Source: Bacteroidales bacterium
Lineage (GTDB): Bacteria > Bacteroidota > Bacteroidia > Bacteroidales > Paludibacteraceae
Assembly (NCBI GenBank): GCA_012519425.1
Contig: JAAYQF010000099.1
Coordinates: 1-52,711, forward strand
Reading direction: 5' to 3'
Length of the DNA: 52,711 bases
Shown here: piece by piece, positions 1 through 52,711 of the stretch
How the letters are laid out: every line of letters starts with the position of its first letter
Numbering within the stretch: position 1 is the first letter of the stretch
Notes under the pieces: generated by a model
Database searches by the model: none
Told to the model about the DNA's origin: nothing
Seen by the model: only the letters and a program-made list of their open reading frames with translations
Made by a program: the position numbers and the translations under genes

Positions 1-275
1 CGGAAGCTGTCTATTACTTCAGGAGCATATAACTCAAATTGTTCCAAAGCTACGCCCGAAATGGAAAATGCGCATTTGAACTTTCCGTTTGAACTGCGAA
101 TCATGTCACCAATGACTTTATTGGTCGGCAAAAACGATTGTTCTGATAAAATGCGTATTTGCTCTTCGGTGTGATAATCATCATAATAGTAATGATCCCG
201 ACCAATTTCGAAGAAACCGTACTTTTTCAACCTGATGGGTTGGTGTATCTGAAAATAAAAACAAATATTCTTCAT
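1..275 (-). CDS. Glycoside hydrolase family 57 protein, N-terminal part (cut by window edge)
   Basis: The first 91 residues of a protein that runs off the left edge. Its start region contains YFQIHQPIRL, the conserved N-terminal HQP motif of GH57 (alpha-amylase/4-alpha-glucanotransferase type), followed by a Tyr/Asp-rich stretch and the IGDMI segment seen in that family. The ATG at 273-275 is the natural start: the motif begins six residues later. The gene lies downstream of the GT4 and GH133 genes on the same strand, the usual Bacteroidales order for a cytoplasmic alpha-glucan (glycogen) set, so a role in glycogen or maltodextrin turnover is inferred. The GH57 catalytic residues lie beyond the window and cannot be checked. 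Confidence 0.85.
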   Translation of the reverse strand, partial: MKNICFYFQIHQPIRLKKYGFFEIGRDHYYYDDYHTEEQIRILSEQSFLPTNKVIGDMIRSSNGKFKCAFSISGVALEQFELYAPEVIDSF

Positions 276-354
276 ATGCCTGTATTTAATATCTATTTGT
301 ATTACTGTTTTTTTATTCGTCTGTTTTTGTTTTAAAATTGATGATATGGATTCC

Positions 355-1614
355 TCAATGCCAGCCTAACAGATTATTATAGATAGCTCTAACTTTGAGT
401 CCCGCATCATACCATTTGATGTTATTGACTTCTTCAATGCCTTTTTCCCTTAAGCTCTTATACATAGCAGGATATTTGACGATACCATAAATGGCATCTG
501 CCATCGCATCAATGTCCCAATAGTCAGTTTTGATGGTATGCGTGAGGATTTCTGCACAACCGGATTGCTTGGAAATGATTGTAGGTGTACCTACTTGCAT
601 CGCTTCCAGAGGTGAGATTCCGAAAGGCTCAGAAACAGATGGCATGATATAAACATCACTTTCAGCCAGCATCTCATACACTTTTCTGCCTCTAAGAAAG
701 CCCGGAAAATGAAATCGGTCAGCTATTCCTCTTTGTGCCGCCAGGTGAATCATATCGTTCATCATATCACCGCTTCCGGCCATTACAAACCGTACACTAT
801 CGGTCTTCTGCAGTACACGATGAGCAGCTTCTACAAAATACTCCGGTCCTTTTTGCATGGTGATACGACCAAGGAAAGTTACAATTTTGTCTTTTCTTTC
901 TGATTTTACATAAGAGTCAACATCTGCCAAAGGCTCAACAGCATTGTGTACAGTAGTTACTTTGTTTGGGTCCTGGTGATATTTTTCGATTACGGTGTTG
1001 CGAGTTAGATTACTTACTGTAATGATATGATCGCAAGCATCCATACCTCTTTTTTCTATTGAATAAACAGTAGGATTCACCTTGCCTCTACTTCTGTCAA
1101 AATCAGTAGCATGAACGTGTATCACTAATGGTTTTCCACTGATTTGTTTGGCAAATATTCCGGCAGGATAAGTCAGCCAATCGTGTGAATGGATGATATC
1201 AAATTCTTTTTGATGAGCCAATACGCTTGCAATAGCTTCGTAGTTGGATATTTCTTCCATCAAATTATCGGGATATTTACCGGAGAAATCAATACATCCT
1301 AAGTCATTAGTATAGATGCGTGTAAAATCGTACTTAATGCCGTTCCTTAACCAGAAATATTCGTCAGGGTGCATGAAATTACCTAAACGATATTCCACAT
1401 GCTCCCGGGAATTTTCTTTCCAAACTACAGGAATGTGGTTGGCACCCATGATCTTTAAAAAACTTTGATCTTCATCACCGGAAGGTTTGGGCATTACGAA
1501 AGTCAGATCAAGGTCACCCTGTTCAGCCATACCTTTTGTCAAGCCGTAACTTGCTGTACCTAATCCGCCTGATATGTGGGGTGGAAACTCCCATCCGAAC
1601 ATTAATACTTTCAT
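355..1614 (-). CDS. Glycosyltransferase family 4 (glycogen-synthase-like)
   Basis: A 419-residue GT-B fold retaining glycosyltransferase, probably cytoplasmic since it has no signal peptide. Visible hallmarks are an N-terminal GWEFPPHISGGLG nucleotide-sugar loop, HSHDW around residue 145, the second-domain start FLGRITMQKGPEYF, and the EPFGISPLEAM donor-binding E-x7-E motif. It sits between a GH133 debranching enzyme and a GH57 gene, which suggests it extends alpha-1,4-glucan; the donor and acceptor cannot be read from sequence. The ATG at 1614 is preceded by an AT-rich gap of about 50 bases after the GH133 gene, so co-transcription with that gene is likely. A glycan-assembly GT4 acting elsewhere is the alternative. 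Confidence 0.85.
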   Translation of the reverse strand: MKVLMFGWEFPPHISGGLGTASYGLTKGMAEQGDLDLTFVMPKPSGDEDQSFLKIMGANHIPVVWKENSREHVEYRLGNFMHPDEYFWLRNGIKYDFTRIYTNDLGCIDFSGKYPDNLMEEISNYEAIASVLAHQKEFDIIHSHDWLTYPAGIFAKQISGKPLVIHVHATDFDRSRGKVNPTVYSIEKRGMDACDHIITVSNLTRNTVIEKYHQDPNKVTTVHNAVEPLADVDSYVKSERKDKIVTFLGRITMQKGPEYFVEAAHRVLQKTDSVRFVMAGSGDMMNDMIHLAAQRGIADRFHFPGFLRGRKVYEMLAESDVYIMPSVSEPFGISPLEAMQVGTPTIISKQSGCAEILTHTIKTDYWDIDAMADAIYGIVKYPAMYKSLREKGIEEVNNIKWYDAGLKVRAIYNNLLGWH

Positions 1615-1627
1615 AGGGTTATAATTT

Positions 1628-1680
1628 GTTTTTCAAGTTATTATATAAAACTCTAAATGAACTAATTTAATCATTCATAC
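1628..1680. repeat. Copy 1 of a dispersed ~50-bp intergenic sequence
   Basis: This stretch between the GT4 start and the GH133 stop is closely similar to 28510-28560. Both share a TTTTTCAA block, then AACTCT, then ATGAACTAATTTAATCATTC. In this copy the right part overlaps the last codons and stop of GH133. Both copies lie between two tandem minus-strand genes. Similarity was judged by eye. Confidence 0.5.
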
Positions 1681-3613
1681 TTTCAGTCTTTTTCATCATT
1701 TCAAGTACCTTCAGAATTTGCGACACACTCATGGCAAACGACATCCCTCCATGTCCTTTGTAAGGCGGATTGCCATCAAACAATTCAGGAATAGTACCTA
1801 TGCAAAGTTCAGTTAATTCTGCTTCATAGCCAATGAGCAATCTCTCTATAAAAGACCTGGCACTTTGCTTATAAATCCGCATATAAGCGTTGGCAAAAAC
1901 GCCGAAGAAAAGGGGCCATACCGGACCATTATGATAGTTCCTGTTTCTTTCCAACATGCCTCCAACGTAGACCGGACGATAAGAACCACTTTTCGGACTT
2001 AAAGTTCTCAATCCTTTGGGTGTCAACAATTCACGCGTACAAATGTCTAAAACTGATTTCTGTTGCTGCTTATCTAAAGGCGAAAAAGGCAAACCAATGG
2101 CGAAAAGCATATTCGGCCTTACTTCCGGATCACTATAATGTTCAGTTACAAAATCGTACAAATAAGTACCATTCCAGAATGTTCTAATAAATGATTCACG
2201 CGAAATTTCGGCTTGATAGTCTGTTAAATCAGCCGAATGATCATTTCCTAAAGCTCGTTTTAAAATAGCCACAAACTTCAAAGCATTGTACCAGAGTGCA
2301 TTGATTTCTACAACATATCCCGTTCGGGGCGTGATGGGCAGATTATCTTCAACTGCATTCATCCAGGTAAGTGCTCTTTCAGTTCCATTGATGTACAATA
2401 AATTGTTGTTGTGCAAAATGATGTTTGGATGATTTTGTTTGCGGATGAAATCGATGATCTCGGCACAGATCTCTCCAAAACGCTCAGCGGCTTCTTCGAT
2501 AGTTGCATGAGCAGCATATTGCTGAACAGCAGCTATAAACCACAGCAATGCATCAGGTTGGTCAATCTCTTCCAATCCGATGTCTTCGGCATTGCCGGCC
2601 AAGAATTTTCCGATTTCTTCCACGGAAGTTTTCATGATAGCATCGAAATAGTCCATGCGATCAACGGTAAGGGTACAGCCGGGTAGGGAAAAGAACTGAT
2701 CCCTGGCACGTGCTCCAAACCATGGATAACCGGCCAATAAATAAGTTTTTTCTCCCACACGCTTATAGAACTGCTGAGCTGAGTTTTTTAATGTTGAAAA
2801 CATATCAGCGCGTTCATTGCGTCTCAACAACTCCGTTTCCCATAGTTTTTTGAGTTTCAGCGGAGAGATTTCCGTTATGCCGGCAGAAAATACCACAGAT
2901 TCACCTTTTTTAATCGGCATTTCAAAAAAGCCCGGAACCATCAAATCTTCTTTATATGCATAACCACGCTCTTTTTCCTTGTAATACATGATATTTTTAT
3001 ACCAATCAGGTTGATGTGTATAACTGTTCTTTTTGGAAAATTGCATGAACAGATGGGGATAACCCGCATAGAGTCTCATGCTGATACCATTTTTTACCTC
3101 TTCATATGAAGTGTCAGCTTGAGGGTTGGCATAGGTCAGTTCATTTACACTCCTAAAAGCTAAATAAGGTCTAAACCGCAACAGGGTGGGAGAATGAGCA
3201 TCTAACAAAGTATATTTGATGATGACCCGCGGTTCGAACGAGACCAACATTCTTTCTTTCGATAAAATTACACCTCCTACGCGGTACACTGTACGAGAGA
3301 TAATATTACAATCAAACTGTCGGATGTATTTATGCCCGTTCGGACTGAAGTGATTGTCCTCGTATTGATGAATACCCAAATTAAATTCAGCGCCGTGCTG
3401 AATAACCGTTTCATCTAAAGATGACAATAAAACATGGTTTGATTGGTCAATTTCCGGTAATGGAACCACTAATTGTCCATGGTATTTTCTTGTATTGCAA
3501 TCTATTAGGGTTGTACTGTTATAAGCACCCGCCCTGTTGGTTCGAATCATCTCCTTGGTAAGAGATTTTTCCAAATTAACCAACAATGTCTTGTCAAAAT
3601 TCAGATAGCTCAT
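1667..3613 (-). CDS. Glycogen debranching enzyme, amylo-alpha-1,6-glucosidase type (GH133)
   Basis: A 648-residue cytoplasmic enzyme of the GH133 (GDE_N plus GDE_C) type that hydrolyses alpha-1,6 branch points in glycogen. The N-terminus carries the family signature NRAGAYNSTTLIDCNTRKYHG; the C-terminal (alpha/alpha)6 barrel shows DALLWF, NGPVWPLFFG and the late LFDGNPPYKGHGG segment. The reading frame stays open for 15 codons upstream (to 3658), but the ATG at 3611-3613 (MSYLNFDKTLL) fits the usual family N-terminus, so I chose it. It is followed by GT4 and GH57 genes on the same strand, forming a likely alpha-glucan operon. Length and motifs look intact. Confidence 0.9.
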   Translation of the reverse strand: MSYLNFDKTLLVNLEKSLTKEMIRTNRAGAYNSTTLIDCNTRKYHGQLVVPLPEIDQSNHVLLSSLDETVIQHGAEFNLGIHQYEDNHFSPNGHKYIRQFDCNIISRTVYRVGGVILSKERMLVSFEPRVIIKYTLLDAHSPTLLRFRPYLAFRSVNELTYANPQADTSYEEVKNGISMRLYAGYPHLFMQFSKKNSYTHQPDWYKNIMYYKEKERGYAYKEDLMVPGFFEMPIKKGESVVFSAGITEISPLKLKKLWETELLRRNERADMFSTLKNSAQQFYKRVGEKTYLLAGYPWFGARARDQFFSLPGCTLTVDRMDYFDAIMKTSVEEIGKFLAGNAEDIGLEEIDQPDALLWFIAAVQQYAAHATIEEAAERFGEICAEIIDFIRKQNHPNIILHNNNLLYINGTERALTWMNAVEDNLPITPRTGYVVEINALWYNALKFVAILKRALGNDHSADLTDYQAEISRESFIRTFWNGTYLYDFVTEHYSDPEVRPNMLFAIGLPFSPLDKQQQKSVLDICTRELLTPKGLRTLSPKSGSYRPVYVGGMLERNRNYHNGPVWPLFFGVFANAYMRIYKQSARSFIERLLIGYEAELTELCIGTIPELFDGNPPYKGHGGMSFAMSVSQILKVLEMMKKTESMND

Positions 3614-3775
3614 TTGCAATTTATATAAAGGATTTATAGGGCAGCTAATATAGTGCAATTTAATTAATTTTACAATGCAATTCTTTTGAAAATTTTATTT
3701 ATTTTAAATTTTAGCGATGAAATCAAAAAAAAATGCAAAGTCAATTTGATTTTTTCAATTTGCTTTGTATAAAAT

Positions 3776-3783
3776 TATTTTTG
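3776..3783 (+). promoter_or_regulatory. Putative -7 element (TATTTTTG) for tRNA-Thr
   Basis: Matches the Bacteroidota -7 consensus TAnnTTTG and lies 26 bases before the tRNA. TTTG tetramers occur upstream but none at the ideal 19-21 base spacing, so support is moderate. Confidence 0.4.
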
Positions 3784-3809
3784 TCTTTACATTTGCAAGT
3801 CCGTTTGTT

Positions 3810-3882
3810 GCCTCTTTAGCTCAGTTGGTAGAGCAAATCATTCGTAATGATTAGGTCGTGGGTTCGAGTCCCATGAGAGGCT
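3810..3882 (+). tRNA. tRNA-Thr (anticodon CGT)
   Basis: A 73-base cloverleaf folds without gaps. The acceptor is GCCTCTT with GAGAGGC (one U-G pair), the D stem GCTC/GAGC, the anticodon stem AATCA/TGATT around loop TTCGTAA, and the T arm GTGGG-TTCGAGT-CCCAT; the discriminator is T. The anticodon CGT reads ACG (Thr). No CCA is encoded. It lies 36 bases before the ECF sigma gene on the same strand. Confidence 0.95.
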
Positions 3883-3918
3883 CTGAGATTTTTGTGATAG
3901 CCTTTTTTCTTAAGCGAA

Positions 3919-4473
3919 GTGGACAACACAATTGAAAAGACTTACGTCAATGCTCTCTCCAAGGGTGATCAGAAAGCTTTTGAGGTGCTTTTTCTGCATT
4001 ATTACCCCAAACTTGTTTTTTTTATTGCCGGATTTGTTAAAGATGCTGAATTGGCACGGGACATGGCCCAGGATGTTTTTCTGAGTATATGGAAAGACAA
4101 GGAAAAGTTTTCTAAAATAGATTCTTTTGGCTCATATATTTTTAAAATGGCGAAGAATGTTGTTTGTAATTACTTCGATCATGTTGTTGTGGATGAAAAA
4201 TATGTTACAGAGCAGTTGGCGCGTCCGTACGAATTTGGTAGTAGTGAAGAGATTGTTTTTGCTCGCCAGTTACAGGATATGATTGATGTTGCAGTAAGCC
4301 GGATGCCGCCACAGCGAAAGAGAATATATATGATGAGTCGTGTGGAGGGCATGTCTAATCAGGAAATAGCAACAAAATTAAAAATTAACAAGCGTACCGT
4401 AGAGAACCATTTGACCGCGGCTTTGGCTGATATTCGCAAGGTTATTCAGTTATGTCTTTTATTTTTATGTTGA
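3919..4473 (+). CDS. ECF sigma-70 factor, Bacteroidetes PUL-associated type
   Basis: A 184-residue ECF sigma factor with only regions 2 and 4. Region 2 (about residues 15-85) contains FLHYYPKLVFFIAGFV and the DMAQDVFLSIWK core; region 4 (about 125-175) has MPPQRKRIYMMSR and the helix-turn-helix MSNQEIATKLKINKRTVENH. The start is GTG at 3919: the frame is closed by a TAG at 3898-3900 and no ATG lies between, so a GTG start is the only long option. A FecR-type anti-sigma and an STN-containing SusC follow, the standard trans-envelope signalling trio of Bacteroidota PULs, so it most likely directs transcription of the PUL that begins at 5845. Confidence 0.9.
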   Translation: MDNTIEKTYVNALSKGDQKAFEVLFLHYYPKLVFFIAGFVKDAELARDMAQDVFLSIWKDKEKFSKIDSFGSYIFKMAKNVVCNYFDHVVVDEKYVTEQLARPYEFGSSEEIVFARQLQDMIDVAVSRMPPQRKRIYMMSRVEGMSNQEIATKLKINKRTVENHLTAALADIRKVIQLCLLFLC

Positions 4474-4537
4474 TTTACTTGAATGATCTTTTGTGTGTAA
4501 AGTCCTTGTTCGCTTACTTCTAAATACAGCAGGTAAT

Positions 4538-5539
4538 ATGGATAGTAATCAGATAAAGAATATTGTACAAAAATTTTTCGAAAACAAAGCATCCAGGCAT
4601 ACTCTGACGCTTTTTGCAAAATGGTTTCGCCTGGATGATAATAGTGTTGAGAAAGATGATGCACTGGCATTGGTGTGGGAAAACATTCCTTCCGTTATCG
4701 ATATACAAACTTTAGAAGATTGGTCGGTAGTTAAGCAACAAATTAGCACAGACAAAGGAGATAAAAAAACAAAGACCAAATCTTTCAAGCTCCGAAAAAT
4801 AATTCCTTATGCAGCTGCAGCGGTTGCACTTATGATTGTCTCAGCAGTTTATCTTACATATAAACTTGCAATACCGGCACCTGTCGAATATACACAACTT
4901 TCGGTTTCTTACGGAGAATATAAAAAATTGGTATTGCCCGATGGAACGCAAGTGTCCGTAAATGCCGGATCTTCGTTAATTTATCCAAAAGAATTCACAT
5001 CAAATACCCGTACCGTTTTTCTTTCGGGAGAAGCCAATTTTGACGTTGCTCAGGATCCTCAAAAACCATTCGTTGTAAAAACCAAGCATATTGATATCAC
5101 AGCTTTGGGTACGAAATTTCATGTGCAGTCATATCCAAACGACAGGCAGACCAAAGCATCATTGATAGAAGGGAGCATCCAGGTATCCATGGAATCGGAC
5201 GCAAGTCGTTTATATGTTTTAAAACCCAATGACCAGCTTATTTATTCTCACGGTGACGATCGCATTTCCATTATTGATGTTGATGCAGCAAAATTGGCCT
5301 CATGGGAAGATGGTTATCTGATTTTCCAGGAAGCTTCTTTTTATGAAATAGCCCAGATGATTGAAAGAAAATATAATGTTGTCATTAATTACGACGGACA
5401 ACAGCTCAGTCATCAGTCTTATTATGTAAAATTCAATCCCGACGAATCTTTGAGCGAAGTCATGGATGTCCTGACCTTATTAATACACCAATCGAGCTAC
5501 AAGATAGACGGAAATGCGGTGTATTTTTATAAAAAATAA
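4538..5539 (+). CDS. FecR-family anti-sigma factor
   Basis: A 333-residue inner-membrane anti-sigma factor. An N-terminal cytoplasmic region (1-88) precedes one transmembrane helix (about 89-109, PYAAAAVALMIVSAVY). A periplasmic FecR domain follows (about 122-215, with LPDGTQVSVNAGSSL and GEANFDV), then a C-terminal DUF4974-like domain. The frame is open from 4493, but the ATG at 4538 (MDSNQIKNIVQKF) gives the normal cytoplasmic N-terminus. The gap of 64 bases to the sigma gene suggests co-transcription. The family role is to hold the ECF sigma inactive until the SusC N-terminal STN domain signals ligand. A hairpin terminator at 5568-5602 separates this regulatory pair from SusC. Confidence 0.92.
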   Translation: MDSNQIKNIVQKFFENKASRHTLTLFAKWFRLDDNSVEKDDALALVWENIPSVIDIQTLEDWSVVKQQISTDKGDKKTKTKSFKLRKIIPYAAAAVALMIVSAVYLTYKLAIPAPVEYTQLSVSYGEYKKLVLPDGTQVSVNAGSSLIYPKEFTSNTRTVFLSGEANFDVAQDPQKPFVVKTKHIDITALGTKFHVQSYPNDRQTKASLIEGSIQVSMESDASRLYVLKPNDQLIYSHGDDRISIIDVDAAKLASWEDGYLIFQEASFYEIAQMIERKYNVVINYDGQQLSHQSYYVKFNPDESLSEVMDVLTLLIHQSSYKIDGNAVYFYKK

Positions 5540-5567
5540 CGATTTGGAATACTGACCAAATAGTATG

Positions 5568-5602
5568 AACCCTGTTTAATTTTATGTTAAATGGGGTTTT
5601 TT
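5568..5602 (+). terminator. Rho-independent terminator after the sigma/FecR pair
   Basis: AACCCTGTTTAA pairs with TTAAATGGGGTT (two G-U pairs) around a 7-base loop, followed by a run of six T. It lies 29 bases after the FecR stop and isolates the regulatory genes from the SusC promoter region. Confidence 0.75.
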
Positions 5603-5776
5603 GCTTTCTTTGAAGATTAATTATCATAGTTTCGTGCGTGAGGACTTTAATATGCACGATATGTACGCTTTGCATTATTGCGTAAAAAATTTTTTTTAAA
5701 ATATTTATTTTAGACTGTGTGTTATACGCGCCTTAGCTTACATCATTGTAGCAGATTGAATAATTCCTGCCGAAAC

Positions 5777-5804
5777 ATATACATATTCTATACATTATGT
5801 ATAT
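5777..5804. promoter_or_regulatory. AT-rich inverted repeat in the SusC promoter region
   Basis: ATATACATA (5777-5785) and TATGTATAT (5796-5804) are perfect 9-base inverted arms 10 bases apart, ending 40 bases before the SusC ATG. This is the main structure in the 305-base gap 5540-5844 besides the terminator. No clear TAnnTTTG element is present here, consistent with control by the ECF sigma. Low sequence complexity means the dyad could be chance. Confidence 0.35.
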
Positions 5805-5844
5805 ATTCATTTGAGATGACAAAGATAAATTTAATATCAAGCTA

Positions 5845-8800
5845 ATGATCATGGAAAAAACTATTCGGATTTTACTTTTTTTGTCTTTACTATTCCTTCC
5901 ATTCACCTCTTATGCCCAGCATCAGAAAGTCAGGTTTTCAGGAGAGAAAATCACATTAAAAGCTGCTTTTAATTTGATTGAAAAACAAACCGGACTCTCT
6001 GTTGCCTGTGATTCTCAGGCTATTGACTCACAAAAAACAATCTCATCCGTTTCCGGTGAGATCCCGGTGGATCAATTAATGACTTTACTGTTGGATGAAA
6101 CAGATTGCACTTACACAATCAGCGGGTCTCGAATCATTATTACACAAAAAAAAGAAGATGCCCCAAAAGTTTCTTTACAAAAAATATCCGGTATAATATC
6201 AACAAATAATGGAGAACCTATAATCGGTGCTTCTGTTGTAGTTAATGGAACGGCATCCGGTACGATTACGGATGTTTCGGGACGGTTTTCCCTGACTGTT
6301 TCACCGGATGCTGTCCTGACCGTATCGTACGTAGGTTACAAAACGCAGGAAATTAAAGTGAATAGGCGGACAAGCCTTCGGATCGTACTTCAGGAAGACA
6401 AAATGCTGTTGGATGAAGTTATTGTTGTTGGCTACGGTCTGCAGAAAAAAAGCGTTGTGACAGCAGCTATCAGCAGTGTAAAAACGGAAGATTTGGAAAA
6501 GATCAGTGCCACCCGGATTGATAATGTCCTTAAAGGAATGGTTTCCGGAGTAAATATCACGCAATCTTCAGGACAACCGGGAGCAGGTTCCAAAGTGCGG
6601 ATCCGCGGGATTGGAACAATTAATAACAGTGAACCCCTTTATATAGTTGATGGTATGCCTATCGGAGGGGGAATTGATTATTTAAACCCACAAGACATTA
6701 GTTCAGTTGAAATCCTGAAAGATGCGGCTTCTGCTGCTATTTACGGCTCACGTGCAGCAAATGGGGTGATACTTGTAACAACCAAACTTGGGGATAAAAC
6801 CAGACCTAAATTGGAATATTCTACTTCATTTGGGTGGCAAAACCCCTGGAAAAAAAGGGATGTTCTCAATGGGAGAGAATATGCAATATTGATGAACGAA
6901 ATACAACTCAATGACGGGAAATCTCCCATATATCTTAACCCGGAATCATTTGGGAAAGGCATAGATTGGCAAGATAAAGTATTTAATTATAATGCACCTA
7001 TAGTTGAACATCAGGTAAATTTTAGTGGTGGAAGCGCAAAGTCGAGCTATTATCTGTCATTAAGTTATTTATATCATGAAGGAATTGTCGGAGGTAATCT
7101 TAACAGGTCTAACTATGAACGTTATACCACACGCTTTAACAATCAATACATAGTATGGGACATCGACGAAAGAATGCTTCTGAGAAGTCTTAAAGTTGGG
7201 ACTAATATTTCTTATTCAAGAATTCTTTCCAGGACAATTGGTACAAACAGTGAAAGAGGAACACCGCTAGGTTCAGCATTGATGATGTCGCCATTAATGG
7301 ATGTATATGCAGAAAACCCGGATGAGGTTTTTGAACAGTTTCCTAATGCCGTAACAGATTTTAAAGGCGTGCCATTTACAATCGTTGACAGTCAGTTTGG
7401 AATTACTAATCCCGTAGCCAGATTACATTTGCCGGGAGATAAGGACAATTCGGATAAATATGTAGGAAACTTTTGGGGTGAGGTGGAGCTTTATAAGAAT
7501 TTGAAATTCAAGAGTTCTTTTGGGGTTGATATGGGGTTTTGGGGTAATGATGGATACACTATGCCTTACTATTTAGGTGCTTTCCATTATACCGATCAAT
7601 CTTCCGTATGGTCATCAATGTATAGAAGTTTTACATGGCTTGTAGAAAATCTATTTACCTACAATCTAAATATAGATGATCACCAATTTAATTTTTTACT
7701 GGGACAATCGGCTCAATCATCTAACAGTCAGGGTGTAGGCGGTATTAGTTATGACATAAGAAATCCAAAACAACCTTATATAGATGCAACAGATAAAGCA
7801 TCCAATGAACGAGGAGCCTGGGGTTCACCAAGTGCTTATCACAGGTTAGCCTCTTATTTTGGAAAAATTGGATATAATTACAGGGAAAGATATATAGTTG
7901 AAGCAACTTTGCGTCGTGACGGATCTTCAAATTTTGGTAGAAAAAACAGGTGGGCTAATTTTCCATCTTTATCTGTAGGTTGGACTATTACCAATGAAGA
8001 GTTCATGGAGGATAAGATGGACTTTCTCAGCTCTGCAAAGTTACGTGCCAGTTGGGGAAAAAATGGAAATCAATCTATCGGAGAATTTGGATACACATCA
8101 ACAATCGTTGGTAATATAAATTACATACTTGGAATGGAGGGGCAAAATATCATTGCTCCAGGATCCACCCCTACGGCTTACTCAAACCCTTATTTAAGAT
8201 GGGAAGAATCGGAGCAAACTAATATAGGTCTCGACACATATTTTTTTAATGGTGCTTTAAGTTTCACTTTTGATTGGTTCAACAAGCGAACAAATGGCAT
8301 GTTGATGACGATGGCACTTCCACAATATATCGGAAATTCACGTCCGATAGGAAACGTAGGCGACATGCGGAATCAAGGAGTTGAATTTGACTTGAAGTAT
8401 AGATTCCGATTCAATCAATTTAAGTTCAATGTGGGTGCTAATGCTTCATATATTAAAAACACATTAATCAAATTAGGAAATGAAACGGGATGGGCTAATT
8501 ACGATACGGCTTTGGGTGGTGTCGGAACATTTACCCGCGCTGAAAACGGACAGCCTTTCCCCTTCTTCTACGGAATGAAAACAGACGGTATCTTTCAAAC
8601 GGAACAGGAAGTACAGGACTATGTGAACAAAGATGGTGAATTATTGCAACCGAACGCAAAGCCGGGAGATGTTCGTTTTGTTGACACCAATAAGGATGGC
8701 GTTGTAGATGAATATGACCGTGTAAATATTGGAAACGGAATGCCACCATGGACTCTCGGTCTGAACGCAGACATGGAATGGAAAGGCTTTGACTTATCTA

Positions 8801-9225
8801 CAGTTTTCCATGTTTCTTTAGGAAATGATGTGTTTGACGTATCTCGCAGAACAGACCTTCCGCCTGTAAATTTACCGTCTTATATGCTGAAACGTTGGAC
8901 GGGTCCCGGCTCATCCAACAGAATTCCCCGCCTTTCAAATGATTTATCTAACAACAATTGGCGTTCGTCCGATCTTTATGTTCATGATGGTTCGTTTCTA
9001 AGGTTAAGAAACTTACAAATAGGGTATTCAATTCCTGAAAATTTGGTAAAAAAAGTATTGCTGCAGAAAGTTAGATTTTATGTTAATGCCGAGAATTTAT
9101 TGACCATTACACGGTACCATGGCTTTGATCCGGAAATTTCATCGGGAGGAACTTCCTTAGGAGTTGACAGAGGAATTTATCCGCAGCCGAGAGTCTTTTC
9201 ATTTGGTGCTAATATTATTTTATAG
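5845..9225 (+). CDS. SusC/RagA-family TonB-dependent receptor with STN signalling domain
   Basis: A 1,126-residue outer-membrane importer. Order: signal peptide (about 1-24, ending SYAQ), STN domain (about 35-102), carboxypeptidase-regulatory-like beta-sandwich (about 114-184), then plug and 22-strand barrel from about 188 (MLLDEVIVVGYGLQKK, with GTINNSEPLYIVDGMPIG in the plug), ending in an aromatic-rich barrel strand. The STN domain marks it as a transducer that talks to the FecR/sigma pair just upstream. Start ATG is at 5845; a second ATG two codons later (5851) is equally plausible. SusD follows after 10 bases. By family, the SusCD complex imports oligosaccharides produced at the cell surface; the ligand is inferred only from the GH16 and GH20 neighbours. 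Confidence 0.95.
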   Translation: MIMEKTIRILLFLSLLFLPFTSYAQHQKVRFSGEKITLKAAFNLIEKQTGLSVACDSQAIDSQKTISSVSGEIPVDQLMTLLLDETDCTYTISGSRIIITQKKEDAPKVSLQKISGIISTNNGEPIIGASVVVNGTASGTITDVSGRFSLTVSPDAVLTVSYVGYKTQEIKVNRRTSLRIVLQEDKMLLDEVIVVGYGLQKKSVVTAAISSVKTEDLEKISATRIDNVLKGMVSGVNITQSSGQPGAGSKVRIRGIGTINNSEPLYIVDGMPIGGGIDYLNPQDISSVEILKDAASAAIYGSRAANGVILVTTKLGDKTRPKLEYSTSFGWQNPWKKRDVLNGREYAILMNEIQLNDGKSPIYLNPESFGKGIDWQDKVFNYNAPIVEHQVNFSGGSAKSSYYLSLSYLYHEGIVGGNLNRSNYERYTTRFNNQYIVWDIDERMLLRSLKVGTNISYSRILSRTIGTNSERGTPLGSALMMSPLMDVYAENPDEVFEQFPNAVTDFKGVPFTIVDSQFGITNPVARLHLPGDKDNSDKYVGNFWGEVELYKNLKFKSSFGVDMGFWGNDGYTMPYYLGAFHYTDQSSVWSSMYRSFTWLVENLFTYNLNIDDHQFNFLLGQSAQSSNSQGVGGISYDIRNPKQPYIDATDKASNERGAWGSPSAYHRLASYFGKIGYNYRERYIVEATLRRDGSSNFGRKNRWANFPSLSVGWTITNEEFMEDKMDFLSSAKLRASWGKNGNQSIGEFGYTSTIVGNINYILGMEGQNIIAPGSTPTAYSNPYLRWEESEQTNIGLDTYFFNGALSFTFDWFNKRTNGMLMTMALPQYIGNSRPIGNVGDMRNQGVEFDLKYRFRFNQFKFNVGANASYIKNTLIKLGNETGWANYDTALGGVGTFTRAENGQPFPFFYGMKTDGIFQTEQEVQDYVNKDGELLQPNAKPGDVRFVDTNKDGVVDEYDRVNIGNGMPPWTLGLNADMEWKGFDLSTVFHVSLGNDVFDVSRRTDLPPVNLPSYMLKRWTGPGSSNRIPRLSNDLSNNNWRSSDLYVHDGSFLRLRNLQIGYSIPENLVKKVLLQKVRFYVNAENLLTITRYHGFDPEISSGGTSLGVDRGIYPQPRVFSFGANIIL

Positions 9226-9235
9226 AAAGAAGATC

Positions 9236-10783
9236 ATGAAAAAACTAATTTTTATCCTAACGACAATTTTAGCTGTCTCGAGTTTTCAAAGTTGTACAGA
9301 TGACTTTTTGGAAGTTACTCCTACGACGCTGGAGCTTGCTGAGTTTTATTATAGCAATGAAGAAGAGATTACAAAAGCTCTAATGGCAGCCTATAATGTG
9401 TTGCAATGGCCCGATTTTGTGTTTTGGGAATACGGACCACTACCATTTATATCAGATATAATGTCAGATGATGTGCGTGTAGGTGGTGCACATGTAAACG
9501 ATATTCCTGTCTTTACTCAAATGAGATTTTTTAGGGCAAGTTCTGAATTTACACCTTCTGTTTTGTGGGTTGTATTTTACTCCGGTATTTATCGTACTAA
9601 TACGGTGATCAATAACATGGATAAAGTGCAAAACATCAGCTCAACCCGTAAAAATAGAATCTTAGCCGAAGCACATACTTTGCGTGCATACTATTATTTC
9701 TGGTTGTGGAAATTATGGGGAAATGTTCCTTATTACGATAAAAATCCGGAAGAAAACTTTTATGTTCCACAACTTTCTGCAGATGAGGTTTATAAGCGTA
9801 TTTTAAGTGATCTTGATTTTGCGATTCAAGATAACAAATTACCACTTACCGTTCCTAAAATGCAAAAAGGTAGAATAACCCAAGCAACTGCACAAATGCT
9901 AAAAGCTAATTTGGTGATGTATCAGAAAGATGAAGCTTTATATCCCGAAGTTCTGAATGATATGAGAGAAATCATACAGTCGGGTTTATACAGTTTGTAT
10001 CCTAATTTCGCAGATATTTGGGAAGATATTGGAGAATGGTGTTCTGAATCTATCTTTGAAGTTAACTATACGGATAATCCTAGTAGCAGAACTTGGGAAA
10101 ATGCCACAAGAGCAGGAGGAACAGTATATCCGACTCTGATAGGAATCAATGCACTGGTTAATTCTCCTCATTATGCCGGAGGCGGATATGGTTTTGAACC
10201 GGTAGAAAAGAGCTTATATGATTTATACGATGATGCAGATCAACGTAAAGATGGGGGAATATTAAATTTTGCAAAATACCAACAATCTTACCCTCAAGCT
10301 AGTTATGTGCCTCGTTATGACGACACCGGTTACTTTAACAGGAAGTATTTACCCAGATTAAATGGAAATGATAAGTTTGTTTCAGGTCCGGATGGTGGTG
10401 CTGATATCAATTATCGAAATAATTACCGAGTTTTCAGATATGCTGAGACACTTTTAATAGCCTCCGAACTTATTGTAAGAACCGGTGGAAATCAGGAAGA
10501 AGCTGATCTGTATTTAAATCAGGTCAGGGCAAGAGCATTTCAGGAAGATATAGATGACCCGGAATTTTCAACTAAAAAAAGAGTGGCTACATTAGATAAT
10601 TTATTGCTTGAAAATCGCTTGGAATTTGCTTGTGAAGGACACAGGTTCTGGGATTTGGTGCGATACGACAAGGCTGTTGAGGTCTTGGGTGACAGGGGTT
10701 ACACACCGAACAAAAAACACCTGCCAATCCCTCAATCGGAAATAGATCAGGCTAAAGGGACTTTAATACAAAATCCTTATTAA
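9236..10783 (+). CDS. SusD/RagB-family surface glycan-binding lipoprotein
   Basis: A 515-residue SusD-like lipoprotein that caps the upstream SusC and binds glycan. The lipobox SFQSC puts the lipidated cysteine at residue 20. The family hallmarks are an N-terminal TPR-like region (ILAEAHTLRAYYYFWLWKLWG) and the C-terminal LLENRLEFACEGHRFWDLVRY segment, ending LPIPQSEIDQ near the C-terminus. An in-frame TTG at 9164 would extend it into SusC, but the ATG at 9236 directly starts a lipoprotein signal peptide, so it is preferred. It is probably translated with SusC from one transcript. Confidence 0.95.
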   Translation: MKKLIFILTTILAVSSFQSCTDDFLEVTPTTLELAEFYYSNEEEITKALMAAYNVLQWPDFVFWEYGPLPFISDIMSDDVRVGGAHVNDIPVFTQMRFFRASSEFTPSVLWVVFYSGIYRTNTVINNMDKVQNISSTRKNRILAEAHTLRAYYYFWLWKLWGNVPYYDKNPEENFYVPQLSADEVYKRILSDLDFAIQDNKLPLTVPKMQKGRITQATAQMLKANLVMYQKDEALYPEVLNDMREIIQSGLYSLYPNFADIWEDIGEWCSESIFEVNYTDNPSSRTWENATRAGGTVYPTLIGINALVNSPHYAGGGYGFEPVEKSLYDLYDDADQRKDGGILNFAKYQQSYPQASYVPRYDDTGYFNRKYLPRLNGNDKFVSGPDGGADINYRNNYRVFRYAETLLIASELIVRTGGNQEEADLYLNQVRARAFQEDIDDPEFSTKKRVATLDNLLLENRLEFACEGHRFWDLVRYDKAVEVLGDRGYTPNKKHLPIPQSEIDQAKGTLIQNPY

Positions 10784-10812
10784 AAATATTAATAAACCTA
10801 CAACATTCTAAA

Positions 10813-11700
10813 ATGAAAAGAATAAACAACATACGAATAATAATTTTACTTTGTGCCGTTGCATTGGTTCAATCGTGCAAAGAACAACGATTTTCAATCG
10901 GTGACAGACCTTCCGTAGATCAATTTTCCTATTCCGTAAGTCCGGATCCGGAATCTCTTAGCACAATTCACTTTTCTTTCAACGGAGACCAATTGTCGCC
11001 ATTCTGGACCATAGAACAACCCAACGGGACTTATTTACGTTCCAGTGATAGAAATTTAACTATTCAATATATGTTGGCAGGTGAATATAAAGGGGTTATA
11101 CAGGCTTTTGGTAGTGGAGGATTAAGTGATTCGGTTTACTTTAACTTTACGGTACCGGAAAGTGATCCTATCGTGTATAAACTTACCGGTAAAACCAGTC
11201 AAAAGGTATGGGTATGGGACTATATGAAAGAAGGTCATTTAACCGGAATATGGTCTGATCCGGGAGGTGCATGGGAAGGAGTGTGGGCTTTAGTACCCAA
11301 CGAACTGAAAGATTATGAAATATATGATGATGAGTTAAGTTTTATTTCAAAAAACAACGAGTATAAATTGGATGCACACGGATTTATCTATGCAGACCCA
11401 AGTGTGTTAAAAACACTAGATCCCGCAAACTATCCGGATGGAGGTAAAGTAGGTGCTACAATTAAATACACACAACCGGAAGGTCAAAAATGGAGCATTC
11501 GAAGGGATGAAAAAGATAAGCTGTTTTTAAGTTTTTCAGAAGGAGCTTTTCCAAGTTATCCGGCTTCACCTGCCGCATTAGGTGCAGAATATGAGATTGT
11601 TGAATTGTCGGATGACTTGCTGCATCTTTTCTGGCAAGAGTTTACACTTGGTGAAATTGTGAGCTGGCATTATTATTTTGTTCCAAAACAAGCCAATTAA
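10813..11700 (+). CDS. PUL surface lipoprotein with PKD-like domain (probable SGBP, SusE position)
   Basis: A 295-residue lipoprotein: a short signal peptide ends in LVQSC (Cys22). Residues about 38-117 look like a PKD/Ig-type beta-sandwich (FSFNGDQLSPFWTIEQPNG, then FTVPES). The C-terminal half is rich in Trp and Tyr (VWVWDYM, WEGVWALVP), as expected of a glycan-binding surface, but I recognise no named family for it. Its place directly after SusD and before GH16 is where Bacteroidota PULs encode the second surface glycan-binding protein, and PKD-containing versions are known from laminarin-type PULs. No catalytic motif is visible. Function is inferred from position, lipobox and domain shape. 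Confidence 0.7.
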   Translation: MKRINNIRIIILLCAVALVQSCKEQRFSIGDRPSVDQFSYSVSPDPESLSTIHFSFNGDQLSPFWTIEQPNGTYLRSSDRNLTIQYMLAGEYKGVIQAFGSGGLSDSVYFNFTVPESDPIVYKLTGKTSQKVWVWDYMKEGHLTGIWSDPGGAWEGVWALVPNELKDYEIYDDELSFISKNNEYKLDAHGFIYADPSVLKTLDPANYPDGGKVGATIKYTQPEGQKWSIRRDEKDKLFLSFSEGAFPSYPASPAALGAEYEIVELSDDLLHLFWQEFTLGEIVSWHYYFVPKQAN

Positions 11701-11745
11701 TTTGTATAAAATGTAAGTTTAAAAACAATAAATTGATAATTTATT

Positions 11746-12651
11746 ATGAAGATACTTAAAAATTTCTTTTCACGAGGAACAACAATTCAATTTATGATTT
11801 TTTCTATCGGTGCCCTCTTGCTTTTATATGCTTGCATGCGGGAAGATCCGGCTTATTTTACTCATAAACCTGTTATAAGTCAAGATGTAGATACAGATGA
11901 ACTTGAATATCAATTGGTTTGGAGTGAAGAATTTAATGAGGGAAGAGATGCCAACGGAAAATGTGCTCTGCCGGGTGACAAATGGATGTTTGAGGTTGGC
12001 GGGCATGGATGGGGAAATGAGGAAGAACAATACTATGTAGATCGTGTGTTAGGGACTGATACGGTAGCAAAAATCAAAGATGGAGTTCTTATCATTTCGG
12101 CTATAAAATTAAACACTCCTTATGAAGGTAGAAAATATATTTCGGCACGAATGAACACGAAAGAATATTGGACATATGGACGTTTTGAAATGAGAGCGAA
12201 ATTACCTTCCGGAAGGGGTACGTGGCCCGCCTTCTGGATGCTCCCAAGAAATATGCAATCTGTCAGAGACGGTGAAATTGATATTATGGAGTATGTTGGA
12301 GCTGAGCCGGGCTTAGTTCATTTTTCAGCACATACGGGTGCTTATACTCCTGCAGTGGGAACCGGAAAGAATGCACGTATTATGGTTCCTGATTGTGAAA
12401 CAGAATTTCACGTGTATGCAGTGGAATGGACAGAGGATTATATAGCAGGATTTGTTGATGAAGAGAGATACTTTACCTTTATGAACGATCATCAGGGCAT
12501 TAAAGATACCTGGCCCTTTAATGTGCCTTTTAACTTAAAACTTAATATCGCCGTAGGTGGTTCCTGGGGAGGATATGATGGAATAGATGACACTATTTTT
12601 CCCGCTACTTATGAGATTGATTATGTGAGGGTATATCAAAGAATACCATAA
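11746..12651 (+). CDS. GH16 family endo-beta-glycanase lipoprotein
   Basis: A 301-residue secreted lipoprotein with a lipidation cysteine at residue 30 (LLLLYAC). The GH16 catalytic signature is intact: EIDIME at 177-182, giving nucleophile Glu177, Asp179 and acid/base Glu182. The extra Met makes it the beta-bulge type of laminarinases and related enzymes (GH16_3-like). Flanking family segments are GRFEMRAKLPSGRGTWPAFW (146-164) and the terminal YEIDYVRVYQ strand. Plausible substrates are beta-1,3- or mixed-linkage glucans, or poly-LacNAc O-glycans, because GH16_3 members acting on either are known. The GH20 neighbour keeps both open. Likely cell-surface and endo-acting, feeding SusCD. Confidence 0.93.
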   Translation: MKILKNFFSRGTTIQFMIFSIGALLLLYACMREDPAYFTHKPVISQDVDTDELEYQLVWSEEFNEGRDANGKCALPGDKWMFEVGGHGWGNEEEQYYVDRVLGTDTVAKIKDGVLIISAIKLNTPYEGRKYISARMNTKEYWTYGRFEMRAKLPSGRGTWPAFWMLPRNMQSVRDGEIDIMEYVGAEPGLVHFSAHTGAYTPAVGTGKNARIMVPDCETEFHVYAVEWTEDYIAGFVDEERYFTFMNDHQGIKDTWPFNVPFNLKLNIAVGGSWGGYDGIDDTIFPATYEIDYVRVYQRIP

Positions 12652-12662
12652 AAATTATTTCT

Positions 12663-15056
12663 ATGAGAAAGAAAATAGTACATTTTTTATCGTTGGTTTT
12701 TATCCTGTTTTTTTCTTCCTGTTCAACCAGGGAGGAGCCCTTACGGTTGGTGTGGAAAATTGAACCGGCTAATGAGCAAGGTTACCTGGAGACATTTTAT
12801 GTGATCAGCAATACCAACAAACCGGTGGAAAATAATTGGACAATTTATTTTTCACAACTGCCGCATTACTTTGAAGTGTCCTATCAGGAGGGAATATCCA
12901 TTGAACAAATCAGTGGTTCGTATTACAAAATAAATCAGACTCAAAAAGATGATTTAATTGAAAAAAAAGATTCGCTGAAAATTGTTTTATCCGTGCCTTA
13001 CGGTCCAAATTCCTGTTCTTTCTACCCTGAAAGTCCGTTTATTGTTTATCACGATAAAAACGGTTTAGATTCAGTGGTGGCAGATTTACCTTTGATCGTT
13101 GATGACAGTCGCAATCAAATCTGTCCGAGCAACTCAAGCATATATGATTTCAATTATAAATTGAATCCAAATATAGCTCTAAACAGTTCTGACTTAATTC
13201 CTTCCTTGAAAAAAGTTGATGTAAAACAGGGAGTTTGTAAAACAAAGAATAGTTTTAATGTGCTGCCGGATTCACATTTTATAAATGAGGCTGATCTGTT
13301 AAAACAATCGCTGATTGATAAAAAACATAAAGTTTCTTCAACAGGAAGTGGACATACAACCATCAAATTATTATACGACACGGATGAAACATACGTAAAC
13401 GAGGAGCACTACTTTTTAACTGTCAGCGATTCTTTAATTACAATCAAAGGTCAAACAGCGCACGCCATTTTCAATGGAATACAGAGTTTGCTGATCATGT
13501 TGGAACACTCCCCGGATTTGCCTTATATGAGCATTTCAGACTATCCGGATCTGTTGCACAGGGGTTTGATGATAGACCTTGCCAGAAACTTTGTTTCAAA
13601 GGAAAATCTGTTGAATCTTATCAATACTATTTCTTCTTATAAATTAAATGTACTGCATTTGCATTTAGCTGATGATGAGGGGTGGAGACTTGAAATCCCG
13701 GGACTGGAAGAACTGACCGAAATTGCTTCCAAAAGAGGCTACACTACGGATGAATCAACATGCTTATATCCTGCTTATGGCAGCGGATGGGATGTTCACA
13801 ACACACAAAACGCAGGAAATGGCTTCTATACCCGAAATGATTTTATTGAGATTTTACAATATGCAAAACAACGACATGTGAAGGTTATCCCTGAAATTGA
13901 TATGCCGGGTCATTCACGTGCAGCTATTAAGGCGATGAATGCCAGGTACAATAAGTTCATTGATACAGATCGTGTAAAAGCAGAGGAATATTTGTTGACT
14001 GATTTTGAAGATCGTTCGGTTTACAAATCGGCTCAAAATTATAACGACAATGTGCTTAATGCGGCATTGCCTTCCACCTATCGCTTCATGGAAAAGGTGA
14101 TTCATGAAGTAATATCGATTTATCAGGATGCGGAAGTTCCGCTTGATGTATTTCATATAGGTGGAGATGAGGTTCCTCGTGGGGCCTGGACAGATTCTCC
14201 GATTGCACAGGATTTTATGCAAAAGAACGGAATGAAATCCACCAAGGAGTTATCAGATTATTTTTATAAGAAATTAAATACATTTTTATCGGAAAAAGGT
14301 TTAATAATGGCCGGTTGGCAGGAAATAGCGCTAACCCCCGATCATAAGGTTAATCCTTTATTTAAAAACAAGAAGTTACAAGTTAACTGCTGGTACACTA
14401 CGCCGGAGATGGAAGATAATCTTGTTTTAGAATTGGCTCATGCCGGGCACAATATCATTCTATCCAATGTTACCAATTTGTATTTGGATTTGTCTTATAA
14501 TGACAGTTATAATGAACCCGGACATAGATGGGGAGGAACAGTCAATCAATTCACATCATTTGATTTTTTGCCCTATGGGGGACTTGATAAAAACCAAGCT
14601 GCCATAAAAGAAAACATCAAGGGAATTCAAGGTCAGTTATGGGCTGAAACGATCAGAAATTTTGAAATGACGGAATATCTGTTGTTTCCCAAGATTTTAG
14701 GCTTGGTAGAACGTGCCTGGAATGCCTCTCCATCGTGGGAAACGGATGATAATCTCTATTGCGGTGCTGTGTCAAAATTCAATAAGATAATCAATACAAA
14801 ATATTTACCTTATTTGATTTCGAAGCAAGTAAATGTCAGGATTGACCAGCCCGGTATAAAGATGATTGACGGTAAGATTTACATGAATTCCAATATAGAA
14901 CAATCGGAGATTCGGTACACTACCGATGGTTCCACACCAGATCAAAATTCATTGCTGTGGAGCAAGCCAATTTCTACAAACAATCTAAAACAAGTAAAAT
15001 CTAAAGTATTTTATCTGAACAAATCAAGCAGAACATCGGTTTTTGAGATTAAATGA
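12663..15056 (+). CDS. GH20 beta-N-acetylhexosaminidase, chitobiase-like lipoprotein
   Basis: A 797-residue exo-enzyme removing terminal beta-GlcNAc/GalNAc. Order: lipoprotein signal (FFSSC, Cys20), an N-terminal CHB_HEX-like carbohydrate-binding domain (about 26-150), the GH20b alpha/beta domain (about 165-295), the GH20 barrel (about 298-700) and a C-terminal chitobiase-C/Fn3-associated strand set (EIRYTTDGSTPD). The catalytic pair Asp502-Glu503 sits in HIGGDE, and IPEIDMPGHSRAA at 409-421 and HLHLADDEGWRLEI are the other hallmarks. The domain plan matches chitobiases rather than short GH20s. It starts 11 bases after GH16, so both share a transcript. Substrate beyond the beta-HexNAc end is not determined. 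Confidence 0.94.
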   Translation: MRKKIVHFLSLVFILFFSSCSTREEPLRLVWKIEPANEQGYLETFYVISNTNKPVENNWTIYFSQLPHYFEVSYQEGISIEQISGSYYKINQTQKDDLIEKKDSLKIVLSVPYGPNSCSFYPESPFIVYHDKNGLDSVVADLPLIVDDSRNQICPSNSSIYDFNYKLNPNIALNSSDLIPSLKKVDVKQGVCKTKNSFNVLPDSHFINEADLLKQSLIDKKHKVSSTGSGHTTIKLLYDTDETYVNEEHYFLTVSDSLITIKGQTAHAIFNGIQSLLIMLEHSPDLPYMSISDYPDLLHRGLMIDLARNFVSKENLLNLINTISSYKLNVLHLHLADDEGWRLEIPGLEELTEIASKRGYTTDESTCLYPAYGSGWDVHNTQNAGNGFYTRNDFIEILQYAKQRHVKVIPEIDMPGHSRAAIKAMNARYNKFIDTDRVKAEEYLLTDFEDRSVYKSAQNYNDNVLNAALPSTYRFMEKVIHEVISIYQDAEVPLDVFHIGGDEVPRGAWTDSPIAQDFMQKNGMKSTKELSDYFYKKLNTFLSEKGLIMAGWQEIALTPDHKVNPLFKNKKLQVNCWYTTPEMEDNLVLELAHAGHNIILSNVTNLYLDLSYNDSYNEPGHRWGGTVNQFTSFDFLPYGGLDKNQAAIKENIKGIQGQLWAETIRNFEMTEYLLFPKILGLVERAWNASPSWETDDNLYCGAVSKFNKIINTKYLPYLISKQVNVRIDQPGIKMIDGKIYMNSNIEQSEIRYTTDGSTPDQNSLLWSKPISTNNLKQVKSKVFYLNKSSRTSVFEIK

Positions 15057-15134
15057 TATCTGATTAAAACTTAACAAAAAGAGAATATTTTTTTTAATTA
15101 ATAATACGTTAAGCAACAATTAAATTTTAAAGTT

Positions 15135-16031
15135 ATGAAAACAAAAATTACATTTTTAACTCTGTTTTTATTGATGCTAGGCATCACGAATGTTAATTCG
15201 ATCGTTTATAAGGTGAAAGTACCGGCAGAAACCAATTATTGTTACATTATTGGTGATGCAACCGGTGGTTGGGTTGATCAATTTGTAGAAATGCAACGTA
15301 TTGCAGCTACGGACACATTTAGTGTAGATATTCCGGGAGCTGATCCAGAACATTGGGTTCAATTTACTTCCGGTCCGGGTTGGGTCTATGTAGGGATGGA
15401 TGGTCCAAACGGTACTGGAAATGAAGTTGCAGGAAAGGGGGCTGGTCCATATACGGTTGTTTCATGGAAAATACTTTATAATCCGGATGTAAAAGGAGAT
15501 ATTCATATTACCGTTAATGTTCCTTTAGGTACCGCAAATGTTTTTGTATATGGAGATTATAATGGTTGGAGTGAGGACCCGACAGCAGTTATTCAAGCAA
15601 CCAAACAATCTGACGGAGTTTTTTCATTTGTTTTTGAGAATTTTTCGAGTGTAAGCGAGTATTATTTATATAACAAATTTGATTTTAGTGCTGCCGGCGG
15701 TTATTATGAAGTAGATGTGAACGATAAGCAAGTTCCAAGGTCTGCAACATATCCCACTGATAACAATTCAACCATAACAGTGGCTAAATGGAAAAATCCG
15801 ATCATTACGAATGATGTAGCATTCAACTCTGATTTTATTTATAATATTTCCATTTCGGATAATCGGGTAAAAATCTCAAATTATCATGGAATATTGAATC
15901 TGATGAATCTTACCGGTCAGATTGTACAACAAGAAGTTGTTGCAGGGGATTATGTTTCTCCGTACTTACATCACGGTATATATATTATTTCACTCGACAA
16001 TGTGAGCAGAAAAATCATGATACACCCATAA
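15135..16031 (+). CDS. T9SS-exported probable glycan-binding protein of the PUL
   Basis: A 298-residue protein with a normal (not lipoprotein) signal peptide of about 22 residues. Two beta-sandwich-like units follow: one with NYCYIIGDATGGWVDQF (about 32-110) and one with NVFVYGDYNGWS (about 135-200), both reminiscent of SusE/SusF or CBM48-type starch-binding E-set folds. The last 60 or so residues resemble a type IX secretion A-type sorting tail (LMNLTGQIVQQEV, then HGIYIISLDNVSRKIMI). Thus it should be released or anchored through T9SS rather than lipidated like its neighbours. It lies 78 bases after GH20 and before the PUL terminator, so it probably belongs to the PUL. No catalytic residues are recognisable. 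Confidence 0.7.
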   Translation: MKTKITFLTLFLLMLGITNVNSIVYKVKVPAETNYCYIIGDATGGWVDQFVEMQRIAATDTFSVDIPGADPEHWVQFTSGPGWVYVGMDGPNGTGNEVAGKGAGPYTVVSWKILYNPDVKGDIHITVNVPLGTANVFVYGDYNGWSEDPTAVIQATKQSDGVFSFVFENFSSVSEYYLYNKFDFSAAGGYYEVDVNDKQVPRSATYPTDNNSTITVAKWKNPIITNDVAFNSDFIYNISISDNRVKISNYHGILNLMNLTGQIVQQEVVAGDYVSPYLHHGIYIISLDNVSRKIMIHP

Positions 16032-16151
16032 AACTGTGAAGTATTGCATTTATAAAAACGAATATTGTTACCTTGATAAATAAATAAGTGCTTGTAGAAA
16101 GTAAATTACATGATTGTGTACTAACTTGATAAATTTTTGTTTGTAAATCAC

Positions 16152-16190
16152 AACAGGAGAAAATCAAAGGGTTTTCTCCTGTTTTTATTT
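16152..16190 (+). terminator. Strong rho-independent terminator ending the PUL
   Basis: AACAGGAGAAAA (16152-16163) pairs perfectly with TTTTCTCCTGTT (16172-16183) across an 8-base loop, followed by a T-rich tail. It lies about 120 bases after the last PUL gene. Confidence 0.9.
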
Positions 16191-16534
16191 TAGCCCCTCA
16201 TGTCACTTTATATTCATTAAATTCATTCTTAATTTCTGTGCTTTACGAGCCAAAGAATGAATAATAAAACAGAATCATCTGATGATTTTAAAAAAAATGA
16301 AATTTTCAGTAATCATTGTGTGACGTAGCTACAGTTGAAAATCAGAACTTTACCATGTAAGGTTGATGAAGTTTAAAAAAACTATTAATAATCTAATTTT
16401 TTGACTATCTTTGCGAATGTCCACTTTGAGCATTGCTCGGTTTGTCTATGTGCAAAGTCATTATATACTCTCAGTGAAAGAAACGGAGTGTTCAGACGTC
16501 TCTAAGAAATACCTACTACATAATATCACATGAC
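16191..16534 (+). promoter_or_regulatory. Intergenic region with a putative -7 element for the PAS/GAF gene
   Basis: The non-coding stretch 16032-16534 holds the PUL terminator, a 15-base palindrome AATCATC-T-GATGATT at 16273-16287 and a TATCTTTG box at 16406-16413 matching TAnnTTTG. No TTTG is at the ideal -33 spacing. The leader to the ATG at 16535 would be about 115 bases. I see no RNA gene or other feature in it. Confidence 0.35.
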
Positions 16535-18208
16535 ATGAAAAAAATCTTAATCCTTGAAGACAATATCGGTATTGCCCGATCGATTCAACTCGAATTGGAA
16601 AAATCCGGTTATAAGGCTTTTCCGGCAGACGCAATTCAAAAAGCTGACGATATTTTAGAAAATCAAACCATTGATCTGATGATTATTGGTTTTGAGCTGT
16701 TATCTGATGCTAATTCCTGTGATTGGATACAAAGTAGAAATTCGAAAAAGTTGTTGACACCTCCTTTTGTTGTTTCAACTGAACAGCTTAATGAGAAGAT
16801 TGCTTTGGAAATAAAGAAGATGGGCGCATCTGATTACCTGTTAAAGGGTTCAATGCTAATATCCTGCATGAATCATGTTGTCAACAGGGTTTTGAAAGAG
16901 ATTGAGCAAAAAGAAAAAATTACTTCGTCGCAGCGGGCATTGGAGGAAAGTGAAAAGAGATATCGTATGCTTTTTGAAAAGAATCCTGAACCCATGCTGA
17001 TAGTGAGCAAAGACTTTCGGTTTCTTGAAGTAAATGATGCAGCTCTAAAACATTACGGTTACTCAAGAAAAGAATTTTTATCTCTTACTATTGCAGATAT
17101 AAAACCTCAAGAAGATATTGAATCGATGTATGAAAGTGTCAGCCGGGCTTTCAATACAAAAAAGTTGACAAAAGCTATTTCACGTCATGTGAAGAAAAAT
17201 GGTGAGCTTATGATAACTGAAGTGACGCCGTCATTCATTGAATGGCAGGGGCAAATTGCCTCACATGTACTGGTCAATGACATTACAGAAAAAACCAGGA
17301 CACAAGAAATGCTGCAACAAAAAAGAATTCGACTCCGCAAGGTCTTGGAAGAAAGTACCCGCTTTATTCAAGTTCAAACAGGAAAAATAGATTTTGTTAA
17401 AATTACGGATATAATGATGGAAATATCCGGTGCTAAGGTAGTTGCTTTCAGTCGATTTATAGATAATGGGGAAACATATATTACTAAAGGTTTCAGCGGC
17501 TTGGGTAATTTTGCCAAAAACTCGGAGAATATTTTGGGATTCAACCTTTTAGAGAAAGTATGGAAAGCAGACTTAACATTTAGTTCTACGCTTAAAAACG
17601 GGGCAACTCTGCACTTGAAAAATATCAAAGAGCTTAAAGATAGAATATTCTCAACCACTATCATTCAAATTATTACTGATTCTTTTAATGTAGGAGAAAT
17701 AGTTTTAGTTCCCGTTATGCATAAAGAACGATTGATGGCGGTTTTTACTTTAATTTTCAAAAGAGGAGATGAGTTTTCGGATGCTGAAATTGTGGAGATC
17801 TTCTCCAATCAAGTTGCCTTATACATTGCGCGCGTAAGAGCGGAAAGAGCCGTGTTGAAAAGTCAGGAAAAATATTGCTACTTGTTTGAAAACAATCCAC
17901 AACCCATGATGATTGTTGATGTGGAATCCCTCTTTGTCTTAGAAGTCAACGCCGCCGCCTTAGAGCTGTATGGTTATACCAAGGAAGAATTTCTAAATTT
18001 AAAACTTTTAGATCTGCGATCAGCAGAAGAAGTTTCTGGACTAATAGACTCATTGTCAGAGTTTAAGAGAGATAAAGAAATGAGCATGACAACCATCCAT
18101 CAAACAAAAAACAATGATTCTTACCAGGTAGAGTTATCTTCTTCTCCCATTATTTTTGAAGATAAAAAAGCCCGTCATTTGTTGATCGTCAGGCACACAA
18201 AACTGTAA
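16535..18208 (+). CDS. Orphan pseudo-receiver / PAS / GAF / PAS protein without output domain
   Basis: A 557-residue cytoplasmic protein with no membrane segments. Residues 1-120 resemble a response-regulator receiver (ILILEDN with acidic pair 8-9, late Lys in SDYLLKGS), but the phosphoacceptor position in DLMIIGFELL is Gly52 instead of Asp. PAS 1 covers about 138-255 (EKRYRMLFEKNPEPMLIV), a GAF-like domain about 275-435, and PAS 2 about 445-555 (CYLFENNPQPMMIVD). It then stops; no histidine kinase, GGDEF or DNA-binding domain follows and the next gene is convergent 12 bases away. It could be a sensory adaptor or a kinase that lost its C-terminus. Frame and codon use look intact. Confidence 0.8.
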   Translation: MKKILILEDNIGIARSIQLELEKSGYKAFPADAIQKADDILENQTIDLMIIGFELLSDANSCDWIQSRNSKKLLTPPFVVSTEQLNEKIALEIKKMGASDYLLKGSMLISCMNHVVNRVLKEIEQKEKITSSQRALEESEKRYRMLFEKNPEPMLIVSKDFRFLEVNDAALKHYGYSRKEFLSLTIADIKPQEDIESMYESVSRAFNTKKLTKAISRHVKKNGELMITEVTPSFIEWQGQIASHVLVNDITEKTRTQEMLQQKRIRLRKVLEESTRFIQVQTGKIDFVKITDIMMEISGAKVVAFSRFIDNGETYITKGFSGLGNFAKNSENILGFNLLEKVWKADLTFSSTLKNGATLHLKNIKELKDRIFSTTIIQIITDSFNVGEIVLVPVMHKERLMAVFTLIFKRGDEFSDAEIVEIFSNQVALYIARVRAERAVLKSQEKYCYLFENNPQPMMIVDVESLFVLEVNAAALELYGYTKEEFLNLKLLDLRSAEEVSGLIDSLSEFKRDKEMSMTTIHQTKNNDSYQVELSSSPIIFEDKKARHLLIVRHTKL

Positions 18209-18220
18209 AAATAGTTTGAT

Positions 18221-20203
18221 TCAAAACTTGTATTCCACAAAAGCTTCAATGGCTTCGTAAGACGCCAATCCCAACTGCTGGTATAGTGCTGCAGTAGCCC
18301 TGTTTCTATCTTCTGAACGTTGCCAGAAAAGGCGTTCATCTTTGCCCATAAAAGGCGCACTTTCCATTTGCGACTGGTGTCTTAGGATAGATTTTCTTTT
18401 ATTCATCAGCTGTTCAGGACTCATGGGAACTGCCATTTCGATATGGTCGATTTCCCATTCTGCCCAGGCTCCGCGATACATCCACACGCGACATTCGTCC
18501 ATCAATCCTTCTTTGTTTAACTCGTCTATAGCGGCTAAAACTGCATTCAAACAAACCCGGTGTGTACCATGGGGGTCTGCCAGGTCACCGGCAACAAATA
18601 TCTGATGTGGCCTGATTTCCCGAATAAGGTCCATTACGATGTGTACATCTTTTTCTGAGAGGTCGTTTTTCTTAACCTTTCCCGTTTCGTAAAAAGGCAA
18701 ATCGAGAAAATGTATATTTTCCGGTTTCACTCCGATAAACCTGCAGGCAGAACGAGCCTCTTCACGCCTGATCTGTCCTTTGACAAACAAAATATCCTTG
18801 TAAACGGACGGTGTCATCTCTTGTTGATTTAATAAAACAGCCAGTACTTCATCAATTTTTCCGTCAATCTCGATTTCATGATCATAGTATTTATTAGATA
18901 TGCTTTTCATCAAAGAAATATACCTGATCGCTTCTTCGTCTCCCACAGCAATATTTCCGGAAGTTTGATAGGCTATGTGTACTATATGTCCCTGATCTAC
19001 CAGTCTTTGAAAAGTACCTCCCATAGAGATTACATCGTCGTCAGGGTGTGGACTGAAAATCAATGACCGTTTAGGGTGAGGAAAAGCGCGCTCAGGACGA
19101 TTAGTGTCATCAGCATTAGGCTTGCCACCTGGCCATCCTGTGATGGTGTGTTGTAAATCGTTGAAAATTTGGATGTTTACATCATATGCCGAACCGTAGT
19201 TGACCAATAATTCATCTAAACCATGCAGGTTGTAATCCTTATTGGTTAATTTTAATATTGGTTTGCCTGTTTTTTCGCACAACCAAACAATGGCACGACG
19301 AATGAGTTTGTTGGTCCAATCGCACGAACCCACCAGCCAGGGCTGACTAACACGGGTTAAATACTGAGCCGCATCAATGTCCGTCACCACTTTTGCGTTT
19401 TTATGAAATTGTAATAGAGAGGCCGGCACATTATCATCTGCTTTTAATTCAATAACTTTTTTCAGAATAGCAGCTTTGTGCTCTCCCCATGCTGACAGAG
19501 TCAGCTTGCGAGCTTCCATCAGAGAAGAAAGTCCAATGGTAAAACCATAGGAAGGGATATCATCCACAGTGTTGTAAAATTGCTTTAAATCTGCTCTTGA
19601 CTGCTCGTCAAGCAACATCAACCTGGTTTTGGAACCGATATTTGAACCGGGTTCATTATATGCCAAATTGCCCACCAGGCCAACACTTACAAGTACATAA
19701 TCCAATCCGCCGTGCTCAATGATCAGCTGGTCATATGCCTGACAGAAAGCATGTATGTTTTGTTCATCATGTTCAGGGATCAAGGTGTAGAAGTTCTCAA
19801 AATTAAAATCAACCTTATTGAGCAAATTTTCTTTGATAATTCTGGTGTTATTGTGTTGATAATGGTGAGTTAAGGGGTAAAATTCCGTAATATTGAAAAC
19901 AACTACGTTTTTAAAACTCAAACCTTCTTGCTGATGCATTTTTACAAGTTTGGCATATACCCCTAATGGAGAAGAACCACCCGAAAGTCCCAATACGCAG
20001 GTTTGATTTTGCTCCTGTTTTTTTCTAATGATGGTGGCTATTTCCCTGGCAATGTAAGCCGAACCCTCTACTTCAGAATCAAATATTTCCGTATCAATTT
20101 TTTCAAATTGTGTTTGTCTGATTTTTTCAATGGCGTTCGTAGCCCGATAATAACGTTCGGGAATTCTTTCTAAAGTGATTTTAGAGCTCAAATCTAGTTG
20201 CAT
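18221..20203 (-). CDS. Glucosamine-6-phosphate deaminase-like / LmbE-PIG-L deacetylase fusion
   Basis: A 660-residue two-domain protein. Residues about 40-290 are NagB-like (GLSGGSSPLG at 72-81), but three of the four E. coli NagB catalytic residues are replaced: Asp72 by Thr106 (FNITEF), Asp141 by Val177 and His143 by Asn179 (VGLVGNLAYNEP); only Glu148 (Glu184) remains. Residues about 378-640 form an LmbE/PIG-L zinc deacetylase domain with an intact metal motif PHPDDD (His386, Asp388, Asp389) and the distal DPHGTH (543-548). Fusions of this plan are common in Bacteroidota and are usually annotated simply as NagB. An N-acetyl-sugar or sugar-phosphate deacetylase is more likely than a deaminase. 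The kinase-like gene lies 15 bases upstream, so they form an operon. Confidence 0.88.
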   Translation of the reverse strand: MQLDLSSKITLERIPERYYRATNAIEKIRQTQFEKIDTEIFDSEVEGSAYIAREIATIIRKKQEQNQTCVLGLSGGSSPLGVYAKLVKMHQQEGLSFKNVVVFNITEFYPLTHHYQHNNTRIIKENLLNKVDFNFENFYTLIPEHDEQNIHAFCQAYDQLIIEHGGLDYVLVSVGLVGNLAYNEPGSNIGSKTRLMLLDEQSRADLKQFYNTVDDIPSYGFTIGLSSLMEARKLTLSAWGEHKAAILKKVIELKADDNVPASLLQFHKNAKVVTDIDAAQYLTRVSQPWLVGSCDWTNKLIRRAIVWLCEKTGKPILKLTNKDYNLHGLDELLVNYGSAYDVNIQIFNDLQHTITGWPGGKPNADDTNRPERAFPHPKRSLIFSPHPDDDVISMGGTFQRLVDQGHIVHIAYQTSGNIAVGDEEAIRYISLMKSISNKYYDHEIEIDGKIDEVLAVLLNQQEMTPSVYKDILFVKGQIRREEARSACRFIGVKPENIHFLDLPFYETGKVKKNDLSEKDVHIVMDLIREIRPHQIFVAGDLADPHGTHRVCLNAVLAAIDELNKEGLMDECRVWMYRGAWAEWEIDHIEMAVPMSPEQLMNKRKSILRHQSQMESAPFMGKDERLFWQRSEDRNRATAALYQQLGLASYEAIEAFVEYKF

Positions 20204-20218
20204 GGCTAAATTGAATTA

Positions 20219-21304
20219 TTAAGATTGTTTCGAATATTTTTTTACAATTTCTTGCATCTGTTTAAATTTCTTTTCCTGTTGTTCCAATAAACGGAACTGT
20301 GCCAGTGTTCTTTGCCAGTTATGTTCCGAATGTTCGATTTTATAGTAAGTATCACCATTCAAATAATCGGTAAAGAAGCGTACAGTTTGCATGTATGTTA
20401 ACATTTTTGCCCCTAAAGCCAAATATTCAAGTTCTACATCGGTTAAAAAAGTTGCCATCTCAAGGTATCCTTTGGTATAAGCTTCATAAATTTCGAGATT
20501 GACATCAATGTTATCAAGTTGTGGGTCATCTTCGGCACCTGTATTTGCCGCTGTTCGCATGAAATCGCCAAAATCAGATAACACCGTACTGATCATCATG
20601 GTATCTAAATCAACGATACAGCATGGTTCATCTTTCTCATTGAAAAGTAAGTTGTTAATTTTGGTATCGCAATGATTTATTCTGCCCGGCAACTTACCGG
20701 CTCTGAATAGTCGTTGAGGCAAACACATTTCATCCGCTCTTTTCATCAGTTCATCTACCATCCAACTTGTTTTTTCTACTCTGTTGACCAGATCGTCTTT
20801 TACTGCATCTTTCAATTGCTGCACCCTGAATTCAACATTGTGAAAATCAGGAATGCTGTCAACTAATTGATTAGTAGGTATATCTGCTATCATGCAATGA
20901 AAATTACCGTAGGCTTTTCCCGCCTCGTAAGCAAGCTCAGGTGTAATAGCCTCATAGCTGTGCGTGTTTTTGATATGGACATAAACTCTCCAGTAATTAC
21001 CCTCATCATCCTGATAAAAGAGCTTATTATCTTTGGTTTCAATTAACTGCAAAACCTTTTGTTCAATATTAGTTACACCGGCATCTTTATATTTTTTTCT
21101 CAGGTGATCAGTCACAATTTTGATGTTGTTTTGTAAGCCTTGAACATCCTTGAAAATGTGGTGATTGATCTTTTGTAAAAAATATGATTCATCTTCCGGA
21201 TTTTTACCTGAAGCAATAAAAGAATCATTAATATGACCTATTTTTAGGGGTTTGATGTCAACAATTGTTGATTTGATTTTGAAATATTGTAAAATTTTTT
21301 CCAT
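20219..21304 (-). CDS. APH-fold sugar kinase, N-acetylhexosamine 1-kinase-like
   Basis: A 361-residue cytoplasmic kinase of the aminoglycoside-phosphotransferase/choline-kinase fold. The catalytic loop reads INHCDTKINNLLF (Asp213, Asn218) and the metal-binding motif IVDLDTMM (Asp232, Asp234); the N-terminal lobe carries GHINDSFI. Length and motifs fit N-acetylhexosamine 1-kinase (NahK), which phosphorylates GlcNAc/GalNAc at C1. Some Bacteroidota relatives carry the label mucin desulfatase, which the kinase motifs do not support. The NagB-LmbE fusion follows after 15 bases, so both probably act on the same amino sugar. A putative -7 element lies just upstream at 21333-21340. Substrate is inferred. 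Confidence 0.75.
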   Translation of the reverse strand: MEKILQYFKIKSTIVDIKPLKIGHINDSFIASGKNPEDESYFLQKINHHIFKDVQGLQNNIKIVTDHLRKKYKDAGVTNIEQKVLQLIETKDNKLFYQDDEGNYWRVYVHIKNTHSYEAITPELAYEAGKAYGNFHCMIADIPTNQLVDSIPDFHNVEFRVQQLKDAVKDDLVNRVEKTSWMVDELMKRADEMCLPQRLFRAGKLPGRINHCDTKINNLLFNEKDEPCCIVDLDTMMISTVLSDFGDFMRTAANTGAEDDPQLDNIDVNLEIYEAYTKGYLEMATFLTDVELEYLALGAKMLTYMQTVRFFTDYLNGDTYYKIEHSEHNWQRTLAQFRLLEQQEKKFKQMQEIVKKYSKQS

Positions 21305-21332
21305 TGTACAAAAAGTTGAAAAAATAAAGATA

Positions 21333-21340
21333 CAAATATA
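21333..21340 (-). promoter_or_regulatory. Putative -7 element (TATATTTG) for the kinase/NagB-LmbE operon
   Basis: On the minus strand TATATTTG matches TAnnTTTG and lies 29 bases before the kinase ATG, in the 79-base gap after the GNAT gene. No good -33 TTTG is visible. Confidence 0.4.
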
Positions 21341-21383
21341 ATTAAAAAGAGACAGAAATTAAGAAAAAAGGGAGATATTCAGC

Positions 21384-21815
21384 TTATTTCAATCTGTATG
21401 CATATACGTTTGTTTCACGCTGTACAAAGCCTAAGCGTTGGTATAATTTATTGGCCGCAATTCTTTGTGGTCTGGAAGTAAGCATGATGGTTTTGGCATC
21501 TCGTGTTTGTGCAAACTGAATAGCATGTAAAAGCAATTGTTTTCCAAATCCTTTTCCTCTTTGAGAGATGTCTACAACCACATCTTCAATCCATAATTTT
21601 TTACCGGTCGGTACGTCATATTCAACCAGGGTCAACATCCCTACAATATTATCATCCTCCAATACTGCAGCGAACAAATGAGAATTTTCCGAAGCAAGCA
21701 TGTTCTTAAGGTAATCTTCTGATGGAAGGGCAACACTGTCATCAAGCTGAGGTAACAGATCAATAATGGCCTGATATGTTTTTTGATCGATCGAGGTAAT
21801 TTGCCGGATGGTCAT
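21384..21815 (-). CDS. GNAT-family N-acetyltransferase
   Basis: A 143-residue acetyl-CoA-dependent acetyltransferase. The GNAT core is clear: beta-4 strand VGMLTLVEYDV and LWIEDVVVDISQRGKGFGKQLL, in which RGKGFG is the Q/R-x-x-G-x-G/A pyrophosphate-binding loop, then AANKLYQRLGFVQRETNVY at the C-terminus. It is full length for a single-domain GNAT. The acceptor is unknown; it lies upstream of amino-sugar genes, but a separate -7 box before the kinase means it need not belong to that operon. Its leader contains a degenerate 15-base tandem repeat (21831-21874). Confidence 0.88.
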   Translation of the reverse strand: MTIRQITSIDQKTYQAIIDLLPQLDDSVALPSEDYLKNMLASENSHLFAAVLEDDNIVGMLTLVEYDVPTGKKLWIEDVVVDISQRGKGFGKQLLLHAIQFAQTRDAKTIMLTSRPQRIAANKLYQRLGFVQRETNVYAYRLK

Positions 21816-21830
21816 ATTGGTTTGGATTTG

Positions 21831-21874
21831 CGAAGTTCGGGTTCCAAGGTCGCAGATTCCGAAGTCCGAGATTC
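21831..21874 (-). repeat. Degenerate 15-bp tandem repeat, three units, in the GNAT leader
   Basis: On the minus strand three contiguous units of 15, 15 and 14 bases read GAATCTCGGACTTCG, GAATCTGCGACCTTG and GAACCCGAACTTCG. They lie between the putative -7 box (21884-21891) and the GNAT ATG at 21815, so they would be in its 5' leader. Confidence 0.6.
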
Positions 21875-21883
21875 ATAATGGTG

Positions 21884-21891
21884 CAAATATA
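21884..21891 (-). promoter_or_regulatory. Putative -7 element (TATATTTG) for the GNAT gene
   Basis: Minus-strand match to TAnnTTTG, 69 bases before the GNAT ATG. No clear -33 TTG at the right distance. Confidence 0.4.
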
Positions 21892-21933
21892 AGTTTTTGT
21901 AATTGATTTTTCATAAAATCGTCCGTATGTTTA

Positions 21934-21965
21934 TTTGTATTCAACCACAAAATAATGTATTTTTG
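21934..21965 (+). promoter_or_regulatory. Bacteroidota-type promoter of nagB (TTTG-N20-TATTTTTG)
   Basis: TTTG at 21934-21937 and TATTTTTG at 21958-21965 are separated by exactly 20 bases, matching the primary-sigma consensus TTTG-N19-21-TAnnTTTG. The -7 element is 48 bases before the nagB ATG. Confidence 0.75.
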
Positions 21966-22013
21966 CCTCATGTTTTATGCTCTCTCTTAAAATCAATTTA
22001 ATTTTTAGCATCT

Positions 22014-22808
22014 ATGAGACTCATCATTCAGAAAGATTACGAAAAAATTTCGGAGTGGACGGCAAATTATATCGCTGAGAAAATCAACAAAGCAGATTCA
22101 TCAACAGATAGCCGTTTTGTACTGGGCTTACCGACAGGTTCAACACCTTTAGGCACTTATAAAAACCTGATTGAGATGTATGAAGCAGGAAAAGTGTCTT
22201 TTCAAAATGTAGTGACATTCAATATGGACGAATATGTGGGTATTCCGCAAAACCACAAGCAAAGCTACTATACTTTTATGTGGAAGAATTTTTTCAGCAA
22301 GGTAGATGTCCTGCCTGAGCGCGTCAACATCCTGAACGGAAATGCTCCTGATTTGGAAGCTGAGTGTGAATCTTATGAAAACCGCATCAAATCCTACGGT
22401 GGCATTGATCTTTTCTTGGGTGGAGTAGGGGCCGATGGTCACATAGCCTTTAACGAACCGGGATCTTCACTGACTTCCCGCACCAGAATGAAAATCCTGA
22501 CACAAGATACCATCATAGCTAATTCCCGTTTCTTTGATAATGATATCAATAAAGTACCGAAGAATGCTTTGACTGTTGGGGTAGGTACAATTTGCGATGC
22601 TAAGGAGGTTGTAATTATAGTGAGCGGTCATGGCAAAGCCCGTGCTTTGCGACATGCTGTAGAAGGGTCTGTCAATCAGATGTGGACCATTAGCGCCTTA
22701 CAGTTACATCCTAAAGCTATTATCGTGTGTGACGAAGCTGCTTGTGTGGAATTGAAAGTTGGAACCTACAACTATTTCAAGGACATTGAAAAAAATGAGA
22801 TTTTGTAA
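22014..22808 (+). CDS. nagB: Glucosamine-6-phosphate deaminase
   Basis: A 264-residue NagB that converts glucosamine-6-phosphate to fructose-6-phosphate and ammonia in the cytoplasm. It aligns with E. coli NagB almost end to end: [12 protein letters not shown] at the phosphate site, FNMDEYVG with the general base Asp72, and [17 protein letters not shown] with the Asp141, His143 and Glu148 equivalents all present, then SRFFDND and LTVGVGT. In contrast to the fusion protein at 18221-20203 every catalytic residue is kept, so this is the working deaminase. It has its own well-formed promoter and a terminator. It would take the amino sugar released by GH20 into glycolysis. Confidence 0.97.
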
Positions 22809-22937
22809 AGATATTACGATAGTCTTTAATGCATTCCTATCCTTTATTATGATATAAAATGGCAGTCCTGTTTTTTTTGATAAATGCTGCTTATTTAAGT
22901 TTAAATTGCGTAAAAGCTCAATGCATGAAACTTACAG

Positions 22938-22996
22938 AATCAAAACCCGACTTCTCAGCTAAGTTTTCTTTGTGTATGTCAGGGTTTTGATTTTTT
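22938..22996 (+). terminator. Rho-independent terminator after nagB
   Basis: AATCAAAACCC (22938-22948) pairs with GGGTTTTGATT (22982-22992) and is followed by a T run. The loop is about 33 bases and may add a few pairs (GAC with GTC). It lies 130 bases after the nagB stop. Confidence 0.7.
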
Positions 22997-23107
22997 GTTG
23001 CCAGGCATGTTTTGTCCGGTTAGAGTTAACGAAAGAAGAGAAATTTTGCTTGAAGTCGTTAATTGTATTATTAAAATCAAATATTAAAATCTATAAAAAA
23101 CATCATT

Positions 23108-26100
23108 ATGAAACATAAATTTTATTCATTTCTTCTATGTAGTTTAATGTTGTTGGTTGTAGGACCAGGCATGGCGCAGACCAACACCTCTCACGAAAAC
23201 GCTGAATTAATCGAATTGGATCAGGAGGTAACGTACTCGCATGCATCATCTCCGGCTGCACAAACTCTTTATTTTAAATTTAACGTTGAAGCGGGAGAAA
23301 TCTATGAAATTACAGGTACATACAATGATTTTTATTACAGTGATCTCACGGTTTATGATACCACTGAAAATTCTCCTGTTACGACAACATGTGTGTCGAC
23401 AAATGTTATGGAGTCTTACAGACTGACTGCAACTAAAACGGGAACTCTTCATATAAAGCGTTCAATAAAATACTATACTGAAAACCCTATAACAATGACT
23501 GTGAGTCAGATCACTGATGCGCGCGTTTGTGCTAATGCCGTTAAAGTAAATGTAGGTCAGGAAGTATCCTACAACCACAAAACTGATTACGAACTGTGGT
23601 GGAAGGTAGAGTTAGATGCAAACAGTACCTATTTGATTAATTTTAATAACGAAAATGAAAATGGTGCAACATTATACATTTATAGTGATTGTGATGAGGA
23701 AACGGCTTTAGCAGAGTCTTCTTATGGTATAATTAATGTTTCTACCACAACAGAAGGGTATTATTATATACGTTCTTATACGTATAATCTATACTCTGAA
23801 GAAAGTAATTTCAATACCTTTACAATCAGTAAGTTCGCAAACGATAATAACACAAGCTGTTCCTCTGCCAAACAGATTGCGGTGAACGGGGATGTGTTTA
23901 CTTCCTTTAGTTATGGGGATCTGCTTTGGTACAAGGTAGATGTTGAAGGTGGAAAAGTTTATGAGTTGGACGGCCGTGGCACCGATCCTTATTCATGGAC
24001 GGTAAGCGTGAATGTTTATGCCTCCTGTGAGGCAACAACTGCTATTGCAGGAATAAGCCAATGCCCCGGCGTTGTTTATTTAGCTCCGGAATATGACACT
24101 ACCTATTACATCAGATGGAGAAATGGGGGTAATACTTCATTAGACCCTTTCATTTGGGGCTTTAATGAAGTTACGGATAACCGCACTTGTCAATTAGCCT
24201 CTCCAATCACGCTCAATGAGAACATTACCGTACCTACTGTTGCCGACGGTGCAAGAGACTCTTATTGGTACTCATTAGAAGTGCAGGCTGGTAATTTTTA
24301 TGAAATAGATTTTAACGAAGCGTATAGTACCAGTTGGGATAAGGATGAAATGTTAATATATAGCGACTGTAGTCAAAGAGATTTTCTGAGTCGTTTTACT
24401 AAATCCAAGCATTTGCTTGCACCCGAAAGTAGTGGCATTCTGTATCTTAAGATTGAGCGTACAGCATTTTCCAACTCCCAGCTTGTATGGAAAGTGAGTC
24501 AGGTGAGCGCCGGCGATAACCGCCTGTGTGCATACGCACAAAATATTACCCTTGGCGCTGATATACAAACTGATCATACGCCCGGTTATATTGACCTGTG
24601 GTACAAAGTACCGCTTGAAGGCGGTAAGGTGTATGAGATAGATGCCTCGGAAGCAAGCACAAACCTGTATTATTATATAGGCGAGGAGGTATGCGACACT
24701 TATCTAAATTCAAATATCCTCTATATTCAACGCGGAACCAAAAATTTAATTGATCCGGAAGTTGATGTGGTGTATTATTTCCATACCATCGATCAGAGTG
24801 GAACTCCGAGTCACAACTTTACCTGGAAAATTAGTGAGACAGAGGGCGATAATCGCCTGTGTTCTTATGCTACGCTCATAAATCAAGGGGCAGCATTCAC
24901 CGTCGACCATACTGACAACGATACTTATTGGTTTAAGTTGAACGTTACTGCCAATGGTTCGTATTCGGTTGAATTACCTGAAACACTTGGTGAGTACGTA
25001 CGTGTGTTTGACGAATGTGGAGGAGAAATGAAAAAAAGTGTACATGGAGAACCCTTCTCTTTCGTGGCGGAACATACCGGGTTATATTACCTGCATTTCA
25101 TCAACAGAAGTTCAAAACCGACGTTTGACTGCACTGTTACCGAAGTGATCGATAATCGTTCTTGTCTGTATCCTGCAAACGTATCGATAGATCAACCGGT
25201 AAATGCCAATTATGTGCAGGGTGGTTTGTGGTATTTGATTCAGCTTGACGCAAATGATATATATGAATTTGACTTTACAGATTCGGGCCTGATCGGTAGC
25301 ATCTATACTTCTTGTGGTGAAAACTTACCACTTGCACAAGGCGAATCTGAAAAAATGCTGTTTAAGCCCACCACTACAGGAGCTTATCTTGTGCATACAG
25401 GTACGTATTATGCGGATAATTCAATGAATTGGTCCTTTGCAAAGAAAGAATCCGGTGACAGCCGATTATGTGAATATGCTGTGGAAGTATCTGTGGAGGA
25501 TACAACAACAACCTATTTTACCGATTCTCACCGAACTCACTGGTATAAAGTTGAAGTACAGGCAGATAAGTATTACGAGATAGGCAGTTGTGACAAAGAG
25601 TCGAATGCACTTGGAATAAATATATATGCCGGTTGCGAAGAACAAGTTGCCCTGGCATCTGTAGTAGGAACTAAAGTGTTATCTGCTGAAACGGATGGAA
25701 CGTTATATCTGAAAGTAGTGTTTTCTCCTCATACCAATGTCACTTCTGCACAATGGTATATCAAGGAAGTAACTCCTGATGGACGTGTTTGTAGCCTCGG
25801 ACTTGAAGCGTCGATTGGTGAGGAAATAACTACATATAATTATCACGCAACAGCCGAATTCGATATGTGGGGAGACGGTAATGATTATCCACCATACGTT
25901 ACAACACAAGGTACCTGGTACAACTTATACATAGATGAAGCCGGAGTTTACGAAATCCGCTTGCAAGACTGGGATTTTTACGAAGAACTCGGGGAAGGAG
26001 GGTATTATGGACCTTTCTACTATGCACACGTGTTTACAACTTGTGATTTGTTCTCGTCTTACTTAGGGTCGGCAGGACACTACTTTAACACAGGTAGATT

Positions 26101-27163
26101 TAGTTTTGAAGCTGAAGAAAATACCGTTTTTTATATTCTGATGGAGCAATATGAACCAAGCCCTGAGCCTTTTACCTGGGAAATCGTCAAAATAGGTGAA
26201 TCGACAGCCCCAAAAGGCATAATCGGAGTATCCCTGGCAAATGAAGAAGGTGATTTTATCAATGTTTCTACGGCAAATGTACGTGTTTATCGTAAAGATA
26301 ATGGTACCTTGTTACCTGCCGGCATAGCGACCTGGACTGATTGGAAAGGCATTAGTATGTATGAAACCAATGAAATAAGTGTGGGGGCCTACCTCATTTA
26401 TGTGGATGGTGTTCCGGGATATCTTGCAGAATGGTACAACCATGCAGGTGTATGGGAAGATGCAACCGAAGTTATACTTACAGAAAACAATGCTCGTGTA
26501 GAAATACGCCCAAAAGCTATTCCGGCTGATATTTCAAGTGGAAGTGTAAGTATTTCAGGTTCTGTTTTCGATGCGGCAGCAGCACAACCAGGAGGATCAG
26601 CAGCAATAGAAGGAGTGAGTATTAGTATTTATCGCGAGAAATCGTCATCACAACAAAGTCAGGCACAACGTTCCAAGGTATTTTATCGGATAGTAAATCC
26701 CGTGGTTTGGGAATTGGTAGCTACCATTAAGACGGATGCTAACGGGCAGTATCAAATCAATCAACTTCCTCAAGGTCGTTACAAGATAATAGTAGATTTA
26801 CCTGGTTTCTCCACGGAAGACGGAGGTGTCGTGATTGATGCTGTAGAAGGTGAAAGCTATAGCAATAATAACTTTGAGGCGGACACAGTCACCATGACAG
26901 TTTCCCGACAAGTTACGGGCTTGCGTGGACCCGCTCTACAGAACATCAGCTTGTATCCCAATCCTTTTGATAAAGAACTTGTTATTGTTCACGCTGAAGA
27001 TTGCTGGTTGCAAGTGTTCAACCTGGAAGGTGTTCAAGTATTTACTCAGCAACTGACACAAACACGGGAAGCTGTTCGTCTCGATGAACTTCCTTCCGGT
27101 ATCTACTTTTTCCGTTTGGAAAAAGATGGACGAACGGCATCATTTAAAGCGATTAAGAAGTAA
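23108..27163 (+). CDS. Large nine-repeat surface protein with T9SS sorting tail
   Basis: A 1,351-residue exported protein: signal peptide about 1-24 (GPGMAQ), then nine related modules of about 100-115 residues starting near 25, 139, 249, 359, 471, 582, 683, 785 and 892. Most modules open with D-x-R-x-C and share a later WYKV..G..YEID core, resembling a bacterial pre-peptidase C-terminal-type beta jellyroll. A CnaB/SdrD-B-like domain (about 1130-1250, KTDANGQYQINQLPQGRYKI) follows, then a type A T9SS tail (SLYPNPFDKELVI to GIYFFRLEKDG). It lies alone between two terminators. No catalytic domain is recognised; an adhesin, S-layer-like or glycan-binding role is possible but unproved. Confidence 0.85.
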   Translation: MKHKFYSFLLCSLMLLVVGPGMAQTNTSHENAELIELDQEVTYSHASSPAAQTLYFKFNVEAGEIYEITGTYNDFYYSDLTVYDTTENSPVTTTCVSTNVMESYRLTATKTGTLHIKRSIKYYTENPITMTVSQITDARVCANAVKVNVGQEVSYNHKTDYELWWKVELDANSTYLINFNNENENGATLYIYSDCDEETALAESSYGIINVSTTTEGYYYIRSYTYNLYSEESNFNTFTISKFANDNNTSCSSAKQIAVNGDVFTSFSYGDLLWYKVDVEGGKVYELDGRGTDPYSWTVSVNVYASCEATTAIAGISQCPGVVYLAPEYDTTYYIRWRNGGNTSLDPFIWGFNEVTDNRTCQLASPITLNENITVPTVADGARDSYWYSLEVQAGNFYEIDFNEAYSTSWDKDEMLIYSDCSQRDFLSRFTKSKHLLAPESSGILYLKIERTAFSNSQLVWKVSQVSAGDNRLCAYAQNITLGADIQTDHTPGYIDLWYKVPLEGGKVYEIDASEASTNLYYYIGEEVCDTYLNSNILYIQRGTKNLIDPEVDVVYYFHTIDQSGTPSHNFTWKISETEGDNRLCSYATLINQGAAFTVDHTDNDTYWFKLNVTANGSYSVELPETLGEYVRVFDECGGEMKKSVHGEPFSFVAEHTGLYYLHFINRSSKPTFDCTVTEVIDNRSCLYPANVSIDQPVNANYVQGGLWYLIQLDANDIYEFDFTDSGLIGSIYTSCGENLPLAQGESEKMLFKPTTTGAYLVHTGTYYADNSMNWSFAKKESGDSRLCEYAVEVSVEDTTTTYFTDSHRTHWYKVEVQADKYYEIGSCDKESNALGINIYAGCEEQVALASVVGTKVLSAETDGTLYLKVVFSPHTNVTSAQWYIKEVTPDGRVCSLGLEASIGEEITTYNYHATAEFDMWGDGNDYPPYVTTQGTWYNLYIDEAGVYEIRLQDWDFYEELGEGGYYGPFYYAHVFTTCDLFSSYLGSAGHYFNTGRFSFEAEENTVFYILMEQYEPSPEPFTWEIVKIGESTAPKGIIGVSLANEEGDFINVSTANVRVYRKDNGTLLPAGIATWTDWKGISMYETNEISVGAYLIYVDGVPGYLAEWYNHAGVWEDATEVILTENNARVEIRPKAIPADISSGSVSISGSVFDAAAAQPGGSAAIEGVSISIYREKSSSQQSQAQRSKVFYRIVNPVVWELVATIKTDANGQYQINQLPQGRYKIIVDLPGFSTEDGGVVIDAVEGESYSNNNFEADTVTMTVSRQVTGLRGPALQNISLYPNPFDKELVIVHAEDCWLQVFNLEGVQVFTQQLTQTREAVRLDELPSGIYFFRLEKDGRTASFKAIKK

Positions 27164-27195
27164 AAATACGTTTGTTCCAATTATCTCCAAAACCT

Positions 27196-27231
27196 ATCCA
27201 GGGGCTGGCTTGAAGCCAGCCCCTGGATTTT
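27196..27231. terminator. Very strong bidirectional terminator
   Basis: A perfect GC-rich hairpin, ATCCAGGGGCTGGC paired with GCCAGCCCCTGGAT and loop TTGAA, followed by TTTT. It lies between the convergent nine-repeat gene (ends 27163) and the FtsX-type permease gene (ends 27254). Confidence 0.92.
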
Positions 27232-27253
27232 AAATATGCTTTTGAGGCAAATT

Positions 27254-28492
27254 TTACTCATACCTAATAATCTTCGCCGGTAATATCTTCGTGATTAAAT
27301 ACGAAGGTCCTACCATCATCAGCATGGAGGCGATTAGGGTACCAATGTTTAAAGCTATGATCAGCGGCCAGTTGAAGGCAATGGGCACAGTAGCAATATA
27401 ATAGGCTTCAGGATCTAAGGGGATAATATTTGTAAAGTATTGCAGGGCACAAATACCGAGACCAAGAACATTTCCCCAAAGCATGCCTCTGCCAATCAGG
27501 AAAAAAGAATGATAGAGAAAAATTTTTCTAATTGACCAATTAGTGGCACCGATGGATTTTAAAATGCCTATCATGTTGGTACGCTCCAATATCAAAATAA
27601 GTAAGCCGGAAATCATGTTGAAACCAGCCACGGCAAACATCAACAATAAAATAACCCAAACATTGATGTCTAATAAGTCCAACCAGGAAAAAATTTGCGG
27701 ATTGATGTCTTTGATGGTTTGAGTGAACAACAGACTGCCATCGGGTTGCACCTTGTTGGCTGTCAGGCGATAGACTTCATTGCCGATTGCATCTATTTGG
27801 TTGAAGTCCTCAATTAAAACTTCATAACCGCTAACTTCCGACTCATCCCAATTGTTTAATTGGCGGATGTGCCGGGTATCAGTCAGGATAAACAGTTTAT
27901 CATATTCAACAAAATTAGTAGCGTAAATTCCGGTAACCGTAAATTTACGCGCCCGTACCTGGTCTTGCATAAAATAAGCAAAAAAACTGTCGCCAACATG
28001 AAGATTGAAAATGTCTGCCAAATACTTGGAAATGACCACCTCATTTTTTAGACTGTCTGTTTCGTGCAAGATATCTCCATCTATCAGATTGGATTGAAAG
28101 AATTTCCAATCGAAGCCTTGATCAACGCCTTTCAATACAATTCCCTGGAAGTTGTTGGCAGTCTTGATAATTCCCGGCTTAGTGGTAAAGGTTTGAATAT
28201 GCTTTACGCCGGGGATGGATGCCAATTCACGCCATAAAGTATCATTTAAACTGACGGGTGACAATTCATAACTGTTGTTGCTCTCATAATTGGTCAGTTG
28301 AATATGTCCTCCAAACCCTATGGTTTTATTTCTGATTTCTTGCTTGAAACCCGTAACGATTGCAAGTGAAAGCAACATGACCATCATCCCGATACTGATA
28401 CCAAGGATGGCAATGCGCACAGCCGGACGTGAGACATGTTTTTTGTCTTGTCTGAAATGGATGCGTCTGGCTATGAAATATTCAAGGTTCAT
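27254..28492 (-). CDS. LolC/LolE-type (FtsX-family) ABC transporter permease
   Basis: A 412-residue inner-membrane protein with the MacB/FtsX plan. One N-terminal transmembrane helix (about 27-48, ILGISIGMMVMLLSLAIVTG) precedes a large periplasmic domain (about 50-270). Three C-terminal helices follow (about 275-300, 325-350 and 375-400), with the family loop ERTNMIGILKSIGATNWSIR between helices 2 and 3. This resembles lipoprotein-releasing permeases that hand lipoproteins from the inner membrane to the outer-membrane pathway; no LolD-type ATPase is in the window. The upstream aminotransferase gene is separated by 114 bases containing a 13-base inverted repeat. Confidence 0.85.
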   Translation of the reverse strand: MNLEYFIARRIHFRQDKKHVSRPAVRIAILGISIGMMVMLLSLAIVTGFKQEIRNKTIGFGGHIQLTNYESNNSYELSPVSLNDTLWRELASIPGVKHIQTFTTKPGIIKTANNFQGIVLKGVDQGFDWKFFQSNLIDGDILHETDSLKNEVVISKYLADIFNLHVGDSFFAYFMQDQVRARKFTVTGIYATNFVEYDKLFILTDTRHIRQLNNWDESEVSGYEVLIEDFNQIDAIGNEVYRLTANKVQPDGSLLFTQTIKDINPQIFSWLDLLDINVWVILLLMFAVAGFNMISGLLILILERTNMIGILKSIGATNWSIRKIFLYHSFFLIGRGMLWGNVLGLGICALQYFTNIIPLDPEAYYIATVPIAFNWPLIIALNIGTLIASMLMMVGPSYLITKILPAKIIRYE

Positions 28493-28509
28493 TTCATACG
28501 TTTAAATTA

Positions 28510-28560
28510 TGTTTTTCAATTGTCGTATGGAACTCTCGATGAACTAATTTAATCATTCTC
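28510..28560. repeat. Copy 2 of the dispersed ~50-bp intergenic sequence, with hairpin
   Basis: Similar to 1628-1680, with the shared core ATGAACTAATTTAATCATTC. Here the core also forms a perfect inverted repeat with a downstream arm: AACTAATTTAATC (28542-28554) and GATTAAATTAGTT (28576-28588). The hairpin could attenuate transcription between the aminotransferase and permease genes. Confidence 0.5.
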
Positions 28561-28606
28561 ATAAATGAAATAATCGATTAAATTAGTTTATGTTCGTTTC
28601 ATGTGC

Positions 28607-29818
28607 TTAGGAGTTTATTTTTTCTGTGTTGCCGGGATAAACTTCAAGAGCCTTTTGAAGTATCATTAAAGCTAACTTAAGGGTTTCCTTTTTAAGTACG
28701 TAAGCAAGGCGAACTTCATTTTTACCAACATCGGGTGTGGTATAAAAACCAGAAGCGGGCGCTAACATAATAGTCTGGTTCTCGTATTCAAAATCAGTTA
28801 ACAACCAAGAACAAAACTTATCCGCATCATCTACGGGCAAGCGGGCTACAGTATAAAAAGCTCCCATTGGTATGGGTGAATATACGCCGGGGATACGGTT
28901 CAAGCCATCAATTAAGAATTTTCGACGCTCTACATACTCATTGTATACATCAAGCATGTACGATTCCGGCGCATCTATGGAAGCTTCTGCAGCAATTTGT
29001 CCAAGCAGAGGTGGACTCAATCTGGCCTGACAAAACTTCATCACATTTTCCAGTACTTTTTTGTTTTTAGTTACCAACGCTCCGATGCGGATACCACATT
29101 CGCTGTATCGTTTTGATACGGAGTCGAACAGTACCACATTGTTTTCGATGCCATCGAGGTGAAATGCAGAAATATATGGCGCACCGGTATAGCAAAACTC
29201 GCGATATACCTCATCGGAAAACAAATATAAATCATGCTTTTTAACCAAATCCCTGATGGCATTCATTTCCGAACGTGTGTAGAGATAACCTGTTGGATTG
29301 TTGGGATTACAAATCAGAATGCCTTTGGTCCTCGGTGTAATCAAGGCTTCAAATTCTTCAACAGGTGGTAATGCAAAACCATCATCAATCTTACACAATA
29401 TCGGTTTGATTACAGCCCCGGCAGCAATAGCAAAAGCAGTGTAATTAGCATACGCAGGTTCGGGAACTATGATTTCATCACCAGGATCCAAACAACTCAT
29501 AAAGGCAAAATTAACTGCCTCGGATCCACCGGTGGTAACGATGATGTTTTCTTCAGTGACATCAATATTGAAACGATGATAATAACTCGCTAATTTGGAA
29601 CGCAGACTTCTGATGCCGTCACTGGGTGTGTATTCTAACACGGCCCTGTCAATATTACGAATAGCATCAATCGCCACCTGAGGAGTTTTCAAATCAGGTT
29701 GACCGATATTCAGGTGATAAACTTTAATTCCTCTTGCTTTGGCTTTGTTGGCCAAAGGAACCAACTTTCGAATGGGCGATTCGGGCATAGAATCCCCGCG
29801 CTGGGACGTTACAGGCAT
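28607..29818 (-). CDS. PLP-dependent aminotransferase, class I/II (aspartate-aminotransferase-like)
   Basis: A 403-residue cytoplasmic fold-type I aminotransferase. The N-terminal YHLNIGQPDL, the cofactor-binding GGSEAVNFAF (98-107), CNPNNPTGYLYT (170-181), SDEVYREF and the PLP lysine in DSVSKRYSECGIRIG (Lys236) are present, as is a C-terminal RLAYVLK with the substrate carboxylate Arg. The class is broad (aspartate, alanine or aromatic donors), so the exact substrate is not assignable. A TonB-dependent receptor gene lies 34 bases upstream on the same strand, but a TATTTTTG box at 29839-29846 suggests its own promoter. Confidence 0.9.
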   Translation of the reverse strand: MPVTSQRGDSMPESPIRKLVPLANKAKARGIKVYHLNIGQPDLKTPQVAIDAIRNIDRAVLEYTPSDGIRSLRSKLASYYHRFNIDVTEENIIVTTGGSEAVNFAFMSCLDPGDEIIVPEPAYANYTAFAIAAGAVIKPILCKIDDGFALPPVEEFEALITPRTKGILICNPNNPTGYLYTRSEMNAIRDLVKKHDLYLFSDEVYREFCYTGAPYISAFHLDGIENNVVLFDSVSKRYSECGIRIGALVTKNKKVLENVMKFCQARLSPPLLGQIAAEASIDAPESYMLDVYNEYVERRKFLIDGLNRIPGVYSPIPMGAFYTVARLPVDDADKFCSWLLTDFEYENQTIMLAPASGFYTTPDVGKNEVRLAYVLKKETLKLALMILQKALEVYPGNTEKINS

Positions 29819-29838
29819 AATTTTTTAAGTTTTGGCTG

Positions 29839-29846
29839 CAAAAATA
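29839..29846 (-). promoter_or_regulatory. Putative -7 element (TATTTTTG) for the aminotransferase gene
   Basis: Minus-strand match to TAnnTTTG in the 34-base gap after the TonB receptor gene, 20 bases before the ATG. Any -33 element would lie inside the receptor gene. Confidence 0.35.
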
Positions 29847-29852
29847 GTCAAA

Positions 29853-32330
29853 TTATTTAAAATCCACTATTAATTTGACATTAAATTGCCGGGAAGTCAG
29901 ATAATTGGGAACCGGAGATTTTAGTCCATAAATGTCTGTTACCCAATAATATGAATTGACGTTTTTAAAATTCATCAAATTGAAGACTTCTAAATTCAAC
30001 CAGATGCTTTGAAAATGTCGCATCCATTTTTTGCTCATCAGGGCATCTTTCCCATTGATCAATTGACGGGAAACGCCGATGTCAACACGTTTGTAGGCAG
30101 GTGCCCTGAAAGCAGCCCGATGTTGATTTTTGCGTGGCGGACCATAAGGCATACCGTCGGAATATATAAACTTCAATTGCAATTTATAATTCGGATTGGT
30201 AGGGAAATAATCCTGAAACATCATCGAAAAAGCATAACGTTGTTCATTGGGTCGGGATACCCACGATGGCCATATCATGGTTGAAGATGTGATGTTGCCG
30301 TCTTCATCGTAGGTATATTGGAGATAACTGTCACCAATGATGTCTTCTTTCGAATTCATCAGCGAAAAATTGATCCATGAATCGGTCCCGGGAACTAATT
30401 CTCCAAAAAGTTTAAAATCTATTCCGGCTGTATAGGCTTTGGCATTATTCGATCCCGCATAGGTAATCTGCACATTGTCAATGTCGTAGGTAATAGCACG
30501 ATCAATAAGTTTCAAATAAGTTTCGGTAGTAAATTTAAAAGGACGACCGAATGCCCTGAAATAATAATCACCTCCCAATATGAATTGCAAGGAACGCTGG
30601 GCCTGGATATCCTTGTTCAACGAAACACTGACATTACCCAATGCATCGCTGATTGTGTCCCTGATTTCTTTATAGAAAGGTGTTTGGTAATACACACCTG
30701 TTCCCAATCTGAAACTGAAATCTTGTTTCCAGTCGGGGATGAAAGCCAAAGAAACACGTGGACTGACCAATAACTCCCGGTTAAAATTCCAGTAACTCAA
30801 GCGGGCACCTCCGGTTAAAGTGAAACCTCCGGCTAGATTTCGCCATTTGTAAATATTTTGTACATAAGCGGTGGTTCGCCAGCTTGCAAGGATGTTTTGC
30901 GACTTCAGATTATAATACAAATTCACAGATTGGTCGTCATAGGGCAAAGAATAACCTGCTGAATCACGCCATTCCCATTCGCTGATATAATCTCTGATGA
31001 TTTCACGCTGCAGGGTGGCTCCCCATTGCAATTTATTGGCAATGCCATTGAATTCACCTGTATGACTGATGTTGGCAACCGTTGCTTTTAAAGTGTTGCG
31101 GGCGTGTTCGTGATATTTTCCAATCCCTAACAAGGCTCCCTCTTTGTCTTCTTCTTTTAAATCCATTTTGATGTCGTTGAGTCTGTATTCTCCCAATATA
31201 TCAAAATTTTCGTTTTCATCGGTTTGAAACACAGAACTTGTCAGACTAAGCTTGATATTTTGTTGTGGGCGGAAATGATAGCTCAATGCCCCAAAAGAAG
31301 TTCTGAACAAATCTTTCTCATGTCCTTCAAAAAAGACAGTCATCCTTCTGCCGATATTATAAGTGCCGTAGGAAGTTTCCCGCGTCTTGGGTATGAAATT
31401 GAAAATATTCTGTGAAAAGTTTCCCAGGAAAGTCAGTTCAGATTTATCTGTTAATTGATAGGTGAAGTAACCCTGATAATCGATAAAAGAAGGTTTATAT
31501 TCACCTTTGGTGTCCAATGTCCCTAACAGATATTGAGACGTCTTATAGCGAATGCCATGCAGTTGTGTCAATTTATTATTCGAAGTGCCCAAATAAGCGG
31601 TTGCACCCAACAAACTGACCGATGCAGAAGATTCAAAGGAGGTAGGCTTCTTATATTCAATATCCAGCACCGATGACATTTTATCTCCATATTCAGCATT
31701 GAAGGCACCGGATGAAAAGCCCACTTTTGCCACCATGTCCTGATTTATAAAACTTAAACCTTCTTGCTGTCCCGCACGGATCAAAAGCGGTCTGTAAACC
31801 TCTATTCCATTCACATACACCAGGTTTTCATCAAAATTACCGCCCCTTACATTGTATTGTGAACTGAGTTCATTATTGGAAGTCACCCCCGCAAAAGTAA
31901 TGAGAATGGATTCAAAATTACCGGAGATATTGGGCATCAGCTTTGATTTTTCCGGATTGATATAATCCATGGTGGAAGTTTGCCTGCGTTGTGCAACTAC
32001 TTCAAAATCCTGTAAGCTCATGTCAATGGCGCGCAGTTCAACAGATATTTGCATAACAGATTGGGTAGGGTGCAAAGTATGTTTGATGGTTTCATACCCA
32101 AGCAAGGAAAAAACGATGGTAACTGAATCTTCTACCTCAGTTGACAATTCATAATACCCGTTGATGTTGGTGGTAGTTCCTACAGTCGTATTCTCAAAAA
32201 ACACGTTGGCCAATTCAATTCCCCGATTGTTGGTGTCAATCACGTACCCAAATACCCTGAGTTTTGATTGAGCATGTGCAGGCACAACAAGTAAAACGGC
32301 AAAAAGATATAATAAAGCTTTTTTAAACAT
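29853..32330 (-). CDS. TonB-dependent outer-membrane receptor with carboxypeptidase-regulatory-like N-domain
   Basis: An 825-residue outer-membrane receptor. Signal peptide about 1-21 (VVPAHAQ), CarboxypepD_reg-like domain about 24-105 (GYVIDTNNRGIELANVFFEN), plug about 110-225 (SQYNVRGGNFDENLVYVNGIEVY), then the beta barrel to the C-terminal aromatic strand (FNVKLIVDFK). There is no STN domain and no SusD partner, so it is not a Sus-type PUL receptor; substrate unknown. The open frame extends 12 codons upstream to 32366, but the ATG at 32328-32330 starts a proper signal peptide (MFKKALLYLFAVLL). It may be driven by the minus-strand half of the promoter dyad at 32677-32687. Confidence 0.9.
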   Translation of the reverse strand: MFKKALLYLFAVLLVVPAHAQSKLRVFGYVIDTNNRGIELANVFFENTTVGTTTNINGYYELSTEVEDSVTIVFSLLGYETIKHTLHPTQSVMQISVELRAIDMSLQDFEVVAQRRQTSTMDYINPEKSKLMPNISGNFESILITFAGVTSNNELSSQYNVRGGNFDENLVYVNGIEVYRPLLIRAGQQEGLSFINQDMVAKVGFSSGAFNAEYGDKMSSVLDIEYKKPTSFESSASVSLLGATAYLGTSNNKLTQLHGIRYKTSQYLLGTLDTKGEYKPSFIDYQGYFTYQLTDKSELTFLGNFSQNIFNFIPKTRETSYGTYNIGRRMTVFFEGHEKDLFRTSFGALSYHFRPQQNIKLSLTSSVFQTDENENFDILGEYRLNDIKMDLKEEDKEGALLGIGKYHEHARNTLKATVANISHTGEFNGIANKLQWGATLQREIIRDYISEWEWRDSAGYSLPYDDQSVNLYYNLKSQNILASWRTTAYVQNIYKWRNLAGGFTLTGGARLSYWNFNRELLVSPRVSLAFIPDWKQDFSFRLGTGVYYQTPFYKEIRDTISDALGNVSVSLNKDIQAQRSLQFILGGDYYFRAFGRPFKFTTETYLKLIDRAITYDIDNVQITYAGSNNAKAYTAGIDFKLFGELVPGTDSWINFSLMNSKEDIIGDSYLQYTYDEDGNITSSTMIWPSWVSRPNEQRYAFSMMFQDYFPTNPNYKLQLKFIYSDGMPYGPPRKNQHRAAFRAPAYKRVDIGVSRQLINGKDALMSKKWMRHFQSIWLNLEVFNLMNFKNVNSYYWVTDIYGLKSPVPNYLTSRQFNVKLIVDFK

Positions 32331-32416
32331 GTAATTTGATACTTCCTTGACAAAAAACGTATGCACTCAAATTTTATTACTTCACACAAAAGAATAAAAC
32401 TACCCCAATCACACCA

Positions 32417-32589
32417 GGCGGTGTCTCATATTATTCAATTGCTGCGTTACTTACGGTATTCAGGGTCACGAGTTCCGTGTTCCGTGGTGCGTGTTCGCGA
32501 GGTTAAGGCGTTGTAGGTTGCAAATTGACCTTTATCTCTTCTAAGACACCTTGTTGTTTTCAGTTGAATATTTGTTTTGAGACAACCCC
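32417..32589. mobile_element. Small MITE-like element with imperfect terminal inverted repeats
   Basis: The left end (GGCGGTGTCTCATATTATTC...) and the reverse complement of the right end (GGGGTTGTCTCAAAACAAAT...) share GTGTCTCA or TTGTCTCA and TATTCAA(T/C)TG over about 27 bases. The 173-base interval encodes no protein and holds GTTCCGTG-type short direct repeats at 32467-32501. A third, solo end of the same type lies at 35828-35860. This accounts for much of the 457-base gap 32331-32787. Small size and TIRs suggest a non-autonomous insertion remnant; target duplications were not found. Confidence 0.45.
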
Positions 32590-32676
32590 ATCAATTATAT
32601 GGGAAATTTGATTTTTTTCTTTATTATTTCTCTGAAGTATAATATTGTAAGTTATTAATGATAACGATAAATAAGT

Positions 32677-32719
32677 TGCAAAGGTAAATAAAAATGGCAA
32701 GAAAATCATTACCTTTGCA
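32677..32719. promoter_or_regulatory. Divergent -7 pair forming an 11-bp inverted repeat
   Basis: TGCAAAGGTAA (32677-32687) and TTACCTTTGCA (32709-32719) are exact inverted copies with a 21-base spacer. Each contains TACCTTTG, one facing the TonB receptor (minus) and one facing rlmB (plus). No TTTG lies at ideal -33 spacing on either side. Confidence 0.5.
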
Positions 32720-32739
32720 CACGCTTATTAGCTTTTAGC

Positions 32740-32781
32740 TTTATTCTTTGTTCTTTATTCTTTGTTCTTTATTCTTTGTTC
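32740..32781. repeat. Three perfect tandem copies of a 14-bp unit upstream of rlmB
   Basis: TTTATTCTTTGTTC occurs at 32740-32753, 32754-32767 and 32768-32781 with no mismatch. The array ends six bases before the rlmB ATG at 32788, and it lies downstream of the TACCTTTG box at 32710-32717, that is in the leader. Confidence 0.95.
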
Positions 32782-32787
32782 ATCAAC

Positions 32788-33579
32788 ATGCTTCCTTACT
32801 ACAAAAACAAAGCTCGTCCGCAAAAAGACATGATATTTGGCATTCGTGCCGTGATTGAATCCATTCATGCGGGTAAAAACATCGACCGGATTTTGCTGCG
32901 TCGCGATATGTCCAATGATTTATACAAGGAATTGATGCAACTGATCAAAGAACTGAACATCCCAATTCAAAAGGTTCCGGTTGAAAGGTTGAATCGCATC
33001 ACAATGAAAAATCATCAGGGCGTTATCGCTTTCATTTCACCAATTGTTTACCAACGCATAGAGGACATTATTCCAACGCTTTACGAGGAAGGTCATAATC
33101 CTTTTGTTGTAGTACTGGATAATATCACTGATGTGCGAAACTTTGGTGCTATAGCCAGAACCTGTGAATGTGCCGGCGTCAACGCCATCGTCATCCCCAT
33201 GAAAGGCGGTGCTGCCATTAATGCAGATGCTGTAAAAACTTCTGCCGGCGCATTATTGAGCATTCCTGTCTGTCGAGAGGACAGCATATCCAATGCTTTA
33301 AAGTATTTGGCTGCATCCGGACTAAAATTGGTAGCTGCGACCGAAAAAGCCGAACAGCATTATACGGCTGTTTCTTACGATGAACCTATTGCCATTGTAC
33401 TGGGTTCGGAAGATGTAGGCATTGATCCGTCACACTTGCGCATTTGTCATGAGTTGGTGCGCATTCCCATACTTGGCAACATTGAATCTTTGAATGTGTC
33501 TGTGGCAGCCGGAGTGATGTTGTATGAAGTAGTGAGACAGACTAATCCATCATCGGATAATAACTCCCATAAGCCATGA
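32788..33579 (+). CDS. rlmB: 23S rRNA 2'-O-methyltransferase RlmB-like (TrmH/SpoU family)
   Basis: A 263-residue SAM-dependent SPOUT methyltransferase. An N-terminal substrate-binding domain begins FGIRAVIESIHAGKNIDRIL. The three TrmH motifs are present: NITDVRNFGAIARTCECAG, VLGSEDVGIDP and IPILGNIESLNVSVAAGVML. These match RlmB, which methylates G2251 of 23S rRNA. The frame could start at a TTG (32776) inside the repeat array, but the ATG at 32788 is preferred. The next gene, a pseudouridine synthase, overlaps the stop by four bases (ATGA), so the two rRNA/tRNA modification genes are translationally coupled. Confidence 0.9.
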   Translation: MLPYYKNKARPQKDMIFGIRAVIESIHAGKNIDRILLRRDMSNDLYKELMQLIKELNIPIQKVPVERLNRITMKNHQGVIAFISPIVYQRIEDIIPTLYEEGHNPFVVVLDNITDVRNFGAIARTCECAGVNAIVIPMKGGAAINADAVKTSAGALLSIPVCREDSISNALKYLAASGLKLVAATEKAEQHYTAVSYDEPIAIVLGSEDVGIDPSHLRICHELVRIPILGNIESLNVSVAAGVMLYEVVRQTNPSSDNNSHKP

Positions 33580-34268
33580 CCATGCACGTTCTTTACGAAG
33601 ACAATCACATCATTGCTGTTAATAAATCCTCATCAGATATTGTTCAGGGTGACAAGACAGGCGATATGCCTTTGTCTGAGGAGGTAAAACTGTATTTGAA
33701 AAAGAAATACAACAAGCCCGGAGATGTGTTTTTGGGGGTGGTGCATCGTCTCGACCGTCCCGTCAGTGGGGTAGTGGTCTTTGCCAAAACGAGCAAAGCC
33801 TTGTCGCGCTTGAATGAGCTGTTCAAGACTCGTCAAGTAGAAAAGGTTTATTGGGCAATAGTGAAAAATATGCCGGAGGATACAGAAGGAAGGTTAGAGC
33901 ATTTTTTGCTCAAAAACGAAAAGCAGAATAAATCTTATGCTTACGACAAAATGGTTCCCAAAGCCAAGAAAGCCGTTTTGTCCTATCGGTTGGTTGGTCA
34001 ATCGGAAACATATTTTCTGCTTGAGGTTCGACTCGAAACAGGGCGTCACCACCAAATACGTTGTCAGCTTGCAAAAATAGGTTGTCCTATCAAGGGTGAC
34101 TTGAAATACGGTTTTCCGCGTTCCAATCCGGATGGAGGTATTTCATTGCATGCAGGCTATGTAGCATTCATTCACCCTGTTTCCAGGGAATTGATACGGA
34201 TAGAAGCACCTGTACCACAAGAAGATAAGCTCTGGAAAGCAATGGAGAAATTTATAATCTCCTCGTAA
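33576..34268 (+). CDS. RluA-family pseudouridine synthase
   Basis: A 230-residue RNA pseudouridine synthase lacking an S4 domain. Its catalytic motif is VVHRLDRPVSGVVVFAKTS with catalytic Asp60, followed by EKVYWAIV, GRHHQIRCQLAKIGCPIKGD and SLHAGYVAF, all standard RluA-family blocks. The start ATG at 33576 overlaps the rlmB stop; an ATG two codons later is also possible. Its C-terminus overlaps the convergent GHL10 gene by 17 bases. The exact uridine modified cannot be told. Confidence 0.9.
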   Translation: MTMHVLYEDNHIIAVNKSSSDIVQGDKTGDMPLSEEVKLYLKKKYNKPGDVFLGVVHRLDRPVSGVVVFAKTSKALSRLNELFKTRQVEKVYWAIVKNMPEDTEGRLEHFLLKNEKQNKSYAYDKMVPKAKKAVLSYRLVGQSETYFLLEVRLETGRHHQIRCQLAKIGCPIKGDLKYGFPRSNPDGGISLHAGYVAFIHPVSRELIRIEAPVPQEDKLWKAMEKFIISS

Positions 34269-35778
34269 CCGCATAAACAGGGTTGCTTTCTTTTCTGTAA
34301 CGGTTTACGGAAGTTACCACAAAAGTATAATACCCTTTTAATTTCGGAAGATATTCATTCAGTTCTAAATAAGTTTCCGTGGTTAAGGTGAGTATGTTAG
34401 CAGGATCATTCATGTCACCGATCTGTTTACCTCTAAATGCATAAATCACATAATAAGCAACTTGCAGACCCGCTTCTTCTTCAACAGCATCCCACATCAA
34501 ATATGCATCTTTGTGATCCTTGATGACCTTCAAATTTTCCGGTTGTCTTGAAAACATACCCATGATATTTGGATTTTCGGGACAAATAGCCTTGTGTTTA
34601 TAAAAATTTGTCTGCAGGCTGTCGTTCAATCCATGTAAGTTTTTTACAAATCTACTAGCACTGAAGAACATTGCACCGTTTACTTCAGGATGTTGCTGAT
34701 TCATGCGCAACTGGCGACATAACTCATTGGGCGTTTGCCAGGCCTTTCCTTTATTGATCTCTAATGCTGAAGCATACAAGCCGATGTATAGGTTCTTGTG
34801 GTAAGAGTTTTTAGACCACCAGTCAACTAAAATTTCGTAATCTGCTACCGTTTTGCCAATTTCCCAATACAGTTGAGGAGCAACATAATCAATATTGCCT
34901 TCGCGTAACCATTTAAGAATATCAGCATACAAATCATCATAGTTCTGGACTCCAGCACGTGTTGCAGAACCGGTTGGATCAACATTATCGTTTCTCCAAA
35001 CACCGAAAGGTGAAATACCAAAATCTACCCATGGCTTGGAACTTTTGATGATTTGCTGAATATCAGCTATCACCATATCCACGTTGTTCCTGCGCCAGTC
35101 ACCCAGATTGGTAAAACCCCGTGGATTCTTTTTAAAGGTCTCTCTATCCGGAAACTCTTTGCCTTTCACAGGATAAGGATAAAAATAATCATCCATGTGC
35201 AACGCATCAATATCGTATCTGTCAACAACATCTTTTACAACCTTGCATAAAAACTCTCTCGTTTCATCCAGTCCGGGATTGAAATAATATTTCCCGTCAT
35301 ATTCTACAAACAAATGGTTGCTCTTATGATAGAGATGCTCTTCACTCAAACTATTAATAGCGTTATTATTCAAGACACGATAAGGGTTCAGCCATACATG
35401 CACTTCCATGCATCTTCTGTGTGCCTCCTCTATGATAAATTGCAGCGGGTCATAAAACGGATCAGGGGCCAAGCCCTGCGTACCTGTAAGATATTTAGAC
35501 CAAGGCTCTAACACTGAAAGATACAAGGCATCAGCAGTAGGACGAATTTGAAATACCACAGTATTGATATTGTTGACAGCCAACTGGTCGAGCATGGTTC
35601 TTAAGGCATCTTGCTGTTCTTTGGTTGAGGAATCTTTAGGTGGCCAGTCTATATTCTCAACTGTAGCTATCCAAACGGCACGCATTTCACGTTTCTTATG
35701 GATAGAAGCACCCTCTAAGTGTAGAGTTGTAAAAATCAATACAAATAAAATCGATACAACTGGAAGCTTTGATTTCAT
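34252..35778 (-). CDS. Glycosyl-hydrolase-like 10 (GHL10, DUF187) exported protein
   Basis: A 508-residue exported protein. An N-terminal hydrophobic stretch (about 5-22, VVSILFVLIFTTLHLEGA) looks like a signal peptide or anchor; no lipobox cysteine is present. The GHL10 TIM-barrel signature follows: REMRAVWIATVENIDWPP, VFQIRPTADALY, WLNPYRVL, DALHMDDYFYPYP and APQLYWEIG. A C-terminal Fn3-like segment (about 410-505) ends it. Members are thought to be glycosidases acting on cell-envelope glycans; the substrate is uncertain. The frame is open to 35802; the ATG at 35776-35778 gives the better signal peptide. A TATATTTG box lies 21 bases upstream. Confidence 0.85.
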   Translation of the reverse strand: MKSKLPVVSILFVLIFTTLHLEGASIHKKREMRAVWIATVENIDWPPKDSSTKEQQDALRTMLDQLAVNNINTVVFQIRPTADALYLSVLEPWSKYLTGTQGLAPDPFYDPLQFIIEEAHRRCMEVHVWLNPYRVLNNNAINSLSEEHLYHKSNHLFVEYDGKYYFNPGLDETREFLCKVVKDVVDRYDIDALHMDDYFYPYPVKGKEFPDRETFKKNPRGFTNLGDWRRNNVDMVIADIQQIIKSSKPWVDFGISPFGVWRNDNVDPTGSATRAGVQNYDDLYADILKWLREGNIDYVAPQLYWEIGKTVADYEILVDWWSKNSYHKNLYIGLYASALEINKGKAWQTPNELCRQLRMNQQHPEVNGAMFFSASRFVKNLHGLNDSLQTNFYKHKAICPENPNIMGMFSRQPENLKVIKDHKDAYLMWDAVEEEAGLQVAYYVIYAFRGKQIGDMNDPANILTLTTETYLELNEYLPKLKGYYTFVVTSVNRYRKESNPVYAVTRRL

Positions 35779-35799
35779 GCAGGAGTTTTTAAATTTTTG

Positions 35800-35807
35800 C
35801 AAATATA
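35800..35807 (-). promoter_or_regulatory. Putative -7 element (TATATTTG) for the GHL10 gene
   Basis: Minus-strand match to TAnnTTTG, 21 bases before the ATG at 35778. No -33 match. Confidence 0.4.
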
Positions 35808-35827
35808 GTGATTTTAATGATTTGTGG

Positions 35828-35860
35828 GGGCTGTCTCAAAACAAGTATTCAATTTCAATT
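35828..35860. repeat. Solo copy of the MITE-like terminal repeat
   Basis: GGGGGCTGTCTCAAAACAAG and the following TATTCAATT match the reverse complement of 32561-32589 at about 23 of 25 core positions. No opposing end is found between GHL10 and hisA, so it is a solo terminus or a remnant. Confidence 0.5.
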
Positions 35861-35914
35861 AAAAAAACACCGCCATACTTTATCATTCGTTCTTTCTGTT
35901 ACAATTATATTGCG

Positions 35915-35922
35915 TACTTTTG
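35915..35922 (+). promoter_or_regulatory. Putative -7 element (TACTTTTG) for hisA
   Basis: Match to TAnnTTTG 28 bases before the hisA ATG. The best -33 candidate is an imperfect TTTCTG at 35893-35898. Confidence 0.45.
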
Positions 35923-35950
35923 CTCTTTCATTTTTTAATACTGATTACAA

Positions 35951-36682
35951 ATGATAGAAATTATTCCTGCAATTGATTTAATTGATGGCAAGTGTGTGCG
36001 ACTTTCGCAGGGCGATTATAGTCAGAAGACCGTTTATTATGATGATCCTTTGGATGTGGCAAAAATGTTTGAAGATGCAGGTATACGCAGATTACATGTA
36101 GTGGATTTGGATGGAGCTAAAGCGCAACATATTGTGAATCACAAAATATTAGAAAGAATTGCCACCCACACCAATTTAGTGATTGATTTTGGAGGAGGAT
36201 TGAAATCTGATGATGATTTACGTATCGCTTTTGAATCAGGAGCAGCCATGATTACCGGAGGTAGCATTGCCGTTAAAAATCCGGAAGTTTTTATGTCTTG
36301 GATCCAACAATTCGGTGCTGAAAAAATTATCTTGGGTGCTGATGTAAAGAATAGGAAAATTGCCGTAGGTGGTTGGTTGGAAACTACCGACATAGATTTG
36401 ATGCCCTTCATTGAGGGATATATGAAAAAAGGTATAAGCAAAGTAATCTGTACCGATATTAGCAAAGATGGCATGTTGGAAGGACCGGCCATTCCCTTGT
36501 ATCAGGAGATGCTTCAAAAAGAACCGGAGATGTACCTGATTGCCAGTGGAGGTGTAAGTTCAATAGCTGATATTGATAAACTTCAAGAACATCGAATTCC
36601 CGCCGTAATTATTGGGAAAGCAATTTATGAGGGTAGGATAGCATTAAAAGACTTAGCAAAATTCCTCAGCAGTGTTTTATAA
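35951..36682 (+). CDS. hisA: Phosphoribosylformimino-AICAR ribotide isomerase
   Basis: A 243-residue (beta/alpha)8 isomerase of histidine synthesis (ProFAR to PRFAR). The two catalytic aspartates are Asp9 in [14 protein letters not shown] and Asp131 in ILGADVKN; the phosphate-binding GGGLKSDDD and ASGGVSS loops and CTDISKDGM are intact. Unlike many Bacteroidota, where hisH, hisA, hisF and hisI are clustered, no other his gene is within the window: the neighbours are GHL10 and a FadL-type porin. It has its own -7 box and terminator, so it is monocistronic here. Confidence 0.95.
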
Positions 36683-36692
36683 GCTAACAAAT

Positions 36693-36731
36693 AAAGCCAA
36701 CTAAATCATTGTATGTGAAATAGTTGGCTTT
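36693..36731. terminator. Hairpin between convergent hisA and porin gene
   Basis: AAAGCCAACTA (36693-36703) and TAGTTGGCTTT (36721-36731) are perfect 11-base arms with a 17-base loop. The T tract is short on both strands, so it is a weaker bidirectional terminator. Confidence 0.7.
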
Positions 36732-36756
36732 GCTGTATTAAACTAATAAAAGACAA

Positions 36757-38319
36757 TCAAAACCTAAAGCCTAATGTGGTTACAATATTGAAGTTAGTTG
36801 TATTGACCTTGCCCGGATCAATTCGGCGTGTTGTATCTAATTTTTTGTAGTTGTAGGGATAAAACCTTTCCGAATAAGTTTTATTGATTACTGCTAGGTC
36901 TATATACCATCTGCCCTCACGATATCCGAAACCGGCAGACCAATAATTGGCATTGCCCTTCGGTACAAGGTATGCCACATCTGTTCTGATGGTATTGGGA
37001 ATGAATTCTTTACCTATGCGAGAAAGGGTAACGGGATTAGCCATCGCATAACCGGCACGAATTGCAAATTTATCCGTTAATTTAAATTCTCCACCCACTT
37101 TTAAAAGACCTTGTGTGGCAAATAACGTCCTAATGCTATCATTTTCATAGCTGTAATCGAAGGTATTTTTCTCCAAATCCATAAATTTCGACTGTTCATT
37201 GTGACTGATACCATATTCAACACCAATGAGTGCTCTTTTGCCTATGATGTAAGATCCACTAATATTGTAAGTTAACGGACCTTGTATTTTATATTTATTA
37301 TCTTCATAAGATGCTTCGGGAGTTTTTTCATGATAACTAACCGGTCCCGTTTCTGCTTCATAAGCACTATTCATGTCTGCATAATGGTAATTTTTTACAG
37401 TAAAGAAAACTGGTGCTTGTACTGCAAAGCCCAATCTCAAGCTATTGAAAGGAGTATAAATAGCCCCAAGTTTTAAACCGAGTCCGGAAGCATCAGAATT
37501 GAAAGTATTGAGTAAAGACATATTACCACCTTCCGAGAAACTTTCATAATAATCTGCATAGGCACTGTAAAACAAGTCATAAATGTTCATGGTAATTCCA
37601 AGAAACAATCTGTTGTTAAAATTACCTGCCCAACTAAAAGCATATTCATTCAGATATCCTTTTTCTCTCATAGTATAGGAAGGAGCAACAGTTTCTTCCG
37701 GTTTCAATAACGAAGACCAGTATGTTTCTCCTTCCTCTTGAAAGATTAAACCGGTATTGGCAGCCAAGACAGACAGCCATGGAACATAAATATTACCATA
37801 AGCATTGTAATCATCATCATGATATAGATCATCAGCAAGAATTCCATCGGAAAAATAAGATAAATAGTCGGTTATAGAAGATTTGGAGCCGCTACTACCG
37901 TTTATCCTCATGCTTCTGTCAAAATCCTTCAGTCGATTGATCGTTATGGCAATGTTAGAGTACTTCAAACTTGTTCCTGATGCGGGAAATGACATTATAA
38001 AACTAAAATTGTTAAAAAGCGGTAGGTATAAACCTTCGGTGGATGTGTTACCTTTTAGCCATTGTGTTTGGGTTTCCTGTATATTCAAATTTAGACTGCC
38101 CGATATTTCTGAGGAACGGTAAATTCCTAAGCCGCCGGGATTATCCTTAATGGCAGAAGGATCACCCCCCAAAGCTCCAAAAGCACCTGCCATAGAAGAA
38201 TAACGAGCAGTTCCATTAATTTCCGGTTGCACAAACTTAAACAAGTCAAATTCATTTTGACTAAAAGCAAGTTGGATGGCAACAAAGCTTATTGTTAGAA
38301 TGGAAATAATATGTTTCAT
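36757..38319 (-). CDS. OmpP1/FadL-family outer-membrane protein
   Basis: A 520-residue outer-membrane beta-barrel. A signal peptide of about 20 residues (AIQLAFSQ) precedes the family N-terminal segment INGTARYSSMAGAFGALGGD and NPGGLGIYRSSEIS, corresponding to the FadL hatch region. Alternating amphipathic strands continue to the terminal FNIVTTLGFRF, with a C-terminal Phe as usual for barrels. Members move hydrophobic compounds; Bacteroidota homologues are often called hemin receptor without direct evidence. It is 52 bases downstream of the Tyr/Trp/Gly-rich exported protein on the same strand, so co-expression is likely. Ligand unknown. Confidence 0.85.
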   Translation of the reverse strand: MKHIISILTISFVAIQLAFSQNEFDLFKFVQPEINGTARYSSMAGAFGALGGDPSAIKDNPGGLGIYRSSEISGSLNLNIQETQTQWLKGNTSTEGLYLPLFNNFSFIMSFPASGTSLKYSNIAITINRLKDFDRSMRINGSSGSKSSITDYLSYFSDGILADDLYHDDDYNAYGNIYVPWLSVLAANTGLIFQEEGETYWSSLLKPEETVAPSYTMREKGYLNEYAFSWAGNFNNRLFLGITMNIYDLFYSAYADYYESFSEGGNMSLLNTFNSDASGLGLKLGAIYTPFNSLRLGFAVQAPVFFTVKNYHYADMNSAYEAETGPVSYHEKTPEASYEDNKYKIQGPLTYNISGSYIIGKRALIGVEYGISHNEQSKFMDLEKNTFDYSYENDSIRTLFATQGLLKVGGEFKLTDKFAIRAGYAMANPVTLSRIGKEFIPNTIRTDVAYLVPKGNANYWSAGFGYREGRWYIDLAVINKTYSERFYPYNYKKLDTTRRIDPGKVNTTNFNIVTTLGFRF

Positions 38320-38371
38320 TTTAGTTCTCTTATTGATGGTTGATTAAAAATATTGTACCTTATTTGATTTT

Positions 38372-39826
38372 TTATCTTCTACCTCCAAAACTTCCACCTG
38401 AACTTCTTGAAGAGCCTCCTGAACTTGAAGAAGAGGGTGCACTGTAACTTGATGAACCCGAAGAAGAAGAACTACTCCTTATGGGGGCAGAATAGGTTGA
38501 TGTACTTGAAGAAGACGATGATCGTACCGATGGCGTATAGACACTTCTAGAAGATGAACTTGAGCGATTGGACGGCGTTGCTACAGCGCTTCTCAGTGTT
38601 GAACTTCCGCCTGTACCAGCGCGTACCGTTGCACTACTACGTGTAGGTGTAGTCACCGTTCTTGTGGAGCGGGTAGGGGTAGTAGTTCCTGACGTGCTGC
38701 GAGTTTGAGCTTGTCTTACGGTTGGAACAATGGTGTTGCTTCCTCTGTCAATGTTTCCGGAAGTCGTAACTGTCCTTGTACGTGTATCAACACCTGAGAT
38801 CCGGGTATTAATTGCTGCCGATCTTGTTGTACTTACATTAGACGTGCTTTTAACTGTGCTCCGTAATTCTGCAGGTCTTGTTCTGGTCGAAGTGCTACCT
38901 GATGATCTTTCATTATTAGACACAGTGGTAGATCTGCCAACAACAGGACTATAATTTCCTCCGGATATTCTCGTGTTTGTACTTGCAGATGAAACACCGG
39001 ATGAACCGCCTGATATGGCTCTTCGACGAACTGGTTCACTGTAATTCCTGTTTCGGGAAACGGTGGTATAACTTCCCCAATAATAGGGATAATGATAATA
39101 AGGATACCCCCAGCCACCGTAGTAATGCCCGTAATATCCCCCGTAGTATCCATAATACCCTCCGTAATAAGGATATCCCCAATCATAATATCCATAATAC
39201 CAAGGACTGTATCCTGTCCATCCATAAAAACCATAAGTCCAGGGATTGCTATAATACCAGCTGTGATAAGCATAGGGATTGGTTCTCCAATACCAGCTGC
39301 TGTAGCTGTACGGAGCCCAATAGTAATTGTACCAGTAAGGATTGGTCCAGGTGGGTGTTACCCAAGCGTAAGATCCATCAATATAAACGTTCCATCTGGA
39401 ATCGTCCAAGAAGTATATATCCATATACTGAGGATCGGATATGTGGATAGAAAATTTGGGGTTGTGAAACCTGCGAATTCGTTCTGCATATTCATATTCC
39501 ATTTCTCCACCCTCGAAACCATTCAGGTAATAACCTTCTTCTTGGTCAATGTCAATGGTTTCTGCCATAGCAATACTGTCATTCATTTCTGACAGGAAAT
39601 AAACGGTGTCTTGATCCAATACAATTGATTTCCCCTGACTGCTTTCTTTGAAGATAATTTCTTTTGCACCATTTTTGTATCGCGGCTTGTCGGCTTTAAC
39701 CCTGACTTTTGACACATCTTTATCAGCATCGGCAGGTGTAAAATAAATATCATCCGTTAAGTTTTGAGCAGAAGAGAAAGATAAAAAGCATGTTAATAAA
39801 AAACTGACTAAGTAAATTGTTTTCAT
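38372..39826 (-). CDS. Exported Tyr/Trp/Gly-rich and Ser/Thr/Arg-rich low-complexity protein
   Basis: A 484-residue protein I cannot assign to a function. A signal peptide (about 1-20, FLSFSSAQ) is followed by a folded-looking N-domain (about 21-158), then an extreme aromatic stretch (about 160-252) dominated by Tyr, Trp and Gly in YYGGY/WYY patterns. A Ser/Thr/Arg-rich tail (about 265-440) and a Ser/Gly-rich end (GGSFGGRR) follow. No lipobox or T9SS tail. Such composition is known in proteins that stick, cross-link or form insoluble matrices, so a surface or envelope structural role is possible. It is immediately upstream of the FadL-like porin gene. The long opposite-strand frames here come from the repetitive composition. 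Confidence 0.75.
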   Translation of the reverse strand: MKTIYLVSFLLTCFLSFSSAQNLTDDIYFTPADADKDVSKVRVKADKPRYKNGAKEIIFKESSQGKSIVLDQDTVYFLSEMNDSIAMAETIDIDQEEGYYLNGFEGGEMEYEYAERIRRFHNPKFSIHISDPQYMDIYFLDDSRWNVYIDGSYAWVTPTWTNPYWYNYYWAPYSYSSWYWRTNPYAYHSWYYSNPWTYGFYGWTGYSPWYYGYYDWGYPYYGGYYGYYGGYYGHYYGGWGYPYYHYPYYWGSYTTVSRNRNYSEPVRRRAISGGSSGVSSASTNTRISGGNYSPVVGRSTTVSNNERSSGSTSTRTRPAELRSTVKSTSNVSTTRSAAINTRISGVDTRTRTVTTSGNIDRGSNTIVPTVRQAQTRSTSGTTTPTRSTRTVTTPTRSSATVRAGTGGSSTLRSAVATPSNRSSSSSRSVYTPSVRSSSSSSTSTYSAPIRSSSSSSGSSSYSAPSSSSSGGSSRSSGGSFGGRR

Positions 39827-40044
39827 ATTTCCTCCCTTTCTGTGGATATAAACTTTCTTGAAATAATTTTTTATTTGAAAAACGCTTTAATTTCTAGCAA
39901 TAATTGTACCAAAAACAGGAGATGGTAGCGTCTTAGGTCCAAGAATTCACGGAAGCTATTTTGAATACTAACAGCTCCAAATTATTTACCGTAAAATTAG
40001 TGTAATTTTTACAGTTCTGCACATACTTATCGAAATATATCATG

Positions 40045-40052
40045 TAAATTTG
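40045..40052 (+). promoter_or_regulatory. Putative -7 element (TAAATTTG) for prmA
   Basis: Match to TAnnTTTG 40 bases before the prmA ATG, in the 266-base gap 39827-40092. Nothing else is recognised in that gap. Confidence 0.4.
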
Positions 40053-40092
40053 CAAAAATGTTTGTAAAACTCAATTTAGATCAGTAGATAGA

Positions 40093-40938
40093 ATGAACAC
40101 AAATTATTTGGAATTTACCATTCGGATCACTCCTACAGATGAATACATCAGTGATTTATTAGCTTCTTTTCTGGGTGAGTTAGGCTTTGAAAGTTTTGAA
40201 AGAGCAGGGGAGCAGTTGGTCGCTTACATTCGTAAAGATAATTATTCTCAGGAGGCATTTGAGAGCCTGATAAACAGCTTTGAATATGCGGATGTTATCA
40301 GTTTTGAATCCAAGGAAATAGAGCAAATCAACTGGAATGAAGCATGGGAAAAGAATTATTTTGAGCCTATTTTGATTGACGATATATGCTTGATACATAG
40401 TTCTTTTCACACAAACCTGCCGAATGCGAAGTATGCTATTTTGATAGATCCAAAGATGTCATTCGGAACAGGCCATCACGAAACTACTTCCTTAATGATA
40501 GCCGAAATGTTGAAACTTGATCTTTCGGATAAGACTGTATTGGATATGGGATGCGGTACTTCCGTGTTGGCAATATTGGCAGCTAAGAAAGGTGCTAACA
40601 GGATCATTGCTATCGATATTGATTCTTGGTGCGTTGAAAACTCCATTGAAAATATTCGAAAAAATAATGCATCTCATATTCAAGTTAAACAAGGGGATGC
40701 AAGCTTGTTGAAAGGAAATTATTTTGATGTAATTTTGGCGAACATCAATCGCAACATTCTTTTGCAAGACATGCAACAATACGCCGAAAGTTTAAATTCT
40801 AACGGCGTATTATTGATGAGTGGATTTTATGTGGAAGATATTCCTACCCTTGAAAAAGAGGCCCTAAATTTTAATTTGTCCTTGCAAAACTTTCAGAAAA
40901 AAAATAATTGGGCTGTAGTCAAGATGATTAAACAGTAA
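40093..40938 (+). CDS. prmA: Ribosomal protein L11 methyltransferase
   Basis: A 281-residue SAM-dependent enzyme that trimethylates ribosomal protein L11. An N-terminal L11-recognition domain (about 1-70) precedes the Rossmann methyltransferase: SFGTGHHETT (123-132), the SAM-binding motif I DMGCGTSVLA (151-160), IAIDID and the post-motif LANINRNIL. Length and motifs fit PrmA of Bacteroidota. Its last 11 bases overlap the convergent oxidoreductase gamma-subunit gene. Confidence 0.95.
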   Translation: MNTNYLEFTIRITPTDEYISDLLASFLGELGFESFERAGEQLVAYIRKDNYSQEAFESLINSFEYADVISFESKEIEQINWNEAWEKNYFEPILIDDICLIHSSFHTNLPNAKYAILIDPKMSFGTGHHETTSLMIAEMLKLDLSDKTVLDMGCGTSVLAILAAKKGANRIIAIDIDSWCVENSIENIRKNNASHIQVKQGDASLLKGNYFDVILANINRNILLQDMQQYAESLNSNGVLLMSGFYVEDIPTLEKEALNFNLSLQNFQKKNNWAVVKMIKQ

Positions 40939-41476
40939 ATACTTGTATTAATTCCATACCCGCCTTTATTGCCTGTTCATTCATAGGTAATAAATGGTGA
41001 TGGCGTTCCGGAAGCGTTTTCTTTAACCCCAGTAAAACATTATCGACTTCAATAATCGGCTTTACTTTCAGCAAGCCGCCCAAAATAATCATATTCATAG
41101 CTTTTGTGACATTGTGGGCTATGGAATATTCAGTTGCATTGATTTGGTAGATGTTGATATCTTTTCTGGATGGCATTTTACTTAGGCCATTTCCGTCAAA
41201 AATCAAAGTGCCACCCGGTTTAACTAGGTTTTCGAACCTGTCCAAAGATGGCTGATTGAGTGTAATAGCCGTATCATAGGTATTAAGTACCGGTGAACTG
41301 ATTCTCTCATCACTCAATATTACGGTTACATTGGCTGTGCCTCCTCTTTGTTCCGGACCGTAAGACGGTATCCAACTGACTTCTTTTCCTTGCACCAAAC
41401 CTGAGTACGCCAGGATTTTACCCATAGACAAAACTCCTTGTCCACCAAAACCGGCAATAATAATTTCTTCTGTCAT
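40928..41476 (-). CDS. 2-oxoacid:ferredoxin oxidoreductase, gamma subunit
   Basis: A 182-residue gamma subunit of a four-subunit 2-oxoacid:ferredoxin oxidoreductase. The family N-terminus is IIIAGFGGQGVLSMGKILAY, then PSYGPEQRGGTANVTVILSD. The frame is open to 41548, but the ATG at 41474-41476 (MTEEIIIAG) overlaps the beta-subunit stop by four bases, a normal coupled start. It is the last gene of the Fd-alpha-beta-gamma operon and overlaps convergent prmA by 11 bases. Acceptor is ferredoxin; whether the substrate is 2-oxoglutarate or a branched-chain 2-oxoacid cannot be read here. Confidence 0.9.
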   Translation of the reverse strand: MTEEIIIAGFGGQGVLSMGKILAYSGLVQGKEVSWIPSYGPEQRGGTANVTVILSDERISSPVLNTYDTAITLNQPSLDRFENLVKPGGTLIFDGNGLSKMPSRKDINIYQINATEYSIAHNVTKAMNMIILGGLLKVKPIIEVDNVLLGLKKTLPERHHHLLPMNEQAIKAGMELIQVFTV

Positions 41477-42252
41477 TTTTTCTCTGTTTGTATTGTATCT
41501 TTTATATCCCCTAAAGGATATTGTGAAAACATATTCTCGACCATCCATTTGTTAGCGCCATCCGGTGTCAATTTCCATCCCGAATTACAAGTAGAAACCA
41601 CTTCAACTATGGATGTTCCTCTGTTCAAAGCTGAATATTCAAAAGCTTTTTTAATTGCTCTTCTGCATTTTTTAACCGCTCCGACTGTATGTACAGCCTG
41701 ACGGGTTACGTAGCAAACACCATCCAGTCCAGCCAGTAATTTAGGCATATCCAATGGATTACCATCTCTTTCGTACATGCGTCCTTTAGGAGAAGTAGTT
41801 GACTTCATTCCCAATAGGGTAGTGGGTGCCATCTGACCACCGGTCATGCCATAAATCCCGTTGTTGATGTAGATGATAACGATATTTTCACCACGATTGC
41901 AGGCATGTAAAGTTTCGGCACTACCAATAGCTGCTAAATCGCCATCTCCTTGGTAAGTAAATACATAACGATCCGGCAATAATCTTTTGATTGCAGTCGC
42001 CAAAGCGGGAGCACGACCATGTGCCGCTTGTTGCCAGTCAATATCCAAGTACTTATAAGCAAAAACTGCACATCCTACCGGAGCAACACCTATGGTTTGC
42101 TCTTGAATATCCAGTTCTTCAATGATATCACCCAAAAGTTTATGCACTACACCATGACTGCATCCCGGACAATAGTGCATGGGCAAATCATTTAAGACCG
42201 AGTTCTTTTTATAAACTAAATTTGCCGGATTAACTATATCTGTAACTTTCAT
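41473..42252 (-). CDS. 2-oxoacid:ferredoxin oxidoreductase, beta (TPP-binding) subunit
   Basis: A 259-residue catalytic subunit that binds thiamine diphosphate. The family motif HYCPGCSHGVVHKLLGDII is near the N-terminus and the TPP-Mg site is GDGDLAAIGSAE followed by YINNGIYGMTGGQMAPTT. Its stop overlaps the gamma start by four bases, and the alpha gene lies 14 bases upstream. Together they oxidatively decarboxylate a 2-oxoacid to acyl-CoA with reduction of ferredoxin, a typical anaerobe reaction. A 2-oxoglutarate (Kor) or 2-oxoisovalerate (Vor) substrate are both plausible. Confidence 0.92.
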   Translation of the reverse strand: MKVTDIVNPANLVYKKNSVLNDLPMHYCPGCSHGVVHKLLGDIIEELDIQEQTIGVAPVGCAVFAYKYLDIDWQQAAHGRAPALATAIKRLLPDRYVFTYQGDGDLAAIGSAETLHACNRGENIVIIYINNGIYGMTGGQMAPTTLLGMKSTTSPKGRMYERDGNPLDMPKLLAGLDGVCYVTRQAVHTVGAVKKCRRAIKKAFEYSALNRGTSIVEVVSTCNSGWKLTPDGANKWMVENMFSQYPLGDIKDTIQTEKK

Positions 42253-42266
42253 AATTTCTTTTCAAT

Positions 42267-43358
42267 TTATTGAATCAACTTATCTTTTAAGGCGTTGAAT
42301 GCTTCATTTGGTGAAGGAACAACACCACCCATACGACCATAAAACTCAACAGGAACTTTGCCATTAACCGCTAATCGTACGTCTTCTACCATCTGTCCGG
42401 CACTTAATTCTACAGAAATAAAACCTTTTACGCGATTTGACAATTCTTTAATTTTTTCAACAGGAAAAGGATAAAGTGTGATGGGACGAAGTAAACCTGC
42501 TTTGATACCCTCACTACGAGCGATTTCAACTGCTTTCTGACAAACCCTGGCGGAGATACCGAATGCTACAAACACGTAATCAGCATCCTCACAAGCAATT
42601 TCTTCGAACCTTACTTCTTCTTTTTCTAAGATGCGATAACGGGCTTGCAAACGCTTGTTCAAGTTCTCCATATCTTCGCTGAGCAATTCCAAAGAAGTGA
42701 TGTAATTAGGCTTTTTCCCGTGAGGTTTTCCTAAAGTTGCCCAAGGACATTTTACACGTATTTCATCCTCTGTTAATCGGGATTGATAGGGTGGGAGCAC
42801 TACCTTTTCCATCATTTGACCAATGATGCCATCAGCCAGCAACATTGTTGGCGTGCGGTATTTAAAAGCCAAATCGAAAGCCAGGACCGTCAAGTCTGCC
42901 ATTTCCTGAACAGAAGCCGGCGCCAAGGTCGGCATTTTATAATCTCCATGTCCTCCTCCCTTGACTGCTTGAAAATAATCGGCCTGACTGGGCTGTATGG
43001 TGCCTAAGCCCGGACCACCACGCATTACGTTCACGATTACACCCGGTAGTTCGGCACCTGCCATATAGGAAATACCCTCTTGCATCAAGCTGACACCGGG
43101 ACTGGAAGATGATGTCATGGCTTTTTTGCCACAACCGGCAGCACCATAAACCATATTGATGGAAGCAACCTCACTTTCAGCCTGCAACACAACCATGCCG
43201 GTGGTATTCCAGGGCTCTAATTCCATCAAGGTTTCCATCACTTCCGATTGAGGGGTAATCGGATAACCAAAATAACCGTCGCACCCGCAACGAATCGCAG
43301 CATGAGCAATGGCTTCATTGCCTTTCATCAACATGATTTCCTCAGAATCTTTCTTCAT
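42267..43358 (-). CDS. vorB: 2-oxoacid:ferredoxin oxidoreductase, alpha subunit (VorB/KorA type)
   Basis: A 363-residue alpha subunit, the pyrimidine/transketolase-like half. Visible blocks are LMKGNEAIAHAAIRCGCDGY, GYPITPQSEVMET, SEVASINMVYGAAGCGKKAMTSSSSPGVSLMQEG and the late RPITLYPFP with KGFISVELSAGQM. The arrangement with a 2x[4Fe-4S] small subunit encoded just before it (overlap of four bases) is that of the VorB-annotated enzymes common in Bacteroidales. The symbol reflects that annotation practice; the in vivo substrate is inferred. Confidence 0.85.
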   Translation of the reverse strand: MKKDSEEIMLMKGNEAIAHAAIRCGCDGYFGYPITPQSEVMETLMELEPWNTTGMVVLQAESEVASINMVYGAAGCGKKAMTSSSSPGVSLMQEGISYMAGAELPGVIVNVMRGGPGLGTIQPSQADYFQAVKGGGHGDYKMPTLAPASVQEMADLTVLAFDLAFKYRTPTMLLADGIIGQMMEKVVLPPYQSRLTEDEIRVKCPWATLGKPHGKKPNYITSLELLSEDMENLNKRLQARYRILEKEEVRFEEIACEDADYVFVAFGISARVCQKAVEIARSEGIKAGLLRPITLYPFPVEKIKELSNRVKGFISVELSAGQMVEDVRLAVNGKVPVEFYGRMGGVVPSPNEAFNALKDKLIQ

Positions 43359-43579
43359 ACTCTTACTCTATAAACTGTTATACATGCTTCAGGACATACT
43401 TCTGCACAGGCGGAACATCCGGTACAAGCATCAGGATTAACCATATGTGCAAAATTATAACCCTTGGTATTTGCATCTTTCGACAATGTAATTACATCCA
43501 AAGGACAAGCAACCACACATAGATCACAGCCCTTACATTTCTGAATATCTACTTTTATTGAACCTACTAATTTTGCCAT
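43355..43579 (-). CDS. 2x[4Fe-4S] ferredoxin-like (delta) subunit of the 2-oxoacid oxidoreductase
   Basis: A 74-residue electron-transfer subunit with two C-x2-C-x2-C-x3-C-P clusters: CKGCDLCVVACP and CTGCSACAEVCP. It is the first gene of the operon, its stop overlapping the alpha start by four bases. It should carry electrons from the beta-subunit cluster toward free ferredoxin. Short length and position match KorD/VorD-type subunits. Confidence 0.93.
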   Translation of the reverse strand: MAKLVGSIKVDIQKCKGCDLCVVACPLDVITLSKDANTKGYNFAHMVNPDACTGCSACAEVCPEACITVYRVRV

Positions 43580-43734
43580 TTTTATATATTTTCAAAACAG
43601 ATGTTTTGCACTATTATTCTTTTGAGACGATGATTTCTTAACTATCAACAACTAAAAAACTATCCATTGGATTTTAAAATTTGAAAAATCGGGTACAAAG
43701 GAAAGATTTAATTTTGACATACTAAAAATTTTTT

Positions 43735-46611
43735 TCATCTATTGCATATATTTTTGAAGTCGCAATATTTACAATTATCGTGTAATTGTGTTTGTTTAAA
43801 AGGAATCTCCGGGTCAAAAATTTCTTCCACACAGGAAGTTAGTCCGGTAAGGAAATTTTCCTCAACATCGAAATAATTGTCGATGACATTAGGCTCTTTT
43901 TCCGGTTTATAAACTATCAGTGGTGAAAAATCTTGATTAAAAATATGTTTTGTATAAATGATTGCCGGCATAATTTGTTTCGATTGAGTCTTCTGTTTAT
44001 ACAAATAACCATAAAGTAATATTTGTAAAACATGAGGTACCTGTTTTTTGGATTCAAGTTCATGGATAAACAAGTCTGACCAATCCTTGAACTCAAGTGA
44101 ACCACCACCAGTTTTATAATCAATAATTCTGGCAGCCCCATCCTTGGCGTCAACACGATCAATGTACCCCTTCAAATTTACATTACCGTAGCGCGTTTGC
44201 AGTCTTGATTTGTATTCCTCCTCTCCACTGATGTAGGTAAAAGGTGTGTGTTTTTTATCGCTCTTCAATACTCCCTTAATGTATTTAAAGATAACTTCTG
44301 CAATCAATAAGTCATTACCACGCAACTCTATTATACTGCCGGCAGGTAACTTAAAGGAGAGATATGCAAATGCTTCTGAAATATGGGATTTGATGGTGTC
44401 TTCATCCCTGAGTATTGACTCCAACATCTCAGAATGAATGGTCTGATTTACAAAGGGTTGATACAATCGAGCAATGACCCGGTGGAAAATACTCCCAAAA
44501 ACGTCCGCTTCAAGTTTTTCCGACAATTCGTCCATAGGTTGAATTTTCTCAATATGAGAGAAATAAAATTTCAATGGACACTTTATATAAGTATTGATGC
44601 TGCTTGCATTCAATGCTGTGTCACTTTGAGAAGCATCTAAAAATGAGTTGAGCTTTCCTATAATACTTGCATCTTTTTCGATTTGAATGTCATCGTCTGC
44701 CCGAATGCTAATATCATAAGTAACTTTTTTTTCAACTATATTTAATTGATAGAGATATTTCAGCTGATGGTAAAAACGACTCACTTCACCGGTGTTACCA
44801 TCATCAATTCGTGAATCAAAAAGTAAAAATATACGTTTTGCCCTATGGATTAAACGATAAAAATTATAAGATGTAATGGCATCCTGATGTTCGTAAGTTG
44901 GTAAGCCAAAGCCTTTTCGAAGATTATAAGGAATAAAGCTATCGGAGAAACTTTTTTTCGGATAAATACCTTCGTTAAAGGAACTGATTATGACGTTCTC
45001 AAATTCCAAACCTCGCGTTTCCAGAGCTCCCATGACTTGCAGTCCATCCAATGGCTCACCTACAAAAGGGATTGTGATGCCGGTTGTCAATTGTTTGACC
45101 AAGCTGATCAAAGTATCCAACTGCATGCCGATTGCCGGTTCGTACGTTTTCAATATGCCGGACAAGCGATTGACAGTAATGTAATATTGATATAAAAAAC
45201 CGGATTCTAATTGATAATCCACCGACTTCTCTTTAATTTTTTGCCAGGAACCATAAAGTAATTTAAGAATATTCAGCAAATAATTCAATAAAGTATCATT
45301 TCCAACTTCAGGTTGAAAAATAGCTTGTAATAATTCGTGTTGATGCAAAACTTCCGCAGGAACATAAATTAGGTTTTGTTGCCGGATATGCGAGTTGATA
45401 TTGTTGATAATATCACCACAAACCATGATGATAAACTGATGGTTCAGTACATTAGAGACGGTACGGTGATAAAACTTCACTTCTCCGTCAATTATTTTTT
45501 TCCTTTTGTGCAATTCAAAAATATGCTCCATCAATCCCGCTACAGGTGTAAATTGCATGGGATATCCCATAGTAACATTAATCTTGTTGATATGTTCCGG
45601 TATAGCATACAACAAAGGCAACAAAAGGTTTTCATCCGGAATAACGACCGCAGTCTCAAGAAATGAATTTTCTTTATTTTCCGGATATAAACTATCAAGG
45701 ATATGATAGATTTCTTTAGTTTGCCCTACTGAAGAAGGAATCTCAATCAATTCGATCTGCTTGTCGTTAAAAGATTCAATCTGTGGTTTGATTTCATACT
45801 TTGATTTAAATTGCCGGGTGTTTTCTTTAAAAAATAAGGATGCCGGATTGTTATTATCCCTCAATTCAGGGGCTTCATAATCCCAGTAAAAATCTGCTTG
45901 CTCTTTTTTCTGCAGCTCCGTCATCAATACTTTTTCGCAAGGATTCAGAGCGTTAAATCCAATGAAAACGAATTGTTTATCCTTGAACCAAGATATGTCT
46001 TCGTTATTCAACAATTTATCAGTTACCCATTTAGCGATCATGCCTTCATAGCCTAAACCTTCACTTAACAATTCTCTTTTAAACTGTTCATATACAGGAA
46101 ATAAGACATTCCAGGTGGCAACAAATTGATTGCGTGATTTGTTCCTGCGTGAAGGTTCAAAATCTTTCCAGAATTGTTGAATGGCAAGCACTTGATTTTC
46201 AGTAAACACTTCAAAGAATGTATCAATTTCTTTCAACTCACTGATGTTTGTGAAAAGTTGACGAGCGTTAACTCTATGTTTGTCTACTTCGTTAAAATCA
46301 GCCAACAACATCTCGCCCCAAAAAGCGAAGGTGTCGAAACTTTCGTTTGATTTGCCGACTGTTTTGTAAATCTTATATAGCTTAAAGAGACTGTTGAGTT
46401 TGTCAGCTAACTCTAAGTTTGAAGCCTGTAAAAAACAAGATTCTATGGTGATGATCTCAGGAGAAAATAAAGGCTTTTCTGTGACTTCAGACAAATACTT
46501 TTGGAAGAACAAACCTGCACGTCGATTTGGAAAAACAAAGGTAAACGTGTTGAGTTTGTCTTGATGATGTTGATAATATATTGATGCTATGCGATATAGA
46601 AATGAATTCAT
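43735..46611 (-). CDS. AddB-like PD-(D/E)XK nuclease/inactive-helicase protein
   Basis: A 958-residue protein with the AddB plan. The N-terminal UvrD-like part begins TFVFPNRRAGLFFQKYL but shows no Walker A lysine loop, as in AddB. The central LDGLQVMGALETRGLEFENV and NEGIYPKKSF resemble AddB helicase motifs. The C-terminal RecB-family nuclease has IIDYKTGGG and iron-sulfur cysteines in KCPLKFYF and C-x2-C-x5-C (Cys947, Cys950, Cys956). AddB works with AddA in double-strand-break repair; no addA is in the window on either side. The open frame runs to 46773 across the next gene; the ATG at 46609-46611 (MNSFLYRI) is the better start. Confidence 0.85.
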   Translation of the reverse strand: MNSFLYRIASIYYQHHQDKLNTFTFVFPNRRAGLFFQKYLSEVTEKPLFSPEIITIESCFLQASNLELADKLNSLFKLYKIYKTVGKSNESFDTFAFWGEMLLADFNEVDKHRVNARQLFTNISELKEIDTFFEVFTENQVLAIQQFWKDFEPSRRNKSRNQFVATWNVLFPVYEQFKRELLSEGLGYEGMIAKWVTDKLLNNEDISWFKDKQFVFIGFNALNPCEKVLMTELQKKEQADFYWDYEAPELRDNNNPASLFFKENTRQFKSKYEIKPQIESFNDKQIELIEIPSSVGQTKEIYHILDSLYPENKENSFLETAVVIPDENLLLPLLYAIPEHINKINVTMGYPMQFTPVAGLMEHIFELHKRKKIIDGEVKFYHRTVSNVLNHQFIIMVCGDIINNINSHIRQQNLIYVPAEVLHQHELLQAIFQPEVGNDTLLNYLLNILKLLYGSWQKIKEKSVDYQLESGFLYQYYITVNRLSGILKTYEPAIGMQLDTLISLVKQLTTGITIPFVGEPLDGLQVMGALETRGLEFENVIISSFNEGIYPKKSFSDSFIPYNLRKGFGLPTYEHQDAITSYNFYRLIHRAKRIFLLFDSRIDDGNTGEVSRFYHQLKYLYQLNIVEKKVTYDISIRADDDIQIEKDASIIGKLNSFLDASQSDTALNASSINTYIKCPLKFYFSHIEKIQPMDELSEKLEADVFGSIFHRVIARLYQPFVNQTIHSEMLESILRDEDTIKSHISEAFAYLSFKLPAGSIIELRGNDLLIAEVIFKYIKGVLKSDKKHTPFTYISGEEEYKSRLQTRYGNVNLKGYIDRVDAKDGAARIIDYKTGGGSLEFKDWSDLFIHELESKKQVPHVLQILLYGYLYKQKTQSKQIMPAIIYTKHIFNQDFSPLIVYKPEKEPNVIDNYFDVEENFLTGLTSCVEEIFDPEIPFKQTQLHDNCKYCDFKNICNR

Positions 46612-46642
46612 CAGAAAACAACAGATTAAAAATAGCGAACTG

Positions 46643-46650
46643 CAAATGTA
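46643..46650 (-). promoter_or_regulatory. Putative -7 element (TACATTTG) for the AddB-like gene
   Basis: Minus-strand match to TAnnTTTG, 31 bases before the chosen ATG at 46611. Its location supports that start. Confidence 0.45.
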
Positions 46651-46686
46651 GCAAAAATTATCCTTATCTGCATGCAGAAAAATTCT

Positions 46687-46694
46687 TAACTTTG
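46687..46694 (+). promoter_or_regulatory. Putative -7 element (TAACTTTG) for the DUF554 gene
   Basis: Match to TAnnTTTG 29 bases before the ATG at 46724, divergent from the AddB-like promoter. Confidence 0.45.
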
Positions 46695-46723
46695 CAGCCT
46701 GTTTTAGCGAGTAAAAATTATAT

Positions 46724-47401
46724 ATGATCGGTACGATAGTCAATACAGTTGCGGTAATAGCAGGGGCAACCATAGGTATTTTGTTTAAAAAGAAAATGTC
46801 TGAAAGATTTACCTCAATCTACTTTCAAGCCATTGGATTATTTACCATTGCCATTGGTGTTTCAATGGTTTTTGAATTGAAGCACATATTAATCGTTGTA
46901 ATAAGTGTAGCTTTGGGTGCTTTGTGCGGAGAGTGGATGAATATAGAGTCTGCAGCAGATAAATTGGGTAATTATCTGAAAGCCAAAATGAAGATAGGAA
47001 GTGAAAAATTTACTGAAGGATTGGTGACTTCCTTCCTGTTGTTTTGTATTGGTTCAATGACTATTATAGGTGCCATCCAGGAAGGAACGGGCGTATCTTC
47101 TGATTTGTTGTTAACCAAATCTTTGATGGACTTTTTCTCTGCCATCATTTTAGCTTCCGCTTTCGGGATAGGGGTTGCGTTTTCCGCTATACCTTTATTT
47201 ATCTTTCAAGGAGGAATCACACTATTAGCCATGTGGGCATCTCAAATCTTCACACCTGACATCATTCATGGTTTGACCAATGTAGGTGGAATATTATTAA
47301 TAGGTTTAGGGGTTAATATTTTGGGAATAAAGCAATTGAGGATTATCAATATGTTGCCGGCCTTGCTGTTTGTTGTGGTTTTTATTTGGATTTTTGTTTA
47401 G
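46724..47401 (+). CDS. DUF554 family membrane protein
   Basis: A 225-residue inner-membrane protein with about six hydrophobic segments, for example IGTIVNTVAVIAGATIGILF (2-21), ILIVVISVALGALCG and LLFVVVFIWIFV at the C-terminus. The start GTIVNTVAVIAGATIG and CIGSMTIIGAIQEG are DUF554 (YdfK-like) hallmarks. The family is proposed to be a small transporter; its substrate is not established. The last 20 bases overlap the convergent lgt gene. Confidence 0.88.
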   Translation: MIGTIVNTVAVIAGATIGILFKKKMSERFTSIYFQAIGLFTIAIGVSMVFELKHILIVVISVALGALCGEWMNIESAADKLGNYLKAKMKIGSEKFTEGLVTSFLLFCIGSMTIIGAIQEGTGVSSDLLLTKSLMDFFSAIILASAFGIGVAFSAIPLFIFQGGITLLAMWASQIFTPDIIHGLTNVGGILLIGLGVNILGIKQLRIINMLPALLFVVVFIWIFV

Positions 47402-48173
47402 TACTTGAAAAAATCAACCATATACCCCAAATAATAAAGGGAATACTAAGTAATTGTCCCATGTTAAGGAGCATACCTTCTTCAAAACTTTCCTGGTTGT
47501 TTTTGATGAATTCAACAAAGAAACGAGAAAGGAAGATACCTATAAGGAATACACCGAATATCAAGCCGGTACGTTTGTGGGCCTCACGTTTCCAATAGAG
47601 CCAATAGGTGACGCCAAAGGTAATCAGACAATAAATGGCTTCATAAATTTGGGTAGGATGCATGGGTGATACTTGATTGTCGCGTACAAAGATAAAACCC
47701 CAGGGCAGGGTAGTGGGACCTCCATAAATTTCCGAGTTCATCAAATTACCCAAACGAATCATGGCACCACAGACCGCTACACCAATGACCAGTCTGTCAA
47801 ATACCCAAATCAGGCCTTTTTTAGAGAATTTTTTATCAAATAAGTAGGTTGATATGACAATCCCTATCGCACCGCCATGGCTGGCCAGTCCGCCTTTCCA
47901 AATAAACAAAATTTCTTGTGGATGGGCTAAGTAATAAGCCGGATTGTAAAACAAACAATGGCCGAGTCTCGCACCTATAATGGCTCCCAAAACCGTGTAT
48001 AAAAACAAACTATCTGTCCATTTGTCGGGTAATTTTTCATGCTTGAATATTTTTTGGGTGATGACCAAGGTAAACCAAATGCCCAATGCCCAAAGCAAAC
48101 CGTACCATCTGACATGAATATTACCTAAACTAAATAGTACCGGATCAACGTCCCAAATGATATAATTCAGCAT
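47382..48173 (-). CDS. lgt: Prolipoprotein diacylglyceryl transferase
   Basis: A 263-residue polytopic inner-membrane enzyme that adds diacylglyceryl to the lipobox cysteine of prolipoproteins. The signatures GGLASHGGAIG (His99, near residues 94-104), the Lgt motif RLGNLMNSEIYGG with Arg140, and HPTQIYEA are present, in a background of seven hydrophobic segments. Its clients should include the PUL lipoproteins with SusD, GH16 and GH20 lipoboxes. It is followed on the same strand by secA upstream (40 bases apart), so co-expression is possible. Confidence 0.96.
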   Translation of the reverse strand: MLNYIIWDVDPVLFSLGNIHVRWYGLLWALGIWFTLVITQKIFKHEKLPDKWTDSLFLYTVLGAIIGARLGHCLFYNPAYYLAHPQEILFIWKGGLASHGGAIGIVISTYLFDKKFSKKGLIWVFDRLVIGVAVCGAMIRLGNLMNSEIYGGPTTLPWGFIFVRDNQVSPMHPTQIYEAIYCLITFGVTYWLYWKREAHKRTGLIFGVFLIGIFLSRFFVEFIKNNQESFEEGMLLNMGQLLSIPFIIWGIWLIFSSTKQKSK

Positions 48174-48213
48174 ACTGTTTAATTTTTATATGTGTTTTTA
48201 TGCCTTGCCGCAT

Positions 48214-51200
48214 TTATCTACCATGACAATGTTTGTATTTTTTACCGCTTCCGCAGAAACAAGGTTCATTACGTCCGGGTTTTTTCTCCGCCTGAATGGG
48301 TTCTGTCCTCTGATTTTCGCGTGTATCTTGTTTGGTAGGATCCTGACCGGGGCTGTATTCGTCTTTTTGGGTTCTGTAGCGACTTAAATCCAGGCGTTGA
48401 GCAAGACGTGCTTCCCTGACTTGTTCAGGCTCACGCACAGGAATTTGCCCGCGCATAAGTATAGATACCACCTTTCTGTTCATCGATTCGATCATTTCTT
48501 TGAACAAACCGAAAGACTCCAATTTATAAATCAAAAGCGGATCTTTTTGTTCATACGAAGCTGTTTGAACCGAATTACGCAATTCATCCAACTGACGTAA
48601 ATGTTCTTTCCACTCATCATCAATAACATGCAATAAAATTTGCTTCTCGAACGAGCGTACAATTTCTTTGGCTTTCGTAGAGTAAGCAGTCTCTAAATGG
48701 GCAGAAATATTATATATGCGCTTTCCATCGGTTATAGGTACCAATATATTTTCGTATTGTTGCCCCTGTTTTTCATATACCTGTTTAATCACAGGATACG
48801 CAATATCAGCCAACTTATCCATCTTCCGGTTGAAGGAAGTCAAAGCTTCTTCTGCGACCTTCCCGGATATATCACTAACTCTTCCGGAAATAAACTGTTC
48901 CTCTTCAACAGGAGCATTGATCGCGAAATTTCTAAGTAATTCTTCTTCGAAATAGGCATAATCCTGGATGTCTTTTGCATTTTCGACGATGTTGTCAGAG
49001 AGATCATAAATCATATTTGTAATTTCTACCCCGATTCTTTCACCCATTAAAGCGTGTCGGCGTTTTGAATAGACCACTTCTCTTTGAGAATTCATCACAT
49101 CATCATATTCCAACAGTCGTTTTCGAATGCCAAAGTTATTTTCTTCTACTTTTTTCTGGGCGCGTTCGATAGATTTTGAGATCATAGAATGTTCAATCAT
49201 TTCGCCTTCTTTGAAACCTAATCTGTCCATCACCGATGCTATGCGCTCAGAACCAAATAAACGCATCAAGTCATCTTCCAAGGAAATAAAAAACACCGAA
49301 GAACCCGGATCTCCCTGACGACCGGCACGACCTCTCAGCTGACGGTCAACGCGACGGCTTTCGTGACGTTCAGTGCCGACGATAGCCAGTCCGCCCGCTT
49401 TTTTTACTTCCGGACTTAATTTGATATCCGTACCACGACCCGCCATATTGGTCGCAATGGTTACAGTACCACTTTGTCCGGCTTCTGCAACGATATCAGC
49501 TTCTCGCTGATGTAATTTAGCATTCAGCACATTATGTTTGATCCTTCTTGCTGTCAACATCCTGCTTAACAACTCGGAAATTTCCACAGAAGTCGTACCT
49601 ACCAATACCGGGCGTCCGGCCTTAATAAGGTTATCAATCTCTTCAATAACAGCGTTATATTTCTCGCGTTTGGTCCTGTATACGCGGTCCTCCATGTCGT
49701 CCCTTGCTATGGGCTTATTGGTAGGAATAACCACTACATCTAATTTGTAGATATCCCAGAACTCACCGGCTTCAGTTTCAGCAGTACCCGTCATACCGGC
49801 CAACTTGTTGTACATCCTGAAATAATTTTGCAGGGTGATGGTAGCAAAAGTTTGTGTTGCCGCTTCTATCTTCACGTTTTCTTTAGCTTCAATCGCCTGA
49901 TGCAAACCGTCTGAATAGCGACGCCCCTCCATGATACGCCCTGTCTGTTCATCTACAATTTTCACCTTGTTGTCCAGCACCACGTATTCAACATCCTTTT
50001 CAAAAAGCGTATAAGCTTTTAATAATTGATTTATAGTATGTACACGTTCTGATTTGATGGCATAATTTTGATGAATTTCATCTTTCGCAGCTTGTTTTTC
50101 AGTAGGGGAGAGGGAGGTGTTCTTTTCTAATTCGGCGATTTCACTACCCACGTCCGGTAACACAAAGAATTTCGGATCTTCTGAGTTCCCGGTTATTAAA
50201 TCTATTCCTTTGTCCGTCAAATGAATTCCTCTGTTCTTTTCATCTATCACAAAATACAGAGGGTCAGTGGCAATGTGCATGTTTTTATTTTGCTGTTCCA
50301 TATAGAACTCTTCAGTTTTCAAGAGTTGGGCTTTGATGCCTGGTTCACTTAAAAACTTGATCAGTGGAGTGTTTTTAGGTAATCCTTTGTAAGAACGAAA
50401 CAAAGCCAATGCACCTTCTTCTCGTTTCTTTTCATCTTCAGATTTCATCAACTCCTTTGCTTCAGCCAAGTATCTAGTTGCCAGTGTTTTTTGGGCGGTA
50501 ACTAATTTTTCTACTTTCGGACGTAAATCGTCAAAAAGCTGGTCGTCACCCCGAGGTACGGGACCAGAAATAATTAACGGAGTACGTGCATCATCCACCA
50601 AAACTGAGTCAACCTCATCCACAATGGCATAATTATGCTTTCTTTGCACCAAATCCTCCGGATGTATAGCCATATTATCCCGAAGGTAGTCGAAACCAAA
50701 TTCATTATTGGTACCGAATGTAATATCAGCAAGATAGGCCTGACGACGCTCTTCGGAATTAGGCCTGTGTTTGTCAATGCAGTCCACAGACAAGCCGTGG
50801 AACATATACAAAGGACCCATCCATTCAGAGTCACGTTTAGAAAGATAGTCATTCACAGTCACCACATGCACGCCGAGTCCGGTCAAAGCATTTAGAAAGA
50901 CGGGTAGGGTAGCCACCAGTGTTTTTCCCTCACCGGTAGCCATTTCTGCAATTTTTCCTTTGTGCAAAACCGCACCACCGAAAAGTTGCACATCATAATG
51001 TACCATATCCCATTTGATCATGTTTCCTCCGGCAGACCACTCGTTTTTGTAGATGGCAGTATCGTCTTCTATAGATACAAAATCGTGTTTTACAGCCAAC
51101 TCCCGGTCGAACTGAGTAGCTTTAACCCTAATTTCTTTATTTTCAGTGAATCTGCGAGCCGTATCTTTAATTACGGCAAAGGCATCCGGAAGGATATCTT

Positions 51201-51510
51201 CCAAAATCTTTTCATTTTTAGAAATTACTTCTTTCTCCAACTTATCAATTTCATTATAAATTTTTTCAAGTTGATGAATTTCCGTTTCTTCCACAGATGC
51301 TTTCAGTTCTTCAATACGAGAAATGTCGGCAGCAGTATAATCCCTGACTTTCTTTTTCAGATCTTCGGCAAAAGCTCTTAACTCATCATTGGATAACTGA
51401 ACGACTGTTTCGTACGCTTTTTTGGTTCTGTTTACACAGGGTTCAATTTCCTTCAAGTCGCGCTGCGCTTTGTTACCAAAGATTTTTTTGATGATATCGT
51501 TGAATGTCAT
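48214..51510 (-). CDS. secA: Preprotein translocase ATPase
   Basis: A 1,098-residue SecA, the long form typical of Bacteroidota. Walker A is in [18 protein letters not shown], the DEAD-like Walker B is [19 protein letters not shown], and the second helicase lobe has [11 protein letters not shown] and [20 protein letters not shown]. The C-terminal zinc-binding tail binds SecB or phospholipid in other species: Cys1084, Cys1086, Cys1095 and His1096. It drives export through SecYEG. A TACCTTTG promoter element lies 35 bases upstream. Full length and intact. Confidence 0.98.
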
Positions 51511-51544
51511 TTTTTTATTGTTTTTCAGTTTCTATTTTGAAGCA

Positions 51545-51552
51545 CAAAGGTA
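51545..51552 (-). promoter_or_regulatory. Putative -7 element (TACCTTTG) for secA
   Basis: Minus-strand exact match to the most common form of TAnnTTTG, 35 bases before the secA ATG. No TTG lies at ideal -33 spacing. Confidence 0.55.
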
Positions 51553-51768
51553 ATATTTTTTGAACGTTTTATACTTATAAATTTTGTTTTTCTTCTTGAT
51601 TGACAGTATGACCTTGCCCGATAAGCTGAAAAGGAGGTCTCACTCTTAAACTTTTCGTTCAAGCAAAAAAAACGAAGTAGGGTATGGTAAACCATTCATT
51701 TTTAATTACTTGATTAGTAAATGTCAGTCATTTTTCTATTATTTTTTTAACAAAAACATGTTAAATTA

Positions 51769-51798
51769 TTGCTTTTATATAAACTTTTTTTACCTTTG
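51769..51798 (+). promoter_or_regulatory. Promoter of the bactofilin gene (TTG-N19-TACCTTTG)
   Basis: TTG at 51769-51771 and TACCTTTG at 51791-51798 are separated by 19 bases, matching the Bacteroidota primary sigma consensus. The -7 box is 58 bases before the ATG. Confidence 0.7.
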
Positions 51799-51856
51799 TC
51801 TTCTTATATATGAATGAAGTTGCTTCATTTGTTATGTATGACTTAAAACAATATTC

Positions 51857-52486
51857 ATGTCCTCTAAAAAAACACATAAAAAAATGAATGGAGATGGTTC
51901 TAAAAAAGAAAACTACAGGAATGACGATTCACCAATTCTAATTCCTAAGATCAGTTTTGTTGAAGGTTATATCAAATCTCACAAGGCAATTCGCATTGAG
52001 TGTAACTTCAACGGTACAATTTTCACCAATAATCGGGTGATTGTTGATAGTTCGTCACAAATAACGGGTGATATTATTTGCTCGGAATTGCTTTTGGAAG
52101 GAACTGTTGTTGGCAACATTTTTTGTGTAGGGCGTGTGTCCATGAATAAAGGTGCCCGCGTTATCGGAAAAATCTATACAGCAACATTTACAAACGAGCA
52201 AGATACTAACTTACAATGTGTTATTCAGATTCCCAAACCTGAATCTATTTCAGAAGCTAAAGGAATTCTCGAAAACTTGAATATGGATACCGGTTTATCT
52301 GTTGATCCGATTTTGACTCAAATTCGTGATTTATTTTACGAAAGTGCTTATGCACGTAGAACAAATCCGGACAAAGAAATTATCAATAAATTTACCGAGC
52401 AGCAAGAAATTACGGAAGTTCCCAAAAAACCGGCAGTCAAAAAGGAAGAACCACAGGCTGCTACCGTTGATGATGTCCAGAAGTAA
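51857..52486 (+). CDS. Bactofilin (polymer-forming cytoskeletal protein)
   Basis: A 209-residue bactofilin-family (DUF583) protein that self-assembles into cytoplasmic filaments. The central domain (about 30-125) shows the repeating beta-helix pattern with regularly spaced hydrophobics: GYIKSHKAIRIECNFNGTI, NNRVIVDSSSQITGDIICS, LLLEGTVVGNIFCVG and GARVIGKIYT. The charged N-terminus is short, and the Lys/Glu/Pro-rich tail (about 180-209) is likely disordered. No membrane segment. It has its own promoter and terminator, so it is monocistronic. By family it helps shape or position the cell envelope. Confidence 0.9.
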   Translation: MSSKKTHKKMNGDGSKKENYRNDDSPILIPKISFVEGYIKSHKAIRIECNFNGTIFTNNRVIVDSSSQITGDIICSELLLEGTVVGNIFCVGRVSMNKGARVIGKIYTATFTNEQDTNLQCVIQIPKPESISEAKGILENLNMDTGLSVDPILTQIRDLFYESAYARRTNPDKEIINKFTEQQEITEVPKKPAVKKEEPQAATVDDVQK

Positions 52487-52514
52487 TTATTAAAATATTT
52501 ACGCTCAAATAGCT

Positions 52515-52568
52515 AAATCGTCCAAACTCGCAACTTCGTTGCTCAGGCAAGGACGATTTATTTTGTCT
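52515..52568 (+). terminator. Nested hairpin after the bactofilin gene
   Basis: AAATCGTCC (52515-52523) pairs with GGACGATTT (52551-52559), enclosing a second hairpin GCAAC-TTC-GTTGC (52530-52542); ATTTTGTC follows. The two-stem plan makes it a terminator and possibly a repeated palindromic unit. Downstream, 52570-52711, I see nothing recognisable. Confidence 0.65.
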
Positions 52569-52711
52569 TATATTTTTTCTACTGATTAATATTTTCAATA
52601 CAATCCTCATACACAGAAACTTAAATTAAAAAAGCACCGATGTTTGAATCACGGCGCAAACATAAACAAAACATTTGAATTTTCCTATAATTTATATTAT
52701 GTCAAATAGGA

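Follow-up and report, generated by a model that had tools for sequence, protein, structure and literature searches.

The question raised by this locus is what a NagB-LmbE fusion protein may do when its NagB half no longer has the catalytic residues of a glucosamine-6-phosphate deaminase and its LmbE half keeps the metal motifs of a deacetylase. The window, by which we mean the whole stretch of 52,711 nucleotides analysed here, comes from a member of Bacteroidales, and its minus-strand ORF at 18221-20203 encodes a 660-aa fusion of this kind, which we call the eroded type. The features of the gene are as follows.

18221-20203, minus strand: NagB-LmbE fusion of the PRK02122 family, eroded type (NF002557, PF02585, PF01182)
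19340-20098, minus strand: NagB-fold half, residues 36-288, without equivalents of Asp72 and His143 (AlphaFold2 model, site table)
19886-19888, minus strand: codon of Thr106, at the site of E. coli NagB Asp72 (alignment)
19673-19675, minus strand: codon of Val177, at the site of Asp141 (alignment)
19667-19669, minus strand: codon of Asn179, at the site of His143 (alignment)
19652-19654, minus strand: codon of Glu184, at the site of Glu148 (alignment)
19079-19339, minus strand: linker, residues 289-375, with higher conservation in the eroded than in the intact class
18224-19078, minus strand: LmbE/PIG-L deacetylase half, residues 376-660 (PF02585, model matches)
19034-19051, minus strand: PHPDDD metal motif, residues 385-390, present in 93 of 93 eroded fusions
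18560-18577, minus strand: DPHGTH motif, residues 543-548, present in 93 of 93 eroded fusions

Profile searches place the protein in an already known family. It matches PRK02122/NF002557 of NCBIfam in full length (residues 10-660, 948 bits against a cut-off of 384), and Pfam finds PF01182 Glucosamine_iso at residues 48-267 and PF02585 PIG-L at residues 381-559 (80.4 bits against a cut-off of 28.2), while the cut-off of the NagB equivalog TIGR00502 is missed (168.5 vs 236.9 bits). The family model mixes intact and eroded members, the window protein falling in the eroded clade. The original prediction had named the four residues at the NagB sites exactly as our alignment to E. coli NagB gives them, and the two LmbE motifs that it named are present. 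It had also said that such fusions are normally annotated as glucosamine-6-phosphate deaminase, which is right in part, but the name given to NF002557 in NCBIfam is 'glucosamine-6-phosphate deaminase-like' and not deaminase.

The AlphaFold2 model of the window fusion, built with 61 sequences, has a mean pLDDT of 76.9 and a pTM of 0.59, with residues 578-638 poorly predicted. Its NagB half is matched to 2bkv of B. subtilis with Z 36.3 and rmsd 1.4 over 242 aligned residues, and to 1dea with Z 35.5, so that the predicted fold shared with NagB (Z around 36) covers residues 36-288; unlike NagB, the window fusion has lost Tyr85 and Thr41 as well as Asp72 and His143. Further matches of the same half are the CggR, DeoR and SorC effector domains (Z around 14-15), which bind sugar phosphates without catalysis, although these proteins are transcription regulators with no deacetylase. 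The LmbE half of the model matches MshB, diacetylchitobiose deacetylase and BshB with Z around 14. With the LmbE/PIG-L deacetylases the protein shares the Pfam PIG-L domain, the HPDD motif and the second His motif; the usual motif of these enzymes is HPDDE, and the window fusion has PHPDDD. It differs from them in being fused to NagB and in its probable substrate, a phosphorylated GlcNAc.

How general the erosion is can be seen in 178 distinct full-length fusions, 15 of 193 full-length matches having been dropped as duplicates. The two classes are defined by residue 143, intact fusions having His143 and eroded ones lacking it. On the whole, His143 is present in 85 fusions and absent in 93; since 80 of the loci were retrieved using the window protein as query, these class frequencies are not population frequencies, and the genome samples below are fairer. 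The roles of Lys160 (allosteric), Glu148 and His143 in E. coli NagB follow the passages of PMC4008608 used here. Among the 85 intact fusions, Asp72 is found in 83, Glu148 in 84, and Thr, Ser or Asn at site 141 in 84. Among the 93 eroded ones, site 143 is Asn in 90 and Ala, Ser or Gln once each, and site 72 is Tyr in 37, Ser in 20, Thr in 14, Phe in 14, Ala in 4, Gly in 2 and Asn in one, with Asp72 kept in a single case (L191). Site 141 carries V, A, K, S, I, L, T and others, Tyr85 is found in none and Thr41 in two, while Glu148 is kept in 60, the window included. Gly42, Glu73 and Asn147 are retained in all 93, Arg158 in 92, Lys208 in 89 and Arg172 in 24. In the LmbE half, PHPDDD, DPHGTH and YRGAW are each present in 93 of 93, and several positions switch with the class, such as 572, 575, 614, 617 and 625. 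With TIGR00502, the fusion-sized matches listed, in a list that stops at 257 bits, score 257-291 bits, the class being assigned for part of them.

Loss of His143 in 93 of 178 fusions, with the same Asn in 90 of the 93, shows that this is no chance event or oddity of a single genome. The claim that the catalytic residues are lost stands for these 93 fusions, but not for the family as a whole, in which 85 keep His143. Fixation of Thr/Val/Asn, which the original prediction proposed to check, is not found: sites 72 and 141 are variable and Asn143 alone is nearly fixed, and the triad is rejected as a signature of the eroded class. Asp141 is rejected as a diagnostic site too, being replaced in nearly all intact fusions and a poor marker because B. 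subtilis NagB (2bkv) has Asn there; Asp72 and His143 are good markers. The notion of an E. coli-type allostery by GlcNAc-6-P in the NagB half is unsupported, the Lys160 site being mostly I, V or M in both classes and the Thr161 site L, M or V in the eroded class.

Other Bacteroidales carry a second family of NagB-LmbE-like fusions, about 780 aa long (L184, L185, L186 and L187). It keeps GIGPDGH, has HHDD for HPDD and carries PDTH as the second motif, and L186 falls below the cut-offs of PRK02122 (182 vs 384 bits) and Pfam PIG-L. L184 is counted within the 85 intact fusions and is omitted from the tree, the half-identity comparison and the neighbourhood counts. Besides, three genomes (G206, G285 and G202; L144-L151) have three full-length fusions each, site 141 being Thr or Asn; part of these fusions adjoin GH20 and part adjoin NagP, which may reflect a split of substrates.

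The history of the erosion was traced with a tree built from the LmbE half only, and hence blind to the NagB sites, with representatives including 23 eroded ones. Of these, 22, the window included, form one clade (SH-aLRT 89), to which the intact L201/G310 is sister (SH-aLRT 99), and the clade is nested inside intact members, as is expected of a pseudoenzyme that descends from an intact ancestor. The eroded L191/G303 is placed apart, and a single loss for all 23 is rejected (one-clade test, p 0.00135). Two further cases spare His143: in family f38 Asp72 is changed to Ala, Ser or Asn in all seven genomes (on the tree only L179 represents f38, among the intact rows, and the residue of G246 is read from a fusion split over two contigs), and in G437, which groups with the intact L113, Asp72 is changed to Met. 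G303, G437 and all seven f38 genomes carry a stand-alone NagB. The erosion, then, is derived: in one Bacteroidales clade the residues of an intact ancestor were lost, and in at least three other lineages Asp72 or His143 eroded separately. Moreover, the NagB half evolves faster once eroded: at an LmbE identity of 65-75%, NagB-half identity is 47% in eroded pairs (3334 pairs) vs 69% in intact pairs (310 pairs). The linker in the same bin shows 82% identity in eroded pairs vs 64% in intact pairs.

The surroundings of the gene in the window include the following features.

20219-21304, minus strand: NahK-like N-acetylhexosamine 1-kinase, upstream of the fusion with a gap of 15 bp (PDB 4ocu, 4wh1 and 4ocj, E around 5e-56)
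21384-21815, minus strand: GNAT acetyltransferase at the head of the NahK-fusion gene run (profile matches)
21934-21965, plus strand: putative promoter of the Bacteroidota type, TTTG-N20-TATTTTTG, before nagB, read by eye
22014-22808, plus strand: canonical stand-alone NagB, oriented divergently to the GNAT-NahK-fusion run (TIGR00502, 421 bits vs 236.9)

The stand-alone NagB has D72, D141, H143 and E148 and reads TDYDHERK at the key sites; it lies 1.8 kb from the start of the fusion, much as the original prediction had placed it. The NahK-like gene adjoins the fusion in several close relatives as well. A GNAT acetylase stands here beside a deacetylase, an arrangement seen among loci L031-L110 in the closest relative (L031) only, and as a conserved fusion partner the GNAT gene was dropped on this count of one locus. 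Elsewhere in the window, 16535-18208, convergent with the fusion, encodes a response-regulator receiver followed by PAS domains, with no kinase or output domain matched in the profile search, and 23108-27163 encodes a 1351-aa protein, repetitive by eye, with a T9SS C-terminal sorting domain. At 5845-15056 a SusC/SusD-like pair, a GH16 gene and a GH20 gene come in succession and look like a polysaccharide utilisation locus.

The relation between erosion and a separate NagB was examined in an order sample of 159 Bacteroidales genomes, among which 36 have a fusion over the cut-off (19 eroded and 17 intact), a stand-alone NagB being a NagB-sized match of at least 215 bits. Among the matches listed, a stand-alone NagB is found in 18 of the 19 eroded genomes vs 4 of the 17 intact ones (Fisher 1.5e-5, uncorrected for kinship); G437, with Met at site 72, is counted as intact here, and moving it to the eroded class gives 19 of 20 vs 3 of 16. 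The exception is G385, a 1.2 Mb genome with an eroded fusion (L138/L203) and no other NagB among the matches listed; it counts against the preferred reading given below, and its deacetylase may have a part in salvaging cell-wall material. Presence of a separate NagB does not lead to the loss without exception, such a strict rule being rejected by G008, G026, G038 and G100 having an intact fusion together with a stand-alone NagB.

Neighbours were counted in loci of at least 7.5 kb, 70 eroded and 43 intact, with MurK called from PDB matches including chains titled MurNAc kinase, and NagP, ROK kinase and MurQ called from Pfam and NCBIfam. Within 500 bp of the fusion, NagB is found in 29 of the 70 eroded vs none of the 43 intact loci, ROK kinase in 12 vs 3, MurK in 10 vs 1, NahK in 6 vs none, GH20 in 1 vs 5 and NagP in none vs 3. 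MurQ lies within 3 kb in 10 eroded and no intact loci, and 10 eroded loci have MurK together with MurQ within 3 kb, a setting that would supply GlcNAc-6-P. In the order sample, MurQ (E <= 1e-30) occurs in 18 of the 36 fusion genomes vs 13 of the 123 others (p 1.3e-6), these 31 genomes including 23 that pass the family cut-off and two with fragments (G353 and G382). NahK-like genes (at least 175 bits) occur in 28 of 36 vs 34 of 123 (p 1.2e-7). The neighbours MurK, MurQ, NahK, ROK kinase, GH20 and NagP point to the use of GlcNAc and MurNAc.

On this evidence, the loss of deaminase activity in the NagB half, the core of the original prediction, is well supported by sequence, for the residues are lost throughout a clade, similar losses are repeated separately, a stand-alone NagB is nearly always present and the NagB half evolves faster. 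Our preferred reading, with a probability of about 0.52, is that the eroded fusion is a single-activity N-acetyl-hexosamine-phosphate deacetylase descended from an ancestor with a catalytic NagB half, the substrate probably being GlcNAc-6-P and the deamination being left to NagB. We infer the activity and its substrate as follows: the LmbE half, a one-metal hydrolase, would take the acetyl group off, most likely from GlcNAc-6-P to give GlcN-6-P, and the separate NagB next door would convert GlcN-6-P into fructose-6-P and ammonia. That the LmbE half is probably a working deacetylase is supported by one thing, its invariant metal motifs. The NagB half, without the Asp72 base and His143, would not deaminate, and would be kept as a folded domain, probably still binding a sugar phosphate or holding the protein together. 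In the ancestor, we infer, the LmbE half would have deacetylated and the NagB half deaminated, the latter function being given up where a separate NagB was at hand; this account, with both functions in the ancestor, is the most economical one. A bolder form of it, that PRK02122 is the one-chain enzyme of Bacteroidota from GlcNAc-6-P to Fru-6-P doing the work of NagA and NagB, with the deaminase switched off at least four times in lineages that have a separate NagB and the dead half turned into a sensor of sugar phosphates controlling the deacetylase, is rather doubtful.

Under the preferred reading the fusion would do the reaction of NagA (TIGR00221), which is an amidohydrolase, of a family other than LmbE, and would be its non-orthologous counterpart. 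The phyletic patterns, however, show a general scarcity of NagA with and without the fusion and not a replacement. Among the matches listed, NagA over the cut-off occurs in 5 of 36 fusion genomes vs 7 of 123 others in the order sample (p 0.14); for the phylum sample the counts are 24 of 121 vs 19 of 175, so that NagA is commoner there with the fusion (p 0.04). NagA is thus rarer with the fusion in neither sample, the two do not exclude each other, and replacement as a phyletic pattern is rejected. Again among the matches listed, no NagA over the cut-off is found in 31 of the 36 and 97 of the 121 fusion genomes; weaker ones, scoring 151-224 bits, turn up in G353 and, within the phylum sample, in six genomes with the fusion. 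Among the MurQ genomes, NagA is found in 3 of 18 with the fusion vs 3 of 13 without, and 10 of the 31 lack both the fusion and an over-cut-off NagA, so that other deacetylases or incomplete bins must exist. The fusion as a stand-in for NagA is therefore a candidate that rests on gene context and domain logic and not on the phyletic pattern. The clearest single case is G310, where an intact fusion lies 77 bp from MurK and MurQ is present, with nothing matching NagA at better than E 5e-5 and no further NagB among the matches listed. As for a bacillithiol deacetylase (BshB), this role is rejected for the order sample: BshC (E <= 1e-20) is found in none of the 159 Bacteroidales genomes, the window genome included, with 3 of 14 control genomes positive, and its absence leaves such a role not indicated.

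For the window genome the case for GlcNAc-6-P is weaker than for the group. It has a NagA of 306 bits (G000:C51; L193:6001-7957), directly beside a 271-aa NagB-like gene that scores 128 bits vs the cut-off of 236.9; MurQ was not found in it in the order-sample search, and its fusion is coupled to NahK. These points make GlcNAc-1-P a real alternative, in which the LmbE half would act on the GlcNAc-1-P made by the neighbouring NahK to give GlcN-1-P, and phosphoglucosamine mutase would convert this to GlcN-6-P, to be used by NagB or in building the cell wall. Such a route agrees with the same-strand NahK gene only 15 bp upstream, with its adjacency in eroded loci and none of the intact ones, with the enrichment of NahK-like genes in fusion genomes, and with a NagA that could already take care of the 6-phosphate. 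But the adjacency of NahK is mainly seen in close relatives, and NagB (29), ROK kinase (12) and MurK (10 of 70) lie beside the fusion more often and agree with 6-phosphates; we hold the 1-phosphate, mutase step included, to be unlikely.

The remaining alternatives concern the NagB half itself. It may be a sensor of GlcN-6-P, GlcNAc-6-P or Fru-6-P that switches the LmbE half or hands the substrate over, a tentative idea that is compatible with the deacetylase reading and to which the original proposal of a domain that binds sugar phosphates or regulates, and presents the substrate, comes close; the latter is consistent with the sequences and the predicted structure. The fold together with K208, G42, E73, N147 and R158 is kept while the base and the His are lost, the effector domains of CggR, DeoR and SorC are matched by the model, and conservation of the linker is higher in the eroded class; yet the kept residues may serve folding alone, Arg172 is left in 24 of 93 only, the Lys160 site is mostly I, V or M in both classes, and the half evolves fast. 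This fast evolution and the repeated loss of catalytic residues would suit a structural remnant serving to hold together the LmbE half or an oligomer, although Asn143 in 90 and K208 in 89 of 93 show more conservation than a bare scaffold would call for, and we regard a mere remnant as somewhat unlikely. It is highly improbable that the half still deaminates through new residues: the newly near-fixed Asn143 and the Glu148 kept in 60 of 93 might hint at it, but seven different residues besides Asp occur at site 72, none of the 93 keeps Tyr85 and 91 of them have lost Thr41, and a stand-alone NagB accompanies the fusion in nearly every case.

In the open-licence PMC literature we found no paper on the NagB-LmbE fusion as such and no assay of any member of the family; the family is already known, and our searches of this literature found neither the eroded subclass nor the proposed deacetylase role described. 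One report, which counts against the preferred reading, concerns F. johnsoniae, where, in the passages of PMC5127042 used here, deletion of the nagB of the chitin locus (Fjoh_4557) has no effect on chitin use, its protein could not be expressed, and the genome has three further nagB-like genes and a predicted NagA. Fjoh_4557 may itself be a PRK02122 fusion, as suggested by the fusion-GH20 neighbourhoods in other genomes.

Since most sampled Bacteroidota, whether or not they carry the fusion, have no NagA over the cut-off among the matches listed, amino-sugar use often lacks an assigned enzyme for its deacetylation step, and the LmbE half is a concrete candidate for this step in the genomes with the fusion. 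The label 'glucosamine-6-phosphate deaminase' is probably wrong for the eroded fusions, and these members should not carry a deaminase annotation. At the same time, the fusions offer a natural series for the study of pseudoenzyme evolution, in which catalytic loss is repeated beside an intact partner domain, with the intact relative in G310 for comparison.
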